From contig PKVZ01000075.1 of assembly GCA_003131635.1 (NCBI GenBank), forward strand, positions 1 to 44,767: a stretch of 44,767 bases of DNA, in the 5' to 3' direction. A program made the translations under genes and the position numbers. Origin of the DNA: Acidobacteriaceae bacterium. GTDB taxonomy: Bacteria > Acidobacteriota > Terriglobia > Terriglobales > Acidobacteriaceae. The notes under the pieces were generated by a model. It did no database searches. It was given only the letters and a program-made list of their open reading frames with translations, and had not been told where the DNA came from. This document shows positions 1 to 44,767 of this stretch, one piece after another. Within the stretch, counting starts at the first letter, position 1, and every line of letters begins with the position of its first letter.

Positions 1-305
1 AGTAATAGCTTGGCCAGCCGCCAGTCTGGCCGGATGGCGGAGAAAATTTGTTTGTGCCTGACCTGCCCGGCCATGATGGCGCGCCGCACTCCCTCGCGCT
101 GAAAGGTTTCGATCAGCTTCGAAAGCTCCCCCAGCGAAAGCCAGTGAACCGAGGTAGCGTTATGGTCCTCGATCTCGGCGGATGTCTCTTCCTTCATCGC
201 GATGACCACGACTTCATATCCCGCAGCGCTCGCCGCATCCAGCACGAGCAGCGGAAACCTGCCGTTACCCGCGATGAGGCCAAGCTTTTCCTTTTGGGAG
301 GGCAT
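1..305 (-). CDS. lpxI: LpxI, UDP-2,3-diacylglucosamine pyrophosphatase (N-terminal part)
   Basis: Partial gene; the 3' end lies beyond the left edge and only about 101 codons are present. The minus-strand ATG is at 305-303. The protein begins MPSQKEKLGLIAGNGRFPLL, the nucleotide-binding-like N-terminus of the LpxI (DUF1009) family. Further on it has VVIAMKEE, VHWLSLGELSKLIE and RAIMAGQV, all at the spacing expected for the family. LpxI hydrolyses UDP-2,3-diacylglucosamine to lipid X in the cytoplasm, the step done by LpxH in enterobacteria. It marks a Gram-negative host that makes lipid A. Other lpx genes would be expected beyond the edge. The assignment is by motif memory, with no alignment run. 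Confidence 0.85.
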   Translation of the reverse strand, partial: MPSQKEKLGLIAGNGRFPLLVLDAASAAGYEVVVIAMKEETSAEIEDHNATSVHWLSLGELSKLIETFQREGVRRAIMAGQVRHKQIFSAIRPDWRLAKLL

Positions 306-414
306 GAGGTGAGACCCCAACAGAAAGACGCGGAGTCAGTCTAGCACTCCGCCTTCATTGAGCACCCCACCCTTCGTTGGGCCAATAAGCGCTGACGCCT
401 GATTTACGCTCATC

Positions 415-783
415 TTGAGTACCCTTGTTCGGGTGAAAAGAGGCAGTCGGCTGGATTTATGCAGCTTAGTATCCGACGTGCAGGCCGGCCAGAGTCTCTG
501 TGTTTTCCACGACCCAAACAGAGCAGCTGAAGGTCGCAGAGCCAGACGCGCCGGAGGAAGTCGAAACGTGGAGGTGCTTCCGGCTGACACGCCAGATCAT
601 CCGCTGAACAACACCAAGGAAGTCTCAGCTTTCTTGGCAGATTCTATTAATCAGCGTCGTCGCGGAGAGCTCGATCCCCGCGTCGCCAATGGGATGGGAT
701 ACCTCACCACTGTGCTCCCACGCCGGGGGAGCGGCATCCTGGAAAGCAATTCCGGTGCTTCCTATAAGCCCGTTTCTGGATAG
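415..783 (+). pseudogene. Degenerate small hypothetical protein (FHDP...DPRVANxxGYL type)
   Basis: The frame contains C-x(3)-FHDP-NRAAEGRRARRAGG, then LPADTPDHPL, then INQRRRGELDPRVANGMGYL. This order of motifs is one I recall from short uncharacterised acidobacterial proteins, which have a Cys-rich FHDP N-terminus and an INQVRxGxxDPRVAN C-terminus. Here the only in-frame start is a TTG at 415, with no Shine-Dalgarno. The N-terminal Cys motif is eroded, and after GYL the frame runs into sequence unlike the family. I read it as a decayed copy, not a working gene. The family has no known function to my knowledge. Confidence 0.4.
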
Positions 784-925
784 TTTCCGGTTTGCCGTGA
801 CTCGTCCAGAATCGGCGGATTCGCTTACTCCAATCGCTTTACCCCCAGGTTCCGGCGTTGCGCGAATGCTGACTATAGAAACGGCAGCCACATATTAACG
901 GCTAATTGCCAAGGATGTCGCCAGT
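784..925. other. Intergenic, nothing recognised
   Basis: Short stretch between the degenerate small gene and the stop codon of the metalloprotease. I see no convincing terminator or further gene in it. Confidence 0.5.
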
Positions 926-3388
926 TCACTCCCAGCCGTCTGTGCCGATCGGATCGCCGTCCGGGGGCGGAGCCGGCGTAGTCAGATGAATCTCCGCTGG
1001 GTTCCTCTGAAAGCGATCGATTTGGCTTTTGGCAAAGAAGAGTTGGGCTTGCACAGCGTAGTCTTTCGCCGACGGCGCTTGCATTGAGATCCATTTTTTC
1101 AACTCGTCGAGCTTGAGCGCAGCAACGCCACGGACCTGTGCGGACGCGCGGTCGTCGCCGGCCAGCGTCATGAGCTGATCCAACACGACCGAATTGACCG
1201 TACGCTGAATCGCGCCCTTATAACCGGAGGATGGCTGCGTCTTCCACGTGGCCGTGAGGAGGTCGGCCACCAGTTCATCAAAACTGGGATTGCCGGCATC
1301 AAGCGCGTGATACTCGATCATGCGCTGGGCGCGTTCGGGCTGGAGGAGCAAGTTCGTGATGATTTCCGCCGCTGCTTCTGCGGGAGCCAGCGCGTCAAAT
1401 GCCGGCGAAGTGCGGCGCGAGAAATTCTCTCGGCCACCGGGATACTCCGGTGGGCGAGGCGGAATCATTTTCAGCAGAGGCTCGGGCAAAGCCAGAACTT
1501 GCGGCGAGAGAGTGGCGAGAACTGCGCGAATCGAATCTCGCTGCTGGGCGGCGGGTACAATTTCCGGCACTTTATCCTTGCTCCCGCGAAGATTGAAGGA
1601 GTAGTCGAGTCCGCCGATCGACTTCGCCACCGCAGCCACTTGATAGCGGTGGTAGAGATACATCGGAGTGAGCACATCTTCGAGGACCGCCATCGACGTA
1701 TGTTCGGGAATCGCGTTCTCCGAAAGGTTCCTCAGCGCCACCGCGCGCACGGCCATTACACGCCTCAAGCCGTCGAGATCATTGCTGCCGGTATCCCAAA
1801 GGTGCGCGATGGGGCTGGCGGAGCCGAGCGGGCGGGCGTCCTGATCCGTGAGGTACAGAAGCCCTCTTGAGAGTGCAGCATCGAGAATCTTGTCAAGCGC
1901 CAGTGTCTCGTTCTTCGCTTGAGAAAGATCGCTGTAGCCGTAGGCAATTGAAACTTTGTCCCACTCGCCGATACCAATCGCATAGGCATCGGAAACATCC
2001 AGCGCGCCGTCCGCGCCGAGCGCTACGGTCGGCGGTGGATAGTCCATGACGGAGCTGCGATTCACGATGCTGCCGGCGTAATTGTGCATGAGACCCAGTG
2101 TGTGGCCGGTTTCATGCGCGGCGAGTTGTCGAATGCGGGCGAGCGCCATTTCGTTGGCTCGCTGGAGCGCGGCGGGGTCTCTGCCAAATGGATCGAGCAG
2201 ACCTTGCGCGATCAGAAAGACTTGGCGGATTCTCAATGCGTCGAGATTCACATGGCCATTGATGATCTCTCCCGTACGCGGATCCACAATGGCGCTGCCG
2301 TAAGCCCAGCCGCGAGTCGCGCGCGGAACCCATTCGACGACGTTGTAGCGAACGTCCATGGGATCAATACCTTCCGGCAGCAGCTTCACTTGGAACGCTT
2401 CGTTGTATCCGGCCGCTCTGAAAGCTGTGTCCCACCAGGCTGTTCCTTCGACAACGGCGGAGCGAATCGGCTCCGGAATGGCGCGATCCACATAGTAAAC
2501 AATAGGTTTCACCGGCTCGCTCATTGCGGCGGAAGGGTCTTTCTTGGCGAGACGGAAATGCGCAATGTAACGCTTGACGATCGGCTGGTCGACCGGCGTG
2601 GCAAAATCCATGTAGCTGATGCCGAAGAAGCTGGAACGTGGATCGTCGGATCGCTCGTGGAATCCGTCCGATGGCGCCGGGATGAAAGAGAAGTGTTCGT
2701 GCACGGTGATGGCGCGAGGATCGGGCGTGACTTGTTCGACCCAACCGCCGGGATTCTCTCCGACAAAAGTCAGCGTGGATTCTACGTCCGTGTTCTCCGG
2801 GAAATTCCTTGTGCGCGAAAGGTAGATCGCAGAGCGCGAGGGATCGACGTGATAGTTGCCTTGCTTGAGCGCAGCGAGCTTCGCCGCGACCTCATGCGCG
2901 TCACTCAGGAAGAATGGCGTAGCGTCAACCAAAACGGATTCGCCATCCTCGGCAGCGGCCTCGAACCCCCAGAGAACGGATTGCGCGAAGGCCTGTTGAA
3001 CCGCCTGTCGTTGCTCGAGGTCATCCGTGACTGCTCGGTACCGTTCATTTTCGGCGACGAGCAGAATTCGCGGGCCACCGCGTTCGAAATGTACGACCTT
3101 CGTCTTGCCGGGCTGCCCGCGATCGAGGCCAACGTCATTGGACCCCACGCCATTGGGAAGCGACTCGTAATAAAGGAATGGCGTATTCCATTTGTCGATT
3201 TGCAGCCAGAGTTTTCCCTCGTGCGCGTCCCAGAAGTATGTGAAAAAACCGGGCAACTTTTGCATGCCGGTGGTTCTTTGGTCGATTGTTGGCGGAGTTT
3301 TGTGCTGCGTTTCAGACGTGGAATTCTGGGCCGATGCGACCGCCGCGAACATCAAGAATGCCAGAGACGCGATCAAGGCGCGTTTCAT
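926..3388 (-). CDS. Secreted zinc-dependent metalloprotease (metzincin-type, DUF5117/DUF4953-like)
   Basis: 820 residues. A cleavable signal peptide (MKRALIASLAFLMFAAVASA, cut near residue 20) sends it to the periplasm or outside. The metzincin zinc motif HETGHTLGLMH has its first His at residue 425. The Met-turn SVMDYPPP follows about 20 residues later. These fit the HExxHxxGxxH zinc protease families that carry DUF5117 and DUF4953 domains, which are common in Acidobacteriota and Bacteroidota. The N-terminal half (FFTYFWDAHEGKLWLQI onward) matches the DUF5117 region. The ATG at 3388 follows a strong ribosome site (AGGAGGAAACATAG). The substrate is unknown. It appears to be monocistronic. Confidence 0.85.
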   Translation of the reverse strand: MKRALIASLAFLMFAAVASAQNSTSETQHKTPPTIDQRTTGMQKLPGFFTYFWDAHEGKLWLQIDKWNTPFLYYESLPNGVGSNDVGLDRGQPGKTKVVHFERGGPRILLVAENERYRAVTDDLEQRQAVQQAFAQSVLWGFEAAAEDGESVLVDATPFFLSDAHEVAAKLAALKQGNYHVDPSRSAIYLSRTRNFPENTDVESTLTFVGENPGGWVEQVTPDPRAITVHEHFSFIPAPSDGFHERSDDPRSSFFGISYMDFATPVDQPIVKRYIAHFRLAKKDPSAAMSEPVKPIVYYVDRAIPEPIRSAVVEGTAWWDTAFRAAGYNEAFQVKLLPEGIDPMDVRYNVVEWVPRATRGWAYGSAIVDPRTGEIINGHVNLDALRIRQVFLIAQGLLDPFGRDPAALQRANEMALARIRQLAAHETGHTLGLMHNYAGSIVNRSSVMDYPPPTVALGADGALDVSDAYAIGIGEWDKVSIAYGYSDLSQAKNETLALDKILDAALSRGLLYLTDQDARPLGSASPIAHLWDTGSNDLDGLRRVMAVRAVALRNLSENAIPEHTSMAVLEDVLTPMYLYHRYQVAAVAKSIGGLDYSFNLRGSKDKVPEIVPAAQQRDSIRAVLATLSPQVLALPEPLLKMIPPRPPEYPGGRENFSRRTSPAFDALAPAEAAAEIITNLLLQPERAQRMIEYHALDAGNPSFDELVADLLTATWKTQPSSGYKGAIQRTVNSVVLDQLMTLAGDDRASAQVRGVAALKLDELKKWISMQAPSAKDYAVQAQLFFAKSQIDRFQRNPAEIHLTTPAPPPDGDPIGTDGWE

Positions 3389-4112
3389 CTATGTTTCCTC
3401 CTGGGAGCAGAGTGACAGGCAACTCCTCCGTAATCTTAATCGTATTAAGGTAAGGGGTGCCGACTATGCAGGAGTGGTGTAGCTTCCGCCCACAGTGCCG
3501 CGTTCTACCTCACAGCCGACGGCCTTTCAAGCTCGGGAAATCCGTGATATATCAATTGCTCGAATAAGCGCGGAGACCCGGATGGTGTACCACTGCGCGG
3601 GCCACACGCCCAACCGGCAGGGTCAGGATCTTTTTGAAAAGAGGTAATATGCGACTCCGCTAATTATCGGTGCTGTGGGTTGTCATCTGCTGCAGTCTGT
3701 GTACCCGCTTGGCCGCCTCCACCGGACCCGATGACCGCCAGCTCACCGACCCGAAGTCAGTGGTCTCGGCGTCAAACTCGGCCGCCCGGCCTGCGCCCAT
3801 CGACGACCTTTAAGATTTGCCTCAATTTCGCCAGCCTTGGCCTTTGTGCCTGGCCCTGGTTTTCGCCGATACAGTTGGAGGAATTGAACTACTGATTAAG
3901 TGATACGCAGGCTCATCCGTCCATTTCTCAAGCAACTCACAATTCACCACTAACTTACACAAGTCTTGCGCGCACAGAGAACCGCTTCTAAATGCTTGCA
4001 ACGTTGGTCATGTCTCAAGCTGGACGGCCACATTTACAGCCGCACTTATGCAGACGATTTTCACGACCATTCGCTGGTTGTCTTCCTCTTGCACAATCTC
4101 ATGAGTCGATAC
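3389..4112. other. Intergenic stretch with one gene remnant
   Basis: About 720 bases between the start of the metalloprotease and the stop of the first histidine kinase. It should contain the metalloprotease promoter, but I could not identify one with confidence. The only coding-like sequence is the S9-type remnant at 3649-3813. The rest shows nothing I recognise. Confidence 0.5.
3649..3813 (+). pseudogene. Remnant of an S9-type prolyl oligopeptidase / TolB-like secreted protein
   Basis: A GAGGT ribosome site precedes ATG 3649, but the fifth codon is TAA (3661). Past the stop the same frame reads as a hydrophobic signal-like segment (LSVLWVVICCSLC) and then DDRQLTDPKSVVSASN and AARPAPIDDL, ending at a second TAA (3811). 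The string DRQ-TDPKS-V-S--N-AARP-PIDDL is the mature N-terminus I recall for acidobacterial S9 peptidases. The rest of that protein (several hundred residues) is absent. An in-frame nonsense mutation plus a large truncation make this a dead fragment. Confidence 0.45.
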
Positions 4113-6077
4113 CTAAGTGGGCGAGTGAACGTCGCCGCCCGCGGAAGTTGAGAACGCACTCACTTCCGTCGGGATCGTGAACTGAAACGTCGCGCCACGT
4201 CCCGTATTGGCGCACGCCCACAGGCGGCCACCATGAGATTCGATAATCCTCCGACTGATAGACAGCCCCATCCCGGTGCCCTGCGTTTTGGTGGTGAAAA
4301 ATGCATCGAAGACCTGGTCTATTTTTTCCGCTGGAAGTCCGACGCCTAAATCGCTCACCGAGAGCAGTATTTGACCATCGTCGCTCTTCCCCGACCTGAC
4401 CGTTAGTTCACCGCTCGTATCCTTCATCGCCTCAATACCGTTCAGCATAAGGTTCATCAAGACCTGCTGCATCTGAACACGATCAGCAGCAATCGTCGGA
4501 AGGGATTCATCAAGATCCGCGCGCATTGAAATGGAGTGTCGATTCGCGGCATCGCGCAGAAGAGCGGTCATCTCTCGAATGAGTTCATTCAGGTTAACCA
4601 TTTCCCGTTGTGGGATACCACGCCTATACAGCGAGCGAGTTCGGTCGATGATGTCGGCGGCGCGACTCACGTCTTTGACAATTCTCGACAAAGCTTCCCC
4701 AGCCTCTCCCATGTCAGATGGCTCGCGCTGCAACCATCGCAGGCCGGTTTTGGCATTCGTCGCGGCTGCAGCGATCGGCTGCTTGATCTCGTGAGCCAGT
4801 GATGCCGCCAATTCTCCCATTACGCTCACGCGGTTCATGTAGGCGAGATCTGCCTCCAGTTGGTGCAGTTTATTGAGTTGCTCCTCGGCGCTTTTGCGTT
4901 CTGTGATGTCCCGTGCATTGACAACTACTCCCGCCACTGCCGGTTCGTCGAGCAGGTTGTTGGCCAGCACCTCGATTACAGCCATGCTCCCGTCTGGACG
5001 GCGAAATCCAACCTCGATTGCGGGCCTCGACTCCGTATGGGTGCCACCCAGGGTATCCCGCATCTTGGAAATGTCCTCGGACGCGAGAAAGTCGAACAAA
5101 CACTTTCCCAAAAGCTCCTCTTGGTTTCGGCCCGCCACGCGCAGGCTCGATGGACTTACGTAACGGACTATTGCTTCGCTGTCCAAGATGAGTATCAGGT
5201 CGGACGAGTACTCGATGAGAGCGCGGAACCGGGCTTCGTTGCTCTTCAATTCGTCGTATAGTTCACGAACCTGCCGCGCGGCATAGTTGAACGCCGTTCC
5301 CAGTCTGGCCAGCTCGTCTTCACCTTGGACTTCGATCTGGTGCTGAAAGTCACCACTCCCTAGAGCCTTTGCGCCCTTGTCCAGGGTTGCAAGTGGCCCG
5401 GTGATACTGCGGGTTGCGTACCAGCCAAACACGATGGCCATGAGTAAGGTGAAGGCCGCCGTCACGGAAAGCACCAACGCCAGTTGGTCGCGTGCCCGCT
5501 CAGTACTCGCCAGAGCCTGGGTACGTTCGTGTGTAACTTCCTGATCCACGTCGTGCACCAGTTGCGAAGTCAGCCCAACCAGGGTGCGCACCTGATTCGC
5601 CAAGCGTAGGCGCACCCCCTGCCAGTCTCCGGCATTTGCGAGCTGTACCAAGACATCCGCCTGTAGCGGCAGCGACCTACCAACCGCCTCGAGGGTAAGG
5701 GCGACGTTCGAGTCCTGGTACGGAAACGACTTGAGCGTTTCCTCCGCGCGCCGGACGTCCTGCACAACGTGATCTCGTTGCGACGCCGCTTCCACCGCGA
5801 ATCCTCGTTCGTCCTGCGCGTTGGCCAGTGTTATGAGCGCCTCCCGGAACTCCATCAGGTCCACGTGCGCCCGCATCACTGCCAGCGATTTCTGGTCCAC
5901 CTGATAAAACCGGTGAGCTGAGACTTCGATACGTTTGAATTGCCACACGGCGATAAAATCGACGGCACCCATGAGAACCACGATAATCAGGAAACACGCA
6001 GTCAGCCGTGGCCCTATATTCAAGCGCCGAAGACGCGCCGGGGTGCTGGACGGATTTTCTGTGGCCGCGTTTTCCAT
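4113..6077 (-). CDS. Sensor histidine kinase 1 (periplasmic helical sensor-HAMP-PAS-HisKA-HATPase)
   Basis: 654 residues from the ATG at 6077. The reading frame stays open further upstream into the preceding gene, but this start gives 40 bases of spacing after it. Order of parts: TM1 about 18-45, a periplasmic helical domain of about 150 residues, TM2 about 196-217, HAMP, one PAS (about 288-400), then HisKA with [13 protein letters not shown] (phospho-acceptor His429). The ATPase follows, with the N-box MNLMLNGIEAM, the G1 box DLGVGLP and the G2 box GTGMGLSIS. It should autophosphorylate in response to a periplasmic signal. The gene just upstream encodes a solute-binding lipoprotein, its likely ligand partner. 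No response regulator is encoded nearby, so the output is unknown. Confidence 0.88.
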   Translation of the reverse strand: MENAATENPSSTPARLRRLNIGPRLTACFLIIVVLMGAVDFIAVWQFKRIEVSAHRFYQVDQKSLAVMRAHVDLMEFREALITLANAQDERGFAVEAASQRDHVVQDVRRAEETLKSFPYQDSNVALTLEAVGRSLPLQADVLVQLANAGDWQGVRLRLANQVRTLVGLTSQLVHDVDQEVTHERTQALASTERARDQLALVLSVTAAFTLLMAIVFGWYATRSITGPLATLDKGAKALGSGDFQHQIEVQGEDELARLGTAFNYAARQVRELYDELKSNEARFRALIEYSSDLILILDSEAIVRYVSPSSLRVAGRNQEELLGKCLFDFLASEDISKMRDTLGGTHTESRPAIEVGFRRPDGSMAVIEVLANNLLDEPAVAGVVVNARDITERKSAEEQLNKLHQLEADLAYMNRVSVMGELAASLAHEIKQPIAAAATNAKTGLRWLQREPSDMGEAGEALSRIVKDVSRAADIIDRTRSLYRRGIPQREMVNLNELIREMTALLRDAANRHSISMRADLDESLPTIAADRVQMQQVLMNLMLNGIEAMKDTSGELTVRSGKSDDGQILLSVSDLGVGLPAEKIDQVFDAFFTTKTQGTGMGLSISRRIIESHGGRLWACANTGRGATFQFTIPTEVSAFSTSAGGDVHSPT

Positions 6078-6117
6078 TGTGGTATAGCTCTTCACCTTTG
6101 CGCTCGCTCGAATCGCG

Positions 6118-7557
6118 TTATGGCGCTGAACTCGACATGGCTGCCTGTACAAAGCCATGGGGGCCTGCGGCAGCGCCCGCAAGTTTTTGCTTGGTAAGCC
6201 TGCTTGGGTCCCGACTTTGTGCCTCGAAACCGGTGATTCGAGCCAATTGCTCACGCAGATTGCCCGCTGCATCTGCTGCTGCCTTCTGCCCGGTCAGGAC
6301 CGAATGAACCGCTTCAAAATAGGCGCGCGATACCTCGGGATACTTCTTTCCGGTTACTGCAGAAGGTCGTGCAGCAAAAGTTTCTTTATACACTTTCTGC
6401 ACGGACTCGAGATAAGGGGTCGCGGCTCGTACGCCAGGATCTTGATACAAGTCAGGGATCGTGGGAACTCCTGAGTAGGTCCGCAGGCGCTTGAGTTCGG
6501 TATCGCGGCGGCACAAAAAGCGGACCAGCTTTACCGCTGCTTCCACCTGCGCCGAATACTTGGACACGGCATAGCCGTGCCCGCCGAATGTGCTTACGCT
6601 TCCCCCCTTGCCTGCCGGCAACGGAGCGAAGTCATAGTTTTTCGCATCGACGCTCGGTGTTTCGGAGGGGCCCAAACGGTAAGGGCCCGGCAAACCATTC
6701 CAACTGCGCATGAAAGCGGCGTCGCCCGCCTTCCAAATGTTCTGGGTGTCCCATTCACGGTAGGCGAGCACGCCCCGTGGCGATATAGAGCCGACCCAGC
6801 GCGCCGCCCTTTCCCAGGCACGGACCGTTTCCGGATTGTCCACTGTGATCCGGCCATCGTCGATGATTGCACCGCCGCCTTGCGACTCTTGCCATTCGAG
6901 TGCGTTGCAAGTCAATACCTCGGTTGGCGCACCTTGCCAGATAAAGCCCCAGAAGCTCTTGTGGCCTTTGGCCCGCTCCCCCTGCTGAATACGTGCCGCC
7001 ATGATTTCCAGCTCGTCCCAGGTTCTCGGCGGACTCCGGAAGCCGTATCTACGCAGCAGATCGGTACGGTAATAAAGAAGACCGACCTCGACATTGTACG
7101 GAAGCGCGACCAATCTTCCATCTACCGTATTGTTCGCAACCAGATCAGGCGAATGGGCCGCGATCTCTTGGGCAGGTACATAGTCCTTCAGGTCGATCAG
7201 GTTATCCGCCAGAATCTTCGGCCAGATCACGTCCACGGCATAAACATCCGGGATCTTGGCCCCGCTTTCAAGAAGACTCTTCCACATCGCCAATTGCTCC
7301 ACAGGACCTTCGGGCGAGGGCAGAACTTTGACTTGAATCCCGGTCTCGTGGGTAAACTCGCTGATTTCCTCGTTGCGTGGGTCCTGATACTCCCTGTCTA
7401 ACCATTCCATGAGGGTAATGGTTGTTGGGGAAGCCGAAGGGTCGGACTGTCGACAGCCGGAAGAGGCCAAAACCAGAGAAACGAGAAGAAGGACAGATTG
7501 CAAGCGGGGGAAACACCGGAAGCGCGACCGAACCCATCGGACTCCATTGGTATACAT
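6118..7557 (-). CDS. Solute-binding lipoprotein 1 (ThuE/LpqY-like, SBP family 1)
   Basis: 479 residues from the ATG at 7557, chosen because it follows a G-rich ribosome site (AGGGGGGCAAG) and gives a normal lipoprotein signal ending LASSGC (lipidated Cys35). The body has the family-1 sugar-binding-protein pattern ITLMEWLDREY, PDVYAVDVIWP, GLLYYRTDLLRRYG, PPRTWDELEIMA, FWGFIWQG and LTCNALEW, close to trehalose/maltose binders such as ThuE and LpqY. It should bind a sugar in the periplasm. No permease or ATPase gene is adjacent; instead a histidine kinase follows 40 bases downstream. That, and two more such pairs in this window, suggests sensing and not uptake. It has a C-terminal extension after ITGFE that copies 2 and 3 lack. 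Confidence 0.87.
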   Translation of the reverse strand: MYTNGVRWVRSRFRCFPRLQSVLLLVSLVLASSGCRQSDPSASPTTITLMEWLDREYQDPRNEEISEFTHETGIQVKVLPSPEGPVEQLAMWKSLLESGAKIPDVYAVDVIWPKILADNLIDLKDYVPAQEIAAHSPDLVANNTVDGRLVALPYNVEVGLLYYRTDLLRRYGFRSPPRTWDELEIMAARIQQGERAKGHKSFWGFIWQGAPTEVLTCNALEWQESQGGGAIIDDGRITVDNPETVRAWERAARWVGSISPRGVLAYREWDTQNIWKAGDAAFMRSWNGLPGPYRLGPSETPSVDAKNYDFAPLPAGKGGSVSTFGGHGYAVSKYSAQVEAAVKLVRFLCRRDTELKRLRTYSGVPTIPDLYQDPGVRAATPYLESVQKVYKETFAARPSAVTGKKYPEVSRAYFEAVHSVLTGQKAAADAAGNLREQLARITGFEAQSRDPSRLTKQKLAGAAAGPHGFVQAAMSSSAP

Positions 7558-7620
7558 CTTGCCCCCCTGACTGCAGCCCCCGCGCAAAATTAACGCGATT
7601 CTAGCACGCCTTTTACACAT

Positions 7621-7764
7621 TCATTCGTGGGCCATTTTCCCCGTTGTTGCCGTGCCGTTCAATGACTCAATTACCGAAATCGCTTGATCCAACTTCTCTA
7701 CCTGCATTTGTGCCCGACTGCGTTCCGCACGAAGCTCCTGAAGCGCAATGTTTAGATTTGACAT
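7621..7764 (-). CDS. Small coiled-coil protein, 47 aa
   Basis: A short gene on the minus strand, ATG at 7764, preceded by GAGGGGGA at good spacing. The product starts MSNLNIALQELRAERSRAQM and continues QVEKLDQAISVIESL, a regular heptad-like helix. I have seen similar N-termini in small acidobacterial proteins that continue into a basic tail rich in AARRRIAAAQRARW. Here the protein stops at residue 47 without that tail, so it may be truncated. The stop lies 63 bases upstream of the start of lipoprotein 1, so the two could share a transcript. The function is unknown. Confidence 0.5.
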   Translation of the reverse strand: MSNLNIALQELRAERSRAQMQVEKLDQAISVIESLNGTATTGKMAHE

Positions 7765-8323
7765 TGCTCCCCCTCAAGATTTAGATCGACCTGATTTTAT
7801 AGGAAAGGAACCGATTGGCGTTGAGTCCAGCATGGGCTACTCGAATAACCGGGTACAAACGATACCATGGCCCATTCTGGCACGTGTCAGCGACTGCATG
7901 ATGTCACTCCAGAGCAGTTCGAACAGTTGCTTGATCTAAGTGTTGGTGTAAGTGTTTCCGGTCACTCCGCTGGCGATCAGGTTACTCGCCGAGGGAGTGA
8001 ATCCGCTGGTGGTGCTGCCGTAGACCGGGTAGGAACTGATGCTGCAGTTGGCCGGCGGGGTAACTGCCGTCCAGCTCAGGCCCATGGCGCTCGACGAAGA
8101 TGCGGTTGCCGTCAAGCCCGTCGGCGCCCTCGGCAGTCCGTTTGCACCAACATCATTAGGCGAAAGCAATGCGATCACCCGGCACGCTGGTGCTGAAGAT
8201 CTCTTAGCCTGAAGTGCTGTGCTGCAGCAGGTGTACACTTGTGCCGCGGCGCGGCCGCACAACAACGCCTTTACGCCGTCATCTTCATTCGAGGATGTAT
8301 TTCGTACTGATCCGAGGTCTTCC
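7765..8323. other. Intergenic stretch with a fibronectin-III remnant
   Basis: Between the small coiled-coil gene and the beta-glucosidase. The only recognisable content is an antisense fibronectin-type-III fragment (7936 to about 8142). The beta-glucosidase promoter must lie here or just inside that fragment. I could not pick out a convincing -35/-10 pair. Confidence 0.45.
7936..8142 (-). pseudogene. Fibronectin type III domain fragment
   Basis: In one minus-strand frame the sequence reads GLPRAPTGLTATASSSSAMG, then LSWTAVTPPANCSISSYPVY, then STTSGFTPSASN and IASGVTGNTYTNT followed by a stop. This is one nearly complete FN3 domain of the kind found as linkers in acidobacterial and actinobacterial glycoside hydrolases and adhesins. 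The conserved Tyr and the LSW core are visible. No start codon with a ribosome site and no catalytic domain accompany it, so it is an orphan piece of a larger extracellular protein. Upstream residues in the frame (LSPNDVGAN) may be leftover linker. Confidence 0.5.
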
Positions 8324-10909
8324 ATGTCGAAGCCTTCTCGATTCTTGCTGTGCGCATTGTTCTTCACGCTTGCACTTTTTCCCTCCCTCATCGCATTCGC
8401 ACAGGCCCCAGTTCCTTCGAATCCTGAAATCGATCGCCGTGTCGAAGCGATTCTTCAGAAGATGACGCTCGAGCAGAAAATCGATTACATCGGAGGCACT
8501 GGGTTCGCCGTCCGCCCCATGCCGGCCCTCGGCATCCCCGCCCTTGAGATGTCCGATGGCCCGCTCGGCGTGCGCAGCAATCAGAAATTCCCCTCGACCA
8601 CGTACGCCGCCGGCATCGGCCTTGCCGCCTCCTGGGATCCGCAACTGGCGGAGCGCGTCGGTGCAGGCATCGGCAAGGACGCCCGCGCGCGCGGCATTCA
8701 CTTCATGCTCGGACCCGGCGTCAACCTCTACCGCGCTCCCATGAATGGCCGCAACTTTGAATACTTCGGCGAGGATCCCTTCCTCGCAGGCGCCGTCGCC
8801 GCCGGCTACATCACCGGCATGCAGAAGCAGGGCGTCAGCTCTACCGTCAAGCATTTCCTCGGCAACAACTCCGAGTTCCTCCGGCGCGATAGCGATTCCA
8901 TCATCGACGAGCGCACCGCGCGAGAGATTTATCTCCCTGCCTTCGAATCCGCCGTAAAGAACGGGCACGTCGGCGCAATCATGAATTCTTTCAATCTGCT
9001 CAACGGCCAGCACACCACGCAGAACGGGTTCTTCAATACCGACGTTGTCAAAAAGCAATGGGGATTTCAGGGCATCGTGATGTCGGACTGGACTGCGACT
9101 TACGACGCGCTGGGCGCCGCCAACGGCGGCCTCGATCTCGAGATGCCGACAGGCGACCACATGAATAATGAAAATCTGCTGGCTGCCATTCGCGATGGCC
9201 GTGTCAAGGAGGCGACTATCGATGAAAAAGTGCGCCGCATTCTGACCACTGCGGCCCGCTTCGGCTGGCTCGACCGCGAGCAGACCGACCTCGCGCTCTC
9301 CAAGTACAACGAAGAAAATCACCTCATCGCTCTCGATGTCGCGCGGGAAGGCATCGTCCTTCTCAAGAACGAAGGTTCACTTCTTCCCCTGGAAAGGCAG
9401 AAGATCAAGAGCATTCTGGTCGTCGGTCCGGACGCCTGGCCTGCGCAACCGGTCGCCGGAGGCAGCGGGAAAGCAATTCCGTTTTCAGCGGTCAGTATTC
9501 TGGAAGGCATCGCCCATTACATGGGAACGCCGGCTCAGGTCTACTACGAGCGCGGCCTCCCCAAGATGATCGATCTCGCCAACTCCACGGAATTTTCTAC
9601 GGCGGCGCAAAACGGGGAGCGCGGCGTCACACTGGAAACCTTCCCAAACGGAGACCTCTCCGGCGCTCCCGCTTCCATCCAAAAAGTCCACGGTCTTAAT
9701 TTCGCGGGAAGGTCATGGGAGGACTTCGACAACCTGGATGAAGCCTGGGATTTGCTTAAAGCGGGGAAAGCGCTCTCGTCTCGCCGCTGGACCGGTTTCT
9801 TCGTCGCACCCGAGACTTCTTCCTATGAAGTCGCTGCGGAATATTCCGGGGAGGGCGACGGCTATCGCCTTTTCGTGGATGACAAACCGGTCTTCGATGA
9901 ATGGAAATTCGCTACGGCTCTGCAGAATCACACGACTTTGAATCTCTCCGCCGGACCCCACAAAATTGTTGCCGAAGCGTTCCAGGATTTCCCCATCGGT
10001 GGCCGCCTGCGCATCGGCATCATGGACCAGCGCAAGATCGTATCCGCCGCAGCGAAAGCCGTCGCTGCCAAGGTTGATGCCGTTGTCATTGCCGCCGGCT
10101 TTGATCCAGGCAGCGAATCGGAGGGCGCGGACCGCACCTTCAGCCTTCCCTTCGGTCAGGAAGAATTGATCCGCGAACTCGCCGCAGCCAATAAAAACAC
10201 CATCGTCACCGTCACCTCTGGAGGCAACGTCGACCCCAACGACTGGCTCGATCGCGTTCACGCCTATCTCGAACTCTGGTATCCCGGAGAGCGTGGTGGC
10301 ACGGCGCTCGCTGAAATCCTCTTCGGCGCCGTCAATCCCTCCGGCCATCTCCCCGTCACCTTTGAGCGGCGCTGGACCGACAATCCGGTTCACGAAAGCT
10401 ATTACCCCGAATCAGGCACGAACCGGGTGGTCTATAAGGAAGGTGTGTTCGTCGGCTATCGTGGCTACGAGCACGTTCACGTCAAGCCGCTCTATCCGTT
10501 TGGCTATGGTTTGTCCTACGCAGCTTTCCAGTACAGTCACCTGGAAGTGAAGCCGGATGGTGATTCGTCCACGGGAGCACGGTACAACGTAACCTTCGAT
10601 GTAACCAACACCGGCCATCGGGCCGGGGCAGATGTGACGCAAGTCTACGTAGCTGAGGCCGATCCAAAAGTCCCGCGCCCGCCGAAAGAACTGAAAGGCT
10701 TCTCCCGCGTCGACCTTGCTCCCGGCGAAACCAAGCGCGTCTCGGTTCCACTCAACCCGCGCGCCTTTACCTTCTACGACGTCACAGCCCAGCACTGGCA
10801 CGCGGATGCGGGCAAGTACACCGTGGAAGTTGGTCGCTCCTCCGAAGAAGTTCCTCTGCACGCTGACATCACACTGTTCCGCGCCTACGATGTTGAGAAT
10901 GACAAATAG
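8324..10909 (+). CDS. bglX: Periplasmic beta-glucosidase, GH3 with inserted PA14 domain
   Basis: 861 residues from ATG 8324, preceded by GAGGT. The start gives a signal peptide ending near LIAFAQ. Family GH3 N-domain: MSDGPLGVR, GPGVNLYRAPMNGRNFEYFG, KHFLGNN, and the nucleophile Asp255 in GIVMSDW. After the start of the second domain (LLKNEGSLLPL) there is a PA14 insertion at about 455-570 (RWTGFFVAPETSSYE ... GYRLFVDD). The GH3 C-domain then resumes (VIAAGFDPGSESEGADR), and a C-terminal FN3-like domain ends the protein. It should cleave beta-linked glucosides in the periplasm or outside. It sits between two sugar-binding-protein/kinase units, which might sense its products; this is inference. 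The symbol is used loosely for the GH3 family. Confidence 0.9.
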   Translation: MSKPSRFLLCALFFTLALFPSLIAFAQAPVPSNPEIDRRVEAILQKMTLEQKIDYIGGTGFAVRPMPALGIPALEMSDGPLGVRSNQKFPSTTYAAGIGLAASWDPQLAERVGAGIGKDARARGIHFMLGPGVNLYRAPMNGRNFEYFGEDPFLAGAVAAGYITGMQKQGVSSTVKHFLGNNSEFLRRDSDSIIDERTAREIYLPAFESAVKNGHVGAIMNSFNLLNGQHTTQNGFFNTDVVKKQWGFQGIVMSDWTATYDALGAANGGLDLEMPTGDHMNNENLLAAIRDGRVKEATIDEKVRRILTTAARFGWLDREQTDLALSKYNEENHLIALDVAREGIVLLKNEGSLLPLERQKIKSILVVGPDAWPAQPVAGGSGKAIPFSAVSILEGIAHYMGTPAQVYYERGLPKMIDLANSTEFSTAAQNGERGVTLETFPNGDLSGAPASIQKVHGLNFAGRSWEDFDNLDEAWDLLKAGKALSSRRWTGFFVAPETSSYEVAAEYSGEGDGYRLFVDDKPVFDEWKFATALQNHTTLNLSAGPHKIVAEAFQDFPIGGRLRIGIMDQRKIVSAAAKAVAAKVDAVVIAAGFDPGSESEGADRTFSLPFGQEELIRELAAANKNTIVTVTSGGNVDPNDWLDRVHAYLELWYPGERGGTALAEILFGAVNPSGHLPVTFERRWTDNPVHESYYPESGTNRVVYKEGVFVGYRGYEHVHVKPLYPFGYGLSYAAFQYSHLEVKPDGDSSTGARYNVTFDVTNTGHRAGADVTQVYVAEADPKVPRPPKELKGFSRVDLAPGETKRVSVPLNPRAFTFYDVTAQHWHADAGKYTVEVGRSSEEVPLHADITLFRAYDVENDK

Positions 10910-11311
10910 TGCCCACGACGACGGTGAACTTGCCGAAATCCAGACGGTCGGAATCAAAGGAGTCGAAAAGAACCTGCTGCTGGAGACTATCCAAATGCAC
11001 CGGGGCGATAACAGCTATTCATGCGAACAGTTCCAGGACAAGCTCCCTGTTGGAACACGGCTGGACATCTGCGCAACGATCGACGTGACGACGCTGGAAG
11101 CAGACACGCATGACCTCGATGAGGGTGGCCAGGCAATCGGTGAGGGGCCGGTCCGGGTACGACGATGGGTCGAGTTCTGATTTCGAAACGCGCGCCGCCG
11201 CTGTATTCTCTGGGACACAAATCGAGGAAAGCCATAGCCGCCGATATACGATGAAGCGAATGTCCTTCCGCCGAAATCCTGCGCTTCCAGGCGCGAGGAG
11301 GTGTAAACTCT
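10910..11311. other. Intergenic stretch before lipoprotein 2
   Basis: About 400 bases. A plus-strand frame continues openly here and reads like the mirror of an old minus-strand gene, but no frame shows a recognisable family or a ribosome site, so I call no gene. The last bases hold the ribosome site of the next gene (GAGGAGGTG at 11295-11303). Confidence 0.45.
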
Positions 11312-12697
11312 GTGCACAAACCGCAGCTGTCGAATCATATGAGATGCCGTTGGCAGGTGTTTGACGCTGGGTGGTCAAATTTTGGCAAGATGGTGGTCCC
11401 TGTTTGCCTTGTGTTGCTGGCTTTGCTTCTAGAAGGGTGTACCAGACCGTCGGTTCATGAACCAGTTACGTTAATTCTTCTGGAGGAGTGGTCGAACAAG
11501 ACATTCGGCGAGGTGCGACAACAGGAGTTGCAGGAATTCACACGGGAAACTGGAATTCGAGTCAATCTCCTTCCGTCTCCGGAGTCCTCACAGCAAAAGC
11601 TGGCTTTGTGGAAAGACTTACTCGGGACAGGCGCATCGGGTCCTGACGTTTACGGCGTCGATGTGATCTGGCCGCGGATTCTAAGCGAATATTTCATCGA
11701 TCTCAAACCATATTTCGCCAACGAAATCCCCCTGCAATTTCCGGGGTTAGCCGAGAGCTACACCGTGGATAACAAGCTGGTGGCTATGGCATATCGTTCC
11801 GACATCGGTCTTCTGTTTTATCGCACCGACCTTTTGCGACGGTATGGATATCGAGAGCCACCGAGGACATGGGATGAGCTGCAGATTATGGCAGCTCGAA
11901 TACAGGCGGGCGAACGAGCGAAAGGTAGGAAACAGTTTTGGGGTTTTGTGTGGCAAGGAGCAGCTGACGAGGAATTGACCTGCAACGCGCTGGAATGGCA
12001 AGCTTCCGAAGGCGGCGGAAGGATTATCGAGGAGGACAAGACCATCAGCGTGAATAATCCGCAGGCGATCAGGGCGTGGCAAAGGGCGGCGCGCTGGGTT
12101 GGCTCCATCTCGCCTCCAAGTGTAGTCGGATATAGAGAGTGGGATTCGCTAAACGTTTGGGTCGCAGGCGACGCGGCATTCATGCGGAATTGGCCGTCAG
12201 CCTACGTCGACAGCCAGGCGGCAGGGTCGCCAATCCGAAATGAGTTCGACATGGCCCTGCTGCCCGGTGGTAACGGAGGCCGAGTGGGTACCTTGGGAGG
12301 CTGGGGCTTGGCAGTTTCCCGATTTTCGGCTCATCCCCATGAAGCCTTAGAGTTGGTCCGGTATCTCACCCGCAAAGACGTGCAGGTGAACCGGTCCCGC
12401 GTGCTTTCGCAGCCACCCACTCTGGCGGAACTCTACCATCTGCCTGAGGTACTTGAACTAAATCCCCGTTTTGTCATTTTGAATCAGGCGTTTCTGACCG
12501 GCATTGTTTCGCGTCCTTCGAACGTCACTGGCGAAAAATATCAGGTCGTGTCCGATGCTTACATCCGGGCAGTGCACTCCGTGCTGACTGCCGAGAAGAG
12601 TGCGCCGGAAGCTGCGGCAGCCCTGGAGAATGAATTGGTTCGCACCACCGGTTTCAAGACGGGACCGCCCCCAGGGAAACCAGCACACCTTGAGTAA
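11312..12697 (+). CDS. Solute-binding lipoprotein 2 (ThuE/LpqY-like)
   Basis: 461 residues from a GTG start at 11312. The start is decided by an excellent ribosome site, GAGGAGGTG, eight bases upstream. The signal ends LLALLLEGC (lipid Cys43). It is a paralogue of lipoprotein 1 and closer to lipoprotein 3 (about three quarters identical by eye). Shared motifs include PDVYGVDVIWPRIL, GLLFYRTDLLRRYG, PPRTWDELQIMAARIQ, FWGFVWQG, LTCNALEWQ and GDAAFMRNW. It should capture a sugar in the periplasm. Histidine kinase 2 starts 109 bases downstream and no transporter genes are present, so a co-sensor role is likely. The C-terminal helix (ALENELVRTTGFK) is shared with copy 3. Confidence 0.88.
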   Translation: MHKPQLSNHMRCRWQVFDAGWSNFGKMVVPVCLVLLALLLEGCTRPSVHEPVTLILLEEWSNKTFGEVRQQELQEFTRETGIRVNLLPSPESSQQKLALWKDLLGTGASGPDVYGVDVIWPRILSEYFIDLKPYFANEIPLQFPGLAESYTVDNKLVAMAYRSDIGLLFYRTDLLRRYGYREPPRTWDELQIMAARIQAGERAKGRKQFWGFVWQGAADEELTCNALEWQASEGGGRIIEEDKTISVNNPQAIRAWQRAARWVGSISPPSVVGYREWDSLNVWVAGDAAFMRNWPSAYVDSQAAGSPIRNEFDMALLPGGNGGRVGTLGGWGLAVSRFSAHPHEALELVRYLTRKDVQVNRSRVLSQPPTLAELYHLPEVLELNPRFVILNQAFLTGIVSRPSNVTGEKYQVVSDAYIRAVHSVLTAEKSAPEAAAALENELVRTTGFKTGPPPGKPAHLE

Positions 12698-12787
12698 AAT
12701 TCTGAATGGGTCCGATAACCTCCCCGACCGGCTTCAACTTTCCGCGCAAACGGTGAGAGGACATGGCGCGACTTCGAGGCCGGCAAG

Positions 12788-12804
12788 AGCTCGATAGGAA
12801 CAAC
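12788..12804 (+). promoter_or_regulatory. Conserved leader element before kinase 2
   Basis: The 17-base string AGCTCGATAGGAACAAC lies just before the kinase 2 start. It is repeated exactly before kinase 3 (25055-25071), although most of the two spacers has diverged. It contains the likely ribosome site (TAGGAAC) but is longer than a ribosome site needs. Conservation suggests either recent duplication or a role in coupling lipoprotein and kinase expression. Confidence 0.4.
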
Positions 12805-12806
12805 CG

Positions 12807-15140
12807 ATGGAGCTTGACACCGCAACACGATTGAGCCGTTGGGTTAAAAGGGCTGGAGCGAAAACCCTTCATGCCGGTCGACTCCACATCGGCCCCCGTT
12901 TGATACTCGGATTCGTGTTCATCATCCTATCTATGTTCGCCGCGGATGCCGTTATCCTTTGGCAGTTCCATGAGGTCCGTATTCAGGCAGGGCGCCTGAA
13001 CGATATCGACCTGAAGCTAGTTGCGGTTTTACGCGTGCATACTAATATGTTGGCGTTTCACGACCGGCTGGATGAGTTCGCCGACGACGAGGATGCTGAT
13101 CGATTGGTGAAAGAGGCTGGCCCCCTTCGCACTGCGGTTCTAGAGGACATCCGTCGGGCAACCAGGATCCTCAATCTCCCGCCTTTCGACCCTCGGCGAG
13201 ATCCGACCATCCTGCCAACCCTTCACGTCATTCAGAGCGCGCTGCCATCGGAACTTGAGGCTATCACCACACTCGCCACATCCGGCGACTGGCGGGCTGT
13301 GCATCTGCGCCTGGCGCACGAAGTCCGCCCGCTGGAATCGCTGACCTCGGAGCTTGTCGAGAAAGTCGACCGCGAGGTCGCCGAACAACAGGCCCAAACC
13401 GCGCAAAACATTCGAAGCGTGGAACGTCTTGTTTTTGCGATTGTGCCGCTGACCGCCGTCTTCACGTTGCTGATCGCTGCTACCCTCGGCCTGGCCATTA
13501 CCCGCAGCATCACCAAGCCACTTGCGCGATTAGTGGAAGGCTCCGAGGCGCTAGCGCGGGGCGAGTTTCAGCATCAGGTGTCCGTCGGCGGGGATGATGA
13601 ACTCGCTCACCTGGGGCAGGTCTTCAACGATACCGCCCGGCGCCTGCGCGATCTCTACGCGACTTTGCAGAGCAGCGAAGATCGCCTCCGACTTGTTATC
13701 GATACCATTCCCGCCTACGCCTGGAGCGCTCGTCCGGACGGCTCCGTTGATTTCGTCAATCAGCGTGTCCTGGAATTCACGGGTCGTTCGAAGGAGGAAG
13801 TACCGGGCTGGGACTGGGGTTCTGTAGTACATCCTGATGATCTCGCCAGGTTCGTCGACGAGTGGCGCTCTGCCCTGGCCGCTGGGCAATCGATGGAAAT
13901 TGAAGTGCGGCTGCGGCGGGCGGACGGGAAATATCGCTGGTCGTTGACCCGGAGCGTGCCCCTGCGAGATGAGGGCTGCAACATCGTTAAATGGTATGGA
14001 ACCGCTGTCGACATCGAGGAACGCCGCCAAGCCGAGCAGAAATTCCGCGGGCTTCTGGAATCCGCTCCGGATGCAATGATCGTCATGAATCGGCAGGGCA
14101 GGATCGTGTTGGTCAATGCCCAAGTCGAGAAGCTGTTTGGGTATCAGCGGGATGACCTCCTGGGGCAAGAGGTTGAGATTTTAGTGCCGGAACGGTTTCG
14201 GGGCCGGCACCCTCAACACCGCAAGGAGTTCTTCGCCCAGCCTCGGGTGCGGCCGATGGGTGAAGGTCTGGGACTGTACGGACGGCGGAAGGACGGAACG
14301 GAGTTTCCCGTGGAAATCAGTCTCAGTCCGCTGGAGACGGAAGACGGCACGCTTGTCTCCGGTGCCGTTCGCGACGTCACTGAACGCACGCGGTCAGAAG
14401 AGGCGTTGCGCCAGGCGAAGGCCGATCTCGCCCACGTCAACCGCGTCACCACCATGGGAGAGCTGACTGCCTCCCTGGCGCACGAAATCAAGCAGCCGAT
14501 TGCGGCGGCGATCACCGACGCCAACACTTGCGTGCGATGGCTTGGCCGCGATCAGCCCGATCTAGCAGAGGCGCGCGAAGCAGCTGCGAGGACCATCAAA
14601 GATGCGACACGTGCAGCCGACATCATCAGCCGGATCCGCCTGCTCTTCAAGAAGGGTACTCCACAACAAGAATTGGTGGATGTAAACGAAGTCATTGGAG
14701 AGATGACCGTTCTGCTGCGCAGCGAAGCAACGGCGTATTCCATATCCGTCCGGACGGAGCTTGCGGAAGATCTTCCCCGGGTCACGGGAGATCGCATGCA
14801 ACTGCAACAAGTGCTGATGAACCTGATGGTGAACAGCATCGACGCGATGAAGGAAGTGGATGGGACGCGTGAGCTCACCATCAACTCACAGCGAGGGGAG
14901 AATGAGCAACTTGTGGTGTCGGTCAGCGATACGGGCGTCGGGCTGCCTGCGGAGCAGGCGGACCAAATCTTCAATGCCTTCTTCACCACCAAACCCCATG
15001 GCACCGGCATGGGACTTCGCATAAGCCGATCCATTGTGGAATCGCATGGCGGCCGCCTGTGGGCTGCCGACAACTCTCCCCGCGGCGCAAAATTTTATTT
15101 CACCCTACCCATCGCGGGCGCGGCGCAGCAGGTTGCGTAG
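12807..15140 (+). CDS. Sensor histidine kinase 2 (helical sensor-HAMP-PAS-PAS-HisKA-HATPase)
   Basis: 777 residues. TM1 is at about 30-52, followed by a periplasmic helical domain and TM2 at about 208-229 ([20 protein letters not shown]). HAMP has the motif [11 protein letters not shown]. There are two PAS domains: the first at about 292-410 (ends [14 protein letters not shown]), the second at about 412-530 (ends [14 protein letters not shown]). HisKA has [13 protein letters not shown], His559. The ATPase has [18 protein letters not shown] and GTGMGLRIS. The sensor region is closely related to kinases 1 and 3, but this copy has an extra PAS. It is paired with lipoprotein 2 upstream. No receiver-domain protein is encoded nearby. 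Confidence 0.9.
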
Positions 15141-15399
15141 AGCTTAAACTGGGCTACGATGCGACCAGGTGGCAACTCACGAGGACTTTCGATCCCTGGC
15201 TGGCAAAAACTAGCTAAACGCTAGGCATTATCAATGCTAGGCCGGACTCAGGGTCAATACGCTTTTGCAGATGCGCCGGACTTTTCAACAAGGACAACCT
15301 CGCACCTGGGACAGATATGAGCCTCCAATAAATGTCCGCCGTGCGCTGTTCCGTCTTTCTTGCCGATGAATTGGCCCAGGGAAAGTCGCGTACACACAG
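15141..15399. other. Convergent intergenic region
   Basis: Lies between the convergent stops of kinase 2 and the esterase. It contains a short hairpin (GCATT-ATC-AATGC around 15225) without a T run, so I do not call a terminator. Confidence 0.4.
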
Positions 15400-16374
15400 T
15401 CATTTGCTACTGATGTGAAACATCTCAATCATCAGCTTCGGCATATCGACGGCAGTCGTAGTGTGGCCCAGGATGCGCGGGTATCTGAAGACGGGCTGAG
15501 GAACGACATGCCCACCGCCCTCGATCTTGTAAAAGGCAACGACCGGGGAAGGAGCGCCAGGCCACAGCAATCCATCTGCTGAGGTGGGGTCTCCGCTTTT
15601 CTGCGGGTCGAGGTGAATCTCTTGAGGGGCAGAAGTCACACCGAGTCGCTTCGCAAACGTGTGCGCGGTATCGAACGCGGAGAGCGCTCTGCCTCGGTAG
15701 CCGAACCCAAAGAGTGTGACTCTGCCCCCATCAATCGGATTGAAGGGGTCTTTCTCTCCGTCAACGACTAGCAGGGGTACGGATCCCTGCTCCGGGCATG
15801 AGGAATCTTTTGGTATCGGTAAGCTGGCGCCAGCTATGGCGATTCCGGCGACTTGCTCAGGGGTTTGCAACGCCAACCGAAGCGCCATTTCACCGCCGTT
15901 GGAATAGCCGAGGACGTAGACATGTTTTTCATCAATCTGACGCTGCGCGACTTCGCGGGCGATCAGACCCTTGACGAATCCCATATCGTCGATGTTTTCG
16001 GTGTGGGCTGGGAAGGTGGCTTTCGAATGGCAGTCATTCCAGTTGTGCTTATAGCCATCTGGGTAGACGACCACAAAGCCATGCTGATCCGCCAGTTCGT
16101 CGAATTCGTAGCCAGTCCACTCACGCATCAACTTAGCATCCATCAGCGGGCCATGAAGCACAATGACCAGCGGAGCATGCAGAGAGATGTCGCGAGGTAC
16201 ATATTCCAGGAACTCTCGCGTCATGCTGCCGATGGGGATCGAATCTTGTTGAATCGCGGCAGATAGGGTTGGGTCGGCTGGCGACGGAGCGTACACTTCA
16301 ATGAAGTAGAAGCCAAGAGCCACGACGATCAGCGCCGCCACTGCAAACCCAAGAATTTTAGCTAGCGCTTTCAT
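15400..16374 (-). CDS. Poly(3-hydroxybutyrate) depolymerase-like esterase (CE1 / LpqC type)
   Basis: 324 residues, an alpha/beta-hydrolase. It has an uncleaved or late-cleaved N-terminal membrane helix (LGFAVAALIVVALGFYFIEV), so it is likely anchored in or exported across the inner membrane. Visible family motifs: VIVLHG before the oxyanion region, a Trp-rich NWNDCHS stretch, the nucleophile serine in GYSNGGEM, the acid in VVDGEKDPFNP and the His in GGGHVVPQ. These give a complete Ser-Asp-His triad. Relatives act on short-chain polyhydroxyalkanoates, feruloyl or acetyl esters; the real substrate cannot be read from sequence. The ATG at 16374 follows GAAGGGAATGA. It is transcribed against kinase 2. 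Confidence 0.8.
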   Translation of the reverse strand: MKALAKILGFAVAALIVVALGFYFIEVYAPSPADPTLSAAIQQDSIPIGSMTREFLEYVPRDISLHAPLVIVLHGPLMDAKLMREWTGYEFDELADQHGFVVVYPDGYKHNWNDCHSKATFPAHTENIDDMGFVKGLIAREVAQRQIDEKHVYVLGYSNGGEMALRLALQTPEQVAGIAIAGASLPIPKDSSCPEQGSVPLLVVDGEKDPFNPIDGGRVTLFGFGYRGRALSAFDTAHTFAKRLGVTSAPQEIHLDPQKSGDPTSADGLLWPGAPSPVVAFYKIEGGGHVVPQPVFRYPRILGHTTTAVDMPKLMIEMFHISSK

Positions 16375-16923
16375 TCATTCCCTTCGTGTCCCACTTCCCT
16401 CCACCAATCGCCCAAGCTCAAATGCCAATCGGAGTAGAAAGTGTCCTGAGCACGGTTGGAGGTGGGCTAGGTGCGATGCATTTTATGCCACCTGCTCCAA
16501 CGAGTTCACCGATGAGCTCTTCCCCCGCGTCCGCTGAGAACACCAAATCCGTCAGTGCAACTGGCGTTCCACAAAATGTTCCGGCAAGACTAGGCACTCA
16601 TTCGCCATTTAAGGATGGTCGAATCGCTTTCGAACAATCGAGGTCCATTGCCAGTCAGATAGGCGTCAAGCTGCGGACTCTAGTGTCCTAGGACTGACAC
16701 CAGCACTCTGAGACTCACCTAAGCCGCGGATGGCGGTCTTCGATCTCCAGAAAAGAAACCTTCGTCGGACTAAAAAAAGTCAAAGCAGGGCGAGGCTCAC
16801 GTTTCAAGAAAAACCTTAACCAATTTTCAGCGGTGAAGCGCAGCTTCCGAACTGCTGCGTTGATTGGAAGGTGACGTGCACTCGCTGCCACGGAACTACT
16901 CTCTGAACCACAAGGAGAATGTG
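16375..16923. other. Divergent intergenic region, esterase / fumarase
   Basis: About 550 bases between divergent starts, so it must hold two promoters. One minus-strand frame (about 16420-16590, with LVFSADAGEELIGELVGAGG) looks protein-like. It is preceded directly by a stop, has no ribosome site and matches nothing I know, so I do not call it. The AAGGAG ribosome site of fumarase is at 16911-16916. Confidence 0.45.
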
Positions 16924-18354
16924 ATGAGTGCAATCAGCAATGTGAAGGTAATGGGTGTTCGCAAGGAAACCGACAGCCTGGGTGAAGTCGATGTGCCGAG
17001 CACCAAGCTGTGGGGGGCACAAACGCAAAGGTCGCTTGAACACTTCAACATTGGGAAGGATCTAATCCCGCGCGAGATGATCGCGGCATACGCCACTCTG
17101 AAGAAAGCAGCTGCGAATGCAAACCACACCGGCGGGCGGCTCGACGACGAGCGATACAGACTGATCGTTCAGACCTGTGATGAGATCCTCGCTGGTAAGC
17201 ATGAGGACATGTTTCCTCTGCACGTCTGGATGACGGGAAGCGGCACGCAATTCAACATGAATGTGAACGAAGTGATTTCCAACCGCTGCTGCCAGCTCGC
17301 TGGAACGCCGCTCGGGAGCAAGACGCCAGTTCATCCTAACGACCACGTCAACATGTCGCAGTCTTCCAACGATTCTTTCCCTACCGCGATGAATATTGCG
17401 GCGGCAGTAAATGTGGAAGAGCGACTGATCCCGGCGGTTAAGGACTTGCGTGATTCAATCGCGGCAAAGGTCGAGGAATGGAAGGACGTTGTGAAGATCG
17501 GCCGCACACACATGCAGGACGCCACGCCGATCACGCTCGGCGAGGAATGGTCGGGCTACTCAGGCATGCTTAGCGACAACCTCGAGCGTATAGAAGATGC
17601 ACTCCAGGGTGTGTATCGTCTGGCGCTTGGCGGAACGGCCGTAGGAACCGGCATCAATGCCGCTCCGGATTTCGGCGACGCGGCCGCTGCCGAGATTGCG
17701 AAGCTTACCAATCTGCCCTTCATCAGTGCTCCCAACAAATTTACGGTGCAGGCCGCTCACGATGCTCTGGTACAGCTCTCCGGCACGCTTCGCACGCTCG
17801 CGGTCTCGCTCTACAAGATAGCGAACGATATTCGGCTGATGTCCTGCGGCCCGCGTGCCGGTTTCGCCGAGTTGGTGATTCCAGCAAACGAGCCAGGCTC
17901 ATCGATCATGCCAGGCAAAGTGAACCCAACACAAGCCGAGGCGCTGACCATGATCGCCGTGCAGGTGATGGCGAACGATGTGGCTGTCGGCTTCGGCGGC
18001 GCGGGCGGCTATCTGGAGATGAACGTCTATAAGCCTCTCATCATCTTCAACGTGACTCACTCCATCACAATCATGACCGACGGATGCACCAACTTCCGCA
18101 AATTCCTGATCGAGGGAACGAAGCCGAATCTAAAGAAGATCAAGGAATACGTGGACCGTTCCCTGATGCTGGTGACCGCTCTCTCGCCCGTCATCGGCTA
18201 CGACAAATCGTCGAAGATTGCGCATTACGCGCTCGATAACGACCTCACGCTCAAGCAAGCCGCACTGAAGCTGGGATTTGTAACAGAAGACGAGTTCGAC
18301 CGTGTCGTCGATCCGGCGAAGATGGTCCACCCGTACGTTGCAAAAGCCAGCTAA
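16924..18354 (+). CDS. fumC: Class II fumarate hydratase
   Basis: 476 residues from ATG 16924, chosen over an upstream in-frame ATG (16864) because it follows AAGGAG. It catalyses the reversible hydration of fumarate to L-malate in the cytosol. Class II signature: [11 protein letters not shown] at about 325-335 with the catalytic Ser loop, the general His in [10 protein letters not shown] (His196), [10 protein letters not shown] and [13 protein letters not shown]. The length fits the family (about 460-470). Malic enzyme follows 68 bases downstream and a candidate C4-acid carrier lies further along. Together they could take fumarate through malate to pyruvate. The related aspartase/argininosuccinate lyase families are excluded by the full fumarase signature. 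Confidence 0.96.
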
Positions 18355-18422
18355 GGAAATCGAAGTTCTAAATCAACACAAAAACACGAAGCTAAATCAA
18401 GAAGATGAAGGGAGAAGAAATT

Positions 18423-20072
18423 ATGACGACTAATAAACGCGGAATCGAATTGCTTCACGATCCATCCCTCAATAAGTCCACAGCTTTTACTGAAGCCGAA
18501 AAACAGGCCCTCGGAATCGTTGGCCTTGTACCCGATGTGACCGAGACCGAAGACCTGCAGTTAAGCCGGGTGATGATGCAACTCGGCCACAAGACCACGG
18601 ACCTCGATCGCTACATTTACCTGATCAACCTGCTCGACCACAACGAAACACTGTTCTATAAGACTGTAATGTCCGACCCAGCTCGCTTTCTTCCGATCGT
18701 GTACGACCCGACCATCGGCGAAGCCTGCCTCAAGTTTGGCCATATTTATCGCCAGGCGCGCGGCATGTATCTCTCTATCACGCGCCGCGGCAAAGTGAAG
18801 GAGATTTTGAAAAACTGGCCGCAGAAAGATGTGCGCTTCATTTGCGTCACAGATGCCGGCCGCATCCTCGGTCTCGGAGATCTTGGCGCAAACGGTGCCG
18901 GGATCCCTATTGGCAAGCTGCAACTCTACACCGCCTGCGCCGGTGTGCCGCCGCAATACCTGCTCCCCATGTACCTCGACGCAGGTACTAATAATGAGCA
19001 ATACCTGCACGATCCCCTGTATTTGGGTATGCGCAAGACCCGCCCAGCGACAGCAGATCTTTTTTCTTTCGTGGACGAATTCGTCGAGGCGGTGCAGGAA
19101 GTATTCCCGAAGTGCTGCATTCACTTTGAGGATTGGACGGGAACAGACGCCGTGCACTTGCTCCAGCGCTACCGCGACAAGTACTGCGTCTATAACGACG
19201 ACGTGCAGGGTACGGCTGGGATCACTCTTGCGGGGATGATCAACGCGGCCAAACTCAAGGGCACAAAACTGAAGGATGAAAAGTACCTGTTCCTCGGCGC
19301 GGGCTCGGCCGGAATTGGCCTTGCCAACCTGCTTTGTTCTGCGCTTGTTGGACAAGGCACGACGCTCGAGGAAGCGCAGTCACGAGTCTACATGTTCGAC
19401 ATCAACGGCCTTCTGGAGTCGACCCGCAATGACCTTGTCGACTTCCAAAAGCCGTACGCACACCAGCATGCGCGGACGCGGGATTTCGTCGCTGCCATCG
19501 AGAGCATCAAACCGACCACGATCATCGGCGTGAGCACGATTGGCGGGGCGTTCAACCAGAAGGTTGTCGAAAGTATGGCGAGGATTAACGACCGCCCGGT
19601 AATCCTTGCTCTTTCCAACCCGACCGAGCACGCGGAATGCACTGCTGAACAAGCCTATACCTGGTCGAAGGGCAAAGCGATCTACGCCGCCGGAGTGCAA
19701 TTTGCACCCGTCCACTACAACGGCCAGACATTTCTGCCGGGACAAGCGAATAACTTCTACATATTCCCGGCGGTTGGTATGGCGATCTTCGCCACGCAAG
19801 CGAAGCGTGTCACCGACGAGATGTTTATCGAAGCCGGTCAAGCAGTAGCGGATCAAGTGCCGTCCGATTTACTGAAGCAAGGGCTCCTTTACCCGCTGCA
19901 GTCAAACATTCTGGAGACCGAGATTCAGACTGCCGCACGGGTCGCGAAGCTGGTCTTCGATGCGGGACTCGCCCGCGTCGAGCGTCCCGCCGACATGGTC
20001 GCTTTCATTCGTGAACATGTCTATAAGCCGGAATACAAAGTGGAGGCGACACAGTTGAGCAGAGTAGCCTGA
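18423..20072 (+). CDS. maeA: NAD-dependent malic enzyme
   Basis: 549 residues from ATG 18423, which follows AAGGGAGAAG; an in-frame ATG at 18405 lies inside that site region. It oxidatively decarboxylates L-malate to pyruvate, CO2 and NADH. Family blocks: VYDPTIGEACLKFGHIYR, VTDAGRILGLGDLGANG, the divalent-metal and malate-binding stretch IHFEDWTG, NDDVQGTAGITLAG, the dinucleotide-binding loop GAGSAGIG and LSNPTEHAECTAEQAY. The length is that of the large NAD-type enzymes (about 550-565). Malolactic enzymes share this fold. The downstream AEC carrier resembles the mleA-mleP arrangement of lactic bacteria, so a malolactic activity cannot be excluded from sequence alone. Confidence 0.94.
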   Translation: MTTNKRGIELLHDPSLNKSTAFTEAEKQALGIVGLVPDVTETEDLQLSRVMMQLGHKTTDLDRYIYLINLLDHNETLFYKTVMSDPARFLPIVYDPTIGEACLKFGHIYRQARGMYLSITRRGKVKEILKNWPQKDVRFICVTDAGRILGLGDLGANGAGIPIGKLQLYTACAGVPPQYLLPMYLDAGTNNEQYLHDPLYLGMRKTRPATADLFSFVDEFVEAVQEVFPKCCIHFEDWTGTDAVHLLQRYRDKYCVYNDDVQGTAGITLAGMINAAKLKGTKLKDEKYLFLGAGSAGIGLANLLCSALVGQGTTLEEAQSRVYMFDINGLLESTRNDLVDFQKPYAHQHARTRDFVAAIESIKPTTIIGVSTIGGAFNQKVVESMARINDRPVILALSNPTEHAECTAEQAYTWSKGKAIYAAGVQFAPVHYNGQTFLPGQANNFYIFPAVGMAIFATQAKRVTDEMFIEAGQAVADQVPSDLLKQGLLYPLQSNILETEIQTAARVAKLVFDAGLARVERPADMVAFIREHVYKPEYKVEATQLSRVA

Positions 20073-20130
20073 AAGCCCGCCCGTCTGCGAGCACCGATAG
20101 AGCTAGCTGGCAAATTTGTTTTTCCAGAGT

Positions 20131-20166
20131 GGGCCGCCTGGTACATCTCGCGGCCCTTCTTTTTTC
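20131..20166 (+). terminator. Rho-independent terminator after malic enzyme
   Basis: GGGCCGC (20131-20137) pairs perfectly with GCGGCCC (20150-20156) around a 12-base loop, and TTCTTTTTT follows at once. It would close the fumC-maeA transcript before the DUF1275 gene. It also argues against starting the next gene at the upstream ATG 20129. Confidence 0.8.
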
Positions 20167-20197
20167 CCCAGGCTGCGCAAAGTGGCAAAGGAGAATT

Positions 20198-20872
20198 GTG
20201 CTTTCGAACTTTAGCCAGACTGACATGTGGCTTTCCCTCAGCCTTGCCTTTGTTGGTGGGTATGGCGATGCGGCCAGCTTCGTCCTGGTAAAGACGTTCA
20301 CGGGACACATTACCGGCAATTTGGTGCTAGCTGCAATTGCTGTAGCGGCTCACGATTGGCGGGCAATGCTTGGGCCTCTCTCGGCCGTTGTCACTTTCCT
20401 GATAGCGATTTTCGTGAGTGTGCTTGTCGTGCGCCCCCTCAAAGCATGGTCATCCTGGCCATTGCTTCCCGCGATCATGGGGATAGAAATAATTCTAATA
20501 GTGGCTGCTTCTTTGGCGCTGGGATCAGGTGTGGCCCACGGAGTTGAAATATTCGTGATCTTTGTGTCGCTAGCGCTGGGGCTACAAAACGGAGCATTTC
20601 GTCATGCCGGGGGCATCAGCGTTCACACAACATATCTGACAGGGATGATTACGAGTCTAATCTCCACAGAAGCTGAACAATACGCTTCCCAAGTGGTTCC
20701 TCCGCCTGTAAGTGCTCACGATCCAAAAATAAGCCTTCTCTGCGGAATCTGGATCGCCTTTGTACTGGGCGCTGGAACGGGGGCGGCGATGGTCCTTCAT
20801 TTTGGGGCGCTCGGAATGCTCGGAGCCGCAGTGCCTTTGATCCTACTCGTGCTGCGGGAGGTCCCGTCTTGA
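20198..20872 (+). CDS. DUF1275 (YoaK-like) membrane protein
   Basis: 224 residues from GTG 20198, supported by AAAGGAG just before it. The alternative ATG at 20129 would place the terminator hairpin inside the gene. It is almost wholly hydrophobic, with about six helices. The DUF1275 hallmark is VGGYGDAASFVLVKTFTGHI near the N-terminus, followed by TGNLVLAAIA, and later LGLQNGAFRHAGG and TTYLTGMITSL. The family sits in the inner membrane and has no firmly established substrate. Its stop overlaps the start of the OprB gene (TTGA), so the two are probably translated together. Confidence 0.8.
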   Translation: MLSNFSQTDMWLSLSLAFVGGYGDAASFVLVKTFTGHITGNLVLAAIAVAAHDWRAMLGPLSAVVTFLIAIFVSVLVVRPLKAWSSWPLLPAIMGIEIILIVAASLALGSGVAHGVEIFVIFVSLALGLQNGAFRHAGGISVHTTYLTGMITSLISTEAEQYASQVVPPPVSAHDPKISLLCGIWIAFVLGAGTGAAMVLHFGALGMLGAAVPLILLVLREVPS

Positions 20873-22257
20873 GGAAGACGCTACAGGATAAGACGACGCG
20901 CCGCCCAGCTGAAACGTGCCATGCGCTTCTTCACGGTGTCACGCTGTCGATGCGAACTATGCGAGGCCTACCAGGTAAACTCGTTTTTCTAGTGTGGGTG
21001 GCGTTGTGCTTCTTTGCGGCCCAGGCTTATTCCCAGACAGGCATAGGGGAAACGCTTAGCGGCCCGGACAGTCATGAGACAGGCCAAGGCCCTCACGGGC
21101 ATCTCTTGGGTGACTGGGATGGCGAGCGGTCCCGCCTGCTCGAACATGGTGTGCGGTTCGACTTCCAGTACATTAGCGACTCGCTCTGGAACATTAAGAG
21201 TGAGCAGCAAGAACGATTCGCGAGTTGGAACAGATTCCGCGGAACCGTAGACATCGATTTCGGTGCGCTGGTCGGTCAACAGGGTTTGTATTTCCATGCG
21301 ACAGCACTCTGGCAAGGCGGCGGCAATCTCGGAGCATATCTCGGGCTCCTGACCAGCCCCAGCGGCATGTCGAGCGCGAATACATGTCGCCTCGATTCCT
21401 GGTGGCTGGAAAAACGATGGTTGAACGAACGGGTCACCGCACGCGTGGGCCAGTTCGCGGGCCAGGATTTCTACGGAGCCCAGCATGACGCGGCGTCCTT
21501 CATCTTTGAGCCCATGGGTTATGCCCTGGGCAACCTGTTCACAGATTTTGAGTCCTTCGATCCGCCCTCTACACCGGCGTTTGAATTACGCGTCGTGCCG
21601 ATTCACAACTTCTACGTGAAATCGATGGTTGAGGCAGAAGACCGCGAACCCTTTGCTCATAACCAAACCGGGTTGGTCCCACAGTTTCGCGGAGTGCCGG
21701 TAAGCATTTCTGAGATCGGATTCACTCCGGGCCAAAAAGCGTCGTCGGTGCGAGCTTTCGACAATGTCGAAAGCCGCAAGGGCTATTCTGGCCTCTATCA
21801 GTTCGGCGCCTCCTACAATCCCGGAAAGTTCACGTCGCCGACGAGTACGACTCCGCGTTCTGGCAATTACCTGTTGTATTGGATGGCAAGCCAGGCTCTT
21901 TGGCGCGTGGACCCCAAAGAAGCAAGAGGCCTGGACGCTACGTTTGCCTATGACTGGAGCCCTCCAGATGTCAACCGTAATAACACACTCCTCACCACTG
22001 GGCTGCGCTTCAATGAGCCACTGCCTTTGCACTTTCACAACACCATGTCACTGGGATATGTGCGAAACAGCTTGAGCCCGCAGTTCCTTCCTCCCGGCAC
22101 ACCCTCTTGGAAGACGGAGCACGGCGTTGAATTCAACACGCTTCTGGACCCTTTGCCGATGCTCCTTCTGCAGCCGGTCATTCAGTACTACGCGAACGTG
22201 GGTGGAGGGGCGCAACGCGCCGTAGTTTTCGGATTCAGAACCAAAGTGGAGTTCTAG
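20869..22257 (+). CDS. OprB-type carbohydrate porin
   Basis: 462 residues if it starts at TTG 20869, which overlaps the previous stop and follows GGGAGG. An ATG at 20950 (MRTMRGLPGKLVFLVWVALC) gives a more normal signal peptide and may be the true start. The mature protein begins with GHLLGDWDGERSRLLEHGV, the OprB entry motif. It continues with alternating aromatic beta-strands (FDFQYISDSLWN, GLYFHATALWQGGGNL) and ends VVFGFRTKVEF with a C-terminal Phe, as outer-membrane barrels do. It should form an outer-membrane pore for small hydrophilic substrates. The neighbouring AEC carrier suggests organic acids or sugars as cargo. Confidence 0.82.
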   Translation: MRKTLQDKTTRRPAETCHALLHGVTLSMRTMRGLPGKLVFLVWVALCFFAAQAYSQTGIGETLSGPDSHETGQGPHGHLLGDWDGERSRLLEHGVRFDFQYISDSLWNIKSEQQERFASWNRFRGTVDIDFGALVGQQGLYFHATALWQGGGNLGAYLGLLTSPSGMSSANTCRLDSWWLEKRWLNERVTARVGQFAGQDFYGAQHDAASFIFEPMGYALGNLFTDFESFDPPSTPAFELRVVPIHNFYVKSMVEAEDREPFAHNQTGLVPQFRGVPVSISEIGFTPGQKASSVRAFDNVESRKGYSGLYQFGASYNPGKFTSPTSTTPRSGNYLLYWMASQALWRVDPKEARGLDATFAYDWSPPDVNRNNTLLTTGLRFNEPLPLHFHNTMSLGYVRNSLSPQFLPPGTPSWKTEHGVEFNTLLDPLPMLLLQPVIQYYANVGGGAQRAVVFGFRTKVEF

Positions 22258-22291
22258 AGATGTTTTTGCGGCGGTTTAGGGGAGGTCATTT

Positions 22292-23248
22292 GTGAACATC
22301 GGCGGATTATTCGGATCGCTAACTCCGGTCTTCTTTGTCCTCGCGCTCGGTTACCTCGCCGGCAAGCGCAATACCTTTGATGCGGACCAGGCCGCAGGCT
22401 TAAGCAAACTTGCGCTTACATTTGCGTTGCCAGCGTCTCTGTTCGTGAGCATGACTGAGATTCCGAAAGATCTTCTGCTGCAGCAGGGTCGTCTTGTCCT
22501 GGCACTGATTCTCTCCCATGCCGGGCTTTTCGTGGTTGCGTGGCTGCTCTTGCGGATGGTGAAGTCGCTCAGCGGGACGGCCTCCATTATCTATGCGCTT
22601 ATGCTCGCGACCTCCGCCACCCCAGTCTTCGGGCTTGCCGTTCTCGAACCACTTTTAGGCCGAACCAGCGGGGGTGCCGTGGGACTCGTGGCCTTGGCGA
22701 TCAATCTAACGGTACCTCCGGCAGTGATCCTTCTGGAGATGGATGCAGCAGCAGCAAAGGATCAAACCGCCGCAGCGGATCCTTCGAAGCCGAGCGCCCT
22801 CGTAACGGGACTGAATGCCGGCTTAAAGTCACCACTCCTATGGGCGCCAATCCTTGGAATCACGGTTGTCCTTTTGAGCATCCACCTGCCGGCAGTGGTA
22901 GCCAGCTGTTTCGAACTGATTGGCTCGGCCACTTCAGGAGTAGCGGTTTTTGCCGTAGGTCTCGTCCTAGCGGCTCATCCAGTTCGCCTTTCACGAGCCG
23001 TATTGGTTGGAACTCTTGCTCGTGTCACCGTGCAATCCGCAGTTCTGTTCGCTCTACTCCATCTATTGCATGTTGTTAGTCCGTTCGCGCGTGAGGCGCT
23101 GGTGTGCTGTAGCTTTCCCCTGGCAACCGTGGTCGTACTCTTTGCAGCCCGGTACAAAGCAGTCGAATCAGAAGCCGCCTCTATGCTTCTCATCTCGACA
23201 CTCGCTTTGATAATCACGGTACCGACGATCCTCTGGTTGAGCCATTGA
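22292..23248 (+). CDS. AEC-family transporter (malate/auxin efflux carrier type)
   Basis: 318 residues from GTG 22292 after GGGGAGG. About ten membrane helices. N-terminal FFVLALGYLAGKRN is followed by LSKLALTFALPASLF, the conserved Asn/Pro-containing helix region of the AEC family. A central loop rich in Ala/Asp precedes the second half, which begins with LKSPLLWAPILGI. Members move malonate, malate or auxin. Lactic bacteria pair an AEC malate permease with malolactic enzyme, and here the carrier lies downstream of fumarase and malic enzyme. I therefore favour a C4-dicarboxylate, but direction and substrate are inference. Confidence 0.85.
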   Translation: MNIGGLFGSLTPVFFVLALGYLAGKRNTFDADQAAGLSKLALTFALPASLFVSMTEIPKDLLLQQGRLVLALILSHAGLFVVAWLLLRMVKSLSGTASIIYALMLATSATPVFGLAVLEPLLGRTSGGAVGLVALAINLTVPPAVILLEMDAAAAKDQTAAADPSKPSALVTGLNAGLKSPLLWAPILGITVVLLSIHLPAVVASCFELIGSATSGVAVFAVGLVLAAHPVRLSRAVLVGTLARVTVQSAVLFALLHLLHVVSPFAREALVCCSFPLATVVVLFAARYKAVESEAASMLLISTLALIITVPTILWLSH

Positions 23249-23542
23249 CTTATGAAGGGTCGGCTAAGAAACGGATCTGCCGTATGCCACGACTGAACTG
23301 CACATTGTCCCCTGGCCTATGGGCACTCTTGCTCGAGGGGCGAATCACGGGCAATCCGAAACTAATGCCTCCGGATTGGTCCCGATAACGGAGTGTCCCA
23401 GGCAGAGGCATCGGCTGCAGTATGATCCTGTGAAGCATGACTGAATGGCAAATATGGGCTGTAGACCAAGCCGCCAACCCGAAGTGTCCGCCGTTCCGAG
23501 TGCGCTCGAATCGCAAACGAGATATATACTTTCGCACAGCCA
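23249..23542. other. Intergenic region before lipoprotein 3
   Basis: No gene or terminator recognised. It should contain the promoter of the lipoprotein 3-kinase 3 unit. Confidence 0.4.
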
Positions 23543-24976
23543 ATGTGGGAGGGATCGTCCGAGTTTTCCTCTCGTGAGATGAAAAGCTACGAAACGCTGA
23601 TGAGAATTCAGAGGGTGGTCGCACAGAGAATTCGTGGTCCTTACGCGAGGTGGTCGAACTCTAGCGAGATACTACGCCCCGTTTGCATTGTTTTGCTTTT
23701 TTTGCTTTGCGAAGGTTGTGCTCGGCCATCTGCTCATGAACCGGTTACGTTAGCTCTTCTTGGGGAGTGGTCGAGCAAGGCGTTCACCGAGGAGCGCCAA
23801 CTGGAGTTGCAGCAATTCACTCAAGAAACGGGAATCCGCGTCAGTTTTATTCCGGGGCCAGAGTCCTCGTGGCAAAGGGTGCTTTTGTGGCGAGAGTTAC
23901 TCGATACAGGCGCTCAAGGTCCTGACGTTTACGACATGGATGTGATCTGGCCTGGGACGCTGGCAGAATATTTCCTCGATTTAAAACCATATTTCAGCAA
24001 CGAAATCTCCGCGCAATTTCCTGCGACAGCGGCCGCCTACACGGTGGATCACAAGGTGGTGGCCATGGCGTATCGCCCCGACATCGGGCTTCTTTACTAT
24101 CGCGCCGACCTTCTGCGACAGTATGGATATCGTGAGCCACCCAGGACATGGGATGATCTGGAGATTATGGCAGCTCGAATTCAAGCGGGCGAGCGAGCCA
24201 AGGGGAAGAAAGAGTTTTGGGGTTATGTGTGGCAAGGGGCGGCTGATGAAGGGTTGACCTGCAATGCGCTGGAATGGCAGGCAGCCGAAGGCGGTGGGCG
24301 GATCATCGAGGAAGACCAGACCATCAGCGTCAATAATCCCCGGGTCATTAGGGCCTGGCAACGGGCGGCGCACTGGGTTGGTTCCATCTCACCCCCAGCC
24401 GTCGTTGGATATAGACAGTGGGATTCGCTAAATGTTTGGATCGCAGGCAACGCGGCATTCATGCGGCACTGGACGTCAGCCTACGTCGACAGCCAGGCGG
24501 CAGGGTCGCAAGTCCGGAATAAGTTTGACGTGGCCCTCCTGCCGAGTGGCAAGTCAGGCAGCGTGGGTACTTTCGGAGGATGGGGCCTGGCAGTTTCGCG
24601 GTTCTCGTCTCATCCTCGTGAAGCCCTGGAGTTGGTCCGGTATCTCACGCGAAAAGACTTGCAGGTGAAGCGGGCGCGCGTGCTTTCGGCGCCACCCACC
24701 CTACCCGAACTCTACGACCTACCCCAGCTACGTGAACCCAATCCTCATTTTCGCCTTTTGAGTCAAGCGTTCCGGACCGGCATCGTTTTGCGTCCTTCGA
24801 ACGTCAGCGGCAAGAAATACCAAGATGTAAGCGAGGCTTACTTCCAAGCAGTGCACTCCGTGCTCGCCGGCGAGAAGAGTGCGTCACAAGCTGCCGCAGC
24901 CCTGGAGAATGAATTGGTTCGCACAACGGGTTTCAAGAGGGGACCGCCTCCCCCTATGGGATCCGCACGCCCTTGA
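23543..24976 (+). CDS. Solute-binding lipoprotein 3 (ThuE/LpqY-like)
   Basis: 477 residues from the longest start (ATG 23543). ATGs at 23579 and 23600 give N-termini closer to copy 2, and no ribosome site decides between them. The signal ends IVLLFLLCEGC, with the lipidated Cys at residue 59 of the long form. It is the closest relative of lipoprotein 2 and shares PDVYDMDVIWPGTL, GLLYYRADLLRQYG, FWGYVWQGAADEGLTCNALE and RPSNVSGKKYQDVSEAYF. Residues differ within the ligand-cleft motifs, so the ligand could differ. Kinase 3 follows after 101 bases and no transport genes are adjacent. Confidence 0.87.
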   Translation: MWEGSSEFSSREMKSYETLMRIQRVVAQRIRGPYARWSNSSEILRPVCIVLLFLLCEGCARPSAHEPVTLALLGEWSSKAFTEERQLELQQFTQETGIRVSFIPGPESSWQRVLLWRELLDTGAQGPDVYDMDVIWPGTLAEYFLDLKPYFSNEISAQFPATAAAYTVDHKVVAMAYRPDIGLLYYRADLLRQYGYREPPRTWDDLEIMAARIQAGERAKGKKEFWGYVWQGAADEGLTCNALEWQAAEGGGRIIEEDQTISVNNPRVIRAWQRAAHWVGSISPPAVVGYRQWDSLNVWIAGNAAFMRHWTSAYVDSQAAGSQVRNKFDVALLPSGKSGSVGTFGGWGLAVSRFSSHPREALELVRYLTRKDLQVKRARVLSAPPTLPELYDLPQLREPNPHFRLLSQAFRTGIVLRPSNVSGKKYQDVSEAYFQAVHSVLAGEKSASQAAAALENELVRTTGFKRGPPPPMGSARP

Positions 24977-25054
24977 ACAGAAACTTTGAACGCTTTCCAG
25001 TCGGACAATGCATCCTAAGGTGATGGGAGGCGTGCTTGAGTTCGAGACCAGTGA

Positions 25055-25071
25055 TAGCTCGATAGGAACAA
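25055..25071 (+). promoter_or_regulatory. Conserved leader element before kinase 3
   Basis: The second exact copy of the 17-base string found at 12788-12804, placed seven bases before the kinase 3 start. Confidence 0.4.
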
Positions 25072-25077
25072 CAACCG

Positions 25078-27042
25078 ATGGGGCTTCACACCGCATCACG
25101 ATTGGATCGTTTGGCAATAGGCGGCGAAGCAAAAGCCCTTAAGGCTGGCCAACTCAACATCGGTCCCCGTTTGATGCTTGGCCTCGCGGTTATCATCTTC
25201 TCGATGTTAGCCGCCGATGCGGTTGTGCTTTGGCAATTCCACCTCGTGCGTGCTCAGGCGAAGCGCCTGCACGGCATCGATCAGAAGTTGATCGCCGTCC
25301 TACGCCTTCATACCAGTCTCACGACCTTTCACGATCAGATGGAAGATCTAGCCGATTCCCAAGATATTGGTGGACTCGTGACAGAAGGCGAAGGCCTTCG
25401 TACCGCGGTCCTGGAGGACAGCCGCCGTGCAATGAGCGCCTTCAGTCTGGCGACTTCCGATTTTCAGCGAGATCCGACTATCCTGCCTATCCTCCACGCC
25501 GTTCAGAGCGCGCTTCCCGCGCAGCTTGACGCAATCACCACTCTGGCCAAAGCTGGCGACTGGCAGGCCGTGCGCCAGCGTCTGTCGAACCAAGTCACAG
25601 CAATGCAATCAGTAACGTTGGCACTGGTCGAAAGGGTCGATCACGAGGTCGGCGAGGAGCAGGCCCAAACCGTGCGCAAAATTGAGCGCGTACAACGTCT
25701 GGTTTTCCTGGTGGTGCCGCTGACCGCCCTCTTCACTTTGCTGATTGCCGGTACCTTTGGTCTTGGGGTTACCCGCAGCATCACGCAGCCGCTGGCGCGT
25801 CTAGTCGAAGGCTCCAAAGCATTAGCACGAGGCGACTTTCAACATACAGTCCCGGTTACTGGAAGAGACGAACTCGCCGAACTTGGGCGGGTATTCAACG
25901 ACACCGCCAGACGACTGCAAGATCTCTACGCGACCCTGCGGCGAAGCGAGGCTTATCTGGCGGAAGCGCAGAGGCTGACACACACGGGTAGTTGGGCGTG
26001 GAATCTGCGTACCGGCGAGCTGTACTGGTCGCAAGAGGTTCATCGTATTTATGGACTCGACCCGCAAATAAAGCCCAGTTGGCCGTGGTTTTTCGATCAG
26101 GTGCACCCCGAAGATCGGGCAAGGGTTGAGCAGCAAGCAAGAATGGAATCAATAGAGAAGGACTGGGTCGTCTCTGAAATAGAGTTTCGAGCCGTTCTTT
26201 CGGACGGAACGGTAAAGCACGTTCACGCCATCTCGTACCGTGTAACCGATGATTCTGGCGAAACCGCTGAAGTCATAGGCACCATCGTGGATGTGACGCA
26301 GCGAAAGCGCGCCGAGGCAGAGCGCGAGAGACTTCGCCAATTGGAGGCCGGGCTCGCTCACACCAACCGTGTGAGCATGATGGGAGAATTTGCAGCCTCT
26401 CTGGCCCACGACATCAAGCAGCCCATTGCTGCCGCGGTGACAGATGCACGCACCAGTTTGCGATGGCTGCAGCGCAACCCACCTGAGATTGAAGAAGCGC
26501 GCGAGGCGGTCTCGAGAGTGGTAAACGGGGTAAACCGTGCCGCCGAGATCATCAATCACCTGCGGTCTTTGTATAAGAAGGGTGCGCCGACCGAACGCGA
26601 GTTGGTCGATGTGAACGAAGTTGCTTGGGAAATGCTCACCCTGCTGCGCAGTGAGGCCAATCGGCACTCGATTTCAATGCACACCGAACTGGCCGCCGAT
26701 CTTCCCAAAACCAAGGCTGACCGTGTGCAGTTACAGCAAGTGTTCATGAATCTGATGCTCAATGGCATTGAGGCTATGAAGGACACAGGCGGCGAACTTA
26801 CCATTCATTCAGAGGCGACTGAGCACGAGCAACTCTTGATCTCGATCAAGGACACGGGCGTGGGACTCCCCACGGAACAACTTGACAAGATCTTCAGTGC
26901 ATTCTTTACCACGAAGTCCCAAGGGACCGGCATGGGGCTCTCGATCAGCCGGACCATCATCGAGTCGCATGGCGGCCGCTTGTGGGCGAGCGCCAACGCA
27001 GGAAAAGGCGCCACGTTTCGTTTTACGCTGCCCACGAGCTGA
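25078..27042 (+). CDS. Sensor histidine kinase 3 (helical sensor-HAMP-PAS-HisKA-HATPase)
   Basis: 654 residues. TM1 is at about 30-52 and TM2 at about 208-229 (LVFLVVPLTALFTLLIAG), with a periplasmic helical domain between them. HAMP is TRSITQPLARL. One PAS of the PAS-3 type is at about 300-415 (GSWAWNLRTGELYWSQEVHR ... VIGTIVDVTQRKR), unrelated to the PAS of kinases 1 and 2. HisKA reads [13 protein letters not shown], His444, with Asp in place of the usual Glu after the His. The ATPase has MNLMLNGIEAM, DTGVGLP and GTGMGLSIS. It is paired with lipoprotein 3. The Glu-to-Asp change is conservative but falls on a residue that acts in catalysis in this kinase class. Confidence 0.89.
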   Translation: MGLHTASRLDRLAIGGEAKALKAGQLNIGPRLMLGLAVIIFSMLAADAVVLWQFHLVRAQAKRLHGIDQKLIAVLRLHTSLTTFHDQMEDLADSQDIGGLVTEGEGLRTAVLEDSRRAMSAFSLATSDFQRDPTILPILHAVQSALPAQLDAITTLAKAGDWQAVRQRLSNQVTAMQSVTLALVERVDHEVGEEQAQTVRKIERVQRLVFLVVPLTALFTLLIAGTFGLGVTRSITQPLARLVEGSKALARGDFQHTVPVTGRDELAELGRVFNDTARRLQDLYATLRRSEAYLAEAQRLTHTGSWAWNLRTGELYWSQEVHRIYGLDPQIKPSWPWFFDQVHPEDRARVEQQARMESIEKDWVVSEIEFRAVLSDGTVKHVHAISYRVTDDSGETAEVIGTIVDVTQRKRAEAERERLRQLEAGLAHTNRVSMMGEFAASLAHDIKQPIAAAVTDARTSLRWLQRNPPEIEEAREAVSRVVNGVNRAAEIINHLRSLYKKGAPTERELVDVNEVAWEMLTLLRSEANRHSISMHTELAADLPKTKADRVQLQQVFMNLMLNGIEAMKDTGGELTIHSEATEHEQLLISIKDTGVGLPTEQLDKIFSAFFTTKSQGTGMGLSISRTIIESHGGRLWASANAGKGATFRFTLPTS

Positions 27043-27482
27043 GAGCGGAGCGGGGATGCCTTACCGCAAGCCGGTTGAAGTAGAGTTCCGGATGGTTGTG
27101 GGTCGTCAAAACGTCACGAACTGATAAGAACCTTTCCTCCAGTCCCCTGTCAAAACATCGTGCATTCGCAGAATGAATGACTTGGAAGCAGCTTGATACG
27201 GTGTGTTTGGATAAGATGCTGGCCATGATCTTTGCCATCGTCACGTCGCTCCGACATCTCCTCGGATGAGTTGTCCGTGCTTTCCGTTCCCGAGAAGACC
27301 TGACACCTCGCGATACATTATTAAGGCAGCACTCGCAGCCGAGTGTCTAAACCACTCTATTTTGCCGGAGGTCATTGAGGACTAGCAACACACAGAGCTA
27401 GGACACTTACAAGGCTTTTCTCTCGCTTTGCTTCTAATCTCTGATTGCAACTCTCTTTGCTGGATGGAACTTAGCAAAAACC
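27043..27482. other. Spacer between kinase 3 and the tRNA remnant
   Basis: No gene that I can support. A 22-codon frame at 27055-27123 has a G-rich sequence before its ATG but matches nothing. A 6-bp hairpin (CACTCG/CGAGTG, 27330-27345) lacks a T run. Confidence 0.45.
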
Positions 27483-27500
27483 TGGCGGAGAGGGAGGGAT
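27482..27500. repeat. Direct repeat, left copy
   Basis: CTGGCGGAGAGGGAGGGAT, identical to 44749-44767. It is the tRNA-Ser acceptor end and T-arm plus one flanking base. The true repeat may be longer, because the right copy is cut by the window edge. Confidence 0.8.
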
Positions 27501-27544
27501 CGAACCCTCGGTACAGGTGTTAGCCCGTACAACGGTTTAGCAAA
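27483..27544 (-). pseudogene. tRNA-Ser(GCU) 3' fragment (left attachment remnant)
   Basis: Read on the minus strand, the sequence gives TTTGCTAAACCGTTG, containing anticodon GCT at 27541-27539. A long serine-type variable arm (GTACGGGCTAACACC) follows, then the T-arm GAGGGTTCGATCCCTC and the acceptor end CTCTCCGCCA. The 5' half is missing: beyond position 31 of the tRNA the sequence no longer pairs with the 3' side of the anticodon stem. The T-loop has six bases instead of seven. It is not a working tRNA. The break inside the anticodon stem-loop is typical of island integration sites. Confidence 0.75.
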
Positions 27545-27938
27545 TGAATCATTCTCGCCGCCCTCACTCGTAGTAAAGCACTTACAGTCGGAGCCAATGC
27601 CTCTGAGTCGGACCCAGGGCCCGGACAACGACGCGCTGCATTATTCTTTTCGGCCTTCCGAGTTCGTAGTTCGTAACAGAAGCAGGTATTACAGCCACTC
27701 TTTTCGTTGTCGACCGCGACGACTTATATCTCCCAGCACAATATGGCAAGTAGCTATTGCAGAGTAACTTGTAGCGCGCTTTGGCTGGGTAACACAGTTA
27801 TATCTGTTCGGCTTTCGTAACAGACTAACGATTTATGTCCTTGTACTACTAACTACATGATAATCTTGCCCCGCCTACAGTCTACAGTCTACTCAATTTA
27901 CGACTCATGGCACACACGCTTATAAGGAGGTGTCCATA
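27545..27938. other. Island leader region before the peptide gene
   Basis: AT-richer than the surroundings, with no gene of normal size. It contains a tandem CTACAGT repeat (27875-27892, two full and one partial unit) about 45 bases upstream of the peptide ribosome site. A 25-codon frame near 27741 has no ribosome site and is not called. The peptide-gene promoter should lie here, but I could not identify it with confidence. Confidence 0.4.
27875..27892 (+). repeat. Tandem heptamer CTACAGT (2.6 units)
   Basis: CTACAGT-CTACAGT-CTAC, directly upstream of the peptide gene. Short tandem direct repeats in a promoter region can be regulator half-sites, but the size is small enough for chance. Confidence 0.45.
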
Positions 27939-28070
27939 ATGTTTAATTTCGTGACCGACTCAATCTCGTCCGGCTTGTCCACGATCAGCGGGTTCGATCA
28001 GAATCAGTCGTCTCTGCCCCACTGGTACTTCGTAGTTGGCAGCGGCTACGCGCTAGTTGTCTCCAGCTAA
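27939..28070 (+). CDS. Candidate precursor peptide, 43 aa
   Basis: ATG 27939 follows AAGGAGG (27924-27930) at eight bases, the best ribosome site in the island. The peptide begins MFNFVTDSISSGLSTISGFD, passes QNQSS, then LPHWYFVVGSGYALVVSS and stops at TAA 28070. The first half is polar and mildly acidic, like a leader. The second half is hydrophobic, aromatic and Gly/Ser-rich, like a core or a secreted signal. It has no Cys and no double-Gly site. The gene stands alone, followed by a strong palindrome and then, about 270 bases on, by an operon of three unknown proteins, two ABC systems and a peptidase. A RiPP precursor or exported signalling peptide is the most economical reading. I recognise no family. 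Confidence 0.65.
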   Translation: MFNFVTDSISSGLSTISGFDQNQSSLPHWYFVVGSGYALVVSS

Positions 28071-28087
28071 CCACCCCAACGGACAGG

Positions 28088-28109
28088 GCTTCTCACTGCA
28101 GTGAGAAGC
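28088..28109 (+). terminator. Palindromic hairpin after the peptide gene (attenuator candidate)
   Basis: GCTTCTCACTGCAGTGAGAAGC is a perfect 22-base palindrome starting 17 bases after the peptide stop, followed by TTCGTT. The T content is weak for a classic terminator. A partial terminator here would give more peptide transcript than operon transcript, as is usual for precursor peptides. It could instead be an RNA-stabilising hairpin. Confidence 0.55.
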
Positions 28110-28168
28110 TTCGTTCCCCGCACAAGGGATGGTCGTAATTCCTTGCCACCGACATTTCTGACAAAGTC

Positions 28169-28208
28169 TTGACCTAACCGAGACGCTCACATTTCATGCG
28201 AATCGCAT
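28169..28208 (+). promoter_or_regulatory. Possible promoter with overlapping palindrome
   Basis: TTGACC (28169-28174) and TTTCAT (28192-28197) are spaced 17 bases, a fair -35 and weak -10. ATGCGA-A-TCGCAT (28196-28208) is a perfect inverted repeat overlapping the -10. If real, the operon has its own regulated promoter separate from the peptide gene. Confidence 0.3.
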
Positions 28209-28270
28209 AAGTGTCAGCTTGAATGCGTTTCAGGAAGCCACTGACAAGCTAATAAGGTGATGAACCCGTT

Positions 28271-28293
28271 GAGTTAGTTACTAAAACTAACTC
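28271..28293 (+). promoter_or_regulatory. 9-bp perfect hairpin before the operon
   Basis: GAGTTAGTT (28271-28279), loop ACTAA, AACTAACTC (28285-28293). No T run follows, so it is not a normal terminator. It ends 15 bases before the AAGGAG at 28308-28313, where it could affect ribosome access or leader stability. Confidence 0.45.
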
Positions 28294-28343
28294 GCCGATG
28301 GTTTCAGAAGGAGCGGTGTCCCATTCGATACATCGAAGAGTTT

Positions 28344-29264
28344 GTGTTCAAGAAACGCGTGAAGCACGTCTCGGGTCTTACATTGGACTGGCTTTGGAAA
28401 CATGCCGAGGAATTTGGCGTGTCGCTTCAGCCCGAAGCAGGGAACGCGCTGCTTTGGCAAGTAAAGCACATCGTCGAGCTAATGACCATGCTGACTACTT
28501 TGGCAAACCATGATATTCGCGGCGGAATAATCTCAAAGTTGACCGAACGTGCTCTTACGCACGGCGCTGAATTTGATTGGCACCAGCTTGCCGCCTATGA
28601 CGCCTCAGCCGCAACCGTGGTGGCGATAGTGGCCGACTTTTTTGCATGCAACCAGCTGCCACCTCCATTTGAGGTCGAATTTGTTAGCTTCCTTCATGCA
28701 ATCGGCTTTTTTGAAGGTATGGACCGGGTTCCGTTTCGTGAAATGGATCTCGCCTATAGCCTGTCGTTAATGATTTCGCCTGAATTTCGTAAGGACCTGC
28801 CCGTCTGGTTTGAGAGTACTACCTTCGGACAGCGACAGCACATAACTCGCTACACGACGGACGATATTTACTCCGTGACTCATGCCGTGTTCTACCTGAC
28901 CAACTTTGGCCGCAGTCCACTTACCGACCTACTCGACAAGGAAACTGCCGATCGTCTTAGAAAAGAGTTGGTGGCCCTAGCCGTAGTGGTCCTGCGTGCC
29001 GATAACATCGATGTACTTGGCGAACTGCTTCTCAGCTGGCTGTTTTGTGACGTGGAGAATACGTTGTTAAACAGAATGCTGTTCCACCAGGCCTTTGAGC
29101 GCCTGCTGTCCGCAACTACTCCCGAGGGGCAGGTTGTTCCTACAATGAAACTGTTGCAGCGCGCCCAATCAGGTCAGGCGAGCTTTGCCGAGGTGTATCA
29201 CACGACGCTTGTGTGCTGCATGGTGTTTGCAGTGGCCGCCAAGAGGATGCCTTATGCTGGCTGA
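28344..29264 (+). CDS. Unrecognised helical protein A of the peptide operon
   Basis: 306 residues from GTG 28344. This start has only a close GAAGAG upstream. A better-spaced AAGGAG (28308-28313) points to an in-frame ATT at 28323, and the frame is open from 28278, so the start is unresolved. The protein is soluble and mostly helical, with LDWLWKHAEEFG near the N-terminus and a notable block YTTDDIYSVTHAVFYLTNFG near the middle, followed by a second helical half. It resembles what I remember of the uncharacterised DUF6895 family, an unverified recollection. No catalytic motif is visible. The stop overlaps the next start. A role in making or handling the upstream peptide is inferred from position only. 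Confidence 0.75.
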   Translation: MFKKRVKHVSGLTLDWLWKHAEEFGVSLQPEAGNALLWQVKHIVELMTMLTTLANHDIRGGIISKLTERALTHGAEFDWHQLAAYDASAATVVAIVADFFACNQLPPPFEVEFVSFLHAIGFFEGMDRVPFREMDLAYSLSLMISPEFRKDLPVWFESTTFGQRQHITRYTTDDIYSVTHAVFYLTNFGRSPLTDLLDKETADRLRKELVALAVVVLRADNIDVLGELLLSWLFCDVENTLLNRMLFHQAFERLLSATTPEGQVVPTMKLLQRAQSGQASFAEVYHTTLVCCMVFAVAAKRMPYAG

Positions 29265-30141
29265 AACGATCTCAGATCCAATGTTACGACTCTGTCAGGC
29301 AGAGTTCAAATGCCTTATCCAAGAGTTGGAGTCTGCGCCATCCCGGACGGCATTCTTCGATGTGGGAGCCGTAGCGGAGGTCTTGGTGCTCACGAACGGC
29401 ATCCCCGAGGCGGAAGGCTTGACGCGAATGCTATGTGACGCATCTGCCAGGTGGCTGAAATCAGGTTTGCTCGAGGATCTGCTAATGGCCCGGGTAGAAT
29501 TTGCCTACCATGTCGCGTTACTGACCTACTTAGCTCAGAGCGCTGCATCCTTCAGTCCGTCTGATGTCGAGGTTATCAGGAATCTCTCAGAGGGGCGGCT
29601 GGTGGCAAGAAGCGAAATCCCGGTGCTGCGTCAGCATCTGATAGCCGCCTACTTTTCGGGTTGCGGTATTCACACCGAGTTTGGCCAGCTCGGCCGTCGT
29701 AATCTAACTCAGATTATCGATAGACGCGTGTTGCGCGCCCGGTCCGATGAGTTTGATTTGCTGGTGCTGCTTATGTGCGCTCAGCTTCTCCAGCTTGACC
29801 GCAGCCGGGGATACCAAGGGCCACGAACCTATCCTCAAGCGCAACTGGTGCAGGCCATGCGTTCCGGAAATACAAACTGGCTCCCCGTGTTGGCTCTTCT
29901 GTGCTCGCGGTTCTTTGGTTTTCCGGGACACCTGTGCGGAGCAGCTTTCAAGAGCATGGAGGAATCCATTCCTGCTCCAGGGGAACTGTTGCCTGCTCCA
30001 CCAGGAAATCAGATTGACAGTGAATACATCGAGCGAACCGAGCGGGGACTTCGTCTTCGCAGCACGATTGCGTTAGCTCTATCCCTTGCTTTGCCAGGAG
30101 AAACTTATGGCGTCGAACAAGTTAGACCGGCTTACAACTGA
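29254..30141 (+). CDS. Unrecognised helical protein B of the peptide operon
   Basis: 295 residues from ATG 29254, which follows AGAGGATG and overlaps the end of protein A by 11 bases. It is predicted soluble and helical. N-terminal MLAETISDPMLRLCQAEFKC is followed by a helix-rich middle (FAYHVALLTYLAQSA, LIAAYFSGCGIHTEFGQLGR) and FDLLVLLMCAQLLQLDRSRGY. No signal peptide, no metal motif and no known family. The middle GIHTEFGQLGRR block may correspond to the THAVFYLTNFG block of protein A, which would make A and B distant paralogues. The 3' end overlaps the start of protein C by 35 bases. Confidence 0.72.
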   Translation: MLAETISDPMLRLCQAEFKCLIQELESAPSRTAFFDVGAVAEVLVLTNGIPEAEGLTRMLCDASARWLKSGLLEDLLMARVEFAYHVALLTYLAQSAASFSPSDVEVIRNLSEGRLVARSEIPVLRQHLIAAYFSGCGIHTEFGQLGRRNLTQIIDRRVLRARSDEFDLLVLLMCAQLLQLDRSRGYQGPRTYPQAQLVQAMRSGNTNWLPVLALLCSRFFGFPGHLCGAAFKSMEESIPAPGELLPAPPGNQIDSEYIERTERGLRLRSTIALALSLALPGETYGVEQVRPAYN

Positions 30142-30979
30142 ACAGATTGCGCTCACCAGCAAGTATCTGGCGGAGATGACGGAGCGGTTCGCTAGTCCCA
30201 TCGCTGCAATTCAGCCGCTATTTGGCAGGTGTTGCCTTGCTACACTCCCTTCGTCTATTCCTTGTTGGGATACCCTTACGCGCGAGGTTGCTTGGGTTGC
30301 GGCCGGGATCCTGAGCCATCCGGACCCGGCAAGTTTGAGCTTGGACCCATTACCTATCATTGAGATCTATACGATGGTAAAGGGGATGGACCGGGAGGTG
30401 CCAGAAATGCGCCAAATCCTGGAACGGGTTGGCCCCGATCTCGATGCGCTGAGCCAAGAAGTACGCTCGACAGGTCGAGTACGGCAGATCACTTCCGCGC
30501 TTTCGAAACTTGGCTTCCCAAATCAGCTTGCAAAGCCTACCAAAGAAGCTAAGAACTTACTGCGTGAAAAGGAATCCTGGTTCAGCGCACCTGCTCTCCA
30601 ACTGGCGGATCTAGCCGACCACCTGTTAGCCGACGATATTCCACTCGATGAGACCGACACGAAGATTCTCTCGCTGATTGCCCTGGGCGAACTGCGAAAC
30701 TATCACCTCGATATCGGCTGTAAGCTGCTTCGCACGGTGCTCCAACTCGGAGTCCCCGGTGAAGAAACGCGTGACGGCGTTGACTTCATCGCGCTCCAGC
30801 GCAGGCGCGATGGCCGCTACGGATTCCTGGATCGCCTGGCCGAGAAACCAGAGCAGACAGCCGATCCGGATACGGCCCTGTTTTTGCCGATGACACTCAA
30901 CGCCGCCTGGTTGTTCAAGACGGAGGCCGCTTCCATGGCCATGTCTTCGGCATTGGCGGCGGTGGGGGAGACCGCATGA
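30107..30979 (+). CDS. Unrecognised helical protein C of the peptide operon
   Basis: 290 residues from ATG 30107, chosen because it follows CCAGGAG. Predicted soluble and helical. The C-terminal half has YHLDIGCKLLRTVLQLG and then FIALQRRRDGRYGFLDR. An Asp-Gly-x-Tyr-Gly-Phe turn of this kind occurs in alpha/alpha-toroid proteins such as terpenoid cyclases and prenyltransferases, but the catalytic residues of those enzymes are not seen. It ends in ATGA overlap with the exporter start. With A and B it forms a trio always ahead of the exporter here. Its activity is unknown. Confidence 0.72.
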   Translation: MASNKLDRLTTEQIALTSKYLAEMTERFASPIAAIQPLFGRCCLATLPSSIPCWDTLTREVAWVAAGILSHPDPASLSLDPLPIIEIYTMVKGMDREVPEMRQILERVGPDLDALSQEVRSTGRVRQITSALSKLGFPNQLAKPTKEAKNLLREKESWFSAPALQLADLADHLLADDIPLDETDTKILSLIALGELRNYHLDIGCKLLRTVLQLGVPGEETRDGVDFIALQRRRDGRYGFLDRLAEKPEQTADPDTALFLPMTLNAAWLFKTEAASMAMSSALAAVGETA

Positions 30980-32745
30980 GAGAAATCGTCAGCCTGCTAA
31001 AGCTCACGCGGACTCAGTTGCGAACCTATGGCATAGCTCTGCTGGCCTTGACGGTGGGAACCGTGACTGTGCTGTTCGTCCCGCCTTTATTCGGGCGCGT
31101 TCTTAACGCGTTCCCGGGCCTGGCAGAAGGAAAGAATGTACTCCTGGTTCGGCATTCTTTACTGCTTATTGCGGGCCTGATCTCGCTCGACGCATTGGCC
31201 ACAGTGGCATACTCATTCCTGGTCGCCATCGCCTCGGAGCGGATCATCAACGAACTGCGGGCCCGATTCTTCCGAAACCTGCTGGGTCAGCCGCTCGATG
31301 AGCGCTCTCCCAAACACCTTGGCCAGATCGCTTCCGAATTTGCCTCTGACCTGGCTCTGGTGCAGGATGGCTTCTCCGGGACTTTGCTGAACTTTTTGCG
31401 TCATAGCATGTTTACGATCGGAAGTATCTGTGCTCTTTTGTACATCGATCCTAAGTTGACTCTGGTAGCCTTTGCAGGCGTGGGCATGTTCGGAGGGTTG
31501 ATCGTCTACTTCATTAAACGAGCCAACAAGGCCATTGTTTCCGTCCAGCAATACCGCGCCAAGGTGATGAGCCTGTTGCTGGAAGGCGCATACAATGCAT
31601 ACATCGTACAAGCCTACGCGCGAACCGACTATCTTAGCAGGCGCTTCAACAAGGGGCTGGATGAGATGTTTCGGCGTGTGCGCAGCTTCCTGCTGGTAAC
31701 CTCTTGCATCAGCCCGGTGTCGCTCGTGCTCTTTTCGCTGGTGATGACTGGGGTGGCGTTTTACGGAATACGCGAGTTGAGGATGGACTCCATCACGGTG
31801 CAGCAGTTGGTCACATATTTTTCTTACGCGCTGGTCCTGATCTTGTCGGCCAGTCAGGTCGGGTACCTGGGTGGGCGGCTGCGCCAGGCGAGTTTGATGT
31901 TCGCCAAACACCAAGCGCTGCTGGTTTGCGCCAACGGGCCAGATACGGCGGCAGGAGCCATCAACCCCGGTGCGCGAGTAGTATCCGTCGGGCCCCATGG
32001 CTTCATCGTCCAAAACGTCACGTTTTGTTACCCGGACAAACAATCGCCAGCGCTCACCAATGTTTCTTTTACCATTGAACCGGGACGGATCAACGCGATC
32101 ATCGGCGAAAGCGGGGCGGGCAAGTCCACCCTAGCGGCGCTACTTTGCGGAGTATACCGGCCTCAGTCGGGATTGCTCCGCATCACCGCGGAAAACGGAC
32201 CTGCGATCGATGCCGCACCTGGAGATTTCCGCCAGGCCATTGCGCTGGTGCCGCAGGAGCCCTTTTTGTTTGCGGCGAGCATCACCGAAAACATTACCTT
32301 CGGGCGCGAAGAAATTTCCGAAGCTCAGGTGCGCCAGGCGGCGATCGCCGCCCGCATCCATGATTTCATCATGACGCTGCCTCAAGGCTACCGCACGGTG
32401 ATTCAGGAAGGCGGGAAGGATCTGTCGCGGGGCCAGAGGCAGCGAATCTCCATTGCCCGCGCGCTGGCTGGCAGCCCGAGCATCATGATCCTGGACGAAG
32501 CGACAGCATCTCTGGACGCTATCAGCGAACGAGCCATCAAAACGGCGATCGAGGATTTGCGGGGGCGCGTCACGTTTGTGGTAATCGCCCATCAAGGCGC
32601 GCTGTTGTCCGATGTGGATCACCTCGTCGCGTTGCAGATGGGTGAAGTCCTATTCGAGGGCCACCCAAGCCAAATTGATGCGAACAGCAGCGTACGGGTG
32701 CTTTCCGCTGCTTTCCAAGGTGTTGCAGCAAACGCGCTATGTTAA
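30976..32745 (+). CDS. ABC exporter, fused membrane and ATPase domains (peptide-type)
   Basis: 589 residues. Six membrane helices in the first about 310 residues, then the nucleotide-binding domain: Walker A GESGAGKST (about 377), Q-loop LVPQEPFLFAASITENI, signature LSRGQRQRISIARAL (about 481), Walker B IMILDEATASLD and H-loop IAHQG. This is the half-transporter layout of type IV exporters (MsbA, LagD, McjD). There is no N-terminal C39 peptidase, so it would not clip a double-Gly leader itself, in keeping with the precursor lacking one. It starts by ATGA overlap with protein C. The likely job is export of the product of the 27939 peptide; that link is contextual. Confidence 0.88.
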   Translation: MREIVSLLKLTRTQLRTYGIALLALTVGTVTVLFVPPLFGRVLNAFPGLAEGKNVLLVRHSLLLIAGLISLDALATVAYSFLVAIASERIINELRARFFRNLLGQPLDERSPKHLGQIASEFASDLALVQDGFSGTLLNFLRHSMFTIGSICALLYIDPKLTLVAFAGVGMFGGLIVYFIKRANKAIVSVQQYRAKVMSLLLEGAYNAYIVQAYARTDYLSRRFNKGLDEMFRRVRSFLLVTSCISPVSLVLFSLVMTGVAFYGIRELRMDSITVQQLVTYFSYALVLILSASQVGYLGGRLRQASLMFAKHQALLVCANGPDTAAGAINPGARVVSVGPHGFIVQNVTFCYPDKQSPALTNVSFTIEPGRINAIIGESGAGKSTLAALLCGVYRPQSGLLRITAENGPAIDAAPGDFRQAIALVPQEPFLFAASITENITFGREEISEAQVRQAAIAARIHDFIMTLPQGYRTVIQEGGKDLSRGQRQRISIARALAGSPSIMILDEATASLDAISERAIKTAIEDLRGRVTFVVIAHQGALLSDVDHLVALQMGEVLFEGHPSQIDANSSVRVLSAAFQGVAANALC

Positions 32746-33422
32746 CTCAGCAGGAAGTGTCGAGCGCGGGATTAAACCTGGAAGGGCTCTCCATATCGGC
32801 CCCAGACGGCCGCGCACTGATAAGTTCGGCGAACATGTCGTTCTACCCCGGCGTGACGGCTTTGACTGGGCCGAACGGGTGTGGAAAATCCACCCTGCTG
32901 CGTGCCATTGCGATGCTGCACCCGGTAGATGGGGGCACTATTTCGCTTGGCCGACTAGAAGGAAGCAGCGACCGGTCCGGTTTTCTGTCGCAGCTTGTCT
33001 TCATGCCGCAGAATTTCCCGGTCTATCCCACAATGACGGCGCAGGAGTTCCTCGAGTACCCGCTTCGTCTTCGCGGGGCAGCGACCGCGCAGGCACGGGC
33101 AATAGCGGCGGAATGGCTCCAGACGGTCGGCTTACAGTCTGCCGCTAAAGCGCTGTGCGGCACCTACAGTCAAGGGATGCGGCAACGCCTCGGCCTGGCC
33201 TGCGCGCTGCAATTGGATGTGCCCCTTTATCTTCTTGATGAGCCTTTCGCTGGAGTGGATGCCGAATGGCGCGAGGTCATGTTGGACCTGCTGTTCCGTC
33301 TCTGTGCGGATCGCATTGCCCTGATCAGTACGCACCATGTCGATGAGGTGCTCCGGCGTGGCGCCAATCATATTCAGCTATCTCAGGGACAGTTGGTGAT
33401 GGCATGTCCAGCCATGCGTTGA
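32739..33422 (+). CDS. ABC transporter ATPase
   Basis: 227 residues, overlapping the exporter end. Walker A GPNGCGKST (about 43-51), Q-loop FMPQNF, signature YSQGMRQRLGLA (about 143), Walker B LYLLDEPFAGVD, and STHHVDE at the H-loop. This is the CcmA/NatA-type ATPase that drives separate ABC-2 permeases. Its partners should be the two membrane proteins that follow and overlap it, the permease at 33404 and the M1 membrane peptidase at 34987. Confidence 0.9.
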   Translation: MLTQQEVSSAGLNLEGLSISAPDGRALISSANMSFYPGVTALTGPNGCGKSTLLRAIAMLHPVDGGTISLGRLEGSSDRSGFLSQLVFMPQNFPVYPTMTAQEFLEYPLRLRGAATAQARAIAAEWLQTVGLQSAAKALCGTYSQGMRQRLGLACALQLDVPLYLLDEPFAGVDAEWREVMLDLLFRLCADRIALISTHHVDEVLRRGANHIQLSQGQLVMACPAMR

Positions 33423-34990
33423 AACAGTTCAACATTCCCGAAGGGACTAGACTGGCCAGCAATTTCCGCGCCGCGTGCGCCGTTGTGTGGACAGAACTTA
33501 TTCTGAATCGGCGCGATACCAATTTACCTGTAATTCTCGCGATTCTCGCAGGCCTGTGCCTGTTGCTCACTCCGGCGGAGACTGCTCCTTACGCCATCCT
33601 TACTTTTGGCGGCCTGAAACCGCTAATGTCTGCCGGGACTCGCTTGATCACCGCCGGAATTGTGCTCGATCTGCTGCTGTTTCCTTTTCTATTGTTGAGG
33701 CTGGGTGCGGGCTATGCGCGTGACCGTCAGCTCGGGATGACTGCTTTCGTCAGCTCTTGTCCCCTGGATCGCTCCCGGATGGTTGCCGCCAGAATCCTCG
33801 CGAACACGATACTCGTCTTTGGGTTCTACTCCGTGCTGTTGGTCTTGCTCTCTTGCGCTGTGGCCTCGCGCGAGAAACAAGCGCCCGCTGCATGGGCAAT
33901 AGCGGCATTTCTTCTCGTCACCATTCCGTCGGCTTTTCTGAGCCTGCCGCTGGGGGCGGCGCTGGACCGCTGGCTTGGCGGAAACCGGCTTCTGCATGCA
34001 GTCGGCGCCTTTGCTGTGTACCTGCTGTTGCTCACGAGTGCTGTATTTGCCGGGGCCGATGCCTTTGGCTTGCTCCTGCTTAAAGAGAATTGGCCGGCGT
34101 CGGTGAGTTCGACATCCTTTTCCATCGGTCTGGTGACCGCTCCACGGGGCGGCGGCATTTCCTGGAATATCGAGACGATTCCGCGCGCATTTATTTACCG
34201 CCAGGGCTTCCTGATTTTCGTAGCCATTCTTGCGGCGGCGGCAGTCTCATGGCTGGCCCGTTTCAATGCCACTGGCAAAGATGCGCGGATCCAGGGCGCG
34301 GAGTATTCGCCAGACTCGGCCCCGAGCGCCACTTGGGATGTGGTTCGGCTTAGGCCGCGCAAGATAGCTTATGTTCAAGGAGCTTGGGCATTGGCTCGAC
34401 GCTGGTTTACACGATCACCCTGGAGCTGGATGGCCGCGGTCGTGGCGCTCGTTCTATCGGCTATGTATCCCCACGCCCCAAGGACCGGCGCGGTTGCGGC
34501 GCTGCTCATCCCATTGTTGATCGCAAATCGCGGTCATCTCACTGCGGATGGTGCGCTTCGCGATCTGGAACTCTCTTCAGCGGCCTTGTGGCGCCCGACT
34601 CCTGCGCTGTTTACCAGCATCGTGCTGGCCAGTATCACGGTTCTGGCAGCTCTGCCGGTGTTGCTTGCCGCGCCAATATTCGTGAGCCTGCAATTGCTCC
34701 TGGGAATCTTCACCGCGTGTTTGTGGTTGACGTGGACGTGCGCTCAACTGAACCGTCCTTTGCTCGGAATTTCAACCTATGCGTTGGTTTGGTATCTCGA
34801 AAGCTTTTCCGACCTGCCACCAGGGCTCGATCTAATGGGCCTGCGCGGAAGCAACGGGCTGGCTTTTGGAATTACCGCGGCCGCCTGCCTGGTTCTCGCT
34901 ATAGCTTGCTTTAGAGGAGATCAAGCCACCTCCCAGCGATCAAGATCCTTTGGCAGCGCACTCAAGCTATTCCTCAGGAGGACCGGGTGA
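33404..34990 (+). CDS. ABC-2-like permease, about 12 membrane helices
   Basis: 528 residues, overlapping the ATPase gene. Very hydrophobic and evenly spread (LPVILAILAGLCLLL, VFGFYSVLLVLLSC, LLLLTSAVFAGADAFGLLLL and others), with two halves of about six helices each. It has no ATPase motif. By position it is the membrane partner of the ATPase at 32739. It overlaps the M1 peptidase gene by four bases (GTGA), so the three are probably made together. The family is not recognised beyond 'ABC permease'. Confidence 0.78.
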   Translation: MSSHALKQFNIPEGTRLASNFRAACAVVWTELILNRRDTNLPVILAILAGLCLLLTPAETAPYAILTFGGLKPLMSAGTRLITAGIVLDLLLFPFLLLRLGAGYARDRQLGMTAFVSSCPLDRSRMVAARILANTILVFGFYSVLLVLLSCAVASREKQAPAAWAIAAFLLVTIPSAFLSLPLGAALDRWLGGNRLLHAVGAFAVYLLLLTSAVFAGADAFGLLLLKENWPASVSSTSFSIGLVTAPRGGGISWNIETIPRAFIYRQGFLIFVAILAAAAVSWLARFNATGKDARIQGAEYSPDSAPSATWDVVRLRPRKIAYVQGAWALARRWFTRSPWSWMAAVVALVLSAMYPHAPRTGAVAALLIPLLIANRGHLTADGALRDLELSSAALWRPTPALFTSIVLASITVLAALPVLLAAPIFVSLQLLLGIFTACLWLTWTCAQLNRPLLGISTYALVWYLESFSDLPPGLDLMGLRGSNGLAFGITAAACLVLAIACFRGDQATSQRSRSFGSALKLFLRRTG

Positions 34991-37281
34991 TTAGAACAAG
35001 ATCCAAAGCCATCGCCGCCATCGCCGCCTTGATACTCATCCCCGCGGCCTACTTTACGGTCGTAGCCTATCTTCTTTCACGCAGCACGCTTCAGATGTAC
35101 GGGTTCCCCGTCTCGCCGGATTTGCGCACCGCCATCGAGATCGCTCTTCAGACGTGTCCTATGTTGGCTGCGCTATTCATGATTCTGGGCTCCTCATTTC
35201 GGGAACGGCTAATCAAGCGCCTGGCGCTGCTTTTCTCGCCAGCTAACAAACGCGCTTATACCGTCGCCATGCTGACGGTGAATCTGTTTCTGGCTGCCGC
35301 CACCACATTTCTGACCGCCGCCGCCATCGTAAGCGTCTGTGGCATGCGGCGAAGCGTGGTGCATCCAGGGACCTTGCTCTGGGTAGCTTTTGAATTTGCC
35401 GTCGACCTCACGCTCATCGGAATTTTCACCGTGTTCCTTTATTCCCTCACCCGCCGAGTCTGGGCGACGTTTCTGCTATTTGGCGCGTATGCCACGGTAG
35501 TGGTTTTATTCGGCACCAAGTGGGGAGTCACTTCATTTATCGGATTTGCGTCCTCAGTACCGGTGCAACTCACCAGTTACTCCAGCTTGCCTCTGTATGA
35601 CATGGCGGGATGGCTCTTTCGCTTCTATTGGATTGCAGTGGCAGGCGTACTGTTAGCGATCTTGCACCGGTTTTCGCGGCCGCCGGAGCCGCTGGTCGTC
35701 ACGGTTTACCAGCAGTGGCCGGCCCCGGAGATGAAGAGATGGAAACGCGCGATCGCAGCCGCATGTGCCGGTTGCCTGGCAATCGCGGTCTGTCTATTTC
35801 AAGTTCAGCAGTACGCGCTGTCCAAGTACCGAGGTGTTTCGCCGCGGCGGCTCGACGCTATGCTTTCTGAAGTTCCCGGCGATGCCAGGTTGCGGATTAC
35901 CGATTACGATCTTCAGCTTACCTACCGGCCAGATCAACAAAACGTCCGCGTTACCGGCCGGCTTACGCTCCATAGTGAGGAAAGCTCGACGCGAGTCGCT
36001 TACTTCCTGCTTCCTTCGGTGATGACGCTGGACCATTTCGAACTTCAGGGAGCCGGAGCCTACCAACTTACCAGCTTGGGTAGATATGTCCGTATAGAAT
36101 GGGCGCCTTCCTTCCCCGCGGGCAGTCGAGCCGAGCTTCGTTACTCGGGAACCATCCGCCCGGCAGGACCATTTGACCTTACTTTGCAGGCCAAGCTTCT
36201 TAAAGAAGCATTTTTCTTCACAGATTCCGACATTCTAGTCGCTCCTCGGCGGTCTTCCTGCCTCATTTCAAATTCATCCCTTCAGCCTGAGCGCACAGAT
36301 TCCTGTGAAACCGAAAACTACACGATGAGTGACCTTGCAACCGGTACGATTCGCGTCGCTGCGCCTGCCGGCTTTATCGCCGTCGGTCCTGGCGACCGTC
36401 TCGGTGAATCCGAGGGGCAATCGACGTTTCGTGTAGCAACGCCTCAGATGACAACGTTTATGGTCGCCTGTGCCCGCTTTGTGGAAACGTCGACGGCTTC
36501 CACGGATGGGCTTCCCGCCGTGCATGTGTATCGGGCGGCGCTTGATGGCAGGGAGCAAGCGTCGATAGCGAGATCGGTCCTTTCCTTCTATCGGAGATAT
36601 TGGCCTCGTTACCAGTTGCCGGAGCTTCGGATCGTCGAAACTCCAACCCCGCTGGGTGAAGCGGTCTCATTTGACGGTGTCGTGGAGATTAGCGACCGGA
36701 TCGTACGGAGCCGCGATCCGGTGTCCGGTGAGAGCAGCAATCTGGCGCAATTTGTCCTGGCGCACGAAATCGCGCATCAGTGGTGGGGCTATCAGGTAAT
36801 ACCCTCTAAGTCGCCGGGGCGGTTATTTGTGCTTGAATCATTCGCACAATTCGCTGCGTATAAGTATCTTGAATCCGGCGGCATCATGACTGCCGGGGCA
36901 GCGATCCAAAGCGAGAAGAGTCGCTATCAGCGGGCGCGCGCGCATTCCGCGAAGAATGAAGTCCCTTTGCCGTTGCTGGGGCAGGACCTGGAACTCGCTT
37001 ATCACAAGGGCCCATTCGTGCTGCTATCGCTCGACCAGACGTTAGGCGATTCCCTAATGGACCGTTTTGGCGATTTGATCAGACTCTACAGGCAGCAATA
37101 CCGCAGCCCTGCGAGACCCCAGCAGATTGTCGAAACTCTTATTGATGGGCTGCCCGCGTCAAGCCGAGAGAACGCCCGTTCTGTGCTATATGCCACGGCC
37201 GCGCCACCTCAAGCCGAGGTTGTGTCGGCGAAAGCAGGCAGTTCACAAATTCCACAACATAATAGTAAGGATCGGAAATAG
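34987..37281 (+). CDS. Membrane-anchored M1 family metallopeptidase (permease-fused type)
   Basis: 764 residues from GTG 34987, after AGGAGGACC. The first about 270 residues hold roughly seven membrane helices resembling an ABC-2 permease. The rest is an M1 aminopeptidase: the zinc motif HEIAHQWWG (His593, Glu594, His597), the third ligand Glu617 in LESFAQ, and the catalytic Tyr in AYHKGPF. The distance from the second His to the third ligand is one residue longer than in PepN, as I recall for permease-fused M1 proteins of Bacteroidota. The catalytic half should face the periplasm. The exopeptidase GxMEN motif of classic M1 enzymes is not obvious. It could trim an exported peptide, or the fusion could be a transport part. 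Confidence 0.83.
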   Translation: MIRTRSKAIAAIAALILIPAAYFTVVAYLLSRSTLQMYGFPVSPDLRTAIEIALQTCPMLAALFMILGSSFRERLIKRLALLFSPANKRAYTVAMLTVNLFLAAATTFLTAAAIVSVCGMRRSVVHPGTLLWVAFEFAVDLTLIGIFTVFLYSLTRRVWATFLLFGAYATVVVLFGTKWGVTSFIGFASSVPVQLTSYSSLPLYDMAGWLFRFYWIAVAGVLLAILHRFSRPPEPLVVTVYQQWPAPEMKRWKRAIAAACAGCLAIAVCLFQVQQYALSKYRGVSPRRLDAMLSEVPGDARLRITDYDLQLTYRPDQQNVRVTGRLTLHSEESSTRVAYFLLPSVMTLDHFELQGAGAYQLTSLGRYVRIEWAPSFPAGSRAELRYSGTIRPAGPFDLTLQAKLLKEAFFFTDSDILVAPRRSSCLISNSSLQPERTDSCETENYTMSDLATGTIRVAAPAGFIAVGPGDRLGESEGQSTFRVATPQMTTFMVACARFVETSTASTDGLPAVHVYRAALDGREQASIARSVLSFYRRYWPRYQLPELRIVETPTPLGEAVSFDGVVEISDRIVRSRDPVSGESSNLAQFVLAHEIAHQWWGYQVIPSKSPGRLFVLESFAQFAAYKYLESGGIMTAGAAIQSEKSRYQRARAHSAKNEVPLPLLGQDLELAYHKGPFVLLSLDQTLGDSLMDRFGDLIRLYRQQYRSPARPQQIVETLIDGLPASSRENARSVLYATAAPPQAEVVSAKAGSSQIPQHNSKDRK

Positions 37282-37282
37282 T

Positions 37283-39793
37283 ATGAGCATGAATCAGCAA
37301 AAGGCAAGCGCGTGGCGCAGCCGCTCTTTCTCCTGGATATCTCACATCCGTCAGGACATTGGGTTCAGCCTTCGCGTCCTGATCAAGCATCCCACGCTGG
37401 CTGCGATTCCCATGCTTTCGACAGCAGTCGGAATCGGTGCTTGCTCTCTGATCTTCGCCGTAGCCAACTTCGCTCTGTTTCGGCCCTTACCGGTCGCTTC
37501 CCCGCCGACGCTGATGAGTATTACAAGTGGCAACGCGAAAACCGGCGAGATGGGGAACGCCATGTCGTACCCGGATTTCCTGGATCTAAGCAAGGCGCGG
37601 TCCTTTCAAAACATTGCCGCCTACTTTCCAATGATGCCCGCTGCCATCGCGGTTAACGCGAGCGAACCGCGGCGCTATTGGGGGACGATTGCCTCGGCCA
37701 ACTATTTCGACGTGGTGAGTTGCGGGTTGTCGCTGGGCCGAGGTTTCGACGCGGAGCTCGATGACACCCCAGGCGCGGCCCCCGTGGTCGTGATAGGCCA
37801 TCGTCTTTGGATCGCTCTTTTTAGCGCGGACCCTGGTGTCCTGGGCCGTACCATCCGGTTGAACAACCGCAGCCTGACAGTAATTGGTGTGGCGCCTGCC
37901 CACTTCGTGGGCACAGACGTGGGACTTGCTTCCGACTTTTGGATTCCCTTCTCACTCCGCGACCTGGTCAACCCGGTGCTGCCCCCATCTCAGCTCGATA
38001 ACTTCGCAGATCGAGATGCCCAATGGCTTTTCGCAGTGGGACGCTTGCGGGAGAGGGTCACCAAAGAGCAGGCGGCGGCGGAATCAAAAGTGATTGCCGA
38101 GGGCACGGCTGCCGCCTACCCGGCGACAAATAAGGATCGTACCTTCCACGTGGAACGCGCCGGTCAATTAGCGCCGGCGCTGCGCCATGCGATCGTCATT
38201 TTCTTTACTTTGCTGATGATTATCGCCGCCCTCGTATTGCTCACGGCATGCGCCAATGTCGCGAATTTGCTGCTCGCCCGGGGTTATGCACGGCATAAGG
38301 AGACCACGATCCGTCTGGCTCTCGGTGCGGGGCGCTCCCGGCTGATCGCACAACTTCTCACAGAAAATGTGTTGCTCGCCTTGCCCGGCGGTTTGCTCGG
38401 TTGCATCATCGCGTACGCTGGCGCTCACGGCTTGAGACGCTTGCGCCTCCCCATCGAATTGCCCGTAGATCTGGCCATCTCGCTGGACTGGCGGGTGCTG
38501 TCCTTCTGCGCAGCGCTGTCGGTACTTACGGGATTAGTCTTCGGGTTGGCGCCGGCGCTAAAGCTCACCCGGCAAGGTCTGGTGGCTGGGTTGGCCGGTC
38601 AGTTTTCGGAACAGGTTCGGACCCGCTGGTTTGACGCGAGAAACATTCTGGCGATCACGCAAATTGCAATTTGCGCAGTCCTGCTCACCTTTGCCAGTCT
38701 GTTTTTCCGCAGTCTGGAATCTTCCCGGTCCGCAGACACGGGAATGGCTCACCGCAACGTTGGACTCATAAGCTTCGATCCCGCTCTGCAGTTAACTGCG
38801 GCGGAAAGGGACCGCACTGCGGAAGCTGTGTTGCAAACCGTACAGTCGATCCCCGGCGTTCAGAGTGCGGCACTGACATCCTCCGTGCCGCTAAGTCTGG
38901 CGGGCGTTTCCGGCTCAGTCACGTCGGGCGACAAAGCCGCAACCGGAGATAGCCGGCGGACCGAGGCTGACATCTACGAAGTGTCGCCTGGATTTTTCGA
39001 TACTCTCGGTATTTCGTTCCTTGCCGGAGAGGATTTCCGGCGTGGTCAGAATCAAGACGATGTTGCGATCTTAAACTTGGCCGCCGCGAATAAATTGTTT
39101 CCGGGAGAGAATGCCGTCGGTCGCCAGGTTCAAACCGATGGGAAACCCCGCCGGGTGATCGGCCTGGTTGCGACCAGCAAGTCGCGCAGTATTGTGGAGG
39201 AACCGCGCCCATGCATCTATCGTCCACTCTCGATCGGAAACCTGCATTCGATTACCGGCGTCACGCTGCTTTTCCGCAGCATGGGAAATCCGCTGAATCA
39301 CATGCGCCGCATCTCCGATGCTCTTCGTGGAGTTGATCCAGGAGTGGCGCTATTCGATATCCGGACGATGGACGAGCACCTCGCCAACGCCCTGCTTTTC
39401 CAACGCGTCACGGCTCTTCTCTTTGGAGTAACCGGACTGATTGGACTGGTGATCGCAGCCCTCGGTCTATACGGGGTAATCAGTTTTCTGGCAGTGCGGC
39501 AAACCAAGGCAATCGGCATTCGCTTGGCGCTCGGAGCAAGCCGGCGACAAGTCGTTGTCGGGGTTCTCCGCAATGGCATACCCCTGACCATCTCAGGGGT
39601 GTTGGTGGGACTTGGTGCCGCCTTTCTCGTCGCGCGGGGAGTCGCTGCTTTCCTCTACGGCGTGGCCCCAACTGATCCGATTACGTACCTGGTGGTCCCG
39701 CTTTTGCTATCGGCTATTGCGCTGGCGGCTTGCGCGTTGCCAGCTTTTCGTGCGGCGAATGTTAATCCCCTCGATAGCATACGCTACCAGTGA
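37283..39793 (+). CDS. ADOP-type MacB-like ABC permease
   Basis: 836 residues. ATG 37283 follows the M1 stop by one base, and a second in-frame ATG is at 37289. Layout: N-terminal RQDIGFSLRVLIKHP, one helix, a large periplasmic MacB_PCD domain, three helices (FFTLLMIIAALVLLTACANV ending the first repeat with ANLLLARGYAR, RLALGAGRSR), then a second periplasmic domain and the final FtsX domain (LIGLVIAALGLYGVISFLAV, GIRLALGASRRQVV). The duplicated architecture without its own ATPase is that of the 'acidobacterial duplicated orphan permease' family. The ATPase partner is unknown; the one at 32739 is a candidate. It ends the operon. Confidence 0.9.
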   Translation: MSMNQQKASAWRSRSFSWISHIRQDIGFSLRVLIKHPTLAAIPMLSTAVGIGACSLIFAVANFALFRPLPVASPPTLMSITSGNAKTGEMGNAMSYPDFLDLSKARSFQNIAAYFPMMPAAIAVNASEPRRYWGTIASANYFDVVSCGLSLGRGFDAELDDTPGAAPVVVIGHRLWIALFSADPGVLGRTIRLNNRSLTVIGVAPAHFVGTDVGLASDFWIPFSLRDLVNPVLPPSQLDNFADRDAQWLFAVGRLRERVTKEQAAAESKVIAEGTAAAYPATNKDRTFHVERAGQLAPALRHAIVIFFTLLMIIAALVLLTACANVANLLLARGYARHKETTIRLALGAGRSRLIAQLLTENVLLALPGGLLGCIIAYAGAHGLRRLRLPIELPVDLAISLDWRVLSFCAALSVLTGLVFGLAPALKLTRQGLVAGLAGQFSEQVRTRWFDARNILAITQIAICAVLLTFASLFFRSLESSRSADTGMAHRNVGLISFDPALQLTAAERDRTAEAVLQTVQSIPGVQSAALTSSVPLSLAGVSGSVTSGDKAATGDSRRTEADIYEVSPGFFDTLGISFLAGEDFRRGQNQDDVAILNLAAANKLFPGENAVGRQVQTDGKPRRVIGLVATSKSRSIVEEPRPCIYRPLSIGNLHSITGVTLLFRSMGNPLNHMRRISDALRGVDPGVALFDIRTMDEHLANALLFQRVTALLFGVTGLIGLVIAALGLYGVISFLAVRQTKAIGIRLALGASRRQVVVGVLRNGIPLTISGVLVGLGAAFLVARGVAAFLYGVAPTDPITYLVVPLLLSAIALAACALPAFRAANVNPLDSIRYQ

Positions 39794-40271
39794 ACTCACC
39801 ATCGGACAGCCCTGCGTAAGGTCCAAGTATTGTCGTGCACGCTTGTAGAGCTTGCGGAAAAACAGAGTTTTTGTCGTGCCGCGATCTTCCGCAAACCATA
39901 AATACTCCTCCGGCTCGGTGTTGTACTTTGGGCGGAAGTAGATTGCGATTAGTAAGGTTGCACAGGGCTTCTGAGACATTTTCCGCCTCAAAAGCGAGGA
40001 TCAGTTGCGTCTGGGTAAAGTCACAGAAAACTGTTCCTGTTCCGCCGGGGGCAGCGCGCTTTCGGATATCTTAGTGCCTTTTGAAAAATAGGGGGATTTG
40101 TTGATCTAGGTTTTAGGTTTTTCTTCCTTTCCTTATTGGTTACCCCTTTTTGCCCCTTTTTTCGAGAAAACCGAGTGAGAAGATATTCACACTCCAGCTT
40201 CGTAGAAGGGGAAGCGCCGTTGTTTCAGCTTCTTTCCAGTTGAGGATCGGACTCTCGGGAAACAAAAGGTC
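39794..40271. other. Convergent intergenic region, ADOP / propeller kinase
   Basis: About 480 bases. A minus-strand frame (39991 down to 39707, beginning MRRKMSQKPCATLLIAIYFR) is open but overlaps the ADOP end, lacks a ribosome site and is unrecognised. A second minus-strand piece (ISESALPPAEQEQFSVTLP, near 40020-40080) looks protein-like but is isolated. Bases 40100-40170 are T-rich. I call no gene here. Confidence 0.4.
40160..40194 (-). terminator. Probable terminator after the propeller kinase
   Basis: On the minus strand GAGTG-T-GAA (40194-40186) pairs with TTC-T-CACTC (40181-40173) around a 4-base loop, and GGTTTTC follows. It lies about 80 bases past the kinase stop. One mismatch in the stem and a short T run make it moderate. 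Confidence 0.45.
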
Positions 40272-41717
40272 TTAGGCAACCAAAGGTGACGACTCCGTGG
40301 CCTGGATCGGTAAAGTGAAATGAAAGGTTGCACCTCGCCCGTCGTTGGATGTCGCCCACAACCGGCCGCCATGCGACTCCCCAATGGAGCGACTGAGGGC
40401 CAACCCCATGCCGCTGCCCTGCGGCTTGGTGGTAAAGAACGCAGAAAAGATCTGATCCATCTTCTCCGTTGGCAACCCCACGCCCGTGTCACTGACCGAG
40501 AACTGGAGTTGACCGTCCTGCAGTTCCGACTTCACCGTAAACTCTCCGCCTGCGTCCGTCATAGCTTCGATGGCGTTGAGCATGAGGTTCATGAACACCT
40601 GCTGCAGTTGCACGCGGTCGGCCATAATTTCGGGCAGGTCGGCTGCAAGTTCCGTTCGCACTGCCACCGATGATCGGGTCGCCTCGCCATCCAGCAGGGT
40701 AAGAATCTCCTGGATAATTCCGTTCACGTCTACCAACTCTCGTTGTGGAGGGGACTTCTTGTAAAACGAACGTATCCGATCGATGATTTCGGCCGCACGA
40801 TTCCCGTATTTGTCGATTTTGCTTGCCGCGGCACGAGCCCGGTCAAGATTGGGCGGCTCATGCGCAAGCCATTCAATGCAGCTGTTGGCGCTGGTGATGG
40901 CTGCAGCGATGGGCTGCTTGATTTCGTGTTCCAGCGACGCCGCCATTTCCCCCAACGTGCTCACGCGGTTGACGTGGGCTAGATCCGCCTCGAGCTGTCG
41001 CAGCCTTTCACGCTCGTTCTCAGCGCGCTTGCGATCTTCAATGTCGGTCGAGATGCCATACCACTTGACGATCTTGCCTCCCGAGTCCCGTAGCGGCACA
41101 ACTCGGCTCAAGAACCAGCGATACTCAGCGTCCGCCGCACGCCGGAAACGCACTTCATGCTCGAAGGGCTCCCCAGACGCCACCGAAGCGCCACGTCTCT
41201 CCACATAACGCGGCAAGTCTGCAGGATGAACGGCGGCTTCCCATCCTGAGCCCATCGTCTTCTCCCTGGACAAACCCGTATATTCCACCCAGTGATGATT
41301 GACGAAGTCCACTGCGCCGTCGGGCAAAGCGGTCCAGGCGAATGTTGGAATGGTTTCAACCACATCCCGCAGCTTCTTTTCCTGACGCCGCAGTTGCCGA
41401 ACGCGAAATCGATAAGCCCCATAAACCAAGGCCAGGAACGCCACCACACACATTGCGCGGAACCACTTCGTCTGCCAGTAGGCCGGAGCAATCACGAAGT
41501 CCAGTGTCGCGCCCTGCTCGTTCCACACCCCGCTGCTATTGCACGCGATGACACGAAACCGGTATTTCCCGGGACCCAGTTCCGTATAAAAAGCTTCGCG
41601 ACGAGTGCCCGCGTCCTGCCAATCGCGATCATGCCCGTCAAGTCTGTAGCGAAACTTCACCTTTTGGGGAATGAGAAAACTCGGCGATGTGTAGCCAATT
41701 TGGAGATCACGAGTCAA
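40272..41717 (-). CDS. Propeller sensor kinase, C-terminal part (Y_Y_Y-TM-PAS-HisKA-HATPase)
   Basis: 481 residues if it starts at TTG 41717. It opens inside a Y_Y_Y domain (VKFRYRLDGHDRDWQDAG ... GKYRFRVIACNSSG), then one membrane helix (WFRAMCVVAFLALVYGAYRF), a PAS (TIPTFAWTALPDGAVDF ... IVKWYGISTDIEDRK), His[15 protein letters not shown] (His264) and an ATPase (MNLMLNAIEAM, DTGVGLP, GSGMGLALS). In intact relatives this part is continuous with the propeller encoded just upstream. Moving one base back at 41717 joins LQLP-L to LTRDLQIGYT without a gap. The TTGA overlap could in principle allow re-initiation, but there is no ribosome site. I read it as a frameshifted single gene (mutation or sequencing error). 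Confidence 0.8.
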   Translation of the reverse strand: MTRDLQIGYTSPSFLIPQKVKFRYRLDGHDRDWQDAGTRREAFYTELGPGKYRFRVIACNSSGVWNEQGATLDFVIAPAYWQTKWFRAMCVVAFLALVYGAYRFRVRQLRRQEKKLRDVVETIPTFAWTALPDGAVDFVNHHWVEYTGLSREKTMGSGWEAAVHPADLPRYVERRGASVASGEPFEHEVRFRRAADAEYRWFLSRVVPLRDSGGKIVKWYGISTDIEDRKRAENERERLRQLEADLAHVNRVSTLGEMAASLEHEIKQPIAAAITSANSCIEWLAHEPPNLDRARAAASKIDKYGNRAAEIIDRIRSFYKKSPPQRELVDVNGIIQEILTLLDGEATRSSVAVRTELAADLPEIMADRVQLQQVFMNLMLNAIEAMTDAGGEFTVKSELQDGQLQFSVSDTGVGLPTEKMDQIFSAFFTTKPQGSGMGLALSRSIGESHGGRLWATSNDGRGATFHFTLPIQATESSPLVA

Positions 41718-43702
41718 AGCGGAAGTTGAAGACTTTCTTGTGGTTTATATTGCTTTCGGTCAGCAACAACGGCCTCGACGTAGACCGGCGGTACAGTCCC
41801 GCCCCCCGAAAGGTGTGACGGGTCGATCATCTGAAGAACCACATTGTTTACAAACCACAGGCGCCCGTCGGAAGATTTTGCGGCCGGATTGAACGTCACG
41901 AAACCCGGTAGAGCTCCGTCCAGCGTACCGAATACTCGCGCCTGAACGATGGTATCTGGATGAATCCGCCATCGTTGAAAGTCCGTGGCTGCAATCTCTA
42001 CAAATCCACAGGGAGTATTGAGCCATAGGTTTTTGTTGTCGTCCAAGGCGAAGCCAGTGACCCCGTCGCAAGGAAGCCCGTTTTCTTTGCCTAGGCGCTG
42101 ACCTTTCCCTGCGCGAAGCATCACAAGTCCGTTATCGGATGCGGTGATCACTGACCCATCGGGATCAACAGCAATCTGATGGGCAGTCTTCTCTGCCCAC
42201 GAACCCTTCAGCTTTAAGGGAAATGTGCGCGCAATACCTTCCCGGAAAAATGTCAAGTCACCTGTGAGTGCGCCCAGCCAAATTCCGCCCTTCGGGTCTG
42301 CCGCAATGGCATTGGCGGGCGGAAGTGGAGGCTCGGGGAACTCCTCGCGCACCTTGAAGTCGCGGATGCGGATGAGTCTTCTTTGAGTGCCTTTGCATTC
42401 CGCCCAAATATTGCCGTCAACATCCTCGGTAATGCCGAGTACCAATCCCAGTGGGTGATGATCAAGCTCCGAAATACGCCGGAAGCGGCCATCTTTGTAG
42501 ATGAAGAGCCCATCGTCAACGCCAACCCAAATGTTACCTTGATGGTCTTCGAGCAATGAACTAACTTGCTCTCCAGGCACGCGAACTGAGGGAACGGCTC
42601 CGTTTCGAATAAAATCAAGAGTGCCAAGATTTGCCACCCAGACCGTCCCGTCTTTCGTGGCCATGACTGAATTGGCGCCATCTCGTCCAAGCCCCTCGGA
42701 AGTCGAAAAGGTAGTGATCGGAAGATCGCGAAAATTGTCAATACCGTTGGACGTGGTCGCCCAGACTATACCGTCGCTGCCTTCGTAAAGATCGAAGACA
42801 GCGTCGCTGGATAAGCCGTCCGCTCGTCCAAAATGTTCGACTGTTTGGTCGTGAATGCGGTAGATGCCATTCCCATACGTTGCGATCCAGAGGTTCTTAT
42901 CGGAATCTTCGATCATCGCCTCGATATTGAGCTTACTTCCGTCGAAGTTTGGCAGAACGACCGGCGTCAGAACGCCATTCCGGAATCTTTCAAGCCCACG
43001 TCCCGGCCCCGTCGACTCCATTCCGACCCATAAGGAACCGTCGGAATTCCTGACAAGACTGTGGATGGGGTCTTGCCCCACGTTTGATCGAAGCTGCTGA
43101 GGGCTGTAGATCTCAGGGGCTGCACCCATTTTCCAATGGAGCAATGACGTGTCGCCTCCAATCCACAATCCTCCTTTCCCGTCAGGGATGATTGGAAGCG
43201 GGTTGTGAAACGTTATACCCTCTGCCTTCCCGAAGCAGCGGATTCCTGTATCCGTCGCGTGACATAGAATTCGGTCCGTACTCCCTAAAGAAAGGGCCCA
43301 CACAGATCCGTCAGAATCTTCGTGCATGCCGGTAATTACCGGAAGATCGTAATGGGAAATCACGACATTGTCCCTGACGTGAACGAGCTCGCTTTGAGTG
43401 GCAATCCACATTTCTCCCAATCGCACACTGAGAAGTCTGCGAATTCGTGCAGCCGCGATCGGAGGCGACCAGGGAGTAAAACGGATGCCGTCAAAACGCC
43501 ACACGCCACGCTTGCCGCCCACCCAGAGATATCCCTCTTTTGCTTGTGAAATCCAAAACGGAGTGTTTGGCAAGAATCCGTCTTGTATTCGCCACGCACT
43601 ATGCGCGTATTGGGTAAGGCGTTTGTTCGGATCCAACGCATTAGCAACGTTTAACGTGAGCCACAGCGAGAACACGCAAACCAGAAACGATTCGCAGAAC
43701 AT
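41714..43702 (-). CDS. Propeller sensor kinase, N-terminal part (two-component regulator propeller)
   Basis: 662 residues from ATG 43702. The frame is open upstream, but this start gives a signal peptide, MFCESFLVCVFSLWLTLNVA. The mature part begins LTQYAHSAWRIQDGFLPNT, the classic entry of Reg_prop sensors. It then has repeated blades such as EGYLWVGGKRGVWRFDGIRF, DSDKNLWIATYGNGIYRI, DGIVWATTSNGIDNFR and KGGIWLGALTGDL. About a dozen such blades form two beta-propellers in the periplasm, as in the BT4663-type sensors that bind polysaccharide fragments. It stops at TGA 41714, exactly before the Y_Y_Y domain. See the downstream part for the frameshift. The Reg_prop blades look intact, so decay, if any, is recent. 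Confidence 0.85.
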   Translation of the reverse strand: MFCESFLVCVFSLWLTLNVANALDPNKRLTQYAHSAWRIQDGFLPNTPFWISQAKEGYLWVGGKRGVWRFDGIRFTPWSPPIAAARIRRLLSVRLGEMWIATQSELVHVRDNVVISHYDLPVITGMHEDSDGSVWALSLGSTDRILCHATDTGIRCFGKAEGITFHNPLPIIPDGKGGLWIGGDTSLLHWKMGAAPEIYSPQQLRSNVGQDPIHSLVRNSDGSLWVGMESTGPGRGLERFRNGVLTPVVLPNFDGSKLNIEAMIEDSDKNLWIATYGNGIYRIHDQTVEHFGRADGLSSDAVFDLYEGSDGIVWATTSNGIDNFRDLPITTFSTSEGLGRDGANSVMATKDGTVWVANLGTLDFIRNGAVPSVRVPGEQVSSLLEDHQGNIWVGVDDGLFIYKDGRFRRISELDHHPLGLVLGITEDVDGNIWAECKGTQRRLIRIRDFKVREEFPEPPLPPANAIAADPKGGIWLGALTGDLTFFREGIARTFPLKLKGSWAEKTAHQIAVDPDGSVITASDNGLVMLRAGKGQRLGKENGLPCDGVTGFALDDNKNLWLNTPCGFVEIAATDFQRWRIHPDTIVQARVFGTLDGALPGFVTFNPAAKSSDGRLWFVNNVVLQMIDPSHLSGGGTVPPVYVEAVVADRKQYKPQESLQLPL

Positions 43703-43923
43703 GATAGTCCCGCGCTCTCGAGGTGCACATGGCGCGGGGCAGCGTGGAATCGAGGGTAACCATGGCGCCCCGAATTTTACCAAACCTGACCTTCGTCCGG
43801 ATGTAATGGCCACATAGGCCGACAGCATCCCGCGTTCATCCACGAGAGTGCGCAGTTGCCTCTGCAAGATGGTCCGCGCGGTGCCCCCAAATCCGCGCAG
43901 CATTATGGATTCTGTCAGCCGCC
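43703..43923. other. Divergent promoter region, propeller kinase / outer-membrane protein
   Basis: About 220 bases between divergent starts. It should contain both promoters. No clear operator or -35/-10 pair seen. Confidence 0.4.
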
Positions 43924-44767
43924 ATGAGCGTGTTGTGTCGAGGAGTCGTGCCAGCCTGCGCTCAGGAATCCTCGTCACAAGGAACATCCGAGATAGCCAA
44001 ACAAGCCCAGAATCCCATTGCTAACCTGATCTCAATGCCGCTGCAGAGTGACTTCAACCCTCACACCGGGATTAACAAGGAAGACAGTTACGTCTTGGAG
44101 ATGAAGCCTGTCGTTCCCTTCAAATTGTCGAATGATTGGAATCTGATTATGCGGACCATCATTCCCGTAATCCAAGTGCCCGATCTTTCGCAAACCGTGA
44201 GCGGAACGAGCGGGTTAGGCGATGTGCAACTTTCGTTGTTCTTATCACCTCAAAAGGTCGGCAAGGTCATTTGGGGTGCAGGCCCAGTCATTTCCTTGCC
44301 TACCGCAACAGAAGACATCCTTGGAACAAAGAAAGTCACCATCGGTCCTACTGCCGTTGCGCTGAGTATCCAAGGCCATTGGTTATTTGGAACACTGGTA
44401 CAAAACCTGTTCTCGGTGGCAGGACCCTCAGCGCGGCCAGATGTAAATCAAATGCTGATGCAGCCTTTCGTGAACTACAACATGCGGCACAAGTGGTATC
44501 TAGTGTCGTCCCCGATTATTACTTCGAATTGGGAAGCAAATACCAATAACAGATGGACGGTGCCGGTTGGTAGCGGAGTCGGAAAGATTGTTCACTTCGG
44601 AAAGCTTCCTGTGAACGCCTGCGCGCAATTGTTTCGAAACGTGGAGCGTCCGGACGGCACAACAAGCTGGTCCGCAAGATTTCAGGTGCAGTTTATTCCC
44701 CAAGAAGAGATGAAGGGAAAACAGCTAAGGTGCCTACCTACAAGTGATCTGGCGGAGAGGGAGGGAT
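43924..44767 (+). CDS. Outer-membrane beta-barrel protein ('neuromedin U'/transporter type), 3' end beyond the window
   Basis: At least 281 codons. ATG 43924 gives a short signal-like start (LCRGVVPACAQESSSQ), with GCTCAG resembling the end of a signal peptide. The frame is also open upstream without a start codon. The body matches a family usually mislabelled 'neuromedin U': AQNPIANLISMPLQSDFN, VVPFKLSNDWNLIMRTIIPV, SGLGDVQLSLFLSP, WGAGPVISLPTATEDILG, RPDVNQMLMQPFVNYNM and SSPIITSNWEANTNNRWTVP. These are barrel strands with an unknown cargo. The frame is still open where it enters the tRNA repeat. If the right repeat continues like the left copy, it would stop at TAG about 24 bases past the edge. 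The C-terminus (VQFIPQEEMKGK onward) departs from the family. Confidence 0.75.
   Translation, partial: MSVLCRGVVPACAQESSSQGTSEIAKQAQNPIANLISMPLQSDFNPHTGINKEDSYVLEMKPVVPFKLSNDWNLIMRTIIPVIQVPDLSQTVSGTSGLGDVQLSLFLSPQKVGKVIWGAGPVISLPTATEDILGTKKVTIGPTAVALSIQGHWLFGTLVQNLFSVAGPSARPDVNQMLMQPFVNYNMRHKWYLVSSPIITSNWEANTNNRWTVPVGSGVGKIVHFGKLPVNACAQLFRNVERPDGTTSWSARFQVQFIPQEEMKGKQLRCLPTSDLAEREG
44749..44767. repeat. Direct repeat, right copy
   Basis: Identical to 27482-27500 over 19 bases, up to the end of the window. Confidence 0.8.
44750..44767 (-). tRNA. tRNA-Ser 3' end, cut by the window edge
   Basis: On the minus strand the last bases read ATCCCTCCCTCTCCGCCA, the T-stem 3' side, acceptor stem, discriminator G and encoded CCA of a tRNA-Ser. 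The rest would lie beyond the right edge. By the geometry of the island this should be the intact tRNA-Ser(GCU). Only 18 bases are seen, so the call depends on what follows. Confidence 0.5.

Follow-up and report, generated by a model that had tools for sequence, protein, structure and literature searches.

The nearest described counterpart of the system considered here belongs to lasso-peptide biosynthesis: an article in ACS Catal announces in its title a distinct DUF6895 family epimerase in lasso-peptide modification (Shi et al., 2026, doi 10.1021/acscatal.5c08590; cited in a 2026 review, PMC13352647). In the literature searched, DUF6895 appears only as the subject of that lasso-peptide study, the accession PF21836 was not found, and no title or abstract start described the operon reported below. 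Another lasso-peptide epimerase, MslH, is metal-dependent according to its title and, according to its abstract, acts on the end of a RiPP precursor (PMC10406935).

The window (the whole stretch of DNA analysed, 44,767 nt) is one contig of a 5.3-Mb assembly of 308 contigs. Between 27939 and 39793 it does contain, on the + strand, what the preliminary description listed: an ORF of 43 codons preceded by a strong ribosome site, then a hairpin and eight closely packed genes, here designated A through H. This soil-type bacterium seems to produce a 43-residue peptide, modify the tail with an enzyme of the little-studied DUF6895 family, and export the product; comparable pairs of enzyme and peptide genes occur in several bacterial phyla. 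We think it somewhat probable that the locus is a RiPP-like DUF6895 operon: A, together with C and B, would alter the tail HWYFVVGSGYALVVSS, most likely by epimerisation, D would export the product, and E, F and G would export it and trim it or protect the cell. What the sequences show directly is the gene content, the homologies, the predicted fold of A and the recurrence with a peptide gene; the epimerisation, the residues changed, the complex, the export, the trimming and the biological role are all things that we infer.

The precursor peptide gene (27939..28070, +) encodes 43 aa, MFNFVTDSISSGLSTISGFDQNQSSLPHWYFVVGSGYALVVSS, and would be translated from its own strong ribosome-binding site, AAGGAGG (27924..27930, +), 8 nt upstream of the ATG. 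As is typical of RiPP loci, this short precursor gene adjoins that of its proposed modifying enzyme. Between the peptide gene and the enzyme genes is a 10-bp hairpin (28087..28110, +; folding dG -15.3), which none of 200 shuffles equalled (z -3.62); within an 80-nt stretch it is less pronounced (z -2.78, matched by 2 of 200 shuffles). It has no T run, and a terminator scan of the sequence does not include it. It is possibly an attenuator or RNA-stability element, and as such might set the ratio of peptide to enzyme.

A (28344..29264, +; 306 aa), the proposed peptide epimerase, had been taken for an unknown protein, one of three unknown helical ones with B and C. A Pfam search of its product identifies it as DUF6895 (PF21836; E=4.5e-39, 135 bits against a curated cut-off of 23.8), and C is a distant homologue of it, so that the three are not unrelated unknowns; only B is a true orphan. 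A carries E45, R132, Y176, T179, H180, D223, E227, Y285 and H286 (H180, D223, E227, Y285 and H286 being read directly in its sequence). Among 37 relatives, H180, E45 and E227 are retained in all, D223 in 36, Y176 in 35, H286 in 34, and Y285 and R132 in 33 each. A also has all 12 invariant columns of the 26 aligned sequences, by construction.

An AlphaFold2 model of A, with 25 relatives in the alignment, is all helical (pLDDT 93.7), a predicted alpha/alpha toroid. Comparison of the model by VIA-align returns alpha/alpha toroids (Z 14.9-16.9 in the best 50 matches listed), with class II terpene cyclases, sugar 2-epimerases and glycoside hydrolases tied among the matches listed; Foldseek against the PDB gave no match at E<=0.001, and the sequence of A matches no solved structure below E 0.4. 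The conserved residues fall on predicted helices 35-55, 130-143, 172-185, 222-234 and 281-301; in this helix list they occupy, from residue 130 on, alternate long helices, as would be expected for the inner ring of the toroid. MslH probably has a different fold from this toroid.

The toroid fold does not show a function, and the epimerase reading takes its lead from the article title, which sets an epimerase beside A by family only. Taken together, the toroid with its conserved residues, the epimerase reported by title for the family, the conserved hydrophobic tail of the peptide, and a partner protein stripped of the same residues make epimerisation of the tail the most likely chemistry, with a chance slightly better than even. 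The toroid would act on HWYFVVGSGYALVVSS through the conserved set, A being most likely an acid/base epimerase working without a cofactor and converting one or more L residues to D. A different DUF6895 chemistry within the same operon logic (a cross-link, a cyclisation, or binding and delivery of the tail), with epimerisation a speciality of the lasso branch, is less likely but deserves real weight: A is only 18-26% identical to 25 aligned relatives, the best structural matches are cyclases as well as epimerases, and peptide tails vary between groups. The conserved His, Glu, Asp and Tyr are common to the family, however, which argues for a single chemistry.

The partner C (30107..30979, +; 290 aa; ATG at 30107, overlapping B by 35 nt) is DUF6895-like by profile comparisons. 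An iterated C profile reaches DUF6895 itself, and a small comparison of C and A profiles aligns the two (probability 59). In 18 loci, C relatives follow a DUF6895 gene or are fused to one (fusions in L005, L006, L036, L070, L098 and L111); genes in GC-rich DUF6895 loci were located by frame searches. At the aligned positions, none of 19 C proteins keeps H180, E227 or H286, the last being replaced by Thr in every one; 15 of 34 rows were left out of this count on account of contamination by A-type frames. With the conserved His and Glu gone, C looks, from its sequence, like a non-catalytic partner of A; it would then be a structural component, perhaps the half that holds the precursor.

B (29254..30141, +; 295 aa; best start ATG 29254, overlapping A by 11 nt) would be a further accessory. 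It has no match in Pfam, PHROGs, PADLOC, PDB sequences or plasmids, only an E 0.12 match in NCBIfam, and a best match of E 0.21 in ten DUF6895-bearing genomes (the Pfam, NCBIfam, PHROGs, PADLOC, PDB, plasmid and ten-genome scans used a start at 29248, two codons upstream of the ATG). Profile comparisons of B with C and A are weak, a set of six sequences gives E 0.02-0.03, and its model is unusable (pLDDT 38.5). In the two Eremiobacterota contigs discussed below, L038 and L035, a single gene occupies the slot between A and C; its products (234 and about 250 aa, respectively) resemble one another and show no detectable relation to B.

The genes that follow also overlap their predecessors, D by 4 nt, E by 7, F by 19 and G by 4. 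D (30976..32745, +; 589 aa) is by Pfam and NCBIfam an ABC exporter with fused membrane and ATPase domains (ABC_membrane from residue 20, plus ABC_tran), with no C39 peptidase domain in its Pfam list; it would export the product. E (32739..33422, +; 227 aa) is an ABC ATPase by Pfam. F (33404..34990, +; 528 aa) is a membrane protein without a Pfam match, probably an ABC permease. G (34987..37281, +; 764 aa) combines a membrane part with a Peptidase_M1 domain (PF01433, E=2.4e-8, 34.3 bits against a cut-off of 27.7), having HEIAH at 593-597 and Glu617 with 19 residues between; the M1 motif has 18 between HExxH and the downstream Glu. E, F and G together would form an ABC transporter with an M1 peptidase domain, which might trim the peptide or degrade it for self-protection.

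H (37283..39793, +; 836 aa), whose ATG lies one base past the G stop, is an ADOP permease (TIGR03434, 735.3 bits against a cut-off of 622.3); since it is one of six over the cut-off in its own genome, it is perhaps merely a neighbour of the operon. Farther along on the - strand (40272-43987) is a two-gene split sensor with a 4-nt overlap, comprising a Reg_prop beta-propeller protein and a Y_Y_Y-PAS-histidine kinase protein.

Two loci of the same genus as the window (L152 and L153) have an E-like ATPase (33-36% identical) followed by a frame ending in a G-like M1 domain (26-27%). There the permease and M1 parts form a single frame of 1229-1308 aa, whereas in the window F and G are separate, and F does not match the first half of that frame. 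Given these resemblances of E and G, the unit from E to G may, on sequence grounds, be a general one recruited here.

Scanning genome contigs with a DUF6895 alignment confirmed 246 places, and the best 80 of them were retained as loci. Among these best 80 of 246, the gene order A, B slot, C, D, E, F recurs in L038 and L035, with identities to the window of 26-28% for D, in the same place, 34-36% for E, and 24-26% over part of the length for F, these last being weak relatives. In L038 the next gene, in place of G, encodes an M16 membrane peptidase; in L035 a gene with HSLEH begins in the G position and runs off the contig. Of the expected operon in relatives, the exporter genes thus recur with a membrane peptidase gene next to them, and it is the family that departs from expectation: the peptidase slot is kept although its occupant in L038 is M16 rather than M1. 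The recurrence of both the order and the peptide tail in two Eremiobacterota contigs exceeds chance expectation. The whole operon was seen in just three genomes (those of the window, L038 and L035). DUF6895 exceeds its cut-off in 1 of 61 relatives (the window's own genome), 10 of 396 genomes of the phylum, 9 of 399 of the class, and 6 of 149 of L038's phylum; F likewise is present in 1 of the 61 relatives, again the own genome, and absent from the other 60. Given this rarity, we take the operon for an isolated acquisition within its genus.

DUF6895 also occurs in a different setting. In two Dictyobacter loci (L040 and L043), DUF6895 and C lie inside a gas-vesicle cluster, which in L040 includes, by Pfam, two Gas_vesicle proteins, a Gas_vesicle-GvpK protein, two GvpL/GvpF proteins and an ArsA ATPase. 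Tails such as EWGLLMASGHWILIWRR close four proteins of L043; L040 has three such proteins and a further one in a shifted frame. In the peptide gene directly upstream of DUF6895 in L040 (9541-9903), tail and start are in different frames, unlike that of L043, so that either the gene or the assembly carries a frameshift.

These loci bear on another, improbable explanation, by which the 27939 peptide would be a small regulatory or structural protein, A, B and C chaperone-like partners of it, and the transporters would serve another substrate. The Dictyobacter tail motif is found at the ends of proteins of 106 to 412 aa in a cluster without the transporters, and the E-F-G genes resemble the general ATPase and permease-M1 unit of the same-genus genomes, as this would have it. 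In the window, though, the genes overlap from A through G, and the Eremiobacterota keep the order with D, E and F included. An origin in defence or phage was also considered and rejected: six of the proteins had no PADLOC match, and four no PHROG match.

L038 has a 44-aa ORF with an AGGAG in the same place as the window peptide, and L035 a peptide frame there, cut by the contig end. The two have ENFS-DA-Q and DW in common (score 65, reached by none of 20,000 shuffles). A profile of both ranks 27939 at the top of the 618 window ORFs (E=0.0017, the runner-up having 0.29), and a five-core profile that includes Dictyobacter tails does the same (rank 1 of 618, E=0.0016, next 0.51) and also finds two Dictyobacter tails outside it (E=0.00043 and 0.065), the cores of both profiles having been chosen with the resemblance in view. 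Pairwise, the L035 peptide scores 42 against 27939 (6 of 20,000 shuffles do as well). The summed score of 27939 is attained by a single ORF among the 2886 of 14 other loci, the DUF6895-linked peptide of L062. Other comparisons did not single 27939 out: the L038 peptide scores 31 against it, a value that 218 of 20,000 shuffles attain, that three other window ORFs exceed and that a fourth equals; an eight-core profile gives it E 0.31, tied with an unrelated ORF; and a full-length profile of 15 peptides matches four window ORFs and misses it. In the alignment of those 15, 27939 does not have the helical leader present in many other DUF6895-linked peptides. By these two profiles, the tail of the 27939 peptide is shared with both Eremiobacterota relatives that carry the same operon, which supports the preliminary reading. 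That the 27939 ORF is non-coding, with A the first gene of the operon and the hairpin region its leader, is highly improbable: the frame is short, next to a hairpin, and missed by several profiles, but it has AAGGAGG 8 nt upstream of its ATG, and its tail, first of 618, matches both Eremiobacterota peptides in the same place.

The association of A-type genes with a short peptide gene extends beyond this operon. Two fixed patterns find an upstream peptide frame in 67 of 80 loci (the best 80 of 246), SP[PS]xPRPK in 63 and GYVLAWx[RK]YVLVV in 4, against 68 occurrences of both patterns in all six frames of these loci; A homologues are therefore not routinely without one. Weaker additions by eye (L034, L035, L037, L038, L043, L044, L053, L057, L077 and L108, with L040, whose tail is in a shifted frame) bring the count to 78 of 80. 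In the other two, L074 (cut by the contig end) and L105, no upstream peptide frame was found.

The tails differ between DUF6895 groups. In L004 (10130-13985) and in Streptomyces loci among L039-L113, a peptide with the terminal sequence SPPTPRPKKG is followed by a 231-aa protein, C-like by eye only and without a Pfam match, and two DUF6895 genes; L004 also has a beta-lactamase-fold serine hydrolase. An acidobacterial group (L141, L142, L143 and L145) has a peptide with DEPWxFFCGTMRYFIHIYR or the like directly upstream of DUF6895. In L057 (9123-9554) and L144 (7607-7987) the upstream gene encodes a protein of 143 and 126 aa, respectively, with RR close to its start, a hydrophobic segment, and the tail AWL.I..CGSNA.AL. 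In L020 (6704-9924), a phytanoyl-CoA dioxygenase-like protein comes after the peptide, DUF6895 and C.

As to class, the preliminary description was right that the standard RiPP enzymes are absent: the nine operon proteins have no lanthionine (LanM/LanC), YcaO, radical SAM or lasso domain in Pfam or NCBIfam (for D and E in NCBIfam, among the matches listed). The lasso B and C proteins (a protease and an asparagine-synthetase-like cyclase) in particular have no Pfam or NCBIfam match among the nine, and the motif SGGxDS, looked for crudely in frames of at least 150 aa in 90 DUF6895 loci, was absent. The further idea that the class would be new holds insofar as DUF6895 appears here without lasso proteins; it does not extend to the family of A, which already has a lasso-peptide epimerase, as reported by title. 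Judging by sequence, we rate the locus as a RiPP-like cluster with DUF6895 as its sole recognisable modifying enzyme.

More speculatively, and with confidence that falls short of an even chance, DUF6895 and its stripped paralogue C may constitute a stand-alone system for modifying peptide tails in Acidobacteriota, Eremiobacterota, Chloroflexota, Bacillota, Cyanobacteriota and Actinomycetota, putting D residues on tails of the W-x4-[GA]-S-[GS]-x-x-(hydrophobic)3 type in secreted peptides and in the Dictyobacter gas-vesicle-cluster proteins. If so, DUF6895 would be a marker enzyme for a wider group of peptide clusters, ones that genome mining for lanthionine, YcaO, radical SAM or lasso genes would miss. 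Since the operon names a substrate peptide, a partner protein, and residues to change, a role for DUF6895 outside lasso clusters is directly testable.

In fold, then, A resembles the AGE-type sugar 2-epimerases and class II terpene cyclases, alpha/alpha toroids like itself (Z 14.9-16.9), at identities of 6-13% (both among the best 50 matches listed). In its proposed role it resembles MslH, which is, by its abstract, a peptide epimerase that works at one end of a RiPP precursor (PMC10406935). In family it goes with the lasso-cluster epimerase titled as DUF6895 (Shi et al.; PMC13352647), from which, so far as the title describes that system, the window operon differs in having no lasso protease or cyclase domain, in having the partners C and B, and in having another peptide.
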